Source of the DNA: Nitrosomonas sp. Nm33
Lineage (GTDB): Bacteria; Pseudomonadota; Gammaproteobacteria; Burkholderiales; Nitrosomonadaceae
NCBI RefSeq assembly: GCF_900107265.1
Contig: NZ_FNPJ01000008.1
Span: 1 to 64,000 of the forward strand
Direction of reading: 5' to 3'
Length of the DNA: 64,000 bases
The notes under the pieces: model-generated
Seen by the model: only the letters and a program-made list of their open reading frames with translations
Databases searched by the model: none
Told to the model about the DNA's origin: nothing
Translations under genes and position numbers: made by a program
Shown here: piece by piece, positions 1 through 64,000 of the stretch
How positions within the stretch are numbered: the stretch's first letter is position 1
Layout of the letters: every line of letters begins with the position of its first letter

Positions 1-2
1 AC

Positions 3-128
3 TTCGCAAAGCGGCTTAAGATTTTGAAGGGGCTTACACCCTATGAATACATCTGCAAAATATGGACAAAAGAGCCGGAACGTTTTAATGTTAATTCATT
101 CCAGCACACCGTGGGACTAAACACCTAG
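3..128 (+). pseudogene. IS481-like transposase, C-terminal fragment
   Basis: An open frame enters from the left edge and ends at TAG 126-128, giving 41 residues. It carries the tail typical of IS481-type integrase-core transposases: LKGLTPYEYICKIW, then EPERFNVN, then GLNT at the stop. Only the last part of the protein is in the window. The family call rests on recalled motif similarity. Whether the copy is intact upstream cannot be seen, but it lies directly against another dead transposase end. Confidence 0.7.
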
Positions 129-166
129 ATGAGTAGGTAAAAAAGGCGGTTGCTTCTAATGTAAAC

Positions 167-375
167 ATGCTCAAGCAATTCTCTGAAACCATTGCCACTC
201 CTCGCTCAGGCTTCCTTGCCTATTTCGACAGAAATGGTTTATCAACCAGACCGTTGGAGGCATCAACTACAAGATCAAAACGTTACATAAAATGGCTTAT
301 AGCTTTAGAGATGCCAAATTCTTTAAGCTAAAATTCATTGCGATGCATGAAACCAATTATGTTCTAGTCAGTTGA
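167..375 (+). pseudogene. ISL3-like transposase, C-terminal relic with frameshift
   Basis: From ATG 167 one frame reads MLKQFSETIATPRSGFLAYF and reaches STRPLE near 258. The family hallmark (PLEG-x-N-x-KIKT) then continues in another frame as GINYKIKTLHKMAYSFRDAKFFK, ending in TGA 373-375. A single-base deletion near 258-261 explains the switch. The PLEGxNxKIKT and AYxFRD blocks are typical of ISL3-type DDE transposases. The N-terminal two thirds are missing, so this is a remnant. Confidence 0.65.
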
Positions 376-1094
376 ATGCGAAGCATGCATTGGCCGAGTA
401 AACCAAAAATTGATTATTCATGATATTGCGCATGGCAAAGCAATAAAATGATTTCTGGGAGTTGACAAATAATTAATGTTAATGGTATTAATAAAAAAGA
501 TTAATAACACTGATACTAGTAATGAGAATGATGATGAGAATGATAATTAATTAAATATCATTAATTCATATTAATAATCAGTATGTTATAAATATTAGTG
601 AGTAAAAAAATATAATAAAATGAATTAAAAAGGAATTTTACTTTACTGTAACTATCGAATTTTAAATTTCTAAAAAATTTGAGGCAAGGAAATGGAACAA
701 GGAGGATCAAGAAAGAAAAGGAAAAAATAGAACTACAGAAAGTAATCGATGAAGATAGAAAGTTTAATATCTTCTAAAAAATAGGTGACTGCATAGACCG
801 TCAGTGGAATTTTTATCGATTCAACGATAATGCTGCTATTTTTATGCTTTACAACTATTTACAACAAAACTTATTGATTAATTGGAATATTTATTTAGCA
901 TGAACCAATACTTATAACTATGACAAATAGTTATAACAATAAACGAAAATTTATAAGCAATTATTGCAATTAATCAAAAATCTATGTTGTTATGAGCCTT
1001 TATTAGCAAAATATTTATCTAAATATCATATCAAGTATTAATTAAATTGGAAAGGGTATAAGGGCATATTTTTATCTTTTATTGGAGAAATATA
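376..1094. other. AT-rich gene-free stretch
   Basis: About 720 bases without a credible gene, very AT-rich with many TTAATAAT runs. At 521-548 there is a run of GAGAATGAT / GATAAT hexamers that loosely resembles tandem Fur-box half sites, but no start codon follows closely. A ribosome-binding-like GGAG lies just before the gene at 1095. Confidence 0.5.
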
Positions 1095-2009
1095 ATGAAT
1101 TTTCGTCATAAAACATTTATCACTAGTTTGCTTTTATTAGTGTTATCGATTGTTATGACCACAACTGCGTTGGCCAAAAGCGCCGAGCTAGAATTCAAAG
1201 CAATAGTAACAGAAATAAATCTGCCTTCCGAAGGTGAAAGCTCTGTTCGCGTCAAATTATTGAGCAACCTTGAGAATAATGTAGAAATTCCCGTCATGGT
1301 TACAGGGGCGACAGAAATTGAATCACATGGTGATGAAATAGCTTTATCTGAGTTAAGGGTCGGATATTTTGTCAAGATTAATGGTTTTTTTAGACCTTCT
1401 GGAATAGTAGTTGCTAATCAAATCGATGCGTTGGATAGCCACCTTGGAGAATACCGCATTCGAGGCTTGATCGAGCAGGTAGAAGAAGCGCCAAATGATA
1501 AGCTCGTTACAGTCTGGCACGACGATATCATGAGCGCTCCGACAGTGGAATTCATGCCAAATGGCAGGCGCATTACGGTAATCGACGTTCCTGTTCAAGT
1601 TGATACAAACACAGCTATTCGCAGGAGAGAGATGGGTGTCTCTCGCGGTTTGACTATGGAGGCATTGCAACCTGGGCAAAGCGTTGATATCAAGGGTGTA
1701 TTTAACAATGGTGTGTTTCTTGCCGAGCGCATCGAAGTAGGACACCGTCCTGAAGGGGAGATCAAGTTGAAGGGCACTGTAGCAAGCGTAGCGAATGGCT
1801 CGGTCAGTATCGTCAATGTTAGCGGCGTGAATATGGCTGTGGTTCCGAATGACACAACCAAAGTACGTGGAAATCTAGCCGTAGGAGAGCTTATCGAAGT
1901 AAAAGGCCATTTTAATAAAAATATGCAGGTAGTTGCCGAAGAAATCAAGGTCGACGTTAACCGTAACGGCCATACTGGCGACGATCATGATTTTAGCCGA
2001 AGATCGTGA
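1095..2009 (+). CDS. Secreted DUF5666 domain-containing protein
   Basis: A 304-residue protein. Residues 1-27 form a signal peptide ending in ALA, so the product should be exported. The rest reads as repeated small beta-barrel units of the DUF5666 type: VKLLSN...GATEI...LRVGYFVKINGFF...VVANQID near 45-110, a second unit about 120-215 (ALQPGQSVDIKGVFNNGVFLAERIEV), and a third about 220-290 (VGELIEVKGHFNKNMQVVAEEIKV). DUF5666 has no established biochemical role; metal or ligand binding by OB-like folds has been suggested, and nothing here decides it. The ATG is preceded by GGAG about 8 bases upstream. It sits alone between transposase debris and an OmpA-like fragment, and belongs to no obvious operon. 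Confidence 0.8.
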   Translation: MNFRHKTFITSLLLLVLSIVMTTTALAKSAELEFKAIVTEINLPSEGESSVRVKLLSNLENNVEIPVMVTGATEIESHGDEIALSELRVGYFVKINGFFRPSGIVVANQIDALDSHLGEYRIRGLIEQVEEAPNDKLVTVWHDDIMSAPTVEFMPNGRRITVIDVPVQVDTNTAIRRREMGVSRGLTMEALQPGQSVDIKGVFNNGVFLAERIEVGHRPEGEIKLKGTVASVANGSVSIVNVSGVNMAVVPNDTTKVRGNLAVGELIEVKGHFNKNMQVVAEEIKVDVNRNGHTGDDHDFSRRS

Positions 2010-2045
2010 TGCAAACACAAAGTAGTATTTGATGCAGCACTCTAA

Positions 2046-2180
2046 ATATTAAGTGGTATCGCTGACTTGAAGGAAAAAGTGAAATTCAATTTTGAGTTGG
2101 ATGATAGCAAGCTCGATCAAGAATCATCGGTATTGCAGCCAATTTTAGATGCAGTATCAAAGTATCACCCATTATCCTAG
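2046..2180 (+). pseudogene. OmpA-like domain fragment, cut by repeat element
   Basis: An open frame without a good start reads KEKVKFNFELDDSKLDQES, then SVLQPILDAVSKYHPLS and a stop. This pattern matches the opening of an OmpA C-terminal peptidoglycan-binding domain (V-x-F-x-F then LD-x-I-x-x-L-x-x-YP). The conserved GHTD block that should follow is absent, because a palindromic element begins at about 2173. Likely the remains of an OmpA-family lipoprotein gene; the alignment is from memory and short. Confidence 0.4.
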
Positions 2181-2409
2181 ATAAACAGTTGATCGCTCAT
2201 CCTGGAATTAACATTATGAATATAATGATTCTTATTATCACTTTCATTCGCATCTTATGGGTGTTTCCGCTTCGGTGTGGATTGCATGATTTTGCAAGTA
2301 CATGGCTGTGTTGTAACACCTTGGAATGGAGCGACCATTCCGCGTCGTTGCGTCTTTCCTGCACTTGCAAAACCGTTCACTCCATCCCACTCAACTGGAA
2401 TCCAGGATT
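2173..2409 (-). repeat. 237-bp palindromic element, copy 1
   Basis: This interval matches the reverse complement of 55522-55760 over its whole length. Shared blocks include AGTTGATCGCTC, AACATTATGAATATAAT, GGGTGTTTCCGCT and the core GGAATGG-x-GCGACCATTCC. The outer ends are inverted copies of CCTGGATTCCTCAGTTG with several changes. The central 110 bases are themselves an imperfect hairpin. No transposase is encoded, so it fits a miniature inverted-repeat element. Confidence 0.75.
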
Positions 2410-2581
2410 ATTGTTCGTTAAGTATCAATGGTACAAACAATCGAAATCCTGGGCGAAAAAATGACTAAGTTCATTTATCGCTCAGATCGATGCCACGGAT
2501 TTCGATCCGCGTCTTATGAGCACGAGGCGCTAAAAAATAGATAGTGGCATTTTAGTTTTTAACTTTAAAAATGAGGACATC

Positions 2582-4375
2582 ATGTCGAGCATTAAACACT
2601 TTTTAGCTTTACTACTCGTTCTACCTGGCCTGGTCTGGGCAGGTTCAAACGAAATAAGATTTGAACTCAATGATATGCCAGGTAACTGGTTCAGAAACAT
2701 CAATGGGCCAGTTGCTGGCTCAGGCTCATTAGGAGTTGGTACGCCAGGCGTCCGAGTTAAGTTCGGGATGGATTCAGAGACGGTGCATACCATGACCAGT
2801 CTGCTGTTCCCGAAGGGCGCCAAGAATATGCCGTTTGATACTGATGCGCAAAGGGGCAGTGCGGAAGTTGAATTGACTACACCCGGTTTATATGTATTTG
2901 TCTGTCAGGTTCACCCTTTTATGTTGGGTACCGTAATCGTGGATGATCCGGCCACAGAAGGATTGGATCTGGGAGATAACGTTACGTTGGCCAATGGCAT
3001 CACCGTGCCTACCAGCAGTGATTTGGCAACACGTTTATTGCGCGGTTTTCTAGTGTTGACCGAACCAGATAACTGGCAGAATTTTGCATCAGGAAAGCCA
3101 TGGCATATCAATTATCCGAATGTGGATGTACGTACCGATAGTGGTGTTGTTAATCTGGCCGAGGTTTTGACAGCACGCTATGATAACGATACTTCGCTGC
3201 CGGCACTTTTAACGCCGACTCAACAGGGAGTAGGGGAAGTGTGGGTCAATACCCAGTTTGAACTGACAGCTAACAAGAAAAAACCGGGAGCTGCCACAGC
3301 GGTGAATGCCACTAACTGGGAAGTGAGTCGCAAAGTATTTTTGCCGAACATCGATATGAACAATCCGCATAATATGTGGACCGATCGCGCACAAAATCTG
3401 ATTTATGTCACTGAATGGTTCAGTAGCAAGCTGACAATCTTTAATCGCCGCAATGGCCAGTTTGTAAGCCGGGTATCGGTGGGCGATGCACCAGCACATG
3501 TGATGACGCGCGTGGACACTGATCAACTACATGTTTCGATCAATGGTTCCAACGATCGGGAATCAGTAGTTGAACTATCGCCACTTAGCGCTAATGTGGA
3601 ACGGAGAATCGATATTGGCAGACCAGGTCCCCATGGACATTGGATGGGACATGATGGTGGCACTATGGTAACGCCCAATGTGTTTACGGGAGATTCAACG
3701 ATTTTTGATTTTGCTCGAGATGCCATCCGTAATATTGTTCCGACCGGCGGTCCTGAGGCTCATCCGATTGCCGCGGGTATGTTGCCAGATTCCAGTAAAT
3801 ACTATGTGGCTAATTTTCTTGACAGTACCATAACTGTGATTGAAACGGCAACTGGAAACATCTTGAAGACAATCAATTTACTACAAAATTATGATCCCGT
3901 TTCTGGAGATATAACTGGCCCAGTTGGCGCTTTGCCGATCCAAACACCAGTAAGTCCTGATGGGATTGCCATGGTTACGGCCAATATTCTGACCGATACC
4001 ATCACTATCATAAATACTAAAACTGATGAGCTAGTTGCCGCGCTTCCTTGTGCCGCGGGTTGCCATGGCGTGCAGTTTGGCGCCAAAAATGGAGGCGGAT
4101 ATTATGCTTATGTGAGCAGTCAAGCAGCTAATGTATTGCAAGTAGTGGATATCGACCCAAATGGTGATGGCAATCCGGCTGACGCGGCAGTGATAGGCAG
4201 AGTTTTGCTGACACCGGGTGCAAACACAGCTATGGATGACACTATTACAGCTTACTCAGGAATGGGTGGGCAAGGGGTGCTGGCTGTTCCTGTGGTTTAC
4301 AATGGCTGGGTGCAGAATTTGCCCCAGGAATGGAAAGACCAATTGACGGTGAAGCAGCGCGATCCGCTGAAATAA
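2582..4375 (+). CDS. Secreted amicyanin-type cupredoxin fused to a beta-propeller, copy 1
   Basis: 597 residues. Signal peptide 1-20 (cut after VWA). Residues 21-122 form a blue-copper domain with His69 (TVHT) and the loop C108-x2-H111-x2-M114 (CQVHPFM), the amicyanin spacing. A linker (about 125-250) leads to a YVTN-type beta-propeller (about 255-575) with strands such as NLIYVTEW, KYYVANFLDSTITVIETATG and DTITIINTKTDE. His residues recur at turn positions: H263, H306, H351, H353, H357, H394 and H495. Residues 490-495 (CAAGCH) form a CX3CH motif. The domains suggest a periplasmic redox protein, but the substrate is unknown. Domain order is opposite to nitrous oxide reductase, so it is not NosZ. 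ATG follows GAGGACATC. A near-identical paralogue lies downstream. Confidence 0.8.
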   Translation: MSSIKHFLALLLVLPGLVWAGSNEIRFELNDMPGNWFRNINGPVAGSGSLGVGTPGVRVKFGMDSETVHTMTSLLFPKGAKNMPFDTDAQRGSAEVELTTPGLYVFVCQVHPFMLGTVIVDDPATEGLDLGDNVTLANGITVPTSSDLATRLLRGFLVLTEPDNWQNFASGKPWHINYPNVDVRTDSGVVNLAEVLTARYDNDTSLPALLTPTQQGVGEVWVNTQFELTANKKKPGAATAVNATNWEVSRKVFLPNIDMNNPHNMWTDRAQNLIYVTEWFSSKLTIFNRRNGQFVSRVSVGDAPAHVMTRVDTDQLHVSINGSNDRESVVELSPLSANVERRIDIGRPGPHGHWMGHDGGTMVTPNVFTGDSTIFDFARDAIRNIVPTGGPEAHPIAAGMLPDSSKYYVANFLDSTITVIETATGNILKTINLLQNYDPVSGDITGPVGALPIQTPVSPDGIAMVTANILTDTITIINTKTDELVAALPCAAGCHGVQFGAKNGGGYYAYVSSQAANVLQVVDIDPNGDGNPADAAVIGRVLLTPGANTAMDDTITAYSGMGGQGVLAVPVVYNGWVQNLPQEWKDQLTVKQRDPLK

Positions 4376-4385
4376 TTGTTTTATC

Positions 4386-4412
4386 AAGGTTTTTGCACTA
4401 AAAACCTTTTTT
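4386..4412 (+). terminator. Rho-independent terminator after cupredoxin copy 1
   Basis: AAGGTTTTT (4386-4394), loop GCACT, AAAAACCTT (4400-4408), then a T run to 4412. A perfect 9-bp stem lying 11 bases after the stop codon. Confidence 0.85.
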
Positions 4413-4530
4413 CGGGGGAGGATGATCGGCTCAGGTTAATAGATTGTGCCCGATCCTTCTCCCATCGGACATGTAGTAGCTTCTACTGATATTTCTTCGT
4501 ATTCAAGTTGGCTTTGCAGTTTCTATCTTG

Positions 4531-4700
4531 TGTGTTGTAGCTCCTTGGAATGGAACGACCATTCCGTGTCGTTGCGCCTTCCCTGGCACTCGCAAAACCG
4601 CACACTCCATCCCGTACAGCTGAAATCTAGGTTTATCTAGGTTTGTTGTCTATCAAATATCAATGCATCCCGCACAACTGAAATCTAGATTTATTGTCTA
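4531..4700 (-). repeat. Truncated copy of the palindromic element at the duplication junction
   Basis: From 4545 the sequence follows copy 1 from its core onward (GGAATGGAACGACCATTCC, then TCGTTGCGCCTTCCCTGGC and CCGCACACTCCATCCC). The left half is absent: the flank is the tail of the first unit. The outer end occurs twice, as CAGCTGAAATCTAGGTTTAT and again as CAACTGAAATCTAGATTTAT, from a short local duplication. Confidence 0.7.
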
Positions 4701-4863
4701 TTAAGTATCGATGGTGCAAACAATCGAAGTCCTGGACGAAAAAATGGCTGAGTTCATTTATCGCCCAGATCGATGCCACGGATTCCGATCCTTGCCTCAT
4801 GAGTACGAGGCACTAGAAAATAGATAGTGGCATTTTAGCTTTTAATTTAAAAGTGAGGAAATC

Positions 4864-6660
4864 ATGTTTACCATTAAACACTTTTTAACTTTACTAGTTG
4901 TTCTATCTGGCTTGGTGGTTTGGGCAGGTTTAACAAGTTCAAACGAAATAAGATTTGAACTCAATGATATGCCAGGTAACTGGTTCAGAAACACCAATGG
5001 GCCAGTTGCTGGCTCAGGCTCATTAGGAATTGGTACGCCTGGCGTCCGAGTTAAGTTCGGGATGGATTCTGATACCGTACATACTATGACCAGTTTGCTG
5101 TTTCCGAAGGGCGCCCAGAATATGCCGTTTGATACTGATGCGCAAAAGGGCAGTGCGGAAGTTGAATTGACCACACCCGGTTTATATGTATTTGTCTGTC
5201 AGGTTCACCCTTTTATGTTGGGTACCGTAATCGTGGATGATCCAGCTACAGAAGGATTGGATCTGGGAGATAACGTTACGTTGGCCAATGGCATCACTGT
5301 GCCTACCAGCAGTGATTTGGCAACACGTTTATTGCGCGGTTTTCTAGTATTGACCGAACCAGGTAACTGGCAGAATTTTGCATCAGGAAAGCCGTGGCAT
5401 ATCAATTATCCGAATGTGAATGTACGTACCGATAGCGGTGTTGTTAATCTGGCTGAGGTTTTGACAGCACGCTATGGTAACGATATTACGCTACCGGCAC
5501 TTTTAACGCCGTCTCAACAAGGGGTAGGGGAAGTGTGGGTTAATACCCAGTTTGAATTGACAGCCAACAAGAAAAAACCGGGGGCTGCCACAGCAGTGAA
5601 TGCCACTGATTGGCAAGTGAGTCGCAAAGTGTTTTTGCAGATGAACAACCCGCATAATATGTGGACCGATCGCGCACAAAATCTGATTTTTGCCACTGAA
5701 TGGTTTAGTAGCAGGCTGACAATCTTTGATCGCCGCAGTGGCCAGTCTGTAGATCGGGTATCGGTGGGTGATGCACCGGCACATGTGATGACGCGTGTAG
5801 ACACCGATCAACTCCATGTTTCGATCAATGGTTCCAACGATCGGAACTCAGTAGTTGAACTATCGCCACTTGGCCGTAATGTGGAACGGAGAATCGATAT
5901 TGGCAGACCAGGTCCCCATGGGCATTGGATGGGACATGATGGCGGCACCATGGTAACGCCCAATGTGTTCACGGGGGACTCAACAATTTTTGATTTTGCT
6001 CGAGATGGCATACGTAATATTGTTCCGACCGGCGGTCCTGAGGCTCATCCGATTGCCACGGGTATGATGCCAGATTCCAGTAAATACTATGTGGCTAATT
6101 TTCTCGACAGTACCATAACTGTGATTGAAACGGCAACTGGAAACATCTTGAAAACAATCAATCTACTGCAAAATTATGATCCTGTTTCCGGACAAATAAC
6201 TGGCCCAGTTGGCGCTTTGCCGATCCAAACACCAGTAAGTCCTGATGGGATTGCCATGGTCACGGCCAATATTCTGACCGATACCATCACTATCATAAAT
6301 ACCAAAACTGATGAGCTGGTCGCCGCACTTCCTTGTGCCGCTGGCTGCCATGGCGTGCAGTTTGGCGCCAAAAAAGGAGGTGGATATTATGCTCATGTGA
6401 GCAGTCAGTCAGCTAATGTATTGCAAGTAGTGGATATCGACCCAAATGGTGATGGCAATCCGGCTGACGCAGCACTAGTAGGCAGAGTTTTGCTGACACC
6501 GGGTGCAAACACAGCCATGGATGACACTATTACAGCTCACTCAGGAATGGGTGGGCAAGGGGTGCTGGGTGTTCCTGTGGTTTACAATGGCTGGGTGCAA
6601 AAATTGCCCCAGGAATGGAAAGACCAATTGACTGTGAAGCAGCGCGATCCACTGAAATAA
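4864..6660 (+). CDS. Secreted amicyanin-type cupredoxin fused to a beta-propeller, copy 2
   Basis: 598 residues, about nine tenths identical to the gene at 2582 and its tandem duplicate. It keeps the signal peptide (cut after VWA, residue 21), the copper ligands (His73, Cys112, His115, Met118), the propeller His positions and the CAAGCH motif. Differences: three extra residues after the signal peptide (GLTSSNEIR against GSNEIR), a short in-frame deletion where copy 1 has LPNIDMNNPH and this has LQMNNPH, and scattered substitutions on propeller surface strands. Both reading frames are intact, suggesting that both copies are under selection or that the duplication is recent. The upstream leader is almost the same as in copy 1, so both genes probably share regulation. 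Confidence 0.8.
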   Translation: MFTIKHFLTLLVVLSGLVVWAGLTSSNEIRFELNDMPGNWFRNTNGPVAGSGSLGIGTPGVRVKFGMDSDTVHTMTSLLFPKGAQNMPFDTDAQKGSAEVELTTPGLYVFVCQVHPFMLGTVIVDDPATEGLDLGDNVTLANGITVPTSSDLATRLLRGFLVLTEPGNWQNFASGKPWHINYPNVNVRTDSGVVNLAEVLTARYGNDITLPALLTPSQQGVGEVWVNTQFELTANKKKPGAATAVNATDWQVSRKVFLQMNNPHNMWTDRAQNLIFATEWFSSRLTIFDRRSGQSVDRVSVGDAPAHVMTRVDTDQLHVSINGSNDRNSVVELSPLGRNVERRIDIGRPGPHGHWMGHDGGTMVTPNVFTGDSTIFDFARDGIRNIVPTGGPEAHPIATGMMPDSSKYYVANFLDSTITVIETATGNILKTINLLQNYDPVSGQITGPVGALPIQTPVSPDGIAMVTANILTDTITIINTKTDELVAALPCAAGCHGVQFGAKKGGGYYAHVSSQSANVLQVVDIDPNGDGNPADAALVGRVLLTPGANTAMDDTITAHSGMGGQGVLGVPVVYNGWVQKLPQEWKDQLTVKQRDPLK

Positions 6661-6670
6661 TCGTTTTATC

Positions 6671-6697
6671 AAAGGTTTTGCGCTAAAAACCTTTTTT
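6671..6697 (+). terminator. Rho-independent terminator after cupredoxin copy 2
   Basis: AAAGGTTTT (6671-6679), a short loop, AAAACCTTT (6686-6694), then T residues. It is the duplicate of the terminator at 4386. Confidence 0.8.
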
Positions 6698-6822
6698 CCG
6701 GGGGAGGATGATCGGCTCAGGTTAATAGATTGTGCCCGATCCTTCTCCCACTGGACGTGTGGTTTTAGCTTTTACTGATATTTCTTCGTATTCAGGTTGG
6801 CTTTGCAGTTTCTATCTTGTGT

Positions 6823-7203
6823 TTCGCTACAGTTTTCGTAACTGCTTCGGGGTTATTTCCTTTCAACCTAAGATTTGTCACTTTATACTTCGACATCAAG
6901 CACCAAACACATGGTGCTGATCTAGTAGGTATGCAGTATATGTCAATGTTTCTTTACTCAAATTCCGTTTCACTCATTGGGTGACTCCTTCGTTTAACCG
7001 GAAAAACTTTATAGTAGTATGTTTGAGGCAGATTTTGTAGGCTTAATCGTGGAAAATAGGATTACTGCATGCGAAGTTAAAGTCTATGATCTTCCCCTTT
7101 CTTTTTTGATATATTGCGCAGGGAAGAACTGATTCCTATAAAGGAATGTCTGATTTAATAAGGTAGTTTTATTTTCTAAAATAATTTTTATAGACAGTAA
7201 GCC
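6823..7203. other. Gene-free stretch after the duplication
   Basis: About 380 bases. The sequence beyond 6822 is unique here and shows no gene, tRNA or clear repeat. It ends in an AT-rich leader before the gene at 7204, which has only a weak ribosome-binding site. Confidence 0.4.
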
Positions 7204-7647
7204 ATGCCATACTCAATTGTTATCATATTACTTGCCCTCCTGACATTTCCCGCAATACTTTATGCTGACAGCAGTAAGGAAGTGACGGGTTTGTGGTTAA
7301 CCAAAAAAAAGGATGTCGCCGTGCGATTAGAGTACTGCAATGATAAGAGTTTGTGCGGTCATATTGCCTGGCTCAACCCTAAAGAAAGCTCAGAAAATCC
7401 GACACTGTGTGGCACCAAAGTATTGTGGGATATGCGATCAAAAAAAGATGATCCTACTGAATGGGTAGGAGGAACCCTTTACAAAGCTGATGAAGATAAG
7501 TATTACAGTGCTAATCTCCGTCTGGCAGATGCAAATACCTTAGATCTGCGCGTCTATATTGGTATTCCGATACTTGGCAAAACCAAAAAACTAACCCGGA
7601 TAACAGAAAGCACACATCCACCTTGCCATTTGTTGGCTAAAGATTAA
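7204..7647 (+). CDS. Secreted DUF2147 domain-containing protein
   Basis: 147 residues. Signal peptide about 1-21 (LLALLTFPAILYA). The mature part shows the DUF2147 pattern: VTGLWLTKKKDVAVRLEYC, LCGHIAWLNP, then WVGGTLYKADEDKYYSANLRL and LRVYIGIPILGKTKKLTRI. DUF2147 proteins are small exported beta-rich (lipocalin-like) proteins of unknown function. There are cysteines at C44, C51 and C69 or nearby, which may form disulfides after export. Length is normal for the family. It stands alone; 50-200 bases downstream lie two nested miniature elements. Confidence 0.75.
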   Translation: MPYSIVIILLALLTFPAILYADSSKEVTGLWLTKKKDVAVRLEYCNDKSLCGHIAWLNPKESSENPTLCGTKVLWDMRSKKDDPTEWVGGTLYKADEDKYYSANLRLADANTLDLRVYIGIPILGKTKKLTRITESTHPPCHLLAKD

Positions 7648-7700
7648 GATTATTATTCAATTCTTATCAAGTAGTGGAGTTGATCGGGCGTTGCCAATTT

Positions 7701-7901
7701 ATTCCATTTCTAACAGGCTGTTGAAAAACTATCTGCATTGCCGCTGCGGTGTTAAAAACAGGCTCAAAATGCTCATTTATCAGGTATAAACTCTGTTTTT
7801 CTCGCCTGTTTTTGCCTATCATTGACTGCCTCAAATACGTTTTTCAACAGCCTGCTAAATCAAACTTGACTTGGTCGGCTTCTCCTTGCCGTATTATTTA
7901 T
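7701..7901 (+). repeat. Interrupted and truncated copy of a 103-bp inverted-repeat element
   Basis: The left end ATTCCATTTCTAA (7701-7713) and the continuation CTAAATCAAACTTGAC from 7855 together match the left half of the elements at 8304 and 56873, up to the block TCCTTGCCGTATTATTTAT ending at 7901. A 141-bp element splits it at CTAA. Its right half is missing, replaced by the 3-prime end of the atpR-like gene. Confidence 0.7.
7714..7854. mobile_element. 141-bp miniature inverted-repeat element with target duplication
   Basis: Perfect 16-bp terminal inverted repeats, CAGGCTGTTGAAAAAC (7714-7729) and GTTTTTCAACAGCCTG (7839-7854). Both ends are flanked by the 4-bp direct repeat CTAA (7710-7713 and 7855-7858). 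No coding capacity. The ends and the 4-bp YTAR-like target fit mobilisation by an IS5- or IS1182-type transposase; this assignment is from memory. Confidence 0.85.
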
Positions 7902-8217
7902 TTTCCGTAGCTCCATTTCTTTCCCTATTGGAAATAAGATTGTTCAATTGTGATAGACGCTGAGTCATCAGCCATCGTACCAAGGTAAACCCGGTGACTG
8001 AGGCCAACAAATGATGCCAGTCACCAAATTGCATGGTGGCAAACAATGCCACTGTTGCCAGTACTATGCGAAATACCATACTTGCTGCCATCTGCAGAAC
8101 GGGATAGGAGCGACGTGATAATGTTTGTAGAGAATGCCACAGCGCCAGGAGGAACAGCAATCCAAGCATCACGCCTGCAGCAAATGCAATCATTAATGTC
8201 AGAATCAGATTTGTCAT
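7894..8217 (-). CDS. atpR: AtpR-like subunit of an N-type ATPase (orphan)
   Basis: 107 residues with three hydrophobic helices: about 4-28 (LILTLMIAFAAGVMLGLLFL), 40-62 and 68-85. Arginines lie inside or beside the membrane segments (MVFRIVLA, FTLVRWLMTQR). This arrangement is typical of AtpR, the small membrane protein of N-ATPase operons, thought to interact with the c-ring carboxylates. Normally it sits next to atpB/atpE, but no ATPase gene is near it here, so it is either a relic of a lost N-ATPase cluster or has been recruited elsewhere. Its stop codon and last residues come from a truncated repeat element, so the native C-terminus may differ. The family call is by recalled pattern and length. 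Confidence 0.55.
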   Translation of the reverse strand: MTNLILTLMIAFAAGVMLGLLFLLALWHSLQTLSRRSYPVLQMAASMVFRIVLATVALFATMQFGDWHHLLASVTGFTLVRWLMTQRLSQLNNLISNRERNGATENK

Positions 8218-8303
8218 GCTGTGCTGACTTGTGAAAATATGCCAGTATGATTGAGATGAATAGGAGTGTAATCGATGAGCATTCCTGGGAATAGGTGTAT
8301 TAA

Positions 8304-8404
8304 TTCACTTCTAAATCAAACCTGATTTTATCGGCTTCTCCTTGCCGTATTATTTATACTGTCTGCAGTTCGTTCTTGCGCCATGTTTGATTTGGAAATG
8401 GAAT
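8304..8404 (+). repeat. About 101-bp inverted-repeat element
   Basis: The inner ends are AAATCAAAC (8313-8321) and GTTTGATTT (8385-8393), 81 bases apart. The flanks extend the inverted repeat outward (ATTCACTTCT against GGAAATGGAAT). The inside matches 56873-56975 in reverse orientation, including TCCTTGCCGTATTATTTATA and CTGTCTGC. Confidence 0.8.
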
Positions 8405-8526
8405 AAGATTCTTTGAGATTGTTTTAAAACTCTTGAATCTTTTTTCAATTGCTATTCCTGCGAGAATACGTGTTAAAAAAGAAGTGACTCCTTCTTCAGA
8501 TTAGAAAGGCATGGTGGATGTGAATC

Positions 8527-8549
8527 ATCCTAAAAACTGTTTGTAGGAT
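8527..8549 (-). terminator. Stem-loop after the SLATT-like gene
   Basis: ATCCTAAAAA and TTTGTAGGAT face each other across four bases, right after the stop codon of the minus-strand gene at 8553. A U run is weak. A similar ATCCTAAAA hairpin occurs at 17555. Confidence 0.4.
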
Positions 8550-8552
8550 CAT

Positions 8553-9410
8553 CTATGATTTTGTCCATAATTCCAGCCACGCGCTATTTTCTGCTGCCAG
8601 CACTGTTTCACATTCCATTATCCAATCAGCCGCTGCAGTCTTATCAATCAACATTTTCAGCTTAAGCTCTTCAAGCTGATTGGCCTTGGCGCGATAGTTT
8701 GGAATGAGTTTATCAAAGCGGGCAGCCTCAAGATGCGATACTATTATGCCTCCCAGCGTAGTTAGAACAGCAGCAAGGGCTGCCAAATCAATGTCGATAA
8801 AGGGTGTGGCTGCTATTGCTGCAATGAAAGCAGCTGCGAACGAAAGTACCCATTCCATGGTATGTAATCGTTGAGAATATTTGTCGTATTGGATGGCTCG
8901 ATCACGATAGTACTTGATTTGGGTATCAATTCGCTGTTCCATGTATTCATTTAGATCCAGATCTTTTCTGGGACAGCTACCATCATTTTTGGCTTTTCTC
9001 TCAAACTGGAGCAGATCACTCACCTTATTTTCAATCTTGGCTTTCTGGTGAAGGAGAATACTGTCGCGTGTATGAAGATCAGTGTATAGGCCGGCTTGGG
9101 TAGCGTAGAGAAAAGCTTCTCTTTTTAATGCTTCGGAAGCCATGCGCGCCTGCAAATGGCGGTCGATGATATCTTTGTTCAGCCACCTTGCAGTGATAAA
9201 CGTGACAAACGTAAGACTTATCGCGCTCATTACCGCAAGATAGTTCGCAATATTTGGACTGATTTGCTGGGTTGCAAACGCTGCAAACAAAGCGCCCAGG
9301 ATTGAAGCAATAAATGTTGAATAGCGTGCGCGATCGGTAGCAGATTTTAGGGCATTGGCTGTTTCTGACCAGACTGCCTGACGATTGGCAACGGATTCTA
9401 AGATGGACAT
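8553..9410 (-). CDS. SLATT/DUF4231-type membrane protein
   Basis: 285 residues from the ATG at 9410 (MSILESVANRQAVW); a TTG at 9446 would add 12 lysine-rich residues. Two hairpins of two transmembrane helices are seen: residues about 31-75 (FIASILGALFAAF, then MSAISLTFVTFITA) and about 187-230 (WVLSFAAAFIAAIAAT, then LAALAAVLTTLGGIIV). Each is followed by a charged helical stretch. The middle (about 115-175) is soluble with basic and acidic residues. The layout fits SLATT-type two-TM effector domains (DUF4231), known from nucleotide-second-messenger conflict systems. No partner (SMODS nucleotidyltransferase, SLOG protein or protease) is adjacent, so a defence role is inference only. No strong ribosome-binding site is visible. 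Confidence 0.6.
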   Translation of the reverse strand: MSILESVANRQAVWSETANALKSATDRARYSTFIASILGALFAAFATQQISPNIANYLAVMSAISLTFVTFITARWLNKDIIDRHLQARMASEALKREAFLYATQAGLYTDLHTRDSILLHQKAKIENKVSDLLQFERKAKNDGSCPRKDLDLNEYMEQRIDTQIKYYRDRAIQYDKYSQRLHTMEWVLSFAAAFIAAIAATPFIDIDLAALAAVLTTLGGIIVSHLEAARFDKLIPNYRAKANQLEELKLKMLIDKTAAADWIMECETVLAAENSAWLELWTKS

Positions 9411-9581
9411 TATAGGAGCTTTTTTCTTTTTAACAAGTTGTTGCAAGCAAAGCTGCTAGGTGCGGTAAACGGTATTTTGCCTTAAAAACAAAGTTTGCAA
9501 GAATACAATGCTACTATCTTGTCAACTTCTTAGAATTATCTTTGATAGAGCTTTTTTGACAATCAATATGTAAAAAATCCC

Positions 9582-11504
9582 TCAGTAAAAATTAGAGCTA
9601 ATAAGTTGATTTTCAATTGCTAAATAAACTCTGTCTCTTCCAGCATTTTTAGCCGCATAAAGTGCTTTATCTGCTGCTTTTACCAACTGCTCGTCACTTT
9701 TCATAGCTGCATCTTTCAAGGCAATACCGATACTGATAGAAATCTGAATACGGATTTCGTCAATATTAATTTCTTGCATTCTTACATGCTGGCGTAGTCT
9801 TTCTGCAAGAGGAAAAACAGATTTCGCATCTGTGCATCCATTCGGGCAAATCATCAAAAACTCTTCTCCCCCTATACGGCAAAAAATTTCGCCTTTACGT
9901 GTAATATTTCGTATGGAAGTAGCAACTTCCTTGAGTACTTTATCGCCTATAGCATGACCATAGGTGTCATTGATCTTTTTGAAATGATCAATATCGATCA
10001 GCATGACTGCTATGCATTGACCAGATCGTTTCGCGTTATTCCAGATTCCGGTTAATGCTTTCATGCCAGCGCGACGGTTGGGTATTCCTGTTAGCATATC
10101 AGTCAATGCAGCATGTTTTAGTTTATGGTTTGTTATGGCCAATTCAGCGGCGAAGCGTTTGAGATATGCCCGATCGCGCTCCCAAGTTTCCCGCAGCTTT
10201 TTATAATGCCAGGCAGCACGCAATCTGGCACGAAAGGCAGGAACATTGATCGGTTTTGTCACATAATCATTAACCCCTGCTTCAAAAGCCTCTGCAATCT
10301 TTTTATCATCTTCGTAACCCGTAAGCATGATGATGTAGATATTTTGACCCCAATCTGCAGCACGTAACGATCGAGTTAATTCCAGACCATCCATGACTGG
10401 CATGGCCCAGTCAGTTACGATAATATGGGGCATTATATCCATAACTATTGACAATGCTTGTTTGCCATTACTGGCTGAGAATACGGTGTGACCGAGAGTG
10501 TTGGACAACACCTCTTCAGCAATTTCAAGGCCGAATGGATCATCCTCAACTAAAAGTACCCTCAAGGAAGTGTCGTTCGTTGTCATTTCCAGGGAAGGTG
10601 CAGAAGCGCTGACCATCTTATGAAAAGATGGAAGATTTGCAGTTTTTATCTTAAGTATTTTTCCACAAGAGTGCCATTCCTGAGTAATTTGGTCTATAAG
10701 GCTACTAAATGATTCTGTGTCAAGGCCAATTTTGCTACCGAGTAACATAAGCTCAGAAATTCGATCAGTGCGCTCTGATTCCGAAGCTAATCCCAAATCA
10801 GCGATTTGTTTGGCTAAATGCACCAGGTTCACGAGTTGAAATGGACAAGAGCCTTCAGAAAAACCCGATTCTGTGGGTACTTCATGATAATAAATCGCTT
10901 CTACTAAAATCATGGGAATGCCAAAATCGATCAGCATGGCCGCGGTCAATTGGTTGTGATCCGTTTGCAGAGACTGCTGCTCAAGTGCAACCAGAGAAAT
11001 GCTCGAGTCTTGTTTTTGTTTTTCTGCCAGCTCTGCATATTCTTCTGGATGAGTTGTAGCGAGCATTAAACACCCGATACGTGCCATTAAACCACAAGCA
11101 AATAGCTCATCTTGCGCACAAACTCGAGTCGTTTTGCCTAACTCCTGCATAGCAAGCGCCATCAACAACGAATGTGACCAAAATTCTTGATAGTTAAATC
11201 CTTTACAAGAGCCATTCTGATATTGATCTATCAGTGAGAATCCTCTTGCTAGCTGTTTGATAACGGGTAAACCAGCACGAGAAACAGCCTCTGATAGAGA
11301 AGTAATAACATGGGTAGTCTGATTTGATACATTAACTAGATGAATGAGGTAACTGCAGAGCGCCGAATCAGTTTGAATGAGCTTGGCAATTTCGTTGTAG
11401 GTAACATCTTTTTGCTGGCAAGCCTCTAATAACGCCTGTGCGATTCCCTTGGAACTCGGGAGTAATGAGTTAATTTTTAATTGATCGATATCAGCTATTT
11501 TCAT
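9582..11504 (-). CDS. HDOD-REC-GGDEF signalling protein (putative diguanylate cyclase)
   Basis: 640 residues, three domains. An HDOD domain covers about 5-275 (LPSSKGIAQALLEAC, LIHLVN, GLMARIGCLMLA, AMLIDFGIP). A receiver domain (about 313-430) has the acidic pair in VLLVEDDPFG, the phospho-accepting Asp in VTDWAMPVMDG, Thr in MLTGY and Lys in YVTKPIN. A GGDEF domain (about 465-630) starts at TDMLTGIPNRR, carries LIDIDHFKKINDTYGH and ends with AADKALYAAKNAGRDRV. The active-site signature is GGEEF, as in active enzymes. Five residues before it the product-inhibition site reads RKGE instead of RxxD, so c-di-GMP feedback may be weak. No histidine kinase gene is adjacent. The gene is monocistronic. 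Confidence 0.88.
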   Translation of the reverse strand: MKIADIDQLKINSLLPSSKGIAQALLEACQQKDVTYNEIAKLIQTDSALCSYLIHLVNVSNQTTHVITSLSEAVSRAGLPVIKQLARGFSLIDQYQNGSCKGFNYQEFWSHSLLMALAMQELGKTTRVCAQDELFACGLMARIGCLMLATTHPEEYAELAEKQKQDSSISLVALEQQSLQTDHNQLTAAMLIDFGIPMILVEAIYYHEVPTESGFSEGSCPFQLVNLVHLAKQIADLGLASESERTDRISELMLLGSKIGLDTESFSSLIDQITQEWHSCGKILKIKTANLPSFHKMVSASAPSLEMTTNDTSLRVLLVEDDPFGLEIAEEVLSNTLGHTVFSASNGKQALSIVMDIMPHIIVTDWAMPVMDGLELTRSLRAADWGQNIYIIMLTGYEDDKKIAEAFEAGVNDYVTKPINVPAFRARLRAAWHYKKLRETWERDRAYLKRFAAELAITNHKLKHAALTDMLTGIPNRRAGMKALTGIWNNAKRSGQCIAVMLIDIDHFKKINDTYGHAIGDKVLKEVATSIRNITRKGEIFCRIGGEEFLMICPNGCTDAKSVFPLAERLRQHVRMQEINIDEIRIQISISIGIALKDAAMKSDEQLVKAADKALYAAKNAGRDRVYLAIENQLISSNFY

Positions 11505-11969
11505 AGCGTGATTCCTTTAATTCGATTATTTTAATTCCCTGTACAGTTGCGGTGAAATCAAGGTTTTTGACCGAGTGATGATTGCTCAAACAATAGCAAG
11601 AAGATGAGTTTAATCATCAAGCAAACTATTTATAACGCTTTAATCAATCTTGATATTATTAAGAGAGATATTCTGAGTAATTCATGGAATTATGATCTGT
11701 ATCAAAATTATCTTATGTAATTCGAATTTAATTATACATAATGCATTATCTAAGTTAAGTATACAAAGATAAATAGTTCTCAAATCGATGATTCGATGGT
11801 TAATTAGACTTCATTTAATTAGTTTGGTGATAAAACTGGATGTGATTCAATAGATCAGGAAATTCAATTAACATGGAATCACTGAGGTAAAACATGAGCA
11901 ATATAAGAAAAAAGTTTTACGAAAAAATTTAAGTTTGCCTGAATAGGCAAGGGGCATTTGGAAAGATAG
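11505..11969. other. AT-rich intergenic stretch
   Basis: 465 bases between two minus-strand genes, AT-rich. Apart from a small hairpin near 11935 no gene or repeat was recognised. It should hold the promoter of the HDOD-REC-GGDEF gene. Confidence 0.4.
11935..11950 (-). terminator. Possible terminator after greB
   Basis: TTGCCT (11935-11940), loop GAAT, AGGCAA (11945-11950). Read on the minus strand the hairpin is followed by ACTTAAATTTTTTC. The stem is short (6 bp), so the call is weak. Confidence 0.35.
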
Positions 11970-12563
11970 TTATTTTGAGGTAACAGGTTCAAAAGGCGGA
12001 ATAAAAATCTGTTGATAATCAACTGACAGGATATCGAGTTTTTCAATGCCAGCAGGGGTAAGCAGAGTGACAGTATCGCCTTCGCGAGCAGAGATCAACG
12101 CGCGTGCTACCGGAGATATCCAGCTGATATAGCCTCTCAAAGGATCGATTTCATCTACCCCAACGATAGAAACAGTTTTTTCATGACTATTCTGATCAGC
12201 GTAGCAGACGGTTGCGCCAAAAAAGATGCGTGATGGATCTTCACGTGGTGTTGTCGGATCGACTATTTCAGCCATATCCAGTCGTTTGGATAGAAAGCGT
12301 AGCCGCTTGTCTATTTCACGCAGACGTTTCTTGCCATAGATGTAATCACCATTTTCTGAACGATCTCCATTGCCAGCAGCCCATGCGACTGTTGCGGTAA
12401 CATCGGGTCGTTCTTTATTGAGCAGCCATAAATATTCTTCGGTCAGGCGAGCATGACCGCCTGGAGTAATATAGTTCTTGCTACCAATAGGTAGCGGAGA
12501 AGCAGATGCTTCTTCATCAAACTCGTCAGCTGTATCCATTTCTTTTATAAATGCTTTACTCAT
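11970..12563 (-). CDS. greB: Transcription elongation factor GreB
   Basis: 197 residues. After a variable 30-residue N-terminal tail comes NYITPGGHARLTEEYLWLL, opening the antiparallel coiled coil (about 30-105). It includes the conserved GNGDRSENGDYIYGKKRLREID, in which the acidic residues at the tip stimulate RNA polymerase transcript cleavage. The C-terminal FKBP-like domain (about 105-190) includes FFGATVCYADQN, SIVGVDEID and SPVARALISAREGDTV. GreB reactivates backtracked RNA polymerase by endonucleolytic cleavage of the nascent RNA. The tail makes it longer than E. coli GreB (158 aa). It is the last gene of the hisG-hisD-greB run, 25 bases after hisD. Confidence 0.93.
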   Translation of the reverse strand: MSKAFIKEMDTADEFDEEASASPLPIGSKNYITPGGHARLTEEYLWLLNKERPDVTATVAWAAGNGDRSENGDYIYGKKRLREIDKRLRFLSKRLDMAEIVDPTTPREDPSRIFFGATVCYADQNSHEKTVSIVGVDEIDPLRGYISWISPVARALISAREGDTVTLLTPAGIEKLDILSVDYQQIFIPPFEPVTSK

Positions 12564-12588
12564 GGGTGTACTGTCCTATTTCAGAGAG

Positions 12589-13887
12589 CTATTTACAGCG
12601 GAATTCAGCAGACATGGCATGGGCTTGTAGTCCTTCTCCTCTGGCCAAAGTGGAAGCGATAGCACCTAGTGTGGTGGCGCCTTGTGGTGATACCTGGATC
12701 AGGCTGGTGCGTTTCTGAAAGTCGTAAACGCCTAAGGGTGAAGAAAAACGTGCCGTACCGGAAGTCGGTAGCACGTGATTGGGTCCAGCGCAATAATCTC
12801 CCAGCGCTTCACAAGTATAATGTCCCATGAAAATTGCACCGGCATGCTTCAATTTGTCGATCCACTGCTCTGGTTTAGACACCGATAACTCCAGATGTTC
12901 TGGCGCAATGCGGTTTGCGATCGTGCACGCTTCCTCTAAATCGCGTACCTTGATCAAGGCTCCCCGTGCTTCCAGTGAGGCGCGAATGATTTCTTTTCGT
13001 GGCATGGCTTCAAGCTGCCGGGTAATGCTTGCTGCAACTGCATCAAGAAAATCTTGATCAGGACAAAGCAGCATGGCTTGTGCCTGTTCATCGTGCTCGG
13101 CTTGTGAAAATAAATCCATGGCGACCCAATCTGGATCAATATTGCCATCACAAATCACCAGGATTTCCGAAGGACCCGCGACCATATCGATACCTACCAG
13201 GCCAAAAACAAAACGTTTGGCTGCTGCCACATAAGCATTACCAGGTCCTACGATTTTATCGACTTTTGGTATGGTCGCCGTGCCATAGGCTAAAGCACCG
13301 ATTGCCTGAGCACCGCCTATGGTAAAAATACGGTCTACTGCAGAAATGGCTGCGGCAGCAAGGACCAGATCATTTTTTTCACCACGAGGGGTGGGAACGA
13401 CCATAATCAGCTCGTTAACACCTGCTACCTTGGCCGGGATGGCATTCATCAGCACGGAGGAGGGATAGGAGGCTTTGCCACCAGGTACATACAGTCCTAC
13501 GCGATCGATCGCGGTGATTTTTTGTCCCAGTAATGTACCGTCTGACTCGGTATATTGCCAGGATTGTGATAATTGCTTTTCATGATAAGCACGTATCCGC
13601 CGTGCAGCTTGTTCCAGTGCCTCTCTTTCGGCAGTTTGAAGTCGTTGTAAAGACTGTTGCCAGTCGCTTTTAGGCAATTCAATCTCTGTAATCGAGGAGA
13701 GCTCTAAATGATCAAGGCGACGGGTATAATCAAGTAATGCGTCATCTCCACGTTTTTTGATATCGGCCAGGATATGGGTGACAGTTTCATTAACAGTTTC
13801 ATCCTGCGTACTTTCAAAAGCCAATAAGGCGCTCAGTGCTTCCTCAAACTTGGCGTCGGTGGAAGACAATCGGTTGAGTTTGATCAT
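12589..13887 (-). CDS. hisD: Histidinol dehydrogenase
   Basis: 432 residues, the usual length. It catalyses the last two oxidations of histidine synthesis (L-histidinol to L-histidine, NAD-dependent, zinc enzyme). Visible signatures: [44 protein letters not shown], the zinc-site segment [21 protein letters not shown], and [16 protein letters not shown]. It lies 63 bases after hisG in the same direction and 25 bases before greB, so the three are probably co-transcribed. The other his genes are not in this window. Confidence 0.97.
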
Positions 13888-13950
13888 AACTGTGTGCTTT
13901 GAAGAATAATGATATTGAGCAACGAGGATACAATGATACGTGTACTTGCT

Positions 13951-14598
13951 TTAAGCTGTTTTAATGGCTGTTTTAAATGCTTCAAGCAGGGGTTGAATTG
14001 CTTCACGTTTTAGTTTGAGTGCCGCCTGATTAATGATCAATCGTGCTGAAATGGGCATAATTTCTTCCACCGCTTTCAAGTGATTGGCTTTCAAGGTATT
14101 ACCGCTCGATACGAGATCGACAATGGCATCAGCCAGACCAACTAGCGGCGCGAGCTCCATTGAGCCATATAATTTGATGAGGTCGACATGCATCCCTTTA
14201 TCAGCAAAATGATCACGCGCAGTTTTTAAATATTTGGTGGCGACCCGTAACCGGGCACCTTGAAAAACTGCTGATTCATAATCGAAACCCTCAGGTACGG
14301 CAACCATCATGCGGCAGCGGGCAATCTGTAAATCGAGCGGCTGATAAAGACCAGCGCCGCCATGCTCTAACATGACATCTTTTCCAGCAACCCCCAGATC
14401 AGCTGCGCCATATTGCACATAAGTCGGGACATCCGAAGCGCGTACCATGATGAGGCGCACCTTCGGATTATTGGTTGTGATGATCAGTTTCCGTGAGTTT
14501 TCGGGATCGTCCTGCGCGACGATCCCGGCTGCTTTCAGAAAAGGAGCTGTATCCTCGAAAATACGTCCCTTTGAAAGCGCAATGGTGATATTTGTCAT
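13951..14598 (-). CDS. hisG: ATP phosphoribosyltransferase, short form
   Basis: 215 residues: the short (HisGS) class, which needs the regulatory subunit HisZ (not in this window) and lacks the C-terminal feedback domain. It performs the first committed step of histidine synthesis, joining ATP and PRPP. Motifs: [14 protein letters not shown] at the start, [49 protein letters not shown] and [15 protein letters not shown] for the PRPP site. The gene starts 12 bases after the sodB stop, suggesting transcriptional coupling with sodB. Confidence 0.96.
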
Positions 14599-14610
14599 AA
14601 ATCCAAGAAA

Positions 14611-15249
14611 TTAACGCAGGTTTGCAGCAGCAAATTCCCAATTGACTAGTTTATCGAGAATCGTATTGACATAATCAGGCCGTCGATTCTGATAATCCAG
14701 ATAATAGGCATGCTCCCAAACATCAATGGTTAACAAGGGTCTGCTATTTTTTGTAAGTGGTGAATCCGCATTGCTGGTTTTGGCGATAGCAAGCTTATCC
14801 CCTTCCTGCACTAGCCAGGCCCAGCCACTGCCAAATTGAGTAACGGCTGCATTGGCAAGCTCCTTTTTACAAGCATCCACACTACCAAATGAGGCTTCAA
14901 TTTTTTGTTTCAAGCTTGCAGGGGGCTCGCCACCACCTTTAGGACTGAGACTATGCCAGTAAAACATATGATTCCAGACTTGGGCGGCATTATTGAAAAT
15001 GCCTGCTTTATCTGCCTGGCCTGCTGTAGCGGTGATGATGTTCTCCAGTGATTGTCCTGCCAATGCAGTATCAGCCACCAGTTTGTTCAAATTATCGACG
15101 TACGCTTTGTGATGCTTGCCATAGTGGAAGCTCAAGGTATAGGCAGAGATAACCGGCTCCAATGCATTATCTGCATAGGGTAGGGGAGCCAGGACATAAG
15201 TGCTGCCAGATTGTGCGGCTTTAGAAAAATTTTCCAGATTAGTGCTCAT
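14611..15249 (-). CDS. sodB: Superoxide dismutase, Fe/Mn family
   Basis: 212 residues from ATG 15249, preceded by AAGGAAG; an upstream in-frame start at 15288 would add an unusual 13-residue extension and has no such site. It converts superoxide to oxygen and hydrogen peroxide. Metal ligands lie in [16 protein letters not shown], in [12 protein letters not shown] and in [19 protein letters not shown]. The [19 protein letters not shown] and FGSGWAWLV segments are typical. The residue pattern suggests the iron type, but metal preference cannot be settled by eye. No signal peptide, hence cytoplasmic. hisG follows at once. Confidence 0.94.
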
Positions 15250-15337
15250 TTTTCTTCCTTTAAAAATGAAATTGAATAAAGAAGCCATTAGCGTATGAAT
15301 AATAATTGATCAAGAAAAAGTATTATCCAAAGTTAAA

Positions 15338-15772
15338 TTACTCGTTGTTATTTTTTGTTTCAGTAGTAAATGTAACCTGATTGTACCCGGCAAGCCGAGC
15401 GGCTTCCATGACCGTTATTACCGATTGATGGGTAGCCTTTGCATCTGCAGTGATAATGATAACCGGATTTTTCTCATCCTTGGCGGCTGCTTGTAATTCA
15501 TTACGTAACCCTTCAACGCTGGAAAAGGTTATCGGTACCCGATTGATAGTGTAACTACCCGTTGCGCCCACGGTAACATCAATAATATTGGGCCGTTCGC
15601 TTTTTTTATCAGCTTCCGTAGCGGTTGCTTCTGGCAGCGTAATCTCGAGTCCGGAAAATTTCGAGTAGGTCGTAGTAATCACCAGAAAAATCAGGATGAC
15701 CAGCAGGACATCAATCATGGGAACAAGATTAATCTCTGGCTCTTCTTTTTTCTGACCGCGTTGAAAATTCAT
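15338..15772 (-). CDS. exbD: ExbD/TolR-family biopolymer transport protein
   Basis: 144 residues. A short basic cytoplasmic N-terminus leads to INLVPMIDVLLVILIFLVITTTY, the single membrane helix with the conserved Asp21 used in proton-driven energy transfer. The periplasmic domain (about 45-140) contains ITLPEA and PVIIITADAKATHQSVITVMEAARLAGYNQVTF. ExbD works with ExbB and TonB to energise outer membrane transporters. No exbB lies next to it here: the upstream neighbour is purE on the other strand. The partner must therefore be encoded elsewhere, or this copy is an orphan. Confidence 0.9.
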   Translation of the reverse strand: MNFQRGQKKEEPEINLVPMIDVLLVILIFLVITTTYSKFSGLEITLPEATATEADKKSERPNIIDVTVGATGSYTINRVPITFSSVEGLRNELQAAAKDEKNPVIIITADAKATHQSVITVMEAARLAGYNQVTFTTETKNNNE

Positions 15773-15923
15773 AGAGTTGATTGCCAGTTAATAGTTACTA
15801 ATAAGTGAGATTACCACAAGATGCGCAGTAAACTGTTAAAACATCCGGCTTAAAAACTGAATTCTAGTTTATTATTACCACTTTCGTCATTATCTATGAT
15901 TTTTAATCCAGTATTCCGTTTGA

Positions 15924-16415
15924 ATGGATAACCCATTAGTCAGTATTGTCATGGGCAGTAGCAGTGATTGGAGTGTTATGCAGCAGGCTGCCCAGGTTCT
16001 CAAAGATTTTAATATTCCGCACGAAACTATGATCGTTTCAGCGCATCGTACGCCAGATCGTATGTTTGAATTCGCTGCAACAGCGATAGAACGGGGTATT
16101 CGATGCATCATTGCAGGGGCAGGGGGGGCGGCGCATTTACCTGGCATGATTGCAGCCAAAACGACCTTGCCGGTACTCGGTGTGCCAGTTACTTCCAAGC
16201 ACCTGCAAGGCGTTGATTCGCTACTTTCCATTGTGCAGATGCCCAAAGGCGTGCCAGTTGCTACTTTTGCCATTGGTGAAGCAGGCGCAGCCAATGCCGG
16301 GCTCTTTGCTGTTGCATTATTGGCGATCGGAAACAGCCCGCTTGCCGAGCGTCTCGAATCATTTCGTGCAGCGCAAGCAGCCTCAGTTGCTGCTATGACT
16401 TTGCCTGAATCATGA
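15924..16415 (+). CDS. purE: N5-carboxyaminoimidazole ribonucleotide mutase
   Basis: 163 residues, class I PurE. It converts N5-CAIR to CAIR in purine synthesis. Motifs: [18 protein letters not shown] at the N-terminus, the active-site [34 protein letters not shown], and [20 protein letters not shown]-type C-terminal signature. The stop overlaps the purK start as ATGA, giving translational coupling with the enzyme that makes its substrate. It is transcribed divergently from exbD. Confidence 0.96.
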
Positions 16416-17542
16416 GTGGTATTATACCTGGAGCGATGCTTGGCCTGCTGGGCGGCGGCCAGCTTGGACGCATGTTTACCATGGCCGCTCAGAGTATTGG
16501 CTATCGCGTGACTGTTTTGGATCCTGCTGAGGAGTGTCCTGCTGGCAGTATTGCTGAACGGCATTTGTGTGCAGATTATCATGATCCTACTGCCTTGCAT
16601 GAGCTAAGCACTACCTGTGCAGGAGTAACTACGGAATTTGAGAATGTGCCTGCTGATGCGCTGCAGTTTCTGGAGCAGCATTGTGTGGTGAGTCCACCTG
16701 CGAGAAGTGTTTCTATTGCGCAGAATCGTATACTGGAAAAACAGTTTTTAGCAGCAAATGGTTTTTCGGTTGCTCCCTTTTTGGCTATTAAGAATAACGA
16801 TGATTTGTCGGCTGAAATCGAATCAATATTTTTTCCTGGTATCCTTAAGGTCAGCCAGTTTGGTTATGATGGCAAAGGACAGGTGAGAATCAATGCTTCT
16901 CGTGAATTGCCGAATGCTTTTGCCAGCCTGCAACAACAGCCTTGTGTGCTGGAGCAATTGTTACCACTCGCATGTGAGATTTCTGTCATCGTTGCGCGTG
17001 GCTTTGATGGTGAGATCAGCCTGTTTCCGATAGCTGAGAATCAGCATGTACACGGTATTCTCGATATAAGTATCGTTCCGGCCAGGATACCGGCAGAGAT
17101 TGCCCAACAAGCCAGAAAAATGGCTGCCGAGGTGGCGATCAAACTTGATTACTGCGGGGTGCTTTGCATCGAGTTCTTTGTGCTTACCGATGGACGATTG
17201 CTTATCAATGAAATTGCTCCCCGTCCGCATAATAGTGGTCACTATACGCTTGATGCGTGTATCACTTCGCAATTCGAGCAGCAAGTACGAATATTGTGCC
17301 GTTTGCCGCAGGGCAGCACTGCGCTGCTCACGCCTGTTGTGATGGTGAATTTGCTGGGCGATCTGTGGCAATCGGGAGAACCGGCCTGGAGTAAAGTACT
17401 CAGGAATCCCAATGCCAAGCTCCATTTATACGGCAAACGCGAGGCGAGGCCGGGTAGGAAAATGGGGCATTTTACCGTGCTTGCTGATACAGTTGAACAG
17501 GCTTTACAGCAAGCTGAAGCGATCAAGGCATCGTTAAAATAG
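16412..17542 (+). CDS. purK: N5-carboxyaminoimidazole ribonucleotide synthase
   Basis: 376 residues, ATP-grasp enzyme. It uses ATP and bicarbonate to carboxylate AIR, feeding PurE. Signatures: [19 protein letters not shown] at the start, [29 protein letters not shown] in the ATP-grasp domain, [22 protein letters not shown], and [19 protein letters not shown] near the metal and substrate site. It overlaps purE by four bases. A hairpin separates it from purC. Confidence 0.96.
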
Positions 17543-17554
17543 CGCTAATCTATT

Positions 17555-17577
17555 ATCCTAAAAGCGGTTTTTAGGAT
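17555..17577 (+). terminator. Stem-loop between purK and purC
   Basis: ATCCTAAAA (17555-17563), loop GCGGT, TTTTAGGAT (17569-17577): a perfect 9-bp stem. What follows (TATTTATG) is only weakly T-rich, so it may attenuate rather than end transcription before purC. Confidence 0.5.
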
Positions 17578-17608
17578 TATTTATGAAGAATTTAACTGAA
17601 ATCGATCC

Positions 17609-18499
17609 ATGACTCATTCCATTGCCCTGTTTGAAACCAACTTGAAAAGCCTTCCTTTGCTCCACCGGGGCAAAGTACGCGATATTTATGCAGTCGATGA
17701 GAATAATCTATTGATTGTCCAGACAGATCGCCTCTCAGCATTTGATGTAGTGTTGCCAACACCGGTACCTGGCAAGGGTAAGGTGCTGACGCAATTATCC
17801 AATTTCTGGTTCAGAAAACTGAACCACATTCTACCTAATCATTTGACAGGCATCCCACCTGAATCTGTGGTAGCACAGGAAGAGCGCGAACAGGTGATCG
17901 ATCGTGCCTTTGTCGTCAAACGATTAAAGCCTTTGCCGATTGAAGCGATTGTGCGGGGTTATATTGTCGGTTCAGGTTGGAAGGATTATCAGCGAACAGG
18001 TGCCATCAGTGGCATCATGCTGCCGCAAGGTTTGAAAGAAGCAGAAAAATTGCCGATGGGTGCCATTTTTACGCCTTCTACCAAGGCGATGGCAGGTGCA
18101 CATGATGAAAACATTTCATTTGAAGAATGTGAGCAATTACTGGGGCAAACACTTGCTCAAGAAGTGCGCAATAAAGCGATTGCGCTTTATACCGAAGCCG
18201 CCGATTATGCCGCTACTCGGGGTGTGATCATCGCCGATACCAAATTCGAATTTGGTCAGGACCGCGCAGGCAATCCCTATCTGATCGATGAAGTATTGAC
18301 ACCGGATTCATCGCGTTTCTGGCCGGCTGATCAGTACCAACCTGGGAAAAATCCACCAAGTTATGATAAACAGTTTGTGCGGGATTGGCTGGAACAGATC
18401 AAGTGGAATAAGCAACCACCTGCACCCGTTATTCCTGATGACATTCTTACACAAACGATAGAGCGATATGAGGAAGCGCTCAATCGATTGACTAAGTAA
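17609..18499 (+). CDS. purC: Phosphoribosylaminoimidazole-succinocarboxamide synthase
   Basis: 296 residues: the longer bacterial/yeast-like form rather than the 240-residue E. coli form. It joins CAIR and aspartate with ATP to give SAICAR, the step after PurE. Motifs: [68 protein letters not shown], and [19 protein letters not shown]. It lies downstream of purE-purK, so consecutive steps of one pathway are grouped. It converges with the TauE/SafE gene, whose stop is 12 bases away. Confidence 0.96.
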
Positions 18500-18511
18500 A
18501 ACTTATTAATC

Positions 18512-19309
18512 TCAAAATAGATTGAACAGCATTTTAGTGCCCAGGAAATAAAGTAGAACTACGAATATTTTTCTAAGTGTTGCTGTTTGCATGTTATGTG
18601 TCGCTTTGGCCCCAAGTGGAGCGGTGAACATGCTTGCTACCGCAATCCAGCCGAGCGCGGGCAGATAAACATAACCCAGACTATAATCGGGTAGCGGCTG
18701 CGTCTGTAACAGGCCATTGATGATGTAGCCAATAGTGCCTGCTACCGCAATGGGAAAACCCACTGCAGCTGCTGTTCCAATCGCATATTGCAGTTTGACA
18801 TTGCACATGGAAAGGAAGGGCACTGTCAAGATACCTCCGCCAATCGCAACCAGACTGGATAACATACCGATCAGACTACCTGCTGCCACCATTCCAAGTT
18901 TGCCAGGCAAGGCACGACGGGAAGTGGGCGTCATTTTAAGCCATATCTGCGTTGCCGCATAATAAATGAAGATGACGAAGATGATGCTCAATGCCTGGGT
19001 GGATAGCCATCCGGCAAGCGTAGAACCCGCCATCGTTCCCAGGATAATGCCCGGAACAAGATACCTGACGATCCACCAATTAACCGCCCCATGCACATGA
19101 TGCATGCGCAAGCTGGCAAGTGAAGTGAAAATGATCGTCGCCATGGCGGTGCCTAGTGCCAGATGTAAAATACGGTCCGACGGAAAATCCTGTGCCGTAA
19201 AGATGTAAGCGAGGACGGGTACAATGATCAGACCACCGCCAATTCCCAGCAAACCAGCGAGAAAGCCAACCACACTTCCGAGCAATAAATAAATTAACCA
19301 CCATTCCAT
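18512..19309 (-). CDS. TauE/SafE-family membrane permease
   Basis: 265 residues with about eight hydrophobic helices. The N-terminal half opens with LLLGSVVGFLAGLLGIGGGLIIVPVL and the second half repeats it as GSLIGMLSSLVAIGGGILTVPFLS, the duplicated G-GGG-x-x-x-VP signature of the TauE/SafE (DUF81) family. Members export or import small sulfur or organic anions such as sulfoacetate or sulfite, but specificity cannot be read from the sequence. It runs convergently to purC. No linked sulfur-metabolism gene is present nearby. Confidence 0.85.
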   Translation of the reverse strand: MEWWLIYLLLGSVVGFLAGLLGIGGGLIIVPVLAYIFTAQDFPSDRILHLALGTAMATIIFTSLASLRMHHVHGAVNWWIVRYLVPGIILGTMAGSTLAGWLSTQALSIIFVIFIYYAATQIWLKMTPTSRRALPGKLGMVAAGSLIGMLSSLVAIGGGILTVPFLSMCNVKLQYAIGTAAAVGFPIAVAGTIGYIINGLLQTQPLPDYSLGYVYLPALGWIAVASMFTAPLGAKATHNMQTATLRKIFVVLLYFLGTKMLFNLF

Positions 19310-19385
19310 ACTCTTTAGCTATGGCATCTAGCTTGAGTTTTTAACGATAAAAATGGCATCGATGCGAATAATAAAAGCAACATCT

Positions 19386-19841
19386 TCATAAAATACTCAT
19401 AATAAATGCCCATTCTGCCGGATCGACGGGTGTGATTGATAAGCGATTGCCCTTTTGCAGGATTCTCATGCTGGCAAGTTCAGAGTGGCTGCGTAATTCC
19501 TTGAGGGAAAGCAAGCGAGTTTTTTTGACGAGTGTGACTTCGACATTGAACCACCGGGGATTTTCTGGCGTGGCTTTGGGATCATAGTATTTGCTTTTGG
19601 GATCGTACTGCGTAGCATCGGGATAAGCCACTTTGGAAACTGTGGTGATGCCGACGATACCGGGTTCGGCGCAACTGGAATGATAGAAGAATGCATGATC
19701 GCCAATCTGCATTTGATTGCGCATAAAATTACGCGCCTGATAATTTCTTATCCCATCCCATGCAACGGTCTGTCCGGGCCTTGCTGCCAGATCATCGATG
19801 CTGACTTCTGTTGGCTCTGATTTCATTAACCAGTAACGCAT
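19386..19841 (-). CDS. EVE domain-containing protein
   Basis: 151 residues, the usual length for a stand-alone EVE protein. The fold is PUA-like, and EVE domains bind modified bases in DNA or RNA; the physiological role of this bacterial thymocyte-nuclear-protein-1-like group is unsettled. Signatures: MRYWLMKSEPTEVSIDDL, AWDGIRNYQARNFMRNQMQIGDHAFFYHS, GIVGITTVSKVAYPDATQYD, PRWFNVEVTLVKK, and QKGNRLSITPVDPAEW. A decayed copy of its start codon region and upstream sequence lies at 37144-37245. Confidence 0.9.
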   Translation of the reverse strand: MRYWLMKSEPTEVSIDDLAARPGQTVAWDGIRNYQARNFMRNQMQIGDHAFFYHSSCAEPGIVGITTVSKVAYPDATQYDPKSKYYDPKATPENPRWFNVEVTLVKKTRLLSLKELRSHSELASMRILQKGNRLSITPVDPAEWAFIMSIL

Positions 19842-20279
19842 TTAATTTCTCCCTAACGAATCAGGCCATTTAATAGGCCAATAAAGTTTAAAAACGGTCG
19901 ATACTTTCGTCTGCCGTATGCAAACGATGCACCTGGCATCTGCTGGAAAAAGTCCTTGGTGAACAGCGTCAAGCAATGTTTGTTTTCTCTCTCAATGGTT
20001 AGTTAGCTTGGATTATATGAAACTTTGGTGTACATTTCAGCGCAATTCTAGGTTCCTCAGTAAAAGAATCATGTTCAAATCCACGAACGGATCTCCTGAG
20101 AAACCAAGCCTAAAACAGGTATTACACACTACCATGGTCTGTGAATATTGTTTGCTAATAGAGCCGTGCTACGGATGCGTGAGTATTACGGATGAAAACA
20201 AATTTCCAGAGTCAGGCGATCTCTTAACTCTTTAATGAAAGGGATAAGCCAAATTTAGAAGGCAGAGCATAACTTATCC
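19842..20279. other. Gene-free stretch before the restriction island
   Basis: About 440 bases. The part to about 19910 is the EVE-gene upstream region and has a relative at 37170-37245. The rest holds a short unconvincing open frame (20008-20235, no ribosome-binding site, no recognisable motif). A promoter for hsdM should lie here. Confidence 0.4.
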
Positions 20280-22973
20280 ATGAAGCAAGAAAAAATTACT
20301 CTTTCTCAACTCGAAAACTTTCTGTTCAAGGCCGCTGACATCCTGCGCGGCAAGATGGACGCCAGTGAATTCAAGGAATTCATCTTCGGCATGCTGTTTA
20401 TCAAGCGCCTGTCCGATGAATTCGACCGCAGGCGTGAGATACTGCGCGATACCACCTTTGCGCACCTGAAGGACCAGCCCGAGCTGCTGGAGGAACTGCT
20501 CAACGACAAGATCTCCTACGGCGACACCTTCTTCGTACCGCCACGTGCGCGTTGGCACGAGAGCTGGAATGACCAGGAAGACAATGAAGTGCCGCCGCTC
20601 AAGCATCTCAAGCATGATATTGGCGCCATGCTCAACAAGGCCATCGCCGCCATCGAGGAGGAGAACGATGCACTCGCCGGGGTGCTGAAGAGCAATATCG
20701 ATTTCAATGCGGTCAAGGGCAAGACCAAGATTCCCGACCAGAAATGGAAAGACCTGCTCGACCACTTCAACCAGCCTCAGTTCGTGCTGGTTAACGACAA
20801 CTTTGAGTTTCCCGATCTGCTGGGCGCGGCCTACGAATACCTGATCAAGTATTTTGCCGACAGCGCCGGCAAGAAGGGCGGCGAGTTCTACACGCCCGCC
20901 GAGGTGGTGCGGCTGCTGGTGCAGCTTACCAAGCCTCGGGCAGGGAATACCGTGTACGATCCCACGGCGGGTTCGGGCGGTTTTCTCATTCAGGCGCATC
21001 AATACGTCGAAGAGCAGGGCCAAGACCCCAACGATCTGGCCCTCTACGGCCAGGATTCTAACGGCACGGTCTGGTCCATTTGTAACATGAACATGATCTT
21101 GCACAACATCACCCGCTTCACCATTGAAAATGGCGATACGCTGGAAGATCCTTTGATTCTGGAAAACAGCCAGCCGCGCAAGTTCGATCGCGTGCTCGCT
21201 AACCCGCCGTTTTCGCAGAATTACAGCCGCACCAACATGCAGTTCGCCAGCCGTTTCCGTGAGTTCTGTCCGGAAACCGGCAAGAAGGCCGACCTCATGT
21301 TCGTGCAACACATGATCGCCAGCCTCAAGTCCGATGGCCACATGGCCACCATTATGCCCCACGGTGTGCTGTTCCGCGGCGGCAAAGAAAAGCTCATCCG
21401 CGAACTCTTGATTAATGACGGCATCATTGAGGCCATTATCAGCTTGCCGCCCGGTCTGTTCTACGGCACTGGCATCCCGGCTTGTGTGCTGGTAGTCAAC
21501 AAGAGCAAGCCCGACGCGCTGCGTAACAAGGTGCTGTTCATCAACGCCGACCGCGAATACGCCGAGGGCAAGAACCAGAACAAGCTACGCCCGGAAGACA
21601 TCGAAAAGATCGACTACGTCTTCACTCACAAGCTCACCATTCCCAAATACAGTCGACTGGTAGACAAGGACGAGATCGTCAATCAGCACGACTACAACCT
21701 CAATATCCGCCGCTATGTGGACAATACCCCTGAGCCAGAGCCGGAAGACGTGCAGGCCCACCTGATCGGCGGTATCCCGCAGGTCGAGGTCGCCGCCAAA
21801 CAGAGCGAGTTCGACAAGTTCGGCGTACAGCCCGAAATCTTCTTCGAGCCGCTGCGCCCCAACTACTTTGCCTTCCGCGCCATGCTCGATACCAAGCCTG
21901 CTATCAAAACCATACTGGAGGCGGATGCGAATTTGCAGGTCAAGCTTGCCGCTCACTACAGCACGCTGGAACAGTGGTGGCAGGTGGCGCAGCACGACTT
22001 CGCGCAACTGCGCGAAGGGCGCAAGCTGCCCGAGGTGCGCTCTGAGCTGCTCGCCACGCTCAAACAAAAACTCCAGCCACTGGACGTGCTGGACGAATTC
22101 AAGAGCGCGGGTGTTTTCGTCAACTGGTGGCAGGTCATCCGCTATGATCTGAAGACTGTCATCTCCATCGGCTGGCACCACACCCTGATTCCCGATAGCT
22201 ACCTCATCGCCGAATACTTTCAGGCCGAGGCCGACGAAATTGAATCGCTGGAGGGAAAATCCAACGAAATCCAGGGCGAACTGACTGAGGCCGTCGAAGC
22301 CGCTGCCGAAGCGGCGTGCTACGAACCGGAAGAAGCCGAAGGTGAGGAAGGGGAAGCCAAACTTACCACCGCCGCTATCAAGAAATACCTGAAGGCACTA
22401 ATCGATGACCTCGCCGATGGCAAGACCGACTCCGCACTGAAGGAGCGCAGGAATTACGAAGAGCTACGCGATGGCATCAGCGCCATTGAAACCCGCATCA
22501 AAACCCACAAAACCGTACTGAAGACCAGGCAGGATGAACTGGAACTGAAGCTGCGCCTCAAGCGTACTGGCGGTGATGAAGCCAAGGCGGAAACAAAGGA
22601 ACTCATCGCCCAGGCCGAGGCCGCGATGCAAGGCTTGAACCCGGCAGTGAAGAAAGACAAGAAAAAATGCACCGCGCTAGAAAAAAACAAGGCGACACTC
22701 ATGCTACGCCTCGCCCGCATCGATGACCTGTTAAAGGCCATCGGCGGCCAGAGCAGCGAGCAAGACGCCAAGCGCCTGATCCTCAGAAAACTGCACGACA
22801 TCGCCAACAAGGAGCTGCTGCGCTACCTCAACGCCGAAAAGCGCGCTCTGTATGCCATCGTCGAGAACCTGTGGGACAAGTATGCGGTGTCGAGTCAGAC
22901 GCTGGAGGCAGAACGGCAAGAGTCTTTGAACATCCTAAATGGCTTCTTAGCCAAACTTAAATACCTAGGATGA
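20280..22973 (+). CDS. hsdM: Type I restriction-modification DNA methyltransferase subunit
   Basis: 897 residues, longer than the typical 500-800. The N-terminal helical domain (about 5-160) carries [20 protein letters not shown] and [19 protein letters not shown]. The methyltransferase core has [19 protein letters not shown], motif [11 protein letters not shown] (about 226), LYGQDSN, and catalytic motif IV NPPF (about 307), marking N6-adenine methylation using S-adenosylmethionine. It continues to [12 protein letters not shown] and [20 protein letters not shown]. From about 640 to the end there is a long charged, largely helical extension (coiled-coil-like). GC-rich compared with flanking genes. 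hsdS starts five bases downstream. Confidence 0.95.
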
Positions 22974-22978
22974 TTTGA

Positions 22979-24187
22979 ATGAGTGCTTGGAAACTCCGAA
23001 AACTCATCGATTTAGCCGAATATATCAATGGCTATTCTTTTGCACCTGAAGATTGGGGTACAGAAGGGTTACCGATCGTCCGAATCGAACAACTAAAAAA
23101 TCCAGGCGCACCAACTGACTATTACGCCGGAAGGCTTCCGGAGAAAAATATTATCGACGACGGAGATCTAGTTTTTTCTTGGAGCGCGTCCCTTTTCCTG
23201 CGGATCTGGAATGATGGGAAGGCCGCACTTAATCAACACCTATTCAAGGTTGTCGAAAAGGCTGGAGTTAACCGGACATTTCTCAAGTCATTTATCGAGT
23301 TCTACTTGCCGGATTTAATGAAGGCTTCGCATGGCTCGACAATGCAGCATATCACCCGTAAGGAGCTGAAAAATTTTGCTGCACAGTTTCCGGTCGAAGA
23401 GGCAGATCAAAAAAATATTGCAGATGTTATTACTGCTCTCGACCACATTATCGAGCAAACTGAGGCGATCATCGCCAAGCAGCAGCGCATAAAGACCGGC
23501 CTGATGCAGGACCTGCTCACTAAGGGCATCGACGAGCACGGCAATATCCGCTCTGAAGCCACCCACGCTTTCAAGGATTCCCCGCTGGGGCGGATTCCAA
23601 TGGAGTGGAATTCCCGGACTATTCGGAATAGTGCAGAAGTATGTAACAACCTGCGAAAGCCTTTATCTGCACAGGTGCGGGAAACTATGCAGGGCGACTA
23701 CCCCTACTATGGGCCTACTGGGGTGCTCGATTACATTGATAAATTTCGTGTGAATGGAAAATACGTTTTGATTGGAGAAGACGGCGACCATTTTCTGAAG
23801 TGGGACAAGCAGGAAATGACAATTCTGATCAATGACCCATGTAATGTTAATAACCACGCGCACATACTAAAAGGAAACGATGCAGTTCTCACGGATTGGC
23901 TTCATTTTTATTTTTTGCATCGTGACATCACTTACTACCTCACTCGTCAAGGAGCAGGAAGATTCAAGTTAAACAAGGCAACATTGCTAGATCTGCCGTT
24001 AGCCGCTCCCGAATCGGTAGTTGAGCAGGGACGCATTTGTGAAGTAATCGAGAAGGTCCGAGTTGATCAATCCGATACACAAAGTCGTCGTCACAAGCTT
24101 CAGTCTATTCGCGTCGGTTTACTCGCAGACTTGCTTTCCGGGCGTCGGCGTGTGACTAACCTGCTCATGCAAGCTACGCCACAGTAA
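22979..24187 (+). CDS. hsdS: Type I restriction-modification specificity subunit
   Basis: 402 residues, two target-recognition domains joined by conserved helices. TRD1 spans about 1-140. The central helix about 143-180 includes ITALDHIIEQTEAIIAKQQR and IKTGLMQDLLTKGIDEHGNIR. TRD2 begins at DSPLGRIPMEWNSRTI and runs to about 350, and the C-terminal helix ends in RVGLLADLLSGRRRV. HsdS chooses the bipartite DNA site for the HsdM/HsdR complex. It is visibly less GC-rich than hsdM and hsdR, as expected for an exchangeable specificity gene. The target sequence cannot be deduced. Confidence 0.92.
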   Translation: MSAWKLRKLIDLAEYINGYSFAPEDWGTEGLPIVRIEQLKNPGAPTDYYAGRLPEKNIIDDGDLVFSWSASLFLRIWNDGKAALNQHLFKVVEKAGVNRTFLKSFIEFYLPDLMKASHGSTMQHITRKELKNFAAQFPVEEADQKNIADVITALDHIIEQTEAIIAKQQRIKTGLMQDLLTKGIDEHGNIRSEATHAFKDSPLGRIPMEWNSRTIRNSAEVCNNLRKPLSAQVRETMQGDYPYYGPTGVLDYIDKFRVNGKYVLIGEDGDHFLKWDKQEMTILINDPCNVNNHAHILKGNDAVLTDWLHFYFLHRDITYYLTRQGAGRFKLNKATLLDLPLAAPESVVEQGRICEVIEKVRVDQSDTQSRRHKLQSIRVGLLADLLSGRRRVTNLLMQATPQ

Positions 24188-24201
24188 CAAGGACACCGCA
24201 T

Positions 24202-24393
24202 GGCCTCTACCAGGACAAGACCCTCGCCCATATCCGTCTCGACGAACGCAATCACGTCGAAAAGCCGTTGCTTGATCAGTTGGCCCGGCTGGGCTGGGAG
24301 GTGTGGGACCTGGAAATGAAGCTGGAACCAAGGCAAACCTTCTGTCAGAGCTTCGACCAGTTGGTGCTGGAGCAGATACACACGAGCTGGTGA
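24202..24393 (+). pseudogene. Relic of a second hsdR 5-prime end
   Basis: In one frame this reads LAHIRLDERNHVEKPLLDQL, then ARLGWEVWDLEMK, QTFCQSFDQLVLEQ and a stop at 24391. It corresponds to residues about 8-58 of the intact HsdR at 26588 (IRLDERNHVEKPLLDQLAGL, GWEVWDLE, SFRQSFDEVVLE). Nucleotide identity is only about three quarters, so this is not a fresh duplicate but the start of a different hsdR allele, truncated. It follows hsdS directly, exactly where hsdR would be expected. Confidence 0.75.
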
Positions 24394-24479
24394 AGGTAAT
24401 AACCCCTACAGGCGATCGTCGTGCGACCAGGTTACTGTTCGATAAACGAGATGTGGATGAGATGGCCATATCTAAATAA
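24384..24479 (+). pseudogene. C-terminal fragment of an excisionase-like DNA-binding protein
   Basis: A 31-codon frame reads ELVKVITPTGDRRATRLLF, then DKRDVDEMAISK and a stop. The pattern TPTGDRRARRLLF-x-x-x-DV is the usual tail of small AlpA/excisionase-type winged helix proteins. It has no start of its own and overlaps the end of the hsdR relic. It indicates a recombination scar between hsdS and the next gene. Confidence 0.4.
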
Positions 24480-24500
24480 ACACAATTAGGTCAAATTAAA

Positions 24501-26591
24501 ATGGATGAGCCAAAATCACTTGATAGTCTTTTTAAGGAAAAAATATTTCGCATCCCGGATTATCAGCGTGGGTATGCCTGGCAACGTGAGCAATTAACCG
24601 ACTTTTGGGAAGATTTGGTTAATCTTGCGGAGAATCGCTCACACTATACCGGTGTATTGACTCTTAAAGCGATTCCAAAAGACCAAATTGCGAAAGAGGA
24701 AAAAGAGTTTTGGCTTGTCGATGATCACTCTTATCAGCTTTACCATATTGTGGATGGGCAGCAGCGTTTAACGACCTTTGTAATCTTCTTGCAGGCATTT
24801 GCTGATTTCATTAAGGCACTGCCTGAGAATACCAGAAAGTCAGATAAAGAAATATATATTACTGACAGTTTAAACATAGCCGCTCTTCAGGAGCGCTACC
24901 TATTCAAAGTAAAGCCGACCGGCGATCAGTTTCGCACCTATAAATTCGGCTATACCAAGGACAATCCAAGTTATGATTATTTGCGTTACCGTATTTTAGG
25001 GGAATCTGGGTCCGGATCCATTCAGGAGACCTTCTACACACTCAATCTTTCCAACGCCAAGCGTTACTTCCACGAGCAGCTTGCTGAGCTGCATTCAAAA
25101 GAAAGTATTGAAGGTTTGCAGTCTGTCTATAAAACCCTCGTAAAACGATTCCTGTTTAACGAATATATTATTCGTGACGAGTTTGATGTATTCGTTGCTT
25201 TTGAAACTATGAACAATCGGGGTAAAAAACTTTCCGATCTGGAATTGTTGAAAAATCGCCTCATCTACCTGACCACGCTATACAGTGATGGCGAGCTGGA
25301 TACAGCAAGCCGTTCCAATCTGAGAGATTCAATCAATAATGCCTGGAAAGAGATTTATCACCAGCTGGGACGAAATAAGCAGCATCCGCTGAACGATGAT
25401 GATTTCTTGAAGGCGCACTGGTCGATGTACTTCAAGTACTCACGCCAAAAGGGAAATGACTATATCCGCTTTTTACTCGATGAAGAGTTTGCGCCGAAAC
25501 GCGTATACAAGAAAGCTGAACGCGAGGTCGAATTAGAGGCGGTAGAGGAGGTGCATGAAGAAATAGAGATTGATGATGACAATGTCGAGAACTCATTGGA
25601 GCAGGCTGCAACTGTTTCCAGTGTTGACTTACCGGCCAGCAGCATTCGCGACTATGTGAACAGTCTGAAATCCTCAGTGGTCTACTGGTTTAAATCTTTC
25701 TACCCAGCCATGGTTGATGGCATTTCAGATGAGGAACGACTGTGGATCGAACGACTTAATCGTCTTGGCATGATGTATTTTAGGCCGTTGGTTATGTCCA
25801 TCTTGAAAAACGTGGGAGATGAAAAGGAGAGAATAAGAGCATTTCAGCATATCGAGCGATTCATTTTTATTGTGTTCAGGCTTGGTACTGCAAATGCCAG
25901 TTATCAAAGTAGCGTCTATTACAACGCTGCCAGAGACGTTGACAGAGAGCAGCTGACTGTTGACGAACTTGGCGAAAAGCTAAAAGATTCATCCGACTAT
26001 TTGTTTTGGGATGACGGCAGTTTTTCGGAGGAAGAGTTTTACACCATTCTTTCCAAGAAATTCAAGAATGGTACTGGGTATTACGGCTGGAATGGTCTTC
26101 GCTATTTTTTATATGAATATGAATTGGACCTTCTGGAAGATAGCCGTCAACAGAAAGTAAGCTGGGAATCACTTTTGAAGACAGGCAAGGACAAGATTTC
26201 TATTGAGCATATCTACCCACAAACTGAAACAGATGAGTGGGCTGCTGCATTAGAAGGTTTTTCTGAATTGGCGAAAAAGCATTACTCTGGCAGTCTCGGC
26301 AATCTGTTGCTTTTGTCAGCCTCGATTAACTCCTCGTTACAGAATGATTTTTTTTCGAGCAAGAAGAAGCCTAAATATGACAAAGCAGGAAATAAGCTGC
26401 GCAATGGATATTCTGATGGTTCACACTCTGAGATCGAGGTATCAAGCAGCAAAACATGGGGCGCAAATCATATTCGCACGCGCGGCCTGAAATTGCTGGA
26501 CTTCATGGAGAAGCGCTGGGACATCAAATTTTCCAGCAAGAAAGCAAAGCGGAAACTTTTGTTTCTTGATGGGGAGAAAGAAGAAGAATGA
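24501..26591 (+). CDS. DUF262-DUF1524 protein (GmrSD-like nuclease candidate)
   Basis: 696 residues. The N-terminal DUF262 domain (about 5-300) has the hallmark IPDYQRGYAW (18-26) with QLTDFWEDL, then VDGQQRLTTFVIFL (about 85-98), and FETMNNRGKKLSDLELLKNRL. An acidic stretch lies about 335-370. The C-terminal DUF1524 part has KISIEHIYPQ (about 566-575) and LGNLLLLSASINSSLQND, the HNH-like His and Asn positions. In GmrSD, BrxU and SspE such domain pairs sense and cut phage DNA; a defence role here is inferred. It occupies the hsdS-hsdR gap often used by accessory R-linked genes. Its stop overlaps the hsdR start (ATGA), so translation is coupled. It is less GC-rich than hsdR. Confidence 0.85.
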   Translation: MDEPKSLDSLFKEKIFRIPDYQRGYAWQREQLTDFWEDLVNLAENRSHYTGVLTLKAIPKDQIAKEEKEFWLVDDHSYQLYHIVDGQQRLTTFVIFLQAFADFIKALPENTRKSDKEIYITDSLNIAALQERYLFKVKPTGDQFRTYKFGYTKDNPSYDYLRYRILGESGSGSIQETFYTLNLSNAKRYFHEQLAELHSKESIEGLQSVYKTLVKRFLFNEYIIRDEFDVFVAFETMNNRGKKLSDLELLKNRLIYLTTLYSDGELDTASRSNLRDSINNAWKEIYHQLGRNKQHPLNDDDFLKAHWSMYFKYSRQKGNDYIRFLLDEEFAPKRVYKKAEREVELEAVEEVHEEIEIDDDNVENSLEQAATVSSVDLPASSIRDYVNSLKSSVVYWFKSFYPAMVDGISDEERLWIERLNRLGMMYFRPLVMSILKNVGDEKERIRAFQHIERFIFIVFRLGTANASYQSSVYYNAARDVDREQLTVDELGEKLKDSSDYLFWDDGSFSEEEFYTILSKKFKNGTGYYGWNGLRYFLYEYELDLLEDSRQQKVSWESLLKTGKDKISIEHIYPQTETDEWAAALEGFSELAKKHYSGSLGNLLLLSASINSSLQNDFFSSKKKPKYDKAGNKLRNGYSDGSHSEIEVSSSKTWGANHIRTRGLKLLDFMEKRWDIKFSSKKAKRKLLFLDGEKEEE

Positions 26592-29500
26592 TGCCAAGCG
26601 ATAAAACACCGCAACTTATCCGCCTCGACGAGCGCAACCACGTTGAGAAGCCGCTGCTCGACCAGTTGGCCGGGCTGGGTTGGGAGGTGTGGGACCTGGA
26701 GAGCAAGCAGGCACCGAAAGACAGCTTCCGCCAAAGTTTCGACGAGGTGGTACTGGAGTCGGTGCTGCGCGAGCAGCTTAAGATAATCAACCCCTGGCTG
26801 GAAGACGATCAGGTGGAGGAGATGATCAAGCGCCTCATCGCCAGCTTCCCTGGTTCCAACCTACTTGAAAACAACCGCCATGTGCTGAACCTACTGCTGG
26901 AAAACACCAGCGTCGCGGAGAACCGAAAAAATGGCGAGAAGAGCCCGACGGTGCGGTACATCGACTTCACGCACATCAATAACAACCGCTTCATCGCCGT
27001 ATGCCAGTTCAAGGTGCGCATCCTTGGCACCGAGCACCATATTTGCCCGGACATCGTGCTGTTCCTGAACGGGTTGCCGGTGGTGGTGATTGAGTGCAAG
27101 TCACCCAGGGTGAAGGAGCCGATCCCCGAGGCCATCGACCAGATGCTGCGCTACAGCGAGCGGCGCGGCGCCAAGGGCGAGGGCAGCGCACCGCTGTTCT
27201 ACTTCAACCAGTTCGTGATAGTCACCTGCCGCAACGAGGCTAAGTTCGGCACCATCACCACACACATTGAGAAGCACTTCTACCGCTGGTCCGACCCTTG
27301 GCCGCGCACCGTGGAGGATCTGAGCCACGGCGGCAGCAGTCCCAACGACCAGCAGCGGCTGGCAGCGGGCATGCTGGACCGGCAGAACCTGCTCGACATT
27401 ATCCGCACCTTCACCATTTTCTCGGAATCGGATAAGGGCGATCGGATTAAAATCGTCGGACGCTATCAGCAGTTCCGCGCCGTAAAGCTAGCGGTGCAGC
27501 GCTTGCTCACCGGCAAGACGCCGCGGACGCGCAGCGGCATCGTCTGGCATACCCAGGGCTCGGGCAAGTCACTGACCATGATGTTCATGGTGCGCGAGAT
27601 GTACCGCCACGCTCAGCTTTCCAAGTGGAAGGTGGTGTTCGTCACCGACCGCACGCAACTGGAGCAGCAGCTCGGCGAGACTGGCGGCAGAATCGGTTTC
27701 ACGGTGAAGGTCGCGGACAGCATAGTCAAGCTAAAGGAATTGCTGCGCAGCGATTCCTCCGACTTGGTGATGGCAATGATTCAGAAATTCCAGGATCGAG
27801 ATCTGGAAGAGATGTTTCCAGAGCTGAATACAAGCCATAACATTCTGGTGATGACCGACGAAGCGCATCGCTCCCAGTACACACGGTTGGGAGCGAACCT
27901 GGACAAGGCTATTCCCAATTCGGCACGTATCGGCTACACCGGCACACCGATAGACAAGACCGAAAAAGTGTTTGGCGACTATATCGACAAATACACCATG
28001 CGGCAAGCCATAGAGGACGGTGTGACACTGGAAATCGTCTATGAAGGCCGTACCCACAACGCTGAGGCGCCTGATCAGGAAGGCATGGATGCCGCCTTCG
28101 CCGATGTGTTCAGCGACTACAATTTGCAACAGCGGCTGGAAATTATGGGCTACGGCTCGCGCGATGCCTATCTGGAGGCCAAGTCGACCATTGAAGCCAA
28201 AGCGCGTGACATGGTGGCGCATTATCTGGAGCATGTGTTCCCCAATGGTTTCAAGGCGCAGGTAGTGGCGACTTCGCGCGAGGCTGCGGTGCGCTACAAG
28301 GCGGCGCTGGCGGAGGCAACCCAGAAGCTGGAGCAGGCCAATCCGCTAAATCTCGACTTGGCGCGCCTAAAGAAGCTCAAGACTGATGTGGTGATCTCCG
28401 GCAACCACAACGACCTGCCGCACATCAAGGAGTTCACTGATAGCAGCCGCCACGCGCGCACTATCAAGAGCTTCAAGCTGCCGTTCGACAAGGAAGATGC
28501 AGGGGTGACCGGCGATATCGGCATTGTGATCGTCAACAACATGCTGCTCACCGGATTCGATGCCCCCATCGAGCAGGTGATGTATCTGGACAAGGTGATT
28601 ATCGCTCACAACCTACTGCAAGCGATTGCGCGCGTGAACCGTGTGGCGGGCTCGGCCAAGGAAAAAGGCTTTATTGTCGATTATGTCGGCATTGGTCACC
28701 ACCTCAAGAAGGCCATCGACAACTACGACGAACGCGAACAGAAGGAGGTATTAGATACGCTGAGCTTTCCCGATGACGAGTTGCTAGAGCTGCAAGCAGA
28801 TTACAAGGCCATCATGGCGCTACTGGAGAAGCATGGCCTCACGAACCTGAATGACCATGACGCTTTTTTTGATCTGTTCTACGACGAAGATATCCGCTTC
28901 GAGGTCATGCTGGCCTACAAGAAGCTGACGCGCAGCCTGGATCTGGTTTTCCCCGCCAAGAAGGCGCTTGAATATCTTCCTGACTATAACGCACTGACGG
29001 AAATCAACGTACTGGCCGGACGGCATTTGAATGACCAGCGACTGAGTATGAAGGGTATTCCGCCCAAGCTGCGGACGCTGACGGACCAATATCTGGCGTC
29101 CAAAGGCATCGAACAGAAGGTCAAGCCGATCTCGATCCTTGACGAGGATTTCGAGAGTGAAGTTGCCAAACGTAAACGCACCAAAACCAAGGCGGCCCAA
29201 GTGGAGCACGCCATCCGCCATCATCTGGATATCGAACTGAACGACGACCCGGAACTACAAGCCTCATTCTCTAAAGCGCTGGCAGACATCCTGCAAGCAT
29301 TCAAAGACAACTGGCAGAAGATCTACGAAGAACTGGAGAAACTACGTAAGCGCATCATCAATGCGGAGAGCGAGCCTACCTATGGTCTGCACAAGAAAAA
29401 GCAAATGCCGTTTTTCCGCATGTTTCAAGCTGAACTAAGTGCTATATGGGAGCAACAACCAGGCTATCTGGGGAAACCTGACGAGCGAATTGCGCTATTG

Positions 29501-29728
29501 GTAAATTTGACGCAACAGATCTATTTGGTAGTAGAGCGTGAGTTAAAGCTGGCCAGCTTCTGGGAGAGTGTGCCTGCCCGCAATAAGTTGAAAGCAGAAA
29601 TCCAGCAAATTTTACTTTCAGAAACATTTCACACATTGCCGAATTTAATAGCTAAGCGTAACCAGATCATTTCGCGGGTGATGGAAATCGCCGAGAAGAA
29701 CAACGACCGAATTATGTATGCCAGTTGA
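26588..29728 (+). CDS. hsdR: Type I restriction endonuclease subunit R
   Basis: 1046 residues. The N-terminal nuclease domain has IDFTHINNNRFIAVCQFKV, DIVLFLNGLPVVVIECKSP (about residues 155-172), in which the E-x-K of the PD-(D/E)xK site is visible. The helicase/translocase part has Walker A IVWHTQGSGKSLTMMF (about 318-330), motif II MTDEAHRSQY (about 421-430), IGYTGTPIDKTEKVFGDYI, and MLLTGFDAPIEQVMYLDK followed by LLQAIARVNR. HsdR uses ATP to pull DNA past the bound HsdM2S complex and cuts remotely. The C-terminal helical region contacts HsdM. Two in-frame ATGs stand side by side at 26588 and 26591. Confidence 0.95.
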   Translation: MMPSDKTPQLIRLDERNHVEKPLLDQLAGLGWEVWDLESKQAPKDSFRQSFDEVVLESVLREQLKIINPWLEDDQVEEMIKRLIASFPGSNLLENNRHVLNLLLENTSVAENRKNGEKSPTVRYIDFTHINNNRFIAVCQFKVRILGTEHHICPDIVLFLNGLPVVVIECKSPRVKEPIPEAIDQMLRYSERRGAKGEGSAPLFYFNQFVIVTCRNEAKFGTITTHIEKHFYRWSDPWPRTVEDLSHGGSSPNDQQRLAAGMLDRQNLLDIIRTFTIFSESDKGDRIKIVGRYQQFRAVKLAVQRLLTGKTPRTRSGIVWHTQGSGKSLTMMFMVREMYRHAQLSKWKVVFVTDRTQLEQQLGETGGRIGFTVKVADSIVKLKELLRSDSSDLVMAMIQKFQDRDLEEMFPELNTSHNILVMTDEAHRSQYTRLGANLDKAIPNSARIGYTGTPIDKTEKVFGDYIDKYTMRQAIEDGVTLEIVYEGRTHNAEAPDQEGMDAAFADVFSDYNLQQRLEIMGYGSRDAYLEAKSTIEAKARDMVAHYLEHVFPNGFKAQVVATSREAAVRYKAALAEATQKLEQANPLNLDLARLKKLKTDVVISGNHNDLPHIKEFTDSSRHARTIKSFKLPFDKEDAGVTGDIGIVIVNNMLLTGFDAPIEQVMYLDKVIIAHNLLQAIARVNRVAGSAKEKGFIVDYVGIGHHLKKAIDNYDEREQKEVLDTLSFPDDELLELQADYKAIMALLEKHGLTNLNDHDAFFDLFYDEDIRFEVMLAYKKLTRSLDLVFPAKKALEYLPDYNALTEINVLAGRHLNDQRLSMKGIPPKLRTLTDQYLASKGIEQKVKPISILDEDFESEVAKRKRTKTKAAQVEHAIRHHLDIELNDDPELQASFSKALADILQAFKDNWQKIYEELEKLRKRIINAESEPTYGLHKKKQMPFFRMFQAELSAIWEQQPGYLGKPDERIALLVNLTQQIYLVVERELKLASFWESVPARNKLKAEIQQILLSETFHTLPNLIAKRNQIISRVMEIAEKNNDRIMYAS

Positions 29729-30404
29729 CATGGAATTGAATTACAAAATCGTCTTCTCGCGCCGCAAAACGCTCACCATCACGGTGGAACGGGATCGTTC
29801 CGTCGTTGTAACTGCACCCACAGGCACGTCACCGCAGAAAATCCATCAGATTGTGGAATCGCGCAAACTATGGATCTATGAGAAGACCCGGCACGCGCAG
29901 AAATACAACCCATTGCCTCACCCTCCTGGTAAGGAGCTGATAACCGGTGAATCGCTGCTGTACTTGGGGCGGAATTATCGTATTGAGCTGGTGGAGGGTA
30001 GTGGGGAGATTCGGTTTGAGCAGAAGTTCATCGTTCCTCGCATGCTTGCAAACAAATCACCAGCTTTACGAAATTGGTTTATTGCACGGGCTGAGGACAA
30101 GATTCTGCCGCGTGTGGCCATGCATGCCAAGAATTTGGGCGTGAAGTTCAAAGAAGCCAAGATCGGTTATGGCAAATATCGCTGGGGCTCATGTACACCA
30201 AGTGATAACGTGATTCTGAACTGGCGGCTGATCAAGTCCCCGATGTTCGTGATCGATTACGTGTTAGTGCATGAATTGGCTCATCTGATCGAGCAAAACC
30301 ATACACCGCGTTTCTGGAATATTGTGCGAGTGCAAATCCCTGCCATGGAGAAGGCAAAGGCGTGGTTACTCAAGAATGGGGTGCTGCTGGAGCAAGATTT
30401 GTAA
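29718..30404 (+). CDS. YgjP-like zinc metallopeptidase (DUF45)
   Basis: 228 residues. KIVFSRRKTLTITVERDRSVVVTAP at the start, then ITGESLLYLGRNYRIELV, WGSCTPSDNVILNWRLI, and the zinc site VHELAHLIEQNHTPRFWNIV (HELAH at about 184-188), all typical of YgjP/DUF45 predicted metal-dependent hydrolases. The gene overlaps the end of hsdR by 11 bases; another ATG is available at 29730. DUF45 genes are often found directly after hsdR in type I loci, so it belongs to this cassette, but its role there is not established. This is the last gene of the island. Confidence 0.88.
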   Translation: MPVDMELNYKIVFSRRKTLTITVERDRSVVVTAPTGTSPQKIHQIVESRKLWIYEKTRHAQKYNPLPHPPGKELITGESLLYLGRNYRIELVEGSGEIRFEQKFIVPRMLANKSPALRNWFIARAEDKILPRVAMHAKNLGVKFKEAKIGYGKYRWGSCTPSDNVILNWRLIKSPMFVIDYVLVHELAHLIEQNHTPRFWNIVRVQIPAMEKAKAWLLKNGVLLEQDL

Positions 30405-30995
30405 GTGAGAATGTGTGCAAAATTCCTTTCATAATCAGATGAATATCTATTATTCTCGATGTAAATTCTGAGTTCTAGCATTAATGTAGCAATTTTATTG
30501 CTGTTAACATGCACTATTTTTATGGTGTTTTAGACTAGCAGAATCAATCTGTTAGTCTATAACTATGTAAATAAACTCGGACCTTCTCTATATTTGGACT
30601 TATTATTTGTATCGTATAAGCTGTGGAAGTTTTAAACCAAATTTTCCATTAGAAACTCAAATTTCAATAAGATCAACAGATTATCCTAACGTTCCTTTTT
30701 GATAATATTCCTAAGAATCAAATAATTAGGTTCCTAATGGAAAATCTGGATTTAAGATCTATAACCTTTTAGCAATACTAGATATTAATTCGAGTAATGG
30801 AAAAAAATGCATTGTCCTATTAGAGGAGGCTCAGTGTTTAGATGTTTTTTCTGTGGTGGTATTAAAGTTCATTTGCCTTGCCTGATGATAATCAAAGGCA
30901 ACAAATTTGATTTTGTTGCCGGTGCAATGAGCCTGGCTTGCTTAACACATGATTCTTGAATTGAATGCATTATATAAACCTGAGAGGATTAAATA
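30405..30995. other. Intergenic stretch with small inverted repeats
   Basis: 590 bases, AT-rich, no gene found. It contains a 113-bp inverted-repeat element (30637-30749) and a perfect hairpin GGCAACAAA / TTTGTTGCC at 30897-30920 about 75 bases before the next start codon. Confidence 0.5.
30637..30749. repeat. 113-bp inverted-repeat element
   Basis: CCAAATTTTCCATTAG (30637-30652) faces CTAATGGAAAATCTGG (30734-30749); 15 of 16 positions pair, and the match continues inward to about 20. Flanks are TTTAAA on the left and ATTTAA on the right, possibly a target duplication. Internally there is another near-palindrome, CCTAAGAATC...ATTAGG. Confidence 0.55.
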
Positions 30996-31457
30996 ATGAA
31001 AACAACTAAACTCATTCGAGCAGCATCAGTGATGATTTTACTTGGTATCATCAATACTTCCGTCTTTTCTCAGATGGAACCCTCGTCGACGGATTCTTCG
31101 CTTCCACCGGTGCAGAACCAGGGGCAAATAGAATTTCTGACAGGAGGCATCGGCCTGGATGAATCCCAGGCAATATTGCAGGAAGGAGGAAAATGGCCAC
31201 TGATGCTTGAGCTAGCCAAAGCTGGTACACCTCGGGCGGCATATATCAGTGATGTCCAGATTATCATCAAGGATGCATCCGGTTTTACTGTGCTGGAGAC
31301 AATTACGAATGGATCTTACCTACTTGCCAAACTTCCCCCCGGAAAATATTCCCTTGATGCTACGTATGAAGGAAACACACTGCATCGTGACTTAAATCTT
31401 CAAAAAAAGCATAAAAAAATTACGCTGCTTTGGCCAACTCCCAAAAATCCAGAATAA
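30996..31457 (+). CDS. Exported protein with carboxypeptidase-regulatory-like fold
   Basis: 153 residues. Residues 1-26 form a signal peptide (MILLGIINTSVFS). The mature part starts with a low-complexity Ser/Pro segment, then GGIGLDESQAILQEGGKWPLMLELA, and a small beta-sandwich pattern: YISDVQIIIKDASGFTVLET, NGSYLLAKLPPGKYSLDATYEGNTLHRDL. The SxxVLxxxxxGPYLLxxLPPGxYxVxAxYxG pattern is shared with many exported carboxypeptidase-regulatory-like domain proteins of betaproteobacteria. Function unknown. GAGAGGA lies 8 bases before the ATG. It converges with the lipoprotein gene at 31472. Confidence 0.65.
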   Translation: MKTTKLIRAASVMILLGIINTSVFSQMEPSSTDSSLPPVQNQGQIEFLTGGIGLDESQAILQEGGKWPLMLELAKAGTPRAAYISDVQIIIKDASGFTVLETITNGSYLLAKLPPGKYSLDATYEGNTLHRDLNLQKKHKKITLLWPTPKNPE

Positions 31458-31471
31458 TTTTTATATCTTTA

Positions 31472-31804
31472 CTACTTGAGCCTAATATCGCCGTTGCTGA
31501 TTTGCGTGTAGACTGTATAGGGAAGAATAACCGTATCAAAAGCTCCTGATAATGCAATATCTAAGAATATTAACTGGGGTATCGGTGCTACCCATAGCGC
31601 CATTTGAGAGGGTTTTCCCCGCAGCAAGCAAATATCGTAAGAAACACCACTATAAATGCGTGGTATCGTTTCACAGGAAGTTTCAATCTGATTGAGATTG
31701 CGCTTTGCAACCCAATCACCCCGAATAACTGTATTGGTTGTGCCACATCCGGCCAAAAATACCGCTATTGAGCAAACCAATGCATATTTTAATTTGCTCT
31801 TCAT
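31472..31804 (-). CDS. YceK/YidQ-family lipoprotein
   Basis: 110 residues from ATG 31804 (a TTG six bases earlier is the only alternative). The signal peptide ends in the lipobox FLAGC, so the mature protein begins with a lipidated Cys. The rest has the YceK/YidQ layout: IPRIYSGVSYDICLL, then a hydrophobic LIFLDIALSGAFDTVILPYTVYTQ with the conserved D-x-P-LS-A-x-DT-x-x-LPY. This small outer-membrane-associated family has no assigned function. Confidence 0.75.
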   Translation of the reverse strand: MKSKLKYALVCSIAVFLAGCGTTNTVIRGDWVAKRNLNQIETSCETIPRIYSGVSYDICLLRGKPSQMALWVAPIPQLIFLDIALSGAFDTVILPYTVYTQISNGDIRLK

Positions 31805-31993
31805 TAGCAAAAATCACTGAGTAAACAAGAGAATGCGAGAAAGAATCGATATTATTTTGGAATCTACAAAACTAAAAATTCTCAATAGCTAGCCGAAAAT
31901 TGGCTCCAGGATAATGGTGAAAATAGTATTAAAAAAACAGTAATAGGATCGTTATTAGATATTTCATAAAAGACGTCAGGTTGAATATATATT

Positions 31994-32028
31994 TTATCCA
32001 CAATTTTTGTGGATAAGTTTGTGGTTAA
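31994..32028. promoter_or_regulatory. Head-to-head DnaA boxes (inverted pair) plus a third near-box
   Basis: TTATCCACAA (31994-32003), three T residues, TTGTGGATAA (32007-32016): each arm holds the strict DnaA box TTATCCACA, on opposite strands. A third, TTGTGGTTAA (32019-32028), differs from the box by one base and has the orientation of the second. A DnaA-binding role is inferred from the consensus only. A plain hairpin is the alternative, though no T run follows. Confidence 0.6.
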
Positions 32029-32111
32029 TTTGTAAATATCATAGTTAAGATAGCTGTTTATAATATCTTTTTCTGATTTGATTAAATTTTATACATATAG
32101 AAATATTGTTT

Positions 32112-32144
32112 ATAATCAATATATTAATATTATATATTGATTAT
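32112..32144. repeat. AT-only palindrome with 12-bp arms
   Basis: ATAATCAATATA (32112-32123) and TATATTGATTAT (32133-32144) pair perfectly around a 9-base loop. It lies about 100 bases from the DnaA-box pair and could be an easily melted segment or a binding site. Confidence 0.6.
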
Positions 32145-32275
32145 CAGAATGAATTTAATTGATATTAAATATTACTTAATGGATTAATGTGGATTGTTTT
32201 ATATTGTCAAGAAATATTTTTTCTAATTCATATATTATCTTTCCATTCGATGGTGATACCGATCCAAGCTATTTT

Positions 32276-32932
32276 TTAATGTAAGGTAAGCAGAAAGATG
32301 CTTTCCTGCAATTGACTCAGTCCACGTTCTCGAAAGCGTTGATCCTGTGCGAGTACATCTAATTGAGCCAATAGCCGTATCTCAGCGTATTCTTGGTAGA
32401 GTGCTTCTACTTCGCTGGGAGAAACAGCAAACGGTGGGCCAATCATTTCTGACTGGGGATAGTCAAAAGTAATGAGTAGAATTTTTGTTGCGGGTGGTAA
32501 GATGTTCTGCAGATGGCATACATAACTTTTACGTATTTCTGGTGGCAGTGCAACCAGTGATGCACGGTCATAAACTGCACTTACCTTCGCCAGATCGTTC
32601 TTCCTTAAATCAAAAAAATTACCGCATAGGATACTGATACCATTAGCACTATAGCGATCGAATTTTCCACTGGTCATGTGATGAGGAGAGAGTCTGTTTT
32701 CTTCGAAGAATGCATGCACAGCGATAGCGCTCAATTCAACCCCGAGCACTGAGTGTTTTTGTTCGTGCAGCCATAGCATATCGCGGCTTTTGCCACACAG
32801 GGGGACAAATACCTCACTACCATGAGCAAGATGTAACTCCTGCCAGTATTGACGTAAATATGGATTAATCTCGTTCTGGTGGAAACCAATATCTCTGTGT
32901 TTCCATCGATCTAGCCAATAATCATTTTCCAT
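32276..32932 (-). CDS. tpm: Thiopurine S-methyltransferase-like enzyme
   Basis: 218 residues, the normal length. The family start is clear: YWLDRWKHRDIGFHQNEINPYL, then VFVPLCGKSRDMLWLHEQKHSVLGVELS (S-adenosylmethionine-binding motif I), and VSAVYDRASLVALPPEIRKSYVCHLQNILPP. The closest described bacterial role is methylation of thiopurines or of tellurite and selenium oxyanions; the natural substrate here is unknown. Cytoplasmic and monocistronic, with palindromic REP-like sequences upstream. Confidence 0.9.
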   Translation of the reverse strand: MENDYWLDRWKHRDIGFHQNEINPYLRQYWQELHLAHGSEVFVPLCGKSRDMLWLHEQKHSVLGVELSAIAVHAFFEENRLSPHHMTSGKFDRYSANGISILCGNFFDLRKNDLAKVSAVYDRASLVALPPEIRKSYVCHLQNILPPATKILLITFDYPQSEMIGPPFAVSPSEVEALYQEYAEIRLLAQLDVLAQDQRFRERGLSQLQESIFLLTLH

Positions 32933-33018
32933 ATGTTATTTACTAAGCCTTATTTAACAAACAACGATCAATTAGTTTAAAAGCTGATCATGCTTTAATC
33001 TCTTCGGGTTTAATTCCT

Positions 33019-33091
33019 CGCCCCTTGGGGCGTAAGCTGGTTGAAAGCCTTCAGCTTGAAGAGCGCATTTAATACTTCGCCACTTACGGCG
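33019..33091. repeat. Pair of REP-like GC-rich palindromes
   Basis: CGCCCCTTGGGGCG (33019-33032) and CGCC-ACTTAC-GGCG (33078-33091) each follow TTTAAT and a pyrimidine-rich CT segment, so they look like two copies of one short palindromic unit. They lie upstream of tpm in a very AT-rich context. Confidence 0.45.
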
Positions 33092-33256
33092 CGGGGTGCT
33101 TTATTTAGTCGTAAACCAATAAATTGAATTAAATATTCATTTTGCGAAACAGATTTAGTTGTCACCATTAAAATCATTATCAAGCCCAAGGCTAGCAAAT
33201 TACCGATTTATTGCTTAAATCGCTGCGTTATTCCTGCCACTGAGGCCTCAATGAAG

Positions 33257-33338
33257 TGATGTGGTTCAATAGATCCGGACGCTCTACTTAAGACTATTTT
33301 CCCTTAACTGGGTTGTCCGGGTCTATTGGACCACATCA
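33257..33338. repeat. 82-bp inverted-repeat element or collapsed IS ends
   Basis: The left end is TGATGTGGTTCAATAGATCC then GGAC (33257-33280). The right end, reverse-complemented (33338-33315), is TGATGTGGTCCAATAGACCC then GGAC. Only two of 24 positions differ. The interior is 34 bases with no coding capacity, as if the two ends of an IS had been joined by an internal deletion. Confidence 0.65.
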
Positions 33339-33387
33339 TCCTGTGGCGACGATTGCATTCATCAGACGATCTAGATTAAACATTGCC

Positions 33388-33531
33388 CGCCATTGTGGTA
33401 AGACTCTAAAAATCATTGCTGCTATCCTGGGGTCCGGTACAATCACTAAAATTCTTGAGTATCTGAGCTTATTTTCTTGAGCACCACCTCAAGCATCTGT
33501 GCAGATCTTTGATCCTTTTGGATTTATCTGA
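33388..33531 (+). pseudogene. IS91-like transposase C-terminal relic
   Basis: The frame reads RHCGKTLKIIAAILGSGTIT, then KILEYLSLFS, an internal stop at 33478, and APPQASVQIFDPFGFI to a stop at 33529. It matches the tail of IS91/IS801-type transposases (CxxCGxxLKIIAxIxDPxxIxKILxHLGL...APPR). The N-terminal part is gone. Confidence 0.5.
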
Positions 33532-33802
33532 TCCCAGGTTTACTGCTTTCATCCCACTTCATAACTGGGACGAGTGTTTTTTCTGCGCGCTTTTCGTCGA
33601 AAGACAAAAAAAGATCTAAATCCAACCCCTTTTACTAACGATCAAACAAAAATTTCTTGAATTTTTGATCGCTTGTCAAGTATTTGACGCTTTATCCGCT
33701 TTCCTATACTTTCATTTGCTATGAAAAAGAGCGCTTATTTTTCCTATATACCGGCGCGTTAGCGTCGAGAAAAACTACAACGATATTTCCGGAGGTTACA
33801 CA

Positions 33803-36221
33803 ATGGCGAAGTTCGACACCGGCATCTTTCACCCGCCCGACTCGGGCTCGACGCCGCTGCCAGGACTCCCGGTCTGGTTCGCCGGCGCAGTTCACTATTT
33901 CAACGTCGGAAGTGACGGCAGCACTCTCTATGACGCGATCTGCAACAGCCCGTTCGACGACGTCACTGCGCCCACGTCGTGGAGCAATGGAAAGATCGAC
34001 GAGGACCAGGTCGGCGCGAAAGTCGAGACCGGGTTCCCACCCGCACCGCTCGTCCTCGGCTCGCATCTCTATCTCTTCTGGATCGATGAGGATTGGGAGT
34101 ACGTTGCGGTGACACGCGCAGGGAGCGATCGCAAATGGTGCAGCTACGTCATACTGCACGACACCTCCGGTGCAACCATCGGCAACGAGAACTCACCCGT
34201 TGCGGCGACTGCACTCGACGATTCCAGGATCTTAGTGATGGTGGTGGACGCGGATTCGGCGCGCTGGTGCGTCTTCAACGTCGAAGACTTCCAGGCGGGG
34301 CAGCCGTGGACAGCGCGCAGCGAAAGTAGAGCCTACGCGAACGATTACAAGCCACTGGTCTTATCGTCGGTGCGATCGCTTACGTTCGAGCTGACCAGCC
34401 ATGGGCTTGGGCTCACGATATTCACGCGCGACGGCGGCCTCGAGGCAAACGGATATCCGTCAACGTACGTAGTAGCAGGCGTGACCTGCCGCGTAGACGG
34501 GATCTTCCAGACGCTCGTGTGTCTGCTCCAGACCGACGCGCGCGGGCTCCCGCGCGTGACCGATCTCTCCGCTGGCTGGCTCGTTTATTCGTGGGACGGT
34601 TCCGTCTCACTCGTGCGCGACCCTGGTGGGCGTGTCCGTATGGACTACCTCCAGCCGGGGCCGCAGACACAGCTCCTTTCGACAGCCAACACCCCGCCGT
34701 CGTGGTCGGAACCGACGAAATGGCTCCCGGGCACTGTGGTCCCGATAGTACGGCCGACGTGCTGCTTCGTCACACGCGCACACGGCCCGCTCGAGTTCCA
34801 GGCGTCCTTCTGGTCCTTCTTCCAGGGACCATCTGGGCTGAGCGAGGAGATCGGGTGCTGGGCGTATGAGTACGGCACGCTCCGGCGCATGGTCGGCGTG
34901 GATGTCATTGATCTGACGAAGGTGGCGCAGGATCAGAAGGGCGTCGGATTACGCGCGCTGCGCGGCTTCATCGACGGGCCGCCGCCGGTGCTGGCGGTGA
35001 ACGTGGCCTCGAACCCGACGAAGCTTGTCGGGAATGTCGCCTACGGTGCGACGAGCAGCAGCACGCAAGCGTTCACTACCGTGCAGGATTGGGTCTTTGG
35101 CGTAAAGACGGAGGGGCAGCTCAAGCTCGGCCCGGTGAGCCCCGCCTGGGAGGCGTCGTTCAAGCTTGGCACGGGTGAGACCTTCACCGAATCGAAAGTG
35201 CAGACTTCCATCACTTCGATGAAGCTTACCGTCACTGCCGACGGCACTGTGGTCGCGCCGCTCACTGCCGTATTCGTCGGCGACATCTATCTCCATGCCG
35301 ATGCATTCGAGTTCGTTCCGTCCGGGCAGACCGAGCCCGTTACCGATGGACCGCAGTACAACGCGCTCTACACTGAGTTCGGCGGCCCGCTGGTACGTCC
35401 GACGAACGTCTTCACCGCCACGCCGGGCGATCTTGCCTCGTATACTTGGGACGCATGGAACGCGCGCATGAAGGCGGCAGGAATCTCCGACGACTATATG
35501 ACCGACGTGATCGAGCCGCGCGCGCTGGTAGTCGGGCAGGGGGGCCTCGCGCCGCAATTACTTGATGTTCAGCTGGGCTACGTCGGGATCGACCGATACA
35601 CAGGTGGCGCTCGCGACGACGACGTTCCAGGAGAGCCGGTGGTCGTACGACACGTCGGTGTACGCCGGCGTCAAGTTCAAGATCCTGAAGACGTTCGAAA
35701 ACGAGGTACTCGCCGGCGGGAGCTGGTCGCAGCGCACCATCGATCAGGACATCTCGCTTGACCAGCTCGGCATCTCGCTGATGCTCACGGTGCCGCCAGC
35801 ACTCGACGTTCCTGGCGCAGTGCAGTCGTATGCATTCCGCCTCTACTTCATGCCGGCCGATCGCCGGTGGACTGAGGAGCTGTTCCAGCTCTGCTCCGAT
35901 ACCGAGCTACTCGCCGAGATTGATCGCGGATCGGAAGCGTGGAAGATCCTCTATGTGGTTACAGACTACCGCTCCAACTCGCTCGTCGAGGAGCTGGAGC
36001 GGTACGGCCTCGTGCGGTCACACGTAGAGGTACTCCGCGGTGAGGGACTCACGACCACAGCGCTCGTGCAACAGCAATTCGGCGTGCCCACGTTCTCCGC
36101 GATGGAGGCACGCCTAGCCGAGCGCTCTCTCGATGCACACACCCGCGCTGTCATTGAGGCGCTCCACGCGTGGGCACTCCGCACCACGGTGCGCCGCGGC
36201 GGCTACCCGCCACAGGTGTGA
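33803..36221 (+). pseudogene. GC-rich foreign gene for a large protein, broken by a frameshift
   Basis: A reading frame from ATG 33803 (Shine-Dalgarno CCGGAGG) gives about 586 well-behaved residues up to ALVVGQGGLAPQ near 35560. It then degenerates into an Arg-rich tail (RHVGVRRRQVQDPEDVRKRG) ending at 35761. The natural continuation is in the next frame, 35562-36221 (FSWATSGSTDTQVALATTTF, YDTSVYAGVKFKILKTFENE, then FRLYFMPADRRWTEELFQL). A one-base loss near 35540-35560 explains this; the original would be about 800 residues. The N-terminal half is rich in short beta strands (propeller-like). I do not recognise the family. GC content is far above the surroundings. It could also be two real proteins or a programmed shift, but no slippery site is evident. 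Confidence 0.6.
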
Positions 36222-37260
36222 CGCATTCGCAGTCCGGGCGACGCAGCCCAGGTCGTGGAACGCGTGGAACTTCGGTGTGGTATCCCGCTCGATCGGTACT
36301 CGCATTGAACGTCGCGCTCTTCAGGCACGGCGCGCACGGCCCGATCGTGTGTGCCACCGAGACCGCGTCAGACTCGCGACATGTTCGTCGCATGTTATGT
36401 TGATCGCGATCGTGGCGTCATCCGGCATCGTTCGACTGAGAAGCAGCCGCACGCGAGGAGCGCGCCGATGAAGCTGGTTCCCGCGTCCTGCAGCAGCAAC
36501 AACCGTGATTCTCTCATTTCCCGGTCGTCGGATGGAGTGGAGAAAAGGTGTCGCAAGGACGTACCGACACAGCGAGAGGCCGCGCCCGAGGAGAATCTTC
36601 ATCTTGTCGACTCTCCCGATCTGCGTACCGTTAAAATTGACGTGATGAGCCCGATCCAACCGGTTTGTTGCATTGATGGATCAATTCTGCCGAAATGGCA
36701 GTTTTATAGGGATGAGCTCAACAGATGGCCAGTTCGGCATGAAGATCGGATGTATTAGCAGCGCGTTACGCGAAGGTACCGAGCTATTTTGCTTTGGATG
36801 GAATAATTGTAGCTTCGTATCGTACAGAAGAAATTTGTTTCCCTAACCATTGGTAGAGCTTGATTCGCTCATTAAATCACCTAGTCGAACATAGGCACAG
36901 GTTACTTCATCGCTATGGACATGATCAAGGGCAAGTTCTACAACATTATGAGTAAAGCTGTGATCACTTGCCGAGGTGAAAAATCAGCTGTACCAGTCGT
37001 GGGAAAAATATTTCCTATTCTAGACAAGAATGGAAGAATTCTCACTCAGAATCCCACCTATAAAAGGATAATGAATTTTTTGATCAGATCATTTTAATCA
37101 TTCATCTTATAAGAACAATGTATTACGATATTTTATATTAAATTTATTCTTTCAATAGCCAGTAGCGCATTTACATTCTCCAAGATTGATCAGGTTTTTT
37201 AATTACCTAATAAAGTTTAAATAAAAACAATCGATACCTTTTTATTTTAGGAGAAAAGTC
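36222..37260. other. Mixed-composition stretch without a credible gene
   Basis: To about 36640 the sequence stays GC-rich, like the foreign gene before it, with overlapping open frames on both strands but no recognisable protein. It then switches abruptly to the AT-rich background. 37144-37245 is a decayed copy of the EVE gene start region. The next gene starts at 37261 behind AGGAGAAAAG. Confidence 0.5.
37144..37170 (-). pseudogene. Dead copy of the EVE gene start
   Basis: On the minus strand, ATG at 37170 reads MRYWLLKE and then a stop, matching MRYWLMKSE of the intact gene at 19841. The match continues upstream of the start: GCGCATTTA, ATTCTCC, ATCAGG, AATAAAGTTTAAA and CGATAC appear in the same order to about 37240. 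Confidence 0.65.
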
Positions 37261-37710
37261 ATGCGAAATTTTATTTTTCTGACTTTATTACTTTTATTTG
37301 CTGTGCCTGTAAACAGTCAGATTTACAAATGGGTAGATAGAAATGGAAAAGTACAATACTCCGATCAACCACCTCCACTGGGGGTTAGCAAAAATGAAAA
37401 AATGCTGGATATTCAGTCCTCGCCACAGCCTGTCAATGAAGGTGAAAGTATCACAAAAGATTTAATGGAAAAAAAGCAAGAATTTAAAGAAAGGCGCGCT
37501 GCACGTGAGGAAGCAAGAAACAAACAACTGGCTGAAGCGGAAATGAGAAAAGAGAATTGCCTTAGAGCACAAAGCAATCTGGACCTGCTTAAAAATTCAG
37601 AACGCTTGTCAGTTGCGGATGGGAATGGAGGTGTAATTGATGCGGACGACCAGCTTCGCCAGAGTTATATGAATGAAGCATTAAAAAATATTGCGACTTA
37701 TTGTCAGTAG
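37261..37710 (+). CDS. Exported DUF4124 domain-containing protein
   Basis: 149 residues. Signal peptide about 1-20 (FLTLLLLFAVPVNSQ). The DUF4124 domain follows at once: IYKWVDRNGKVQYSDQPPPL. A Lys/Glu-rich helical region (about 70-115) leads to RLSVADGNGGVIDADDQLRQ near the C-terminus. Such proteins are common in betaproteobacteria with unknown function. AGGAGAAAAG lies before the ATG. The next gene, proA, starts 148 bases later. Confidence 0.82.
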   Translation: MRNFIFLTLLLLFAVPVNSQIYKWVDRNGKVQYSDQPPPLGVSKNEKMLDIQSSPQPVNEGESITKDLMEKKQEFKERRAAREEARNKQLAEAEMRKENCLRAQSNLDLLKNSERLSVADGNGGVIDADDQLRQSYMNEALKNIATYCQ

Positions 37711-37858
37711 AAAATGTCAGTAATATAGGGTTAATTAGTTTGATTAGATCCATCGCTATCCAAAAAAGCATGTGACGTATGAAGACGCCATGTAAAATAA
37801 TAGGCTAGTTTTATAGGTTGGCGGAATTTCAGAATACTGCTCACTTTGGAGTTACTGG

Positions 37859-39124
37859 ATGGATATCACAAATATTAAAGTTTACATGCAAGCAGTTGGA
37901 CAGAATGCCCGAACCGCTTCGCGTTTAATAGCAAAGGCGGATACAGCAAGCAAAAATCGGGCACTTATTGCGATGGCCGAAGCAATTAGGCGCGATGAGA
38001 AAAATTTGTTAGAGGCAAATACACGCGATCTCGAAAATGCTAAAGCCAAAGGATTAGGCTCAGCCATGGTCGACCGTTTGGCGCTTTCTTCCAGGAGTAT
38101 TGCGAGTATGGCAGATGGTTTGCTGCAAATTGCGGCTTTGCCTGACCCCATTGGCGAGATGAGTGATTTGAATTATCGTCCTTCCGGTATTCAAGTAGGC
38201 AAAATGCGCGTGCCGCTGGGAGTGATCGGCATCATTTATGAAGCACGACCGAATGTGACGGCGGATGCGGCGGGTTTATGCTTGAAAGCAGGTAATGCCG
38301 CGATCTTGCGCGGAGGATCGGAAGCGATGCACAGCAATCAAGCCATTGCCGCATGTGTGAAAGAAGGACTAAGGGCAGCAGGCCTACCAGAAGCAGCCGT
38401 GCAAGTGATTGAAACCAGCGATCGTGCGGCAGTCGGTGAACTTATTACCATGAAAGAATTTGTCGACATTATTGTGCCACGCGGAGGGAAAGGGTTAATC
38501 GAGCGCATTTCCAATGAGGCATGCATCCCTGTGATCAAGCATCTGGATGGGATTTGCCATGTTTATATCGACGATCAAGCTGATCTGGAAAAGGCAATCC
38601 GTATTGCTGACAATGCCAAGACACAGCGTTATGGCACCTGTAATACTATGGAAACTTTGCTGGTGCATGAAGGGATTGTAAAACAAATTCTGCCTCCTCT
38701 TTGCAAAATTTACCTGGATAAAGGTGTCGAGCTACGAGGTAACGAGGCAGCTTGTGCCATCATTCCGCAAATGAAACTGGCCACAGAAGAAGACTGGCGT
38801 ACTGAGTATCTAGCGCCTATTCTCAATATCGGCGTTGTGAGTGGTCTGGATCAGGCAATCGAACATATCACTACCTATGGTTCTCAGCATACCGATGCAA
38901 TCGTGACAGAGAACTATAGCCATGCGCGCCGTTTCCTGCGCGAAGTGGATTCGAGTTCAGTTATGGTCAATGCCTCTACGCGTTTTGCCGATGGCTTTGA
39001 ATATGGGTTGGGTGCAGAAATTGGCATTTCCACCGATAAAATTCATGTACGTGGTCCGGTAGGATTGGAAGGGCTCACGAGTCAGAAATTTGTCGTGTTA
39101 GGCGATGGCCAGATACGGCAGTAA
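37859..39124 (+). CDS. proA: Gamma-glutamyl phosphate reductase
   Basis: 421 residues, the normal length. It reduces gamma-glutamyl phosphate to glutamate semialdehyde with NADPH in proline synthesis. Signatures: [41 protein letters not shown] at about 118-155 (only parts quoted: [18 protein letters not shown]), [13 protein letters not shown], the catalytic Cys in [14 protein letters not shown] (about residue 260), and [29 protein letters not shown] near the end. proB is not adjacent. Confidence 0.96.
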
Positions 39125-39175
39125 TGGATTGATTGATCACTCTAAAATCTTCTCAATTTAAAAATAACAAGAAGT

Positions 39176-40924
39176 ATGGCAAATCTAATTAAAGTGGAAG
39201 TTCCCGATATTGGCGATTTCAAAGATGTTTCCGTCATTGAAGTGCTGGTTAAACCAGGTGATAAGATTGAAAAAGAAACTTCATTGATTACCCTGGAGAC
39301 GGAGAAGGCATCGATGGAAGTGCCTTCCCCTGAAGCAGGGATTGTCAGGGAAATGCACGTCAAGATTGGAGATAAAGTATCGCAGGGATCGCTGATTGTC
39401 ACGGTAGAAGCTATCGCTCCTGCTCCCGAAGAGGCAGCGATGCAAGCCGGTGCTATTGGGACTGCGATACCGACACCTGCTTCGACTGAGGCTCAGCCAG
39501 CAACGACCACGCGTGGGGCCGTACATGCCGAAGTGGTTGTGCTGGGGGCAGGACCTGGTGGTTACACGGCAGCATTTCGTGCCGCTGATCTGGGTAAGCA
39601 AGTCGTGTTGGTAGAACGTTATCCAACACTGGGTGGAGTATGTCTCAATGTTGGTTGTATTCCTTCTAAAGCGCTGCTTCACGTCGCAAAAATAATTACT
39701 GAGACTCAAGAAATCGAGCAGAACGGTGTCGTTTTTGGCAAACCGAAGATTGCTATCGATGAGCTGCGAACCTGGAAGGAATCGGCTGTGGGCAAACTGA
39801 CTAAAGGGTTGGTAGCACTCGCCAAACAGCGCAAGGTAGAAATTCTCCAGGGCACCGGTAAGTTTGTTTCTCCTCACATGATGGAAGTGGATACCGCAGA
39901 CGGTATCAAAACGGTTTCATTCGATCATTGCATTATCGCTGCGGGTTCCACTGCCGCGCGTATTCCGGGCTTTCCTTACGATGATGCTCGCATGATGGAT
40001 TCTACCGATGCATTGAAATTGCCCGATATTCCAAAAAGGATGCTGGTTATCGGCGGGGGCATTATCGGCCTAGAAATGGCGACAGTATATGATGCGCTTG
40101 GCAGTCAAATAAGCATAGTTGAGCAGATGGATCAACTCATTCCAGGAGCTGATAATGATCTAGTTAAACCGCTTTACAAGCATTTAACGAAACGCTATGA
40201 GGCGATCTATCTCAACACCAAGGTTAGTAAAATCGAAACTGAGAAAAAAGGGCTGAGGGTGTTTTTTGAGGGCGATCAAGCAGCTGAGCCGCAATTATAT
40301 GATCGTATTCTGGTTGCAGTCGGGCGTCGTCCCAATGGGAAAATGATTGGTGCAGAAAATGCGCATGTGCAGGTAAACGAGCGTGGCTTCATTCCAGTGG
40401 ATACGCAAATGCGAACCAATATCCCGCATATCTTTGCAATTGGTGATATTGCAGGTGAGCCTATGTTGGCACATAAAGCAACATATGAAGGCAAACTTGC
40501 TGCCGAGGTGATTGCTGGGCATAAAGTAGCCTTTGATGCACGTACTATTCCTTCAGTTGCTTATACCGATCCAGAAATTGCTTGGATGGGCTTGACTGAA
40601 ACTGAAGCCAAGAAGCAAGGAATTGATTATGAAAAAGCAGCGTTTCCCTGGGCAGCCAGTGGGCGCGCGATTGCCATGGGACGTGAAGAAGGCTTCACCA
40701 AGCTATTGCTAGATAAAAATTCTCGTCAAATACTGGGCGCTGGCATTGTAGGTGTACATGCTGGTGAGCTGATCTCAGAAACAGTCCTTGCGCTTGAAAT
40801 GGGCGTCGACGCACAGGATATCAGCTTGACCATTCATCCTCATCCGACTCTGTCTGAAACGATTCTTTTCTCTGCAGAAATAGGAGAGGGTACGATAACT
40901 GACTTATATCTGCCTAAGCGATAG
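39176..40924 (+). CDS. lpdA: Dihydrolipoyl dehydrogenase with N-terminal lipoyl domain
   Basis: 582 residues: a fusion of a lipoyl domain to the E3 flavoprotein. Lys44 in [16 protein letters not shown] is the lipoylation site. An Ala/Pro/Thr-rich hinge covers about 82-118. The FAD site is [21 protein letters not shown], the redox-active disulfide lies in [16 protein letters not shown] (about 153-168), the NAD site is [13 protein letters not shown], and the C-terminal active-site motif is HPHPTLSE. It reoxidises dihydrolipoamide for the pyruvate or 2-oxoglutarate dehydrogenase complex; the lipoyl fusion is the type usually linked to pyruvate dehydrogenase. It may also serve the glycine cleavage system encoded at 47.9-52.4 kb. 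Confidence 0.96.
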
Positions 40925-40933
40925 TTTCGTTAT

Positions 40934-41887
40934 TTATATTTCATTTGAGTTTGATTTGTTGTTCTTGGGTTCGGGTTGTGCTGATGGACTGTCCCAATAA
41001 GGCTCTCTGCCAATACGTGCTGAAAGAAAATCAATAAATGAGCGAACTTTGGCTGGTAAATAACGATTAGGAAGATAACAAGCATAAACATAGCGTTCTA
41101 CTGGTATATATTCAGACAATACTGCTTGTAAATGACCATTTTGCAGCTCTTTTCCGATGGTAAAGGTGGGTAGGAGGGCAATACCCAGACCACCCAGCAC
41201 TGCTTGAGAAAGTGCATCGTCATCGTTGATACGCAGTGTTCCTGAAACAGGCACTGCAATTTCTCCTTCTGGCCCTTTAAAGCGCCAGTAACCCTGTTCG
41301 CCTGAGAGTGTATAATCAAGGCAGTTATGCTGGACCAAGTCACTCGGCGTTAGCGGTACACCGCGCCTACGAAAGTAATCCGGCGTGGCAACTAATTTCC
41401 GACGTACAGGAGCTAGCTTACGAGCAACCAAATTAAGATTTGGTTCGCCAGTTACACGGATGATCACATCGTATCCTTCTTCTACGATATCCACTGGACG
41501 ATCTGTAATAGTCAAATCAATTCGAATTTCAGGATATCGAGCAAGGAAATCAGCCAGGGCGGGCGCAACGTGAAGTGTACCAAATGCCACTGATGCACAA
41601 ATTCTGAGCATGCCCCGCGGTTCGGCATGTAAGCTGGTAACTACTTGCTCCGCATGTTCAGCTTCCTCCAGGATACGTACTGAGTGTTCTGCAAATGCGC
41701 TACCTACTTCGGTCAAGCTGAGATGGCGTGTACTGCGATTCAGTAATCTTGCACCCAGATCAACTTCAAGTTTAGCGACAGCTTTACTTACCGCCGAGCG
41801 AGAAGTATCCATACGGCGGGCTGCTTCAGCAAAGCTGCCTGCTTCTACAACACGTGCAAAGGTAGCAATAAGATTTAGATCTTGCAT
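40934..41887 (-). CDS. LysR-family transcriptional regulator
   Basis: 317 residues from ATG 41887, preceded by AGGAAA; an upstream TTG would add eight residues. Helix-turn-helix about 1-60: DLNLIATFARVVEAGSFAEAARRMDTSRSAVSKAVAKLE. Effector domain: GMLRICASVAFGTLHVAPAL, LDLTITDRPVDIVEEGYDVIIRV, LGGLGIALLPTF. The DLNLIATF start and the ITDRPVDIVEEGYDVIIRVG block place it in the large group of LysR proteins that resemble DmlR/AaeR. Target genes unknown; it faces the 42232 gene divergently. Convergent with lpdA. Confidence 0.92.
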   Translation of the reverse strand: MQDLNLIATFARVVEAGSFAEAARRMDTSRSAVSKAVAKLEVDLGARLLNRSTRHLSLTEVGSAFAEHSVRILEEAEHAEQVVTSLHAEPRGMLRICASVAFGTLHVAPALADFLARYPEIRIDLTITDRPVDIVEEGYDVIIRVTGEPNLNLVARKLAPVRRKLVATPDYFRRRGVPLTPSDLVQHNCLDYTLSGEQGYWRFKGPEGEIAVPVSGTLRINDDDALSQAVLGGLGIALLPTFTIGKELQNGHLQAVLSEYIPVERYVYACYLPNRYLPAKVRSFIDFLSARIGREPYWDSPSAQPEPKNNKSNSNEI

Positions 41888-42231
41888 AAATAAATTTCCT
41901 AATATAGCCAAAATTAAAATTATAAATTATTTTATTGTATCAAAATTATATACAATATATTTCATTCTGGCCTACTTATTTTCTCACTGCTTTATCAATA
42001 ATATTTACCCATGAAAAGAGAATATCATTTAGATCATAATAATTTCATTTGTTTCTAGTGGAATATAAGGTGATATTCACTGGTGCATATGATATGCCTG
42101 TTAATAAAGATGAGGAGGTAATATTTTTATCGCTATAAAGCGGAACATATTACTGTAGAAAGATAAGCACGTATTGCTAATGAGTAATTGTTCTAGGTAG
42201 AGAGTAAATAAAATTTGAAGGTATAAGTAAG
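41888..42231. other. Divergent promoter region
   Basis: 344 AT-rich bases between the LysR gene and the gene at 42232. It presumably contains both promoters; I see no clear palindromic LysR site with certainty. Confidence 0.4.
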
Positions 42232-42624
42232 ATGAAAATTAAATTATTTAATCTCGCAATTGTGCTACCTCGGATACTTCTGATCGGCATACTGGCTTTT
42301 ATTATTTCTCTTAGCTTGACAGCAGTTGCCATAGCAGCAGGGAAAACAGGGAATACATATAACATTACCGAAGTTGCCAGAGCCGAAGTAGAAGATGAGA
42401 ACTGTGGTTATTTGGGAAAAGTTTGGGGAAGCTCGGATTGGGGTAAATCATCCAAGAATGCAAGGAAGCACAAGGCGGAAGATAAGGCTTTGAGAATGGC
42501 TGCTGAACTTAATGCTACCCATCTCGTATGGCGAGAAAATTCAGTAGAATCTGATTCTTATCCACATGCTTCTGGCGATGCTTATCGCTGTGCAAGACCA
42601 GGAAATATCGCTAAACAATACTGA
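42232..42624 (+). CDS. Small exported protein of unknown function
   Basis: 130 residues. A long hydrophobic N-terminus (about 8-36, LPRILLIGILAFIISLSLTA) ends in AIA-AG and looks like a signal peptide. The mature part reads ITEVARAEVEDENCGYLGKVWGSSDWGKSS, an Lys/Ala-rich helix (NARKHKAEDKALRMAAELNATHLVW), then GDAYRCARP. The Cys-GYLGKV, AxxLxATHLVW and G-x-AYRC pattern is reminiscent of DUF4156-like exported proteins, where the two Cys may pair. Family assignment is tentative. Confidence 0.55.
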   Translation: MKIKLFNLAIVLPRILLIGILAFIISLSLTAVAIAAGKTGNTYNITEVARAEVEDENCGYLGKVWGSSDWGKSSKNARKHKAEDKALRMAAELNATHLVWRENSVESDSYPHASGDAYRCARPGNIAKQY

Positions 42625-42711
42625 GAAGGAAATAGATTAATAATAATAAAATCTAGTTCTAACTGGGGCGTGACTAAATGGCTTATTTAGCTTGGGTCGC
42701 GCCATTTTATT

Positions 42712-43257
42712 TTATCTGGTAAGCTCTGATTGTTTACTTTGCTTCAAGTCGGCTATTTGTTCCATCAGGGTTTTTTTCTCAGTTTCTAGCTCTTGGTATT
42801 GTGTACGGAGTCGATCTAGATCCGAGGTGTATTGTCGTATCCTCTTCTGACGTTCTTGCTTTTTTCTGACCATTTCTTCGTAACTCGGTGGAGAGCCGCC
42901 TATCGTTACTTCAGGCAAAAACTCACTCATTTTAGCTGTTCCAAGTTCAGGAAATGTCCCCGTTGGAGGATATGTTCCCATTGGAGGAATGGTAGCAACT
43001 TCTTCTTGCTGTTGTAATTCATGACGACGAAGCTCTTGTGTCATCTGGAATTGCTGATAGACATTTTGTTGATTCTGGTGTATTTGTAACAACTCGCTTT
43101 CTAGCTGACGAATTTGCTCGTCAATAGCGGACTCTGCTTGTGCTGAAAATGAAATCAGCAACAAGCAAAGAAGGACAGCAAACTTTGCGCTCCACTCATA
43201 ACCAATACCGATAAATCGCAATGCTCTGTTAGTAGTATTGAATAGCAAGTATTTCAT
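42712..43257 (-). CDS. Exported coiled-coil protein of unknown function
   Basis: 181 residues from ATG 43257, which overlaps the fur stop as ATGA, so it is translationally coupled to fur. The N-terminus has a long signal-like region with a hydrophobic core ([16 protein letters not shown]), cleavable after AQA. The mature protein has two helical, Gln-rich segments (about 45-80, [20 protein letters not shown] and about 130-178, [20 protein letters not shown]) separated by a Pro/Gly linker with repeats ([18 protein letters not shown]). Probably a periplasmic structural or scaffolding protein. No family recognised. Confidence 0.65.
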
Positions 43258-43697
43258 AATTTTCGATAAGGACAATCTTGTTTAGTACAATCAGCATAGA
43301 GGGATAGTGAATGCTCCTGCAGACTGAATCCACGTTCTTTGGCAATTTTGATTTGACGTTTCTCGATTTCCGCATCATAGAATTCTTCTACACGACCGCA
43401 TTGTAAACAAACTAAATGGTCATGATGCGACTCACTACTTAGCTCAAACACAGCTTTGCCACTTTCAAAATGATGGCGTTCAAGTAAACCAGCTTGCTCA
43501 AACTGCGTTAATACACGGTAGACTGTTGCAAGACCAATATCTTCGCCTTCATTGAGTAATTCCTTATAAACATCTTCTGCTGATAAGTGACGAACCGGGC
43601 TATTCTCAAATAGATTGAGTATCTTTAGACGGGGTAGGGTCGTTTTTAAGCCAATTGTTTTGAGGTCAATGCCTTTGAGATCTTCGTATTTGCTCAT
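43254..43697 (-). CDS. fur: Ferric uptake regulator
   Basis: 147 residues. Winged-helix N-terminus: [57 protein letters not shown]. Metal-binding region: [39 protein letters not shown], with the CxxC pair, and a second Cys pair near the C-terminus ([13 protein letters not shown]). Fur uses Fe(II) to repress iron-uptake genes. It is divergent from bamE, the standard arrangement in betaproteobacteria, and overlaps the gene behind it by four bases. Confidence 0.96.
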
Positions 43698-43770
43698 GGT
43701 TTAATCAGTCCATAAATTATTTGCTGTATCATATAGCGCTTAGTTCGCTTTGAAAACACTTGCACTTAGT

Positions 43771-44199
43771 ATGCATCTAAAAATACTATTATTATTTGTT
43801 GCTTCTTTATTGTTTAGTTGTACTTATATCCCAACTCTTCCCTATAAAATCGATATCCAACAGGGTAATGTAGTTACTCAAGAAATGGTAGAGAAATTAA
43901 AACAGGGTATGACCCGATCGCAAGTGCGTTTTGTTTTGGGTACGCCACTTATTACCGATGTGTTCCATAACAACCGCTGGGATTATTTTTATTATTTTGC
44001 ACCACGCGGAGCATTATCTGAGAAGCGAAAGCTCACTGTAATTTTTGATGGCGATCGGCTTTCTCATATCGAAGGAGATTTCTCACTTTCCACCTCTTCA
44101 GATAATTTGTTGTCAGCTCCACTTCCTATAAAAGAAGAAGAGCGCCCGCAATACTTGAAAGAGGATCAGGATGAAAGTAATAAGGATCCCAATGATTAA
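43771..44199 (+). CDS. bamE: Outer membrane assembly factor BamE (SmpA/OmlA lipoprotein)
   Basis: 142 residues from ATG 43771; a TTG at 43750 is less likely because it would lengthen the signal peptide. Lipobox LLFSC at about residues 13-17. The conserved core is there: IDIQQGNVVTQEMVEKLKQGMTRSQVRFVLGTPLI, DVFHNNRWDYFYYF and LTVIFDGDRLSHIEGD. BamE is the small lipoprotein of the BAM complex that inserts beta-barrel proteins into the outer membrane. The C-terminal 35 residues are acidic and variable. dapB follows downstream. Confidence 0.93.
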   Translation: MHLKILLLFVASLLFSCTYIPTLPYKIDIQQGNVVTQEMVEKLKQGMTRSQVRFVLGTPLITDVFHNNRWDYFYYFAPRGALSEKRKLTVIFDGDRLSHIEGDFSLSTSSDNLLSAPLPIKEEERPQYLKEDQDESNKDPND

Positions 44200-44332
44200 T
44201 TTATCAAAATATTATATTCGTTAGTGGTGAAAATTATTAACCATATTGTTTGATTTGCAGATACCCAGTCAGTTCAACTCCAGAAAGGGTAGAATGGAAT
44301 TAAAATAATTAGACAGTTTTTCTATAGATAAA

Positions 44333-45139
44333 ATGACAATTCTGAATATTGCTGTAGCCGGAAGTACCGGACGCATGGGAAGAGTGCTCCTGGAAATGAT
44401 TGCCGAGTCATCAGATATGCGATTATTTGCTGCATTAGAACAAAAAGATAGTCCATTTCTGATGAAGGATGCGGGTGAGCTGATAGGAGCGCCTTGTGGT
44501 ATTCCGATTAGGAGTGACTTTGCGTCAACGCTACCTGGGAGTGATGTATTGATAGACTTTACCCGGCCAACTGGCACACTTGCCCATCTTGCCATCTGTC
44601 GTAATGCCGGCATAAAAATGGTTATTGGCACGACTGGGTTTTCGTCAGCCGAGAAAGAGGTACTCAAGGCGGCCTCGGAGGATATTGCCATCGTATTCGC
44701 GCCTAATATGAGTGTGGGCGTAAATGTCATGTTCAAACTACTGGAAGTTGTTGCAAGCACGCTACTCAATGAATACGATATAGAGATTGTAGAAGCGCAT
44801 CATCGGCACAAAGTAGATGCGCCGTCTGGTACAGCATTGCGTATGGGTGAAATTATTGCGCAAACATTGAACAGAGATCTGACGAAAGTTGCTGTTTATG
44901 GGCGTGAAGGGGTTACCGGAGAGCGTTCTTCTGAAACGATTGGTTTTGCTACTATTCGTGGTGGCGATATTGTAGGTGACCATACTGCTATTTTTGCAGG
45001 TACGGGTGAACGTATAGAGATAGCTCACAAGGCCGGCAGTCGCAAAACGTTTGCTGTCGGAGCATTACGCGCTGCCCGATTTCTTGCTACACAACGTAGT
45101 GGTTTGTTTGATATGCAAGATGTGCTAGGTTTGCGGTAA
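44333..45139 (+). CDS. dapB: 4-hydroxy-tetrahydrodipicolinate reductase
   Basis: 268 residues. NAD(P) site IAVAGSTGRMGRVLLEMI, then DVLIDFTRPTGTLAHLAIC, GTTGFSSAEKEVL, FAPNMSVGVNVMFKLLE, and the catalytic IVEAHHRHKVDAPSGTALRMGE. It reduces the DapA product on the way to diaminopimelate and lysine. Gene order fur/bamE/dapB is common in betaproteobacteria, which supports both this and the neighbour calls. Confidence 0.97.
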   Translation: MTILNIAVAGSTGRMGRVLLEMIAESSDMRLFAALEQKDSPFLMKDAGELIGAPCGIPIRSDFASTLPGSDVLIDFTRPTGTLAHLAICRNAGIKMVIGTTGFSSAEKEVLKAASEDIAIVFAPNMSVGVNVMFKLLEVVASTLLNEYDIEIVEAHHRHKVDAPSGTALRMGEIIAQTLNRDLTKVAVYGREGVTGERSSETIGFATIRGGDIVGDHTAIFAGTGERIEIAHKAGSRKTFAVGALRAARFLATQRSGLFDMQDVLGLR

Positions 45140-45171
45140 AGAAAATCAAATCTTAATTATCCGATCTCATT

Positions 45172-45975
45172 ATGGCGACTTACGCTATCGGCGATGTGCA
45201 AGGTTGTTATGAGGAATTTCAACAGCTTGTTGAATTAATTGGATTTAACGCTACAAGAGATAAATTGTGGTTAGCGGGTGATCTCGTCAATCGTGGGCCA
45301 AATTCACTCATTTTATTGCGTTCTATCATAAAACTGGGTAACGCAGTCATTCCGGTATTGGGTAATCATGATTTACATCTGCTTCTGGTTGCAGAAGGCC
45401 TAAGCAAACAGCATTCAGGTGATACTCTGCAGGATATTCTGGATGCGCCTGATCGTAATGATTTGCTAAACTGGCTGCGCCATCAAAAATTGCTTTATGT
45501 TGAGGATGAATATGCTTTAGTCCATGCTGGTCTACTACCATCCTGGGATATCTCTCAAGCAGCGGAGCTTGCACATGAAGTAGAAACCGCACTATGCAAA
45601 GAAAATTATCATGAATTTTTCTTACATATGTATGGCAATAAACCAAATTTCTGGTATCACGGTTTGGCTGGTTATGAACGCTTGCGCGTCATCATTAATG
45701 CGATGACTCGCCTGCGCGTCTGTACATCAGATGGTAGGATGGATTTCTCATATAAAGGCCCGCTTCAGTCCATTCCCCATGGTTACTTACCCTGGTTTGA
45801 GGTGCCTAATCGTGCCAGTAAATCAACTACCATCATTTTTGGCCACTGGTCTGCGCTTGGCCTACAGATTAGGGAAAATTTGATAGCGTTGGATACAGGT
45901 TGTTTTTGGGGAGGGAAGCTTACTGCTATTCGCCTGGAAGACCGGAGAGTTTTTCAGGTGCCTTGTGCACAATAG
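45172..45975 (+). CDS. apaH: Symmetrical bis(5-nucleosyl)-tetraphosphatase
   Basis: 267 residues. The metallophosphoesterase signature appears in order: YAIGDVQGCYEEFQQLV, LWLAGDLVNRGPNSL, VIPVLGNHDLHLL, LVHAGLLPSWD and IIFGHWSALGL. It cleaves Ap4A into two ADP. The start follows dapB by 32 bases. Its 3-prime end overlaps the convergent plsC-like gene by 50 bases. Confidence 0.95.
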   Translation: MATYAIGDVQGCYEEFQQLVELIGFNATRDKLWLAGDLVNRGPNSLILLRSIIKLGNAVIPVLGNHDLHLLLVAEGLSKQHSGDTLQDILDAPDRNDLLNWLRHQKLLYVEDEYALVHAGLLPSWDISQAAELAHEVETALCKENYHEFFLHMYGNKPNFWYHGLAGYERLRVIINAMTRLRVCTSDGRMDFSYKGPLQSIPHGYLPWFEVPNRASKSTTIIFGHWSALGLQIRENLIALDTGCFWGGKLTAIRLEDRRVFQVPCAQ

Positions 45976-46723
45976 GTAGTTGCAGCGTTTCAGCAATAGC
46001 ATGTTCTGATAAGCGCGTTAATTCTCGCCGATTCTTGCCGTTGCAGCTAATCGGATCCAGAAAATATACTTCAGCTTTAATGGTGGGTTGCTTCAGTATG
46101 AGTCTCAGGGACTCTACAATAGTCAAGTCAACATAGGTTACGCTTGCAGTACGCGCTCCTGCCATATCGCGATATCTGATCGCCATTGGGTAAAGTATTG
46201 CTTGTACGGTTACTGCAGCTTGGAGCAGAGAGGCATGAAAGTGCAGAAGAACTGTTCCATCGCTGGTTCTACCTTCTGGAAAGATTGCAACACCATCCCC
46301 GGCAACAAGTGCTTCGCCGATATGTTGGTTAACGCGCATCGTATCATTACGTTTCTCGCGTTCAATAAAAATCGTACCCGCTCTACGACATAAGATATTA
46401 AGCAGTGGCCAGCTAAGAATCTCAGTTTTAGCTACAAACCTGACAGGATACAGCGCTAAAATAATAACAATATCCAGCCAAGAGATATGATTGGCAATTA
46501 ATATGACGCGCTGCTCATCTTCAGGAGGCAAGGAACCACTGCAGCTTAATCGGATATTCAGAATTTCAAGCAGATTTCTCGCCCATTTTTGCACCATATA
46601 TTTCTGTCTAGGTCGACTAAAATAGGGATAAGGAATCGACTGGAGCAAGCCAGAAAAGATATGCAGCAATAACCTGCTAAGCCGGATGATCTGAATTATT
46701 TTAGAAGTTTGGGTGCTATTCAT
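45926..46723 (-). CDS. plsC: 1-acyl-sn-glycerol-3-phosphate acyltransferase-like protein
   Basis: 265 residues. The acyltransferase boxes are present: box I NHISWLD (His79, Asp84), then GTIFIEREKRNDT, and box III VAIFPEGRTSDGTVLLHF. An N-terminal hydrophobic segment (about 13-32) suggests inner-membrane association. It transfers a second fatty acid to lysophosphatidic acid in phospholipid synthesis, or acylates a related lysolipid. The gene tail overlaps apaH on the other strand by 50 bases. Confidence 0.88.
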   Translation of the reverse strand: MNSTQTSKIIQIIRLSRLLLHIFSGLLQSIPYPYFSRPRQKYMVQKWARNLLEILNIRLSCSGSLPPEDEQRVILIANHISWLDIVIILALYPVRFVAKTEILSWPLLNILCRRAGTIFIEREKRNDTMRVNQHIGEALVAGDGVAIFPEGRTSDGTVLLHFHASLLQAAVTVQAILYPMAIRYRDMAGARTASVTYVDLTIVESLRLILKQPTIKAEVYFLDPISCNGKNRRELTRLSEHAIAETLQLPIVHKAPEKLSGLPGE

Positions 46724-46871
46724 GAGATCATAAAATGGCTAATGCACCATGTCGCTCAAACAAAACCTGATCCTTCTTTCGGGATCTGCGACTGGCTTCT
46801 ATTAAACTCATAAAGTAGCTTATTATATTAGGAAGGGAAGAGTAGATTAATATTGATTTTAATTTGAGCTT

Positions 46872-47807
46872 CTAGAAGATTCGATTTCCAAATGCTTCAA
46901 AATAAAGCTGATCGATTTCATCGCGACTGAACCGATGATTTTGACCGCCACGGTGTCCAATTTTGATGGCACCTAACAGTGAAGCGAGCTGACCAGTTGT
47001 TTGCCAATCCATATCATGAGTGATGCCATAGAGTAACCCAGCTCGATACGCATCACCACAACCAGTGGGATCAATAATTGCATCGGGTTTAACACAGGGA
47101 ATTTCAAACTGGCGGCCTTCCGCATAAATTGTAGAGCCCTGCGCGCCTTTAGTAATGATCAGGGCTTTAACTCTATCGGCAAGCTCACTCCAAGTGTATT
47201 TCGTTCGTTTTTGCAGCAATTGGCCTTCATAATCATTGACTGCGATATAGTCAGCTTTATCGACAAAATCAATCAATTCATCACCACTGAACATAGGTAG
47301 CCCCTGGCCAGGATCAAACATAAAGGGAATACCGCATTCTTGAAACTCGCATGCATGAGCAATCATGCCATCGCGACCATCAGGAGCAATGATGCCTAGA
47401 TTGATATCTTCTGCATCTTTTACAGAGTTAAAGTGCGAAAAATTCATAGCCCCAGGATGAAAGGCCGTAATCTGGTTATCATCTAAATCAGTAGTAATAA
47501 ACGCTTGCGCAGTAAATGCATCATTTATTTGACGAATATAGGTATTTGCCAAATTCAATTTTTCCAGTCGATATGCATAAGGCTGGAAATCATTACCTAC
47601 TGTTGCCATCATCATTGGATTTCCACCCAACATGTGTAGATTGTACGCAATATTGGCGGCACACCCCCCGAACTCACGCCGCATATCGGGAACAAGAAAG
47701 GCTACATTTAGCACATGAAGTTTGTCAGGTAGAATATGGTGCTTAAAATAGTCTTGAAACACCATTATGGTGTCATAAGCAATAGAGCCGCATATAAGTG
47801 TATGCAT
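46872..47807 (-). CDS. PfkB-family carbohydrate/nucleoside kinase
   Basis: 311 residues. Ribokinase-fold motifs: LICGSIAYDTIMVF at the start, FGGCAANIAYNLHMLGGNPMMMATVGNDF for substrate binding, ITKGAQGS, and the catalytic anion-hole signature IIDPTGCGDAYRAGLLYGI. The pattern resembles the bacterial adenosine-kinase-like subgroup, but the substrate cannot be fixed by eye. It lies 123 bases after gcvPB in the same direction; whether it is read through from the gcv operon is uncertain. Confidence 0.88.
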   Translation of the reverse strand: MHTLICGSIAYDTIMVFQDYFKHHILPDKLHVLNVAFLVPDMRREFGGCAANIAYNLHMLGGNPMMMATVGNDFQPYAYRLEKLNLANTYIRQINDAFTAQAFITTDLDDNQITAFHPGAMNFSHFNSVKDAEDINLGIIAPDGRDGMIAHACEFQECGIPFMFDPGQGLPMFSGDELIDFVDKADYIAVNDYEGQLLQKRTKYTWSELADRVKALIITKGAQGSTIYAEGRQFEIPCVKPDAIIDPTGCGDAYRAGLLYGITHDMDWQTTGQLASLLGAIKIGHRGGQNHRFSRDEIDQLYFEAFGNRIF

Positions 47808-47930
47808 TGTTTATAAGTTTTGGTGCTGGAAATATCTGAGGTACATTCGAAAAGCTTTTCCCCGAACAGATTGATATTCAAACGAATCAGTCGGGGAGTC
47901 AGCTAATATCTAAAGTACCAACGCAATTGA

Positions 47931-49376
47931 TTATGGCTTCCAGGTTAAATCTAATTCCCGGGCAGCTTTGACGTCATCCAATTTGCGTACGGGCATATTA
48001 TGAGGTGCACTTTTCACCATTTCTGGTTGCTCTTGAATTTCTACCAGAATTTCCTTCATAGCGGCAACGAATGCATCCAACGTTTCTTTTGACTCTGTTT
48101 CGGCAGGCTCAATGAGCAGACACTCAGGAATCAATATCGGAAAATAAGTGGTAGGTGCATGATAGCCTTTATCTAGTAGTCGCTTGGCCAGATTCATCGC
48201 AGTGACGCCTGTTTTTTCTTTTATATCTTTTAGTGTGGCGATAAATTCATGGCTTGCGCGTCGAGTCGGGAATGCAATCTCAAAGCCGGCTTTACGCAAT
48301 TCCGCCATCAAATAGTTGGCGTTAAGTGTGGCATATTCGGAAACGCGATTCATTCCTTTTGCGCCCAGCAAACGTACATATATATAAGCGCGCAATAATA
48401 CCCCCGCATTACCCATGTGTGCTGATAATCGACCGATTGTTTGCGGCACATCCTTTTCTGTCATCCAGCGATAGGCTCCCTTTTCATATGCAACCATGGG
48501 AACAGGTAGATATGGCAGTAAACGCTCCGCAACACCTACTGGAGCTGCACCAGGACCACCTCCACCATGTGGCGTTGAAAAAGTTTTGTGGAGATTGATA
48601 TGGATAACATCGAAACCCATATCGCCTGGTTTGACTTTACCGAGAACAGCGTTAAGGTTGGCACCGTCATAGTACAGTAACCCACCTGCGTCATGAACAA
48701 TGCGACTCATCTCCGAAATATTTTTCTCAAAAACTCCTAAGGTTGAGGGATTAGTCAGCATTAAGCCAGCAGTTTGTGGGCCGACCGCTGCTTTCAATGC
48801 GGCCATATCGACATTGCCTTCTTTATCCGTAGTTATTTCGACGACTTTATAGCCACACATGACAGCAGTAGCCGGGTTGGTCCCATGAGCGGCATCAGGC
48901 ACGATGATCTCAGTGCGCTCTTTATCGCCGCGCGCTTCATGGTAGGCGCGTATCATCATGACTCCAATTAACTCACCTTGTGCACCTGCCATAGGTGTCA
49001 GACTGACACCTGCCATCCCGGTCACATCTTTCAATATTTCCTGCAATTCATACATGCAGGCAAGAAAGCCTTGCCCTGTGTCTTCGGGCGCCAAAGGATG
49101 TCGTGTCAGAAACTGCGGTAACATAGCGAGCGCATTGCAAGCCCGCGGATTATATTTCATGGTACAGGAACCTAAGGGGTAGAATTCCGTATCGATCGAA
49201 AAATTCTTTTGGGAAAGACGGGTGTAATGACGCACCACATCCATCTCAGAAGCCTCTGGTAGAAGCATAGGCGACTTGCGTAGCAGATTTTGTGGAATAT
49301 TCTGTTTTTCCGCTTTGGTGGTTGGAGATTGCGAGTAATTACGCCGTCCCGGGCGTGAATGTTCAAATATCAACAT
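47931..49376 (-). CDS. gcvPB: Glycine dehydrogenase (decarboxylating) subunit 2
   Basis: 481 residues from ATG 49376 ([15 protein letters not shown], the usual family start); an upstream TTG would add five. The PLP lysine is in [20 protein letters not shown]; other blocks are [54 protein letters not shown] and [15 protein letters not shown]. Together with GcvPA it forms the split P-protein that decarboxylates glycine and loads the aminomethyl group onto GcvH. Last gene of the riboswitch-controlled operon. Confidence 0.96.
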
Positions 49377-49440
49377 ATAAGTTTTACACAATTGGAAGTT
49401 AATTCAAAGCAACTAAAGCTGCATCCTAATTGGATTCGGT

Positions 49441-50802
49441 TCATCCGTATTTTTTAAGAATCTTCCCGAGCATTTCGCTGTATTTATTCAAATCATCAGC
49501 TGTTTTCGTTTCGGTGGCACATACCAGCAAAGCATTATTTAATTCAGGGTAATGCTCTTGCAGATTTAACCCACCAAGAATCCGCTGCTCCTTAAGCGCT
49601 TGCAGAATTTCATGAACCGGTCCCGGTAGTGTCAGTGCGACTTCATGAAAACAAGGTCCGCTATAGACCCGTTTTACACCAGGTAATTTCTCCAATTGCT
49701 CTGTCAGCTGTAACATATTGGCATGTGATTGAGCCGCTACCCGCCGTAATCCTTCAGGACCTAATAAAGACATATAAATGGTCGCTGCTGTCACCATTAA
49801 TCCTTGATTAGTACAGATATTAGAGGTAGCTTTGGAGCGACGGATATGCTGTTCACGTGCTTGTAAGGTCAATACAAAACCTGGTTTATTATCCAAATCA
49901 ACGGTTCGACCGATGATACGTCCTGGCATCTGGCGAACCAAGTCATGCTTGCATGCCATAAACCCGAAATAAGGTCCACCGCTGGAAAGAGGAATGCCCA
50001 GAGGTTGGCCTTCACCTACTGCGATATCTGCACCTTGAGCGCCCCATTCGCCTGGGGGCACCAGCATCGCAAGTGACATTGGATTAACGACGGCAATTAC
50101 TGATGCATGTTTTTCGTGAGCCCAATCTGTAATTGCATCGACTTGCTCAAGAACACCAAAGAAGTTAGGTTGAGGAATGACGAGTGCAGCAAAATCTTCT
50201 TGGCCAAATGGTTCTAGATGCTCAAGGAGAACCTGTCCTGACTCAGGGCAAAAAGGAATTTCCACAACCTCGATATTCTGGTTTCTGACAATAGCGCGCA
50301 ATACCTCACGGTAAACAGGGTGAACAGTGCGCGGCACCAGAATCCGGTGTGATGTCTTATGTAGGCGGACAGCCATCAAAGCAGCTTCAGCAAGTGCTGT
50401 TGCACCGTCATATAGACTTGCGTTTGATACGTCCATACCGGTCAATGAAGCCATCATCGTTTGGTATTCATACAATAGCTGGAGCGAACCTTGACTCGCT
50501 TCGGCTTGATAGGGCGTATATGAAGAGTAGAATTCACCGCGAGTCGTAATTTGCCAGACTGCTGCAGGAATATGGTGTTCATAGGCACCAGCGCCAATGA
50601 AGCTGAGATAAAATCCATCAGCTTGCGCGCGCTCAAGCATGAGTCTTGATATTTCCATCTCAGACATGCCTGGAGGAACACGTGTTAATGCGCCTGTTTT
50701 TAAAGCAGGAGGAATTTCATCAAATAATTCTTCAATAGAGTTTGCTCCGATACTTGCAAGCATCTCTTTGACATCTTCTTCAGTGTGAGGAATGAATGGC
50801 AT
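49441..50802 (-). CDS. gcvPA: Glycine dehydrogenase (decarboxylating) subunit 1
   Basis: 453 residues. [19 protein letters not shown] is the standard start, followed by [49 protein letters not shown] and [19 protein letters not shown]. It pairs with GcvPB (64 bases downstream) to make the P-protein. The split form, rather than the single-chain P-protein of E. coli, is the one present. Confidence 0.96.
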
Positions 50803-50858
50803 GATTTGTAGCTTCTAAAATAATTTAACGCAATGAATCAGAAAGAAAGAACTTAACG

Positions 50859-51248
50859 TTAATGTTCTTCACTTTCCAATGTTTTTTCATACCCTTGCGC
50901 ATCAAGTAAATTTGCCAGGTCAGCAGCATTGGCTGGCTTCAATTTAAATATCCACGCTTGATAGGGATCTTGATTGATTTGCTCTGGTGCAGATTCCAAT
51001 TCGGAGTTCACTGCAACAACTTCACCTGCTATAGGTGAATAAATATCGGCAGCGGCTTTGACAGACTCTACCACGGCGCATTCCTCTTTTTGTGCGAGAG
51101 TACGCCCGATTTCTGGTAATTCAACAAATACCATATCTCCGAGTAACTCTTGAGCGTGCTGGGTGATACCTATCGTGACTGTACCATCACTTTCGGATTT
51201 TACCCATTCATGTGATTTTGTATATTTTAGTTGTGTTGGGATACTCAT
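50859..51248 (-). CDS. gcvH: Glycine cleavage system H protein
   Basis: 129 residues. The lipoyl-bearing lysine is Lys64 in [20 protein letters not shown]. The start is [35 protein letters not shown]-type (family pattern, split here at [10 protein letters not shown]). GcvH shuttles the aminomethyl group between P, T and L proteins. It lies 41 bases after gcvT and 56 before gcvPA in the same operon. Confidence 0.97.
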
Positions 51249-51289
51249 TTTTTACTCCAAAATTAGGAAAGATTTTAGTGATCTCGGTG

Positions 51290-52381
51290 TCAAATCAAAA
51301 TTTGGCCGTTCCGCACAAATGGATATTTTACGACTTTGGCAGCGAGCTTTTTATCTCGTACCAATACATGAACTTCTTCGCCGATGGCTACTTCTGTTGA
51401 CAGACGTGCCAAAGCGATTGATTGATTAAGCGTGGGTGAAAAACCACCGCTGGTAATTTCTCCCTCATTCCCAGCTTGATCATGTTGTGTTATGACTTTC
51501 TGGTGGCTACGAAGTACGCCTTTATCCAATAATAATAGACCTATTAATTGTCGTCTGATTGTAGCTTGCAAGAGCGCTTGCTTACCAATAAAATCCCGCT
51601 CGCTTTTTAGATCGACTGTCCAGGCTAATCCCGATTCGAGTGGGTTAGTTGTTTCATCCATATCCTGGCCATAGAGATTCATCCCTGCTTCTAAACGTAG
51701 TGTATCGCGAGCACCTAATCCTGCTGGCGCTACGCCAGCTGCGTGGAGTTTTTTCCAGAAATCCACAGCATCATTGGCGGGCAGAATGATTTCAAAACCA
51801 TCCTCCCCGGTATAACCAGTGCGTGCAATAAAATATTGCTCGAACGTTGCTGATTGGAATTGCTTCAGATTTTCCGTAACTGCCTGAGTACCGGGGATGA
51901 CTTGCCAAACTTTAGCGCGTGCATTGGGGCCTTGTACGGCAATCATTGCCAAATCATGGCGAGGTTTTATTTCGAGATTAGGTGTGGTTTTATCACGTTG
52001 TGAAGTGATCCATGCAATATCTTTATCTGCAGTCCCCGCATTGACTACCAATCGAAACCAGGATTCGGATAGAAAATAGATAATAAGATCATCAATAATT
52101 CCACCATCTGGATTAAGCATACAGGTATACAGCGCTTTACCTGATACAGTGAGCTTATCTACATTATTAGCAACCAGTTGTCGCAGGAAATTACGAGCAT
52201 TTTCTCCATGAATATCAACGACCCGCATATGTGATACATCGAACATGCCTGCATCTTGCCTAACCTTATGGTGTTCTTCTAATTGTGATCCATAATGAAG
52301 CGGCATATCCCAGCCACCGAAATCAACCATTTTTGCGTTCATGTCTCGGTGAGTCTGATTAAGAGGGGTTATTTTTAGCAC
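51290..52381 (-). CDS. gcvT: Aminomethyltransferase (glycine cleavage T protein)
   Basis: 363 residues from GTG 52381. This start is chosen because AGGGAG lies eight bases upstream and because it gives the family start ([20 protein letters not shown], then [10 protein letters not shown]). An open frame upstream to 52414 has no such site. Other motifs: [69 protein letters not shown]. It releases ammonia and passes the methylene group to tetrahydrofolate. First gene of the operon, directly behind the riboswitch terminator. Confidence 0.96.
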
Positions 52382-52398
52382 AAATTTTCTCCCTAAGA

Positions 52399-52427
52399 TA
52401 AAAAATGAAGCCATCTCTTATGACTTC
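52399..52427 (-). terminator. Riboswitch-controlled terminator before gcvT
   Basis: On the minus strand, GAAGTCAT, loop AAGAG, ATGGCTTC (52427-52407) is followed by ATTTTTTAT. The 8-bp stem with one G-T pair and the U run form an intrinsic terminator. It starts right after the second aptamer and just before the gcvT ribosome-binding site. Confidence 0.8.
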
Positions 52428-52650
52428 ACCCCTCTGTCCTTTTACCTGAGAGTTTTACGGTAGAATTCTGTCCGCGTGCCCCTTCGGTGGCTGAACTCAC
52501 TGTTCGGCGCTCTCCAGATTGCCTGTCGCAAGCAGTTTTTTAGTCGATGTTGTTGCTATTAACTATACCTGAGCGATTCCGGGGGGGTTACGCCTTCGGC
52601 GGCGCTTAAAAAAAAGCGCGCTCTCCTGCTTGGATATATAAATGGCAGGA
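52428..52650 (-). ncRNA. Tandem glycine riboswitch
   Basis: Read on the minus strand, two glycine aptamers follow each other. Aptamer 1: GGAGAGCGCGC ... GCCGCCGAAGGCG ... TCGCTCAGG (about 52630-52560). Aptamer 2: TGGAGAGCGCCGAA ... GCCACCGAAGGGG ... AACTCTCAGGTAAAAGGACA, then GAGGGG (about 52522-52428). The GGAGAG, CACCGAAGG and CTCAGGnAAAAGGACAGA blocks are the family signature. Expected action: glycine binding prevents formation of the adjoining terminator and turns on glycine breakdown. Confidence 0.93.
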
Positions 52651-52654
52651 CGCC

Positions 52655-52683
52655 ACTATACCTCAGCTAGGTTAGCGAAACAA
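52655..52683 (-). promoter_or_regulatory. Sigma-70-type promoter of the gcv operon
   Basis: On the minus strand, TTGTTT (-35, 52683-52678), 17 bases, TATAGT (-10, 52660-52655). The RNA would start a few bases later, exactly at the riboswitch leader. Confidence 0.6.
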
Positions 52684-53117
52684 GATGGTTATATGAATCA
52701 TTTTCTCTTTTTACGCGCCAGGATATCAAAATATTTCTTATAGTATGCAACAACGTTTCTGTATATTTTTCTCATGCAATTGAAAATTTCTAAAAAATAG
52801 ATAATATATTGTATTAATGAAGAAATATTAGAAGTAAAAATATAATACAAAAGGAAGGGCGTAGATATAATCGGTACTTATGGAAGACCTAATGGCAAAT
52901 GAGTGAAGAAAGGCCATTGAATAGAGGCAAAAGAGGGGAGGCGCTTTTTAATTAACATGGAATTAGCCACATTTACCGGTATATCGATTCTGCTGCAAAT
53001 GAGCTGAAAGAGGTATTTGTTTTAACCTATCATCCCGCAGAAATGAAAATTTGCTGAACTAAGCAATAAATTGAAATTTGACGAATACCTTTTAAGAAGG
53101 TATATTAGCGGACTTTT
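52684..53117. other. Intergenic region between the gcv operon and the tRNA cluster
   Basis: About 430 AT-rich bases with no gene recognised. It should contain the tRNA operon promoter on the plus strand; I could not fix it. Confidence 0.4.
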
Positions 53118-53194
53118 CGGGGTGTAGCGTAGCCTGGTAGCGCGCCTGGTTTGGGACCAGGATGTCGGGAGTTCAAATCTCTCCACCCCGACCA
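53118..53194 (+). tRNA. tRNA-Pro (anticodon TGG)
   Basis: 77 bases. Acceptor CGGGGTG pairs with CACCCCG, followed by A and an encoded CCA. The anticodon arm CTGG-TTTGGGA-CCAG gives TGG. The D and T loops (AGCCTGGTAG, GTTCAAATC) are standard. Confidence 0.97.
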
Positions 53195-53235
53195 GTTTTA
53201 TGTGTTACCGTGTTGGATTAGACCCGGTTTGAGTC

Positions 53236-53312
53236 GTGCCCGTAGCTCAACCGGATAGAGCACCAGCCTTCTAAGCTGGGGGTTACAGGTTCGATTCCTG
53301 TCGGGCACGCCA
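53236..53312 (+). tRNA. tRNA-Arg (anticodon TCT)
   Basis: 77 bases. Acceptor GTGCCCG pairs with CGGGCAC; CCA is encoded. The anticodon arm CCAGC-CTTCTAA-GCTGG gives TCT. The T loop is GGTTCGATTCC. Confidence 0.97.
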
Positions 53313-53378
53313 AGATTGCATCTTTAAATTATAAAAAATCATTGATAAAAATGATTGGAATACCGATTTAGAGTAGAT

Positions 53379-53454
53379 GGTGGCTGTAGCTCAGTGGTAG
53401 AGTCCCGGATTGTGATTCCGGTTGTCGTGGGTTCGATCCCCATCAGCCACCCCA
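53379..53454 (+). tRNA. tRNA-His (anticodon GTG)
   Basis: 76 bases including the extra 5-prime G (G-1) that pairs with C73, the identity mark of tRNA-His. Acceptor GTGGCTG pairs with CAGCCAC; CCA is encoded. The anticodon loop TTGTGAT gives GTG. Confidence 0.97.
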
Positions 53455-53640
53455 ATAAATTCAAAGAGTTATATCATTAATACCCAATTGCCACATAAAT
53501 TATGGGGCACTAACAAAAATTTCCTTAATTTTCACTTTCTGCCATTGATTTTGCTGCCATTTTCGCTCGATCAAACGCCTAATTCCAGCGGCCTGGCAAA
53601 GCTTGAATAAATAACGCTGATCAATCTTTTTTGGGTCGGC

Positions 53641-53985
53641 CTAACCACACTTCAACAGCTCCATGATAGCCGTCGATTTCGTCGAACCTGTTTTTGGGTT
53701 AAAGTCAAAGTACTGACATAGCTCATCCGCCTGCATGTGCAGCGTTTGATTCTTGTCGAACAGAAAGTTGACTCGACCGGCTGAGTAAACAATACCACAG
53801 GCCCAGGTATTAGTTTTTCCGGTGGCGATCGGCGACGGGCGCTTATGGCAGAGCTTGACTGCCATGCGCCGACAAAGGTCTCGATATTCTTCGTTTAAAT
53901 GCTGCTGACAGAACTGATTTGTGAGCCCAGTGATCTCATCGTATCTTTCCTGCAGCGTCGCTGGTATCTGCTCTGTTTTACCCAT
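53641..53985 (-). CDS. DUF6398 domain-containing protein
   Basis: 114 residues, small and soluble. The body reads ITGLTNQFCQQHLNEEYRDLCRRMAVKLCHKRPSPIATGK, IVYSAGRVNFLFDKNQTLHM (quoted in parts), ADELCQYFDF and GSTKSTAIMELL, the pattern of DUF6398 proteins, which are probably DNA-binding by their helix-turn-helix-like C-terminus (T-K-S-T-A). Function unknown. It sits just behind the tRNA cluster, a usual landing place for mobile DNA, next to a foreign lipase gene. The C-terminus (LLKCG) is short. Confidence 0.6.
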   Translation of the reverse strand: MGKTEQIPATLQERYDEITGLTNQFCQQHLNEEYRDLCRRMAVKLCHKRPSPIATGKTNTWACGIVYSAGRVNFLFDKNQTLHMQADELCQYFDFNPKTGSTKSTAIMELLKCG

Positions 53986-54360
53986 GCTGTTTCCTATTCC
54001 TGTGATTCTTACAAAGGGATGCTGGTTTTGATTGCCTTCAATCTATGTTTCTTAAATCAATAATGTAGTTTGGTTTCTGTTTCAAAATATCTCGCGGCAG
54101 GATGCCAGTCGATTCATCAATATTCAAGTGTTTGAGATTTCGTCTGCCGAATAAGCCTATTTTTATCCCTTATTTTCTAGCTTAATAAAATCTACTTCCA
54201 GATATGCTTTTATATTGTCTCTATTTGACGACATTTATTAATTTATTTATATAAAAAAGAATATTTATTTTTTCTGTACACAAGCTGGCACCAGGATTAC
54301 TCGAGAACATAAAGGTCTCAGCCGCCAAGCACTACCGCTGAATTACCCAGGAGGATTCAT
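53986..54360. other. Promoter-side region of DUF6398 and lipase genes
   Basis: 375 bases, AT-rich until about 54280, where composition rises just before the lipase. No RNA gene or repeat recognised. AGGAGGATTC stands before the lipase ATG. Confidence 0.4.
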
Positions 54361-55257
54361 ATGAGCACAATATCGCAAAGCTTGCCGATGTACTTTCCGT
54401 CGTCTTTCGTCCAGACAGAGGCTGCCGTCTGCGGGTCGCTGGTATTGACCGCATATGATCAGTACAACCAGTGGGCCGACCAGGGATATCCATCACAAGC
54501 GGATTTCAACTGGACTCCGGAAGGACTTGGATTTCAGTACAGCCAGCTATGGGGAATCGTCACCGTCCTCGACTTCCCGAATCCAGAGCCCTTCGGGTTC
54601 GTAGCGTGGGACGGGAACGGTAGCGCGTTCGTGGTGTTCCGCGGCACAATGACCAAGGCGGATGGGATTATCGACGCCGAGATCGATCAGACGAGCTACG
54701 CGCTGGCGTCGGGTTTCGGCAACGTTCAGATGGGCTGGTACAAAGTCTATACAACAATCAGCCCTTCGTTACTCAAGCAGCTCGGCCAAATCGGCACAGT
54801 TACACGGTTGTTCTTCGCAGGACACAGCATGGGTGCGGCGCTGTCGTCGCTCGCGGTGCCAGATGTGGCGATTAACTCGCAGCTTCCGCCGAGCAGCAAT
54901 CTCTCTTATGTCCATTATAACTTCGCCAGCCCGCGCGTCGGGGATACGGGGTTCGCGGTCGGGATGAATTTCAGCGTGCAAGCACCGACCTTCCGCATAG
55001 TGAACACCGAGGACATCGTTCCTGATGTTCCGCCTCCGTTGACCGGCTCGACCATCTATCAGCACATTGGCACACCGGTTGACTTTACGGCCGAATACTC
55101 CACGACCGACGATAACCACAGCATGGCGAGCTGCTACTGGTACGCCATTAACAATCCCACGCAACCGCAAGGGCCGATGCCGTCATCGTCCTTGCTTCAC
55201 CAGATTCGCGTCGATGGAAAGGCCAGTAACTTTGTGCCACGTACTCTGGTTACGTAA
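54361..55257 (+). CDS. Class 3 (alpha/beta hydrolase) lipase
   Basis: 298 residues. The nucleophile elbow is GHSMG with Ser156. The probable catalytic Asp is Asp218 in NTEDIVPDVPP, and His253 in DDNHSMASCYW completes the triad. FVVFRGTMTKAD and YNFASPRVGDTGFAVG are typical of Lipase_3. No N-terminal signal peptide is evident, unusual for the family. It has a strong Shine-Dalgarno (AGGAGG). GC content is clearly higher than the neighbours, indicating horizontal acquisition. Substrate unknown (acylglycerol or phospholipid). Confidence 0.88.
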   Translation: MSTISQSLPMYFPSSFVQTEAAVCGSLVLTAYDQYNQWADQGYPSQADFNWTPEGLGFQYSQLWGIVTVLDFPNPEPFGFVAWDGNGSAFVVFRGTMTKADGIIDAEIDQTSYALASGFGNVQMGWYKVYTTISPSLLKQLGQIGTVTRLFFAGHSMGAALSSLAVPDVAINSQLPPSSNLSYVHYNFASPRVGDTGFAVGMNFSVQAPTFRIVNTEDIVPDVPPPLTGSTIYQHIGTPVDFTAEYSTTDDNHSMASCYWYAINNPTQPQGPMPSSSLLHQIRVDGKASNFVPRTLVT

Positions 55258-55521
55258 GACAAGACGCGGGGCTAAGCTTGGCATTCGGCACGATAAGAAT
55301 ATGTCTCATTGATCGCATCGCTTTGCTGGAATGGGACATAATTAATTTTTTGAAAATAAGGCCGCTATATGCAGTTCGTTACTTACATGAGCTAATAAAG
55401 CTAACGTTCATGCATAGCTTGAATACAGGGGGCAAACGAAAGTGTCAGATTGATGCGGTTCTGTAAGATTGCTTTTAAGCAAGTACGCTTTAGTGAATGA
55501 CACAACTTTACCTATGCGTTA

Positions 55522-55760
55522 AACCTGGATTCCTCAGTTGGGCAGGATGGAGTGTGTGATTTTGCGAGTGCAGGGCAAGGCGCAACGATGCGGAATGGTC
55601 GTTCCATTCCAAAGAGTTGCAACGCAGCCATGCGCTTGCAAAATTGCGCAATCCGTCCTGCAGCGGAAACACCCAGAGGGTGAAAATGAAATATGTAGGA
55701 AAAATTATTATATTCATAATGTTAACATCAGAACGAGCGATCAACTGAGGAATCTAGGTT
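55522..55760 (+). repeat. 239-bp palindromic element (best-preserved copy)
   Basis: Ends AACCTGGATTCCTCAGTTG (55522-55540) and CAACTGAGGAATCTAGGTT (55742-55760) are inverted copies with one mismatch in 19. Between them lies a long imperfect hairpin, about 55546-55660: ATGGAGTGTGTGATTTTGCG against CGCAATTTTGCAAGCGC-like arms, meeting at GGAATGGTCGTTCCATTCC. The remaining 80 bases are AT-rich. No coding capacity. Confidence 0.8.
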
Positions 55761-55834
55761 AAATGCTCTAGCCACATAACATACGATTTCGGCTGGCATG
55801 CTCTATTTAATCCACATTACAAGGGAAATTTTAT

Positions 55835-56040
55835 TCATGCAATTGTAGAAGAACTCATAAGCTTGATTAAACAGAACGATTAGGCGGCCGACTTCGAGGA
55901 AGCCATTTGAATGGCTGATTCCTGGCAAATTCCATCAATCGCACATATCAAAACTCTGGATGATTATCTGAATTACATCAGTCGATTGGTCACTTGAGTA
56001 CCTGGTGAGAAACCGGCAGATCCTGTGATGGAAAATATCT
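55835..56040 (+). pseudogene. Relic resembling the N-terminal part of a phosphatidylserine decarboxylase-like protein
   Basis: Fragments in two frames read FIHAIVEELISLIKQND, then DFEEAI, and MADSWQIPSIAHIKTLDDYL, NYISRLVT with stops between them. The H-x-x-V-x-E-L-x-x-LI and IPxIxxIxxLDDYxxYIxxLVT-(W)-VP patterns recall a domain found before phosphatidylserine decarboxylases. This is recalled, not searched, and all frames are broken. Confidence 0.3.
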
Positions 56041-56202
56041 ATCAACATATTGTTAGGCAGGTTATTGCGGAGGCTCCGTCTAATTTACCTGAAACAGGAA
56101 TTTCCAAACAGCTTCTAAGGGAATCTCCATTCGCCTCATGCCAGCGGTACCTTTAAAACTGTTTACCCTGCAAGCAATCAAAATCGGCTTTATATTAACG
56201 CG

Positions 56203-56829
56203 TTACTGCAATGCAAGCGTCTGTAGAGAAGATAACAAATTATCACGGAATGTTTCACATTGAATCGAGGACATGAAGCTAATGCGAACATTGGCACAAT
56301 CCGGATTCATCGCACCATAATCGATTCTTAGCTTTCCTCTTTTCTCTCTGGTCAAGTAATACTTATCATTCCGGTTAGTTGCGGTAGCTAACACAACATG
56401 AAATATATCTGTATCTGCGCTGGCTTCAGGGATTGATAAACTTTCATACTCAATCATTTCAACTGTTCTATACAGGTTTTTCTTTTTTATCAGCTCAACC
56501 ACCATTCTGAAATTTTCATTGGCGCCTGAATATAATGGTTCAATACGTAGATCTTCCCTGGACATAGGAAAATCCGGGGATATATCTTTAAAGTTCTTCT
56601 GAATAGCTGTATAGATGAATTCCTGGGAAGGAATCAAAGCGATCAATTTCCGCTCTATAAGCGGCGTGGGGAGCGGTTCAGTACTCTCGATACAGCGGGT
56701 ATGCATTGCAGCTCTCGCTGCGATATACTTTTTCTTGCCTTCGTATTCTGCGTCTTCAAGGTAATAAATTGTGCTGCAGCCAGATAATACAAGGACAGTC
56801 ATTAAAATAACGAGTGCAGCTTTTTTCAT
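56203..56829 (-). CDS. Lipoprotein of unknown function
   Basis: 208 residues. Signal peptide with lipobox LSGC, Cys18 (MKKAALVILMTVLVLSGC). Mature protein: YYLEDAEYEGKKKYIAARAAMHTRC, SQEFIYTAIQKNFKDISPDFPMSREDLRIE, and a C-terminal part with DCANVRISFMSSIQCETFRDNL. It is soluble and mixed alpha/beta in appearance. No family recognised. Cysteines late in the protein may pair. Monocistronic; an inverted-repeat element stands just upstream at 56873. Confidence 0.65.
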   Translation of the reverse strand: MKKAALVILMTVLVLSGCSTIYYLEDAEYEGKKKYIAARAAMHTRCIESTEPLPTPLIERKLIALIPSQEFIYTAIQKNFKDISPDFPMSREDLRIEPLYSGANENFRMVVELIKKKNLYRTVEMIEYESLSIPEASADTDIFHVVLATATNRNDKYYLTREKRGKLRIDYGAMNPDCANVRISFMSSIQCETFRDNLLSSLQTLALQ

Positions 56830-57334
56830 GTTGATTGTTTTTCCTCACAGACTATGTGTGCTTTGTAATCTAATTCTATTTCTAAATCAAACATGGCACG
56901 AAGACGAGCCGCAGACAGTATAAATAATACGGCAAGGTGAAGCCGACAAAGTTAGGTTTGATTTGAAAATGGAATAACTCAGGCAATAAACATTATGTCT
57001 GCAGCAATATCCACAAAATAATATTTTATTCTGACAAAATAAAATATTTTTCAAAAGATATCTCGTGGTTCTTTCATTGTTAATTGGTTTTTGCGACTCA
57101 TGCGTATTAATTCAATTACCCAAATTTTTACGGGAACAAATACTTTAAAGAAAAATCTTTTGGCATTAATTTTTAATTTTTTTGTAATATTAAAACTGAC
57201 TTTCCTTTCTGGAATTGTATGGTAATTGACCTGTAATTCTAATCATGATAGCCATAACACTCTATATTTGTTGATCTTCCATATAAGCACATGAGATATA
57301 AACTAAAATAAACATAAAAAACGAGGCGAGCGAC
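56830..57334. other. Intergenic region with two inverted repeats
   Basis: 505 bases. Contains the 103-bp element (56873-56975) and an AT hairpin AATATTTTATT / AATAAAATATT (57020-57048). AACGAGGCGAG before 57335 acts as the ribosome-binding site of the kinase gene. Confidence 0.5.
56873..56975 (-). repeat. 103-bp inverted-repeat element
   Basis: Outer ends ATTCTATTTCTAAATCAAAC (56873-56892) and, reverse-complemented, ATTCCATTTTCAAATCAAAC (56975-56956) match at 17 of 20 positions. The inside is the reverse complement of the element at 8304. Confidence 0.8.
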
Positions 57335-59425
57335 TTGGCTATAACTTACGAACACCGAAAAATCAGCATTATTGGCGGTCTATTGTTGCTAGGATTGACT
57401 CTGACGACAGGCATTGCAGTTTATGATGTGATGCATCAGCAGATTGAATCTGCGCTCGGTAGAGGACTCGATGTAGCATTAGAAGGTAAAACGTATTTAT
57501 TTGAAATTCAAATTGAAAAGGGTCTTGCTGATACGCGTGCGTTAGCCATGCGGCCTTTCATGATTCAGCCAATCCAGCAACTTAATATTCAACCGGATAA
57601 CGTCAATGCACTGCACGACCTTGATCGGAATGTTAATTCATTGACACAGATCGGCTTCTCGGCAGCCATCGTTTATGATGTGCACGGGAATGTATTGTCA
57701 CAGGTGGGTCATTTTTCTGATAAACAAACTCAATCGTTACCGCTGACTATACAAAATAACACCTATCTATTGTGGGATGATGATCAATTCATTTTACGTA
57801 CAAGTGAAGATGTGTTGGATGAAGATGGAAATCGCATCGGCAGTTTTACGACAGAGAGTTTTTTGCCGCATTTGACTCGGAGATTTAGCGAAATAAGATC
57901 GATTGGTGAAACTGGAGAATTCATATTATGCGCACCTCAAGCTCCGGGAGATAGTGCGCAGGAAATAGCTTGTCTTATGAGTCAGATTGATGGTGTGAAA
58001 TTCAAGTACTTGTACCATGCAACAAAAGAAGAGCTGTTGCCAATAAATAATGCATTAGCAGGAAAAAGTGGCGTTATGGCTGTAAAAGATTACCGTCATA
58101 TGCAGGTAATTGCGGCATATGCTCCGCTAGATAAGATTGGTTTAGGCATGGTATTGAAGTTGGATGAGGAAGAATTGCTCAAACCGGTAGCTGAACAGTT
58201 AAAATTTATTATTCTATATCTTGCCGGATTGATAGCTGCAGAAATACTGCTATTAAACTGGTTTGTACTTAAACTGATTAACTCCAGACGGGAAGCGCAA
58301 GAGGCTAAAGAAAAAGCCGAGCTATTTTCCATAGAATTGAGTCATAAGGAATTAGAGTTACGTAAACGTCTAAAGGAAATAACCTGTCTTTATGAAATTC
58401 GTCGTGGGATGGGACTAGATGTATCAGTGGATAATGTTTGCCAGAATATTTTTGAGCATTTGATACCAGCAATGCAATTCCCGAAAATAGCTACTGCCGT
58501 AATTGAACTTTATGGCTGGCGATACATTTCCGGTCAGTATAATCAAGGTTTTATACGCCCTTTGCGATCAAAGACTAAAATCACCGATAAGATTGTTGGC
58601 TATCACTGGCATAAGGATCAAAGCTCTTTTTGTACCTATTTGTCTGAAATTATCGTCAACGATGAGGTCTGTGGTCAATTACGGTTGTTTTATTCTGAAG
58701 ATCAAACATTTCCAGTAATTGAGGAGCAAAAGCTTATCAATGCCATCGCAAGCGATCTTGCGGGTTGGCTTGAGCGCAAGCGATTAGAACAAGCATTGGT
58801 TTTTGTTGCGGAAGAGCAGGCGCACACCATCGGACAGGAATTGCATGACAATCTAGGGCAGCGGATTGCTGCAATTGGTTATCAGGCCAGAGCGTTGGAG
58901 AAAAAAATATCTGCTTTGGGGAAAGAGAGCTTGGCAGGAGTGGCTGCTTCCATTGCAGCGCAAGCCCAGGCTTCGGTAGTACAAATCAAACAGTTAGCTC
59001 AGGGGCTGCTACCATTTGAGCTGGAAGCAAATGGTTTGATAGCGGCATTACAAGCACTCGCATCGAGAATAGCCTCGACTTATAAGATCAATTGTGAATT
59101 TGTATGTGAAAATGAAACTATTATTAACGATAATAATCTTGCACTAAATCTTTATCGAATTACACAAGAAGCGGCTAATAATGCAATACGTCATGGCGGT
59201 GCACGATATTTGAGAATATTTTTGAGTTTTGAAGAGGGGATGCTTTGCCTTTCGATATGCGACGATGGAAGTGGTATTGTCGATGTGGGTGCAAAGCATG
59301 AGGTAACACAGGGAATGGGTATCAAAATTATGCAATATCGTGCAAAACAGCTAGGCGCCAAGCTGGAATTATTAATGCGTCCGGAAGGAGGCACGGAAGT
59401 GCGTTTGGAAATGCAACTGATTTAA
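57335..59425 (+). CDS. NarL-type sensor histidine kinase
   Basis: 696 residues from a TTG start (57335), chosen because GAGG lies about eight bases upstream and because the next ATG would cut off the first membrane helix. TM1 about 12-31, an extracytoplasmic sensor region about 33-285 (GETGEFILCAPQA resembles double-Cache folds), TM2 about 289-312, a coiled-coil linker 315-345, a GAF-like region about 350-480, the HisKA_3 box with the phospho-accepting His504 (IGQELHDNLGQRIAAIGYQA), and the ATPase domain with NNAIRHGGAR and CDDGSGI. It should autophosphorylate and pass phosphate to the regulator one base downstream. The signal is unknown. Confidence 0.9.
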   Translation: MAITYEHRKISIIGGLLLLGLTLTTGIAVYDVMHQQIESALGRGLDVALEGKTYLFEIQIEKGLADTRALAMRPFMIQPIQQLNIQPDNVNALHDLDRNVNSLTQIGFSAAIVYDVHGNVLSQVGHFSDKQTQSLPLTIQNNTYLLWDDDQFILRTSEDVLDEDGNRIGSFTTESFLPHLTRRFSEIRSIGETGEFILCAPQAPGDSAQEIACLMSQIDGVKFKYLYHATKEELLPINNALAGKSGVMAVKDYRHMQVIAAYAPLDKIGLGMVLKLDEEELLKPVAEQLKFIILYLAGLIAAEILLLNWFVLKLINSRREAQEAKEKAELFSIELSHKELELRKRLKEITCLYEIRRGMGLDVSVDNVCQNIFEHLIPAMQFPKIATAVIELYGWRYISGQYNQGFIRPLRSKTKITDKIVGYHWHKDQSSFCTYLSEIIVNDEVCGQLRLFYSEDQTFPVIEEQKLINAIASDLAGWLERKRLEQALVFVAEEQAHTIGQELHDNLGQRIAAIGYQARALEKKISALGKESLAGVAASIAAQAQASVVQIKQLAQGLLPFELEANGLIAALQALASRIASTYKINCEFVCENETIINDNNLALNLYRITQEAANNAIRHGGARYLRIFLSFEEGMLCLSICDDGSGIVDVGAKHEVTQGMGIKIMQYRAKQLGAKLELLMRPEGGTEVRLEMQLI

Positions 59426-59426
59426 T

Positions 59427-60101
59427 ATGATGACTTTGAAAGCACAGGTAATGTTAGTGGATGACCATGCCATGTTGCGGCACGGTATGGCGATGCTCAT
59501 AAATATGGAGCCAGATTTGGAGGTTTGCGCTGAGACTGGCGATGGTAACGAAGCGCTGGCGATACTCAAGAAAGCTGATAAGGTTGATATCGTTTTATTG
59601 GATGTAACGCTCAAAACAAGTTCTGGCTTTGAAGTAATAAAATATATGCATGCGTTGCAACCTGCATTGCCAGTGCTGTTTGTGTCGATGCATGATGAGA
59701 CGGTTTATGCCGAACGTGCATTACGGACAGGCGCTTCAGGCTATGTAATGAAGCAGGAACCAGGTGAAGTTTTGCTTACGGCTATCCGTGAAGTCTTGAA
59801 AGGTAATGTTTATCTGAGCAAGGAAATGAATGCAAAATTGCTGAATCGCATGGTTGCAGGACATCCAGAGCATGAGCAGTTAATTAATAGCCTAACGCCT
59901 AGCGAGTTTGAGGTGTTACATTTGATTGGATCTGGACATAGCAGTAAAGAAATTGCCACGCTACTTAACCGTAGCATTAAAACAATTGAAACACATCGCT
60001 TTAATATTCGTACCAAATTGAATTTAAAAAATGGTGCCGATTTGATACGCTATGCCACTCGCTGGTTTTCAGAGGAGCCTATTGATCAGGCTCATAAATA
60101 G
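59427..60101 (+). CDS. NarL/LuxR-family response regulator
   Basis: 224 residues. Receiver domain: VMLVDDHAMLRHGMAMLIN (acidic pair Asp12/Asp13), phospho-accepting Asp59 in VDIVLLDVTLK, Ser in LFVSMHD and Lys in GYVMKQEPGE. The LuxR-type helix-turn-helix (about 155-210) is LTPSEFEVLHLIGSGHSSKE, IATLLNRSIKTIETHRFNI. It starts one base after the kinase stop, so the two form one operon and a cognate pair. Regulated genes are not identifiable from the window. Confidence 0.95.
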   Translation: MMTLKAQVMLVDDHAMLRHGMAMLINMEPDLEVCAETGDGNEALAILKKADKVDIVLLDVTLKTSSGFEVIKYMHALQPALPVLFVSMHDETVYAERALRTGASGYVMKQEPGEVLLTAIREVLKGNVYLSKEMNAKLLNRMVAGHPEHEQLINSLTPSEFEVLHLIGSGHSSKEIATLLNRSIKTIETHRFNIRTKLNLKNGADLIRYATRWFSEEPIDQAHK

Positions 60102-60996
60102 CTTTAAGGAGCATATTTAACGAGGATATCTTTTAACCTAAAAACAACCGCAGTTGACCGCTTGATTGGAGAGTTAAGTCCATGACATATAGAGGCATTC
60201 CTGGAATTTTCTCATTCACCGGAATGGTGAGGCCGCTACGAGGAGCATCATATGTCGCTCCAGGCACGAATGCGGCGTTGCTCTTCGTTGCAGGGAACGA
60301 CCCTGCGGCCTCATCGCGCCTTGCCTCGCACCTTAATCTAGAATTATTCTTCTCACCATTAAGTTGATCTCAAGTGTAAAGCACACTACCTCATTCCGCA
60401 TCACGCTATGTTCTGTTGACATTTTAGCGTAGCGAAGTTAAATCAATGCCGCGACAAACCAGCTAAACGCTCTGTAATTTCTGGCTAACAGCAGTTGGTA
60501 TAAATTTACCATTGTTCATCGGTCAGTTCCGTTCTGAGATTCATTCTCATACAAAATGGACCAGTTTTCGTTGATTATTACGAAATGCCAATAGAACCTG
60601 GCAGTGGATGATTTGTTTATGCCTATCTTGACTAAATCTTCTGGGTCTAAATTAACTAATGGAATCCATTATTAGTCGGTAATAGATTCACTCGCAATTA
60701 TAAGGGTTTTACTTATAGATAGAAGGGGGTAACCATTATAAGAAAACAATGGTTTCCCTAATATACATCACGGTTTTAATTGAGATAGGATTGTCCATCG
60801 CTTATAGAAATAAGCGTAAGTAAGCAATAAGAATCTTCATTAAAGATCGCTAAAAAAGAGAAAAGATAACCAATATACAATATTCGGACTAACTACTTGC
60901 TCGCAAAGGACAAAGCTAACGGCAATCTCCATGATTTATGGGCAAAAGGATTTTTTATAGTCTATTACTTACAGACTTTTAGGAGAAAAGTAATTT
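60102..60996. other. Long gene-free region with a diverged palindrome
   Basis: 895 bases. 60207-60340 contains GAGGCCGC...GCGGCCTC around GCAGGGAACGACCCTGC and may be a diverged relative of the palindromic element family. The rest is AT-rich and unrecognised. AGGAGAAAAG stands before the permease gene at 60997. Confidence 0.5.
60207..60340 (+). repeat. Diverged relative of the palindromic element core
   Basis: GTTGCAGGGAACGACCCTGC followed by GGCCTCATCGCGCCTTGCCTC lines up with GGAATGGAACGACCATTCCG followed by CATCGTTGCGCCTTGCCCTG of the other elements. The stem bases differ on both sides in a compensating way (AGGG/CCCT against ATGG/CCAT) while the AACGA loop is kept. Outer ends of the element are not recognisable here. 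Confidence 0.4.
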
Positions 60997-62343
60997 ATGG
61001 CTACACAAATGGAAAAGGAAAATAAACCGTTCGAAGACGGACAGCAGGACGTGGGAGGCACTGCTCCATCAGGTTCTGCTGCTTTTCAATCACAATATTT
61101 TGTGCGTGATACCGCTGCAGGTGTGATAACTGGCGCCATGGCCATTCCACTATCAATTGGTATTGCGATGATGTCTGATTATCCGATCAAGGTGGGTTTG
61201 GCAACTGTGGTTTTTGCCTGTTTAGTTGGTTGGATCAATGCCTGGTTCAAGCCGGGTAATTATATTGGTACACCTGGAATTGCGGCTGGATTGGCTCCAG
61301 TGTTGGCTCTGGGGGTGTCTACTTTCGGCATGGAAAATATGGCCTTTTGTATCTTAATGACCGCGGTGATGCAGGCGATCATCTGGAAATTCAATTGGCA
61401 AAGATATTTGCTTGTTGCCGTTCCGGTTTATCTAGTGGAAGGCTTGTTAGCAGGCATAGGACTAAAGATATTCTTGAAATTCTCAGAGTTTACCTACGAA
61501 ATACCAGCAGAACTAGTTACTGAAACTTTCTGGAATGCTTCCCGTATTCAGATGGCTGCTATTTCTGCGGCTGGCCTTGGGGTGTTTGTGTTCTTGTTTT
61601 CCAAATTCAAAAATACCCAACCTGCTATTCCTTATTTCGCACTGATCATTGGTGGCGTGATTGTAGCGCAGTTTGTTTCTGTACCCATGATAACTGTGGC
61701 AGATGTTCCTCTTGAACTGAGAATACCGCTGCCAACTGAGGGTACAACAATGTTGATGCTGGTTTATATGTTCTTTTTCTGTGCCATGCTGGCTATTGTT
61801 GATGTCATTGAGCAGGTCATGAGTAACGCTGCCATTGAAAAAATAGATCCGCTTAAACGTAAAACGAATAGCAATAATAGTTTGTTTGCTATCTGGATTG
61901 CCAATTTTGGTTCAAGTTTCTTTGGCGGCATGACCAACCTGGACGGCCTGGCTAAGAGCACTACCAATAGATTGGCCGGTGCAATAACCAAGTTTTCCGT
62001 TTTGATCGTTGGTTGCGTAGTGTGCTTTTTTATGCTCAATCCGCAGTTTTTAGATTACTTACCAAAATTTGCATTGGCGGCGATCATGATGTTTACCGGC
62101 TATAAGATGATTGCCGGGTTGGTGCATGTTACACATTATGGCCCATATGCCATGATGTTAGCGCTTTTCACTGGCGGCTTGGTCTACAAGGTAGGTATTT
62201 TTGAGGGCATGTTGATTGCGATGGTGGTACACGGAATTATTCATTTTATGGTCTACACCAAGCACGATAATATGCCAGGAAAAGAAGTTGTTAAACGATA
62301 CTTTAGTAATTTAAAAAGAGACAGTAGCAGTAATTTACAGTAA
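60997..62343 (+). CDS. SulP-type anion permease without STAS domain
   Basis: 448 residues, 10-12 predicted membrane helices. The start of the core reads VRDTAAGVITGAMAIPLSIGIAMMSDYPIKVGL, followed by GWINAWFKPGNYIGTPGIAAGLAPVLALGV, FFGGMTNLDGLAKSTTNRLAGA and ALAAIMMFTGYKMI, as in SulP/SLC26 transporters (sulfate, bicarbonate or other anions). The family usually ends in a cytoplasmic STAS domain; here the protein stops about 40 residues after the last helix. In ammonia oxidisers such permeases are candidates for bicarbonate uptake, but nothing here decides the substrate. Two universal stress proteins follow. Confidence 0.85.
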   Translation: MATQMEKENKPFEDGQQDVGGTAPSGSAAFQSQYFVRDTAAGVITGAMAIPLSIGIAMMSDYPIKVGLATVVFACLVGWINAWFKPGNYIGTPGIAAGLAPVLALGVSTFGMENMAFCILMTAVMQAIIWKFNWQRYLLVAVPVYLVEGLLAGIGLKIFLKFSEFTYEIPAELVTETFWNASRIQMAAISAAGLGVFVFLFSKFKNTQPAIPYFALIIGGVIVAQFVSVPMITVADVPLELRIPLPTEGTTMLMLVYMFFFCAMLAIVDVIEQVMSNAAIEKIDPLKRKTNSNNSLFAIWIANFGSSFFGGMTNLDGLAKSTTNRLAGAITKFSVLIVGCVVCFFMLNPQFLDYLPKFALAAIMMFTGYKMIAGLVHVTHYGPYAMMLALFTGGLVYKVGIFEGMLIAMVVHGIIHFMVYTKHDNMPGKEVVKRYFSNLKRDSSSNLQ

Positions 62344-62457
62344 TCATGTTTACATATTCTAGACATATTGAATAAGTAAACTGTTCAGTGATTTGAGGGC
62401 GAAGATATCATGACTTCGTCCTCAAACAGAATAAATGCTCATAAGAGGGTTAGTCTT

Positions 62458-62868
62458 ATGTACAAGAAAATAATGATCGCTATTGATGGTAGTGATACTG
62501 CTCAGCAGGCATTAAAGGAAGCAGTAAATATTGCCAATACTTACAATGCCGCATTGCACATTGTCCATTGCGTGAATGATGATACCGAAGCCGCTAAAAA
62601 AGCGGGCTCTCAGATCCTGGAACAAGCCCAATCATACCTTGACGCAGTAACCATAGAAACCAGTCTTCTGCAAGCTGAGGTTGCGTATGGCTTAACTGGT
62701 ATTGCCGATTCGATTGCCGCTGCTGCCTCTGAATGGGGAGCAGACTTACTGGCAGTAGGAACTAGTAACCGTCGAGGATTGGAGCGTTTATTCATGGGAT
62801 CAGTCGCCGAACAACTGATCTCTAAAGTTGATGCTTCAGTGCTATTGGTTCGCCCACAGAAAGCATAG
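62458..62868 (+). CDS. Universal stress protein (UspA family)
   Basis: 136 residues from ATG 62458, preceded by GAGGG; an in-frame ATG at 62410 would add a 16-residue tail atypical of the family. Core motifs: MYKKIMIAIDGSDTAQQALKEAVNIA, LHIVHCVND, AYGLTGIADSIAAAASEWGADLLAVG, then the nucleotide-binding region GTSNRRGLERLFMGSVAEQL and SVLLVRP. The second Gly of the G-x2-G-x9-G-(S/T) ATP motif is replaced (GTSN), so ATP binding is uncertain. It follows the SulP gene by about 115 bases and precedes a degenerate paralogue. Confidence 0.9.
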   Translation: MYKKIMIAIDGSDTAQQALKEAVNIANTYNAALHIVHCVNDDTEAAKKAGSQILEQAQSYLDAVTIETSLLQAEVAYGLTGIADSIAAAASEWGADLLAVGTSNRRGLERLFMGSVAEQLISKVDASVLLVRPQKA

Positions 62869-62907
62869 AAAGTATAAGAATTAAAATTCTATAAGAACAT
62901 AGTTAAT

Positions 62908-63333
62908 ATGATATTCGGACTAGTAGATGCAGTAGTAGATGCAGTGAATATAGCCAGTAATCATAATGCAGCATTAGGCATCGTCCATTCCGAGGATGAT
63001 GGTGATATTGAAGTCATTAAAAAGACTGACGCTGCGATACTGGAAAAAGTCAAAGCTTATCTTAATGAATTAAATGTTGAAACACGTCTTCTGGATGTTA
63101 AAAAGGAAGAAGGTGTGAATGATATTATCAATGCGATTGCTGCTACCACTTCAGAGTGGGGTGCAGACGTGTTGGTAGTAGGAACAGCTAATTGTAGAGG
63201 ACTGGAGCATTTTTATGTTGGCTCAGTTGCCGAACAGCTGGTCTCTAAAGTTGGATCCAGGATACTACTGGTTCGTCCCAAAAAGGATACTTCAATTTTC
63301 AATACAAGTAGTAGCCATTTAAGAAGTGCATAA
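62908..63333 (+). CDS. Degenerate universal stress protein paralogue
   Basis: 141 residues. From about residue 18 it aligns with the Usp just upstream (DAVNIASNHNAALGIVHSED, TTSEWGADVLVVGTANCRGL, HFYVGSVAEQLVSKVGSRIL). The N-terminal beta strand (K-x-MIAIDGS) that starts the fold and binds nucleotide is missing, and the first 17 residues come from a short tandem repeat (GTAGATGCA). It is probably a tandem duplicate that lost its beginning and may be non-functional. The C-terminal tail is longer. Confidence 0.6.
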   Translation: MIFGLVDAVVDAVNIASNHNAALGIVHSEDDGDIEVIKKTDAAILEKVKAYLNELNVETRLLDVKKEEGVNDIINAIAATTSEWGADVLVVGTANCRGLEHFYVGSVAEQLVSKVGSRILLVRPKKDTSIFNTSSSHLRSA

Positions 63334-63367
63334 TATCCTGTAGTAAATAGTTTTATGCTTATAATAA

Positions 63368-63404
63368 GTTGAATTACCTCCGAGCTTTCTAGAGGTAATT
63401 CAAC
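63368..63404. terminator. Strong hairpin between convergent genes
   Basis: GTTGAATTACCTC (63368-63380) pairs with GAGGTAATTCAAC (63392-63404): 13 bp without mismatch, loop of 11. There is no T run on the plus side. It lies between the Usp pair and the minus-strand gene at 63486 and may serve both directions. Confidence 0.5.
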
Positions 63405-63485
63405 TGAAAGCATAGTAACGTAAAGCCATAGTTTTGGCACTTGGCTTTATCAAGATCCTGTTTTGTTGAAGATATTTAGTCTTTC

Positions 63486-64000
63486 TTAATCTCCTTTGAT
63501 TAATTTATCATTCACTGCTTCTCTAAACTCTTTATTAGTAAGAGTACCTTCCGGGTGAAGCGATAACAGCTTTCCCAGCTCTTTTTTTACTGTATTCTGA
63601 TTATCAGCTGAAGAAACAATAAAAAAGGAGACAGGCGTTTCGCGCATAGCCATTATTTCTATTCTGCTCTTAAGTTTACTTATCTGTTCCTGGAGACGTC
63701 GATTTTGTATCAACCCCCCTCCAATAACAGAGCCATGAAGAAAAATTGTTGTATGAGATAAGTCATTACTAGATACAATAATTTCAACCTTAACTGGCCA
63801 ATAAAAGGAGAAAATTTGGAAAAATTCTTTGCATTGAATACGATTCTGGCTCTGATCTAAAATACGCCAATCATTTTCTTCAACTATTTTCTTGCAAATA
63901 GATAGAGCATTCTCAACCGAAATATTAGCATCAATTCTTTCGTCCGTATTTGAACTAATCTTTTGCAGTGCTTCAGCAACCTTGATTTTAATTTGCTTTA
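63486..64000 (-). CDS. Unidentified protein with SHOCT-like C-terminus (5-prime part outside window)
   Basis: An unbroken minus-strand frame enters from the right edge and ends at 63486, about 170 residues. It starts inside KQIKIKVAEALQKISSNTDE, continues NALSICKKIVEENDWRIL and EFFQIFSFYWPVKVEIIV, a short hydrophobic SVIGGGLIQNRR, then a helix RLQEQISKLKSRIEIMAMRE, and ends LGKLLSLHPEGTLTNKEF, REAVNDKLIKG. The last 30 residues look like a SHOCT oligomerisation motif. A TTG inside (63713) is not the real start, because the frame is open far beyond it. Function not recognised. Confidence 0.65.
   Translation of the reverse strand, partial: KQIKIKVAEALQKISSNTDERIDANISVENALSICKKIVEENDWRILDQSQNRIQCKEFFQIFSFYWPVKVEIIVSSNDLSHTTIFLHGSVIGGGLIQNRRLQEQISKLKSRIEIMAMRETPVSFFIVSSADNQNTVKKELGKLLSLHPEGTLTNKEFREAVNDKLIKGD

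Follow-up and report, generated by a model that had tools for sequence, protein, structure and literature searches.

Two tandem genes at the locus

The window, a stretch of 64,000 nucleotides from Nitrosomonas sp. Nm33, contains two related genes in tandem (Table 1). The initial annotation had taken positions 2582-6660 for a single protein, whereas the list of open reading frames divides this span into two genes whose products are 93% identical to each other. All of the residues that had been picked out as possible ligands (H69, C108, H111, M114, H263, H306, H351, H353, H357, H394 and H495) are present in copy 1. The N-terminus of this copy is a hydrophobic, Sec-like leader, judged by eye, in agreement with the proposed signal peptide. 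As read from sequence and structural model, both copies are secreted cupredoxins with an amicyanin-type loop, joined to a seven-bladed beta-propeller. A gene for a DUF5666 protein lies upstream, and genes of this kind also neighbour the family in Nitrospira and in further Nitrosomonas.

Table 1. Features of the two genes and their surroundings. Fractions are counts over the non-gapped rows of an alignment of 85 sequences, or of 67 for Q454 and Q564. The two window copies are among the 85, as are some rows that are fragments or nearly identical to others.
Feature	Coordinates	Strand	Basis or conservation
DUF5666 protein, upstream neighbour	1095..2009	+	
Copy 1, cupredoxin-propeller protein, 597 aa	2582..4375	+	ORF; model pLDDT 93, pTM 0.92
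Sec-like signal peptide, residues 1-20, hydrophobic leader	2582..2641	+	by eye; model pLDDT <50 there
Cupredoxin domain, residues 24-121	2651..2944	+	sequence, conservation, profile match
Type 1 ligands H69 (2786), C108 (2903), H111 (2912), M114 (2921); amicyanin-type CxxHxxM loop	within 2651..2944	+	
Linker, partly helical, residues 122-212	2945..3217	+	model
Seven-bladed propeller, residues 213-570	3218..4291	+	model, structural matches
H263, blade 1 ring position (NNPHNMW)	3368..3370	+	84/84
H306, blade 2 ring position (APAHVM)	3497..3499	+	84/84
H351 and H353, blade 3 ring position (PHGHW)	3632..3640	+	84/84 and 83/84
H394, blade 4, not family-wide	3761..3763	+	60/84
Q454, blade 5 ring position (LPIQTPV)	3941..3943	+	67/67
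C490-x3-C494-H495, H495 being the blade 6 ring position	4049..4066	+	H495 83/83, C490 78/83, C494 79/83
Q564, blade 7 ring position (GGQGVL)	4271..4273	+	64/64 non-gapped, of 67
Copy 2, tandem paralogue, 598 aa, ligand residues as in copy 1	4864..6660	+	

The cupredoxin domain

The blue-copper ligand set first seen by eye is present and invariant in the non-gapped rows of the 85 aligned sequences (H69 in 81/81; C108, H111 and M114 each in 83/83). The alignment supplies the His...Cys-x2-His-x2-Met ligands and the model the strands of the cupredoxin barrel that would hold them; a profile of the domain matches pseudoazurin 2ux6 with E 1.6e-5. Amicyanin and pseudoazurin have the same type 1 copper ligands, and the CxxHxxM loop is as in amicyanin. 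Unlike these proteins, the window cupredoxin is fused to a propeller, and its scores of 17.7 and 17.9 for the two copies fall far under the cut-off of 110.2 of the amicyanin model TIGR02657 (NCBIfam). The Pfam Copper-bind model gives 13.7-14.7 bits, under its cut-off of 21.2. Sequence and model thus support a type 1 copper site with the loop length of amicyanin. The type 1 ligands, and with them five propeller His, are found even in outliers, including a Methylocystis protein of 44% identity.

The propeller and its ring of His and Gln

The blades, originally judged by eye, number seven in the model, in which outer strands from the N-terminal side (219-252) pair with an inner strand from the C-terminal end (566-569) to close the propeller. 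Of the seven propeller His listed in the initial annotation, H263, H306, H351, H353 and H495 are invariant or nearly so, and are spread over blades 1, 2, 3 and 6, with invariant Gln on blades 5 and 7. The other two, H357 (66/84 non-gapped rows of the alignment of 85) and H394, were ruled out as conserved site residues by their conservation. H394 is lost in many lineages, and two blades of the ring are without His.

In the high-confidence model the ring His, Q454 and Q564 stand at the starts of the innermost strands. Between residues 210 and 570, six of the eight His lie within the 42 positions that surround the seven innermost-strand starts (hypergeometric P 4e-5), as do 5/5 of the (near-)invariant His (P 2e-5), with a 6-residue window picked after the model was seen. 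From sequence and model we infer that this ring, which would lie at the axial mouth of the propeller, is a putative metal or substrate site.

Relation to other propellers

The YncE/YVTN/PQQ-associated propellers (PF21783, TIGR03866) are closest to the window propeller in sequence and fold. The window copies score 25.2 and 25.3 with PF21783 (YNCE), under the gathering cut-off of 27.1, and the C72 paralogue passes it with 28.4. Structure 1l0q superposes with Z 38.6 and 2.1 A over 296 residues. The matched solved propellers of YVTN type are without a type 1 cupredoxin, unlike the window proteins. The same order, cupredoxin then propeller, is seen in a plastocyanin-YVTN protein encoded beside locus L137 in a Nitrosopumilus MAG; this is a separate protein, over the cut-offs for Pfam Copper-bind, YNCE and Lactonase.

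Nitrous oxide reductase, both NosZ of clades I and II and the clade III L-NosZ (NF052460), also has a cupredoxin and a seven-bladed propeller. NosZ shares with the window proteins conserved His at the innermost-strand starts and holds CuZ there, its propeller having seven conserved His for this cluster. The window propeller superposes on that of NosZ with Z 30-32 and 2.7-2.9 A over 305-312 residues. The YVTN, lactonase and hydrazine-synthase-beta propellers fit equally well or better (Z 33-39), and the fold alone therefore does not point to NosZ specifically.

The quality of these other fits also favours a non-catalytic copper or electron-transfer protein, in which the propeller would serve as a scaffold for docking and the ring of His and Gln would have a structural role; YVTN propellers can act as scaffolds. 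The ring itself argues in the opposite direction. In the alignment segments seen, judged by eye, 1l0q is without the His ring, having no His at strand starts, and hydrazine-synthase-beta has one, whereas the five (near-)invariant His of the family persist in bacterial and archaeal sequences with as little as about 50% identity. On balance, this non-catalytic reading is less likely than not.

The initial annotation had suggested a domain-swapped analogue of NosZ. The type 1 site, the seven blades and five His at innermost-strand starts, where NosZ holds CuZ, bear this out in part; the seven-His set of NosZ does not appear, the conserved residues of the family being five (near-)invariant His together with Q454 and Q564. 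The cupredoxin is N-terminal and of type 1, in contrast to the C-terminal CuA domain of NosZ, and the CuA features (two Cys, HxEM) were not found in it: it has one Cys, in CxxHxxM. Blades 5 and 7 carry Gln, unlike those of NosZ, and blade 3 has a PHGH motif that NosZ lacks in a register set by eye. This register was taken by eye and from the unpermuted range of the structural superposition because the NosZ profile alignment is shifted by one blade: hhalign against seven NosZ and one L-NosZ gave probability 94 and E 9.5e-8 with that shift, and against the single L-NosZ probability 67 and E 5e-5. Profile searches with NosZ models, as the initial annotation had proposed, gave weak matches to the L-NosZ model (32.3 and 27.6 bits against a cut-off of 700), and the other NosZ models gave no match from the window copies at E up to 1. 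NosD over the TIGR04247 cut-off was found in 0/15 genomes; genome G000 gave no match whatever, and six of the 15 gave matches under the cut-off, the best of 125 bits in Methanoperedens. Membership of NosZ was rejected for want of CuA, for the smaller number of propeller His, for scores far under the cut-offs and for the lack of NosD over its cut-off in the 15 genomes.

A NosZ-like reductase, with electrons entering at the cupredoxin and a copper cluster of the propeller reducing N2O or NO, would suit the position of the ring in the place of that of NosZ, the presence of NosZ among the structural matches, the hhalign result and the weak L-NosZ matches. The one-Cys type 1 site, five conserved His against seven, and the oxidase domains fused to a paralogue, which suggest the use of O2, make it improbable. 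The C490/C494 pair is likely a disulphide, and a haem-copper protein with c-type haem bound at C490-x3-C494-H495 is very hard to credit: most members have the motif, but both Cys are gone in 4/83 (L086, L110, L116 and L138) and C490 alone in L096, with H495 kept throughout, CX3CH is not known as a standard haem c motif, and a disulphide is simpler.

A fused paralogue and a probably split multicopper oxidase

The C145 paralogue of genome G000 has Cu-oxidase_3 and Cu-oxidase_2 domains, both over the Pfam cut-offs, ahead of its cupredoxin-propeller; copies 1 and 2 give no Cu-oxidase match at E up to 1. In this longer sister form, also present in Nitrosomonas nitrosa Nm90 (L136), the cupredoxin-propeller unit is joined to one half of a two-domain multicopper oxidase (MCO), and the other half is encoded just upstream. 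Ten such pairs were compared, which are related rather than independent, the partners being 38-94% identical. The upstream partner has all four domain-1 His and lacks the domain-2 HLH, HCH and type 1 Cys/His ligands in 10/10 loci, retaining the first domain-2 His in 6/10 and the type 1 Met in 10/10. The fused protein keeps all eight domain-2 positions in 10/10. In none of the ten does it have either His of the domain-1 HxH pair or the final His of HDH, whose first His survives in 3/10. Both trinuclear ligand sets are thus present in the long form plus partner, on two genes, and this complementary loss in 10/10 loci makes it probable that two subunits each supply part of the trinuclear copper site. 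A structure model of the long form, built from ten sequences, was poor (pLDDT 52) and was not used.

In Methylocystis rosea an intact two-domain oxidase adjoins an unfused cupredoxin-propeller gene. Two-domain (small) laccases are the best PDB matches of both this oxidase and the partner. They share with the fused paralogue and partner two cupredoxin domains with type 1 and trinuclear ligand motifs, but here the ligand halves lie on two genes, one of them fused to the cupredoxin-propeller. Among ORFs within 9 kb, with many flanks cut by contig ends, no MCO motif was found near the window copies, and one was found in 3/70 loci without fused MCO domains (L097, L113 and L114).

Distribution of the family

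Carriers include Nitrosomonas, Nitrosospira, AMO-bearing Nitrospira, ammonia-oxidizing archaea, Methanoperedens, Methylomirabilota and Methylocystis. Linkage to AMO was gauged with PF02461, which was found in 13 of 31 genomes labelled other than Nitrosomonas or Nitrosospira: one from Methylomirabilota, and 12 of the 16 that bear the label Nitrospira or Nitrospiraceae. This set was chosen by label and left out L114 and also L088, L091, L111 and L121, which are labelled just Proteobacteria, Betaproteobacteria or beta proteobacterium. Archaeal AmoA was found in 4/5 archaeal genomes, the exception being Methanoperedens. From these counts, in a sample with many fragmentary MAGs and possible binning errors, the family shows a link, though not an exclusive one, with the oxidation of ammonia or methane. 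The whole family is absent from the well-assembled AMO-bearing genomes G035, G036, G113 and G117, and is therefore accessory rather than essential. A query with a single protein found no relative in viral contigs. No description of the family was recognised in open-licence PMC papers, and it is apparently an undescribed family of copper proteins.

Co-occurrence with nitrosocyanin was tabulated by hand for the genera g1, g27 and g28, in 95 genomes with completeness of 90% or more and contamination of 5% or less. Both genes are present in 47, the cupredoxin-propeller family only in 26, nitrosocyanin only in 17 and neither in five (G073, G019, G105, G142 and G141, the last assigned as one of the genomes counted but unlisted). 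Two of these, G019 and G141, have AMO. Genomes G001 and G104, with weak or short family matches, were scored as without the family. One gene is often present where the other is missing, but replacement of nitrosocyanin by the family was rejected (Fisher P 0.31). Scoring G073 as a carrier, on the strength of an open frame of 895 aa that matches the family twice, gave P 0.19, and scoring G017, with a broken long form, as a carrier too gave P 0.28; no version shows a significant link across the 95 genomes.

Possible function

We tentatively favour a periplasmic copper redox protein whose propeller would bind a substrate or a metal and whose type 1 copper would relay the electrons from there to a partner oxidase. 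Weighing against this reading are the scarcity of MCO motifs near unfused genes, the poor model of the long form, the kinship of the ten pairs, the two ring blades that have no His, the loss of H394 in many lineages and the absence of the family from some AMO-bearing genomes. The N-terminal cupredoxin would be a one-electron relay, and the His/Gln ring, placed like CuZ of NosZ with other ligands, the metal or substrate site. The fusion to half an oxidase, with its other half upstream, makes the most likely mechanism one in which the substrate is oxidised at the propeller, electrons run through the type 1 copper and O2 is reduced at the trinuclear site of an assembled heteromer. The short stand-alone form of the window would hand its electrons to an oxidase or a cytochrome that is a separate protein. 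The substrate is probably a small nitrogen compound, judged solely by which organisms carry the gene.

In passages of two papers (PMC6478695; PMC13170337), the NO-oxidizing enzyme of ammonia oxidizers is described as unknown or unidentified. It is a long shot that nitrifiers and methanotrophs have an undescribed copper oxidase with this family as its catalytic component, in which a copper-binding ring would oxidise NO to nitrite, or act on a similar nitrogen compound, and electrons would pass via type 1 copper to a heteromeric, split-site MCO. If true, it would offer one candidate, not a universal one, for the NO-oxidizing step where nitrosocyanin is missing, as in comammox Nitrospira. If two related genes have indeed divided a trinuclear copper site between them through complementary loss of ligands, this would be an unusual subunit specialisation. 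The family is a concrete gene candidate, a secreted copper protein of ammonia-oxidizing bacteria and archaea, AMO-bearing Nitrospira and methane oxidizers, and its interest lies in a NosZ-like ligand ring combined with genetic ties to an oxidase of the O2-reducing kind.

Gene pair and copies in the Nm33 genome

The cupredoxin-propeller family, in which a type 1 copper domain precedes a seven-bladed propeller, is real, conserved and apparently undescribed. No description was recognised in the open-licence PMC papers searched, and the Methylocystis member is annotated 'hypothetical protein'. The initial annotation treated 2582-6660 as one protein; the span holds two tandem genes with 93% protein identity, although the residue numbering then proposed fits copy 1 exactly. 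The Nm33 genome has five full copies, the window pair, a pair on contig C72 (60-61% identical to the window protein) and a long form on C145 (51%) in which the same architecture is fused to multicopper-oxidase (MCO) domains, together with two fragments. The best named relatives elsewhere, among the best 80 of 269 places, are in Nitrosomonas sp. Nm51 and N. marina Nm22 (77-78%).

Features of the window and of other family loci (C, Nm33 contigs; L, loci in other genomes or on other Nm33 contigs)
Feature	Sequence	Position	Length	Remarks
Copy 1	Window	2582-4375	597 aa	
Copy 2	Window	4864-6660	598 aa	
Type I restriction-modification-like block	Window	20280-30404		Named by eye: large methylase, specificity subunit, DUF262-like protein, HsdR-like helicase, SprT-like peptidase
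Higher-GC segment, unfamiliar ORFs	Window	32000-36300	652 aa, 219 aa	GC 0.516 in 32001-36000; possibly imported
SulP-like transporter, then two universal-stress-like proteins	Window	60997-63333		By eye
Second Nm33 family pair	L037	4391-10347		Transposase-/recombinase-like ORFs close by (by eye)
Short family fragment	C57 (L039)	2659-2913		Probably remnant of a further copy
Short family fragment	C120 (L040)	6473-6616		Probably remnant of a further copy
MCO gene, then second family paralogue	L113, Nitrospira MAG	12735-16856	680 aa (paralogue)	All ring residues present
Simple YncE-family propeller	L149, Methylocystis plasmid	4496-5470		Beside intact oxidase and cupredoxin-propeller; His at several innermost-strand starts (HNHN, PRH, PHF, SHG; by eye)
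Plastocyanin-YVTN fusion	L137, Nitrosopumilus MAG	11432-12916		Adjoins family relative; another cupredoxin-propeller type

Upstream of the window pair is a gene for a DUF5666 protein. Such proteins occur within about 9 kb of a family gene in 24 of 84 loci, these being in Nitrosomonas and Nitrospira, counted with a profile from three sequences and with many short flanks. A scan for MCO motifs gave no oxidase gene in the vicinity of the window copies. Among the 70 loci without fused MCO domains (from the best 80 of 269), a motif was near the family gene in three (L097, L113 and L114); a fourth, L083, was dropped because its flag was an overlapping reading frame.

Fold, ligands and the histidine ring

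Copy 1 passes only a short repeat model, beta_rpt_yvtn (29.1 against a cut-off of 27.85). It scores below cut-off with YNCE (25.2 bits; 27.1), Copper-bind (13.7; 21.2), PQQ_ABC_repeats (41.3; 287.3), L-NosZ (32.3; 700) and amicyanin (17.7; 110.2), and in profile comparison its cupredoxin domain matches pseudoazurin (E 1.6e-5). The AlphaFold2 model, built from 67 sequences, is confident (mean pLDDT 93.0, pTM 0.92). It predicts a cupredoxin with its strands between residues 24 and 120, then a linker that is helical in part, and lastly a propeller of seven blades, the last of which would pair strands 219-223, 238-242 and 247-252 with the C-terminal strand 566-569. Structural superposition matches the model propeller to 1l0q over 296 residues (Z 38.6, 2.1 A), to hydrazine synthase beta over 295 (Z 33.1, 2.4 A) and to many NosZ entries, e.g. 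5i5j over 308 (Z 32.3, 2.8 A) and 1qni over 311 (Z 30.9, 2.7 A).

Conservation was counted over non-gapped rows of 85 sequences, the best 80 of 269 genome-scan loci, both window copies and three further Nm33 copies. The type 1 ligands are invariant (H69 81/81; C108, H111 and M114 83/83 each). The anatomy first proposed, a signal peptide (Sec-like, by eye), blue-copper domain and propeller, holds; of its seven propeller histidines, five are kept (H263, H306 and H351 84/84, H353 83/84, H495 83/83) and two are not (H357 66/84, H394 60/84). After thinning at 93% identity to 67 rows, Q454 (67/67) and Q564 (64/64) are also invariant where not gapped. The five histidines and both glutamines are modelled at, or within three residues of, innermost-strand starts, in blades 1 (H263), 2 (H306), 3 (H351/H353), 5 (Q454), 6 (H495) and 7 (Q564); in propellers these starts point toward one mouth of the central channel. 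Four of 83 sequences lack both C490 and C494, the residue directly before H495, and a fifth lacks C490 only; all five retain H495, a pattern that suggests from sequence a disulphide rather than haem.

The nearest analogue of this ring is NosZ, whose compared sequences have conserved histidines at like places (DLHHPH, IHG, NPHG, GPLHT, PGH, EPHD), yet the family is not a NosZ. With blade register set by eye, blades 1, 2 and 6 carry histidine in both, whereas at blades 5 and 7 the histidine of NosZ is glutamine in the family, at blade 4 it is a variable residue, and the PHGH of blade 3 has no NosZ counterpart.

Probable split oxidase of the long form

In the long form two MCO domains precede the cupredoxin, and the gene directly upstream encodes a second two-domain oxidase-like protein, the partner. 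The best 80 of 269 loci include 12 long ORFs (at least 780 aa), nine with a complete partner; L123, its partner cut by a contig end, and L125 and L127, lacking MCO motifs, were left out. These nine pairs and that of C145 were aligned with the Methylocystis oxidase as reference. The partner keeps each of the four domain-1 histidines in 10/10; in its domain 2 the HLH, HCH and type 1 Cys/His are each 0/10, the first His 6/10 and the Met 10/10. The fused protein is the complement: in domain 1, each HxH position has His in 0/10 (L124 has a gap there) and HDH retains its first His in 3/10 and its second in 0/10, while all eight domain-2 positions are 10/10. Two-domain laccases form each trinuclear site at the interface of one subunit's domain 1 with the neighbouring subunit's domain 2, so complete sites would form only with partner and fused protein together. 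The partners are 38-94% identical to one another; the pairs are related and are not ten independent events, and one is from an archaeon, Nitrosocosmicus (L124).

Methylocystis has a single intact oxidase gene followed by an unfused cupredoxin-propeller, which may be the older arrangement. The gene for NnrS, which is associated with NO metabolism, is 4 kb downstream on the opposite strand.

Distribution and tree

Family matches occur in 89 of 125 Nitrosomonadaceae genomes (77 of 99 good ones). Across 84,980 species, each represented by a single genome, a scan confirmed 269 places, and as only the best 80 were used the lineage list is partial: Nitrosomonas, Nitrosospira, Nitrospira, Nitrosocosmicus, Nitrososphaera, Nitrosopumilus, Methanoperedens, Methylomirabilota, Rokubacteria, Chloroflexi, Acidobacteriota and a few Proteobacteria without genus, many being metagenome bins. 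Bacterial AMO/pMMO subunit A was found in 13 of 31 carriers picked for labels other than Nitrosomonas or Nitrosospira (12 of 16 Nitrospira-labelled genomes and one Methylomirabilota), and archaeal AmoA in four of five archaeal carriers. A 44% relative is present on Methylocystis rosea plasmids (2 of 72,556 records).

In the tree, which has weak deep forks and no bootstrap, the window pair falls in a four-row group with Nitrosomonas Nm51 and HKST-UBA151 (SH-aLRT 100). A separate group of 31 rows (SH-aLRT 98) contains three Nitrospira rows and 28 further short forms with the labels Nitrosomonas, Nitrosospira or Proteobacteria, the C72 pair among them. The grouping suggests more than one horizontal transfer.

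Possible function

Replacement of nitrosocyanin by the family was not significant in 95 genomes (both genes in 47, the family alone in 26, nitrosocyanin alone in 17 and neither in 5; Fisher test, P 0.31), nor after two genomes were recounted (P 0.19 and 0.28). The family is absent from good AMO-bearing genomes (G035, G036, G113 and G117) and is therefore excluded as a sole, universal NO oxidase. A nitrogen compound as substrate is favoured only by the identity of the carriers. We propose that the propeller site would bind substrate or metal, that the type 1 copper would act as a single-electron relay, and that the natural electron acceptor may be a multicopper oxidase, to which the long form is fused and which would be a separate protein for the short form.
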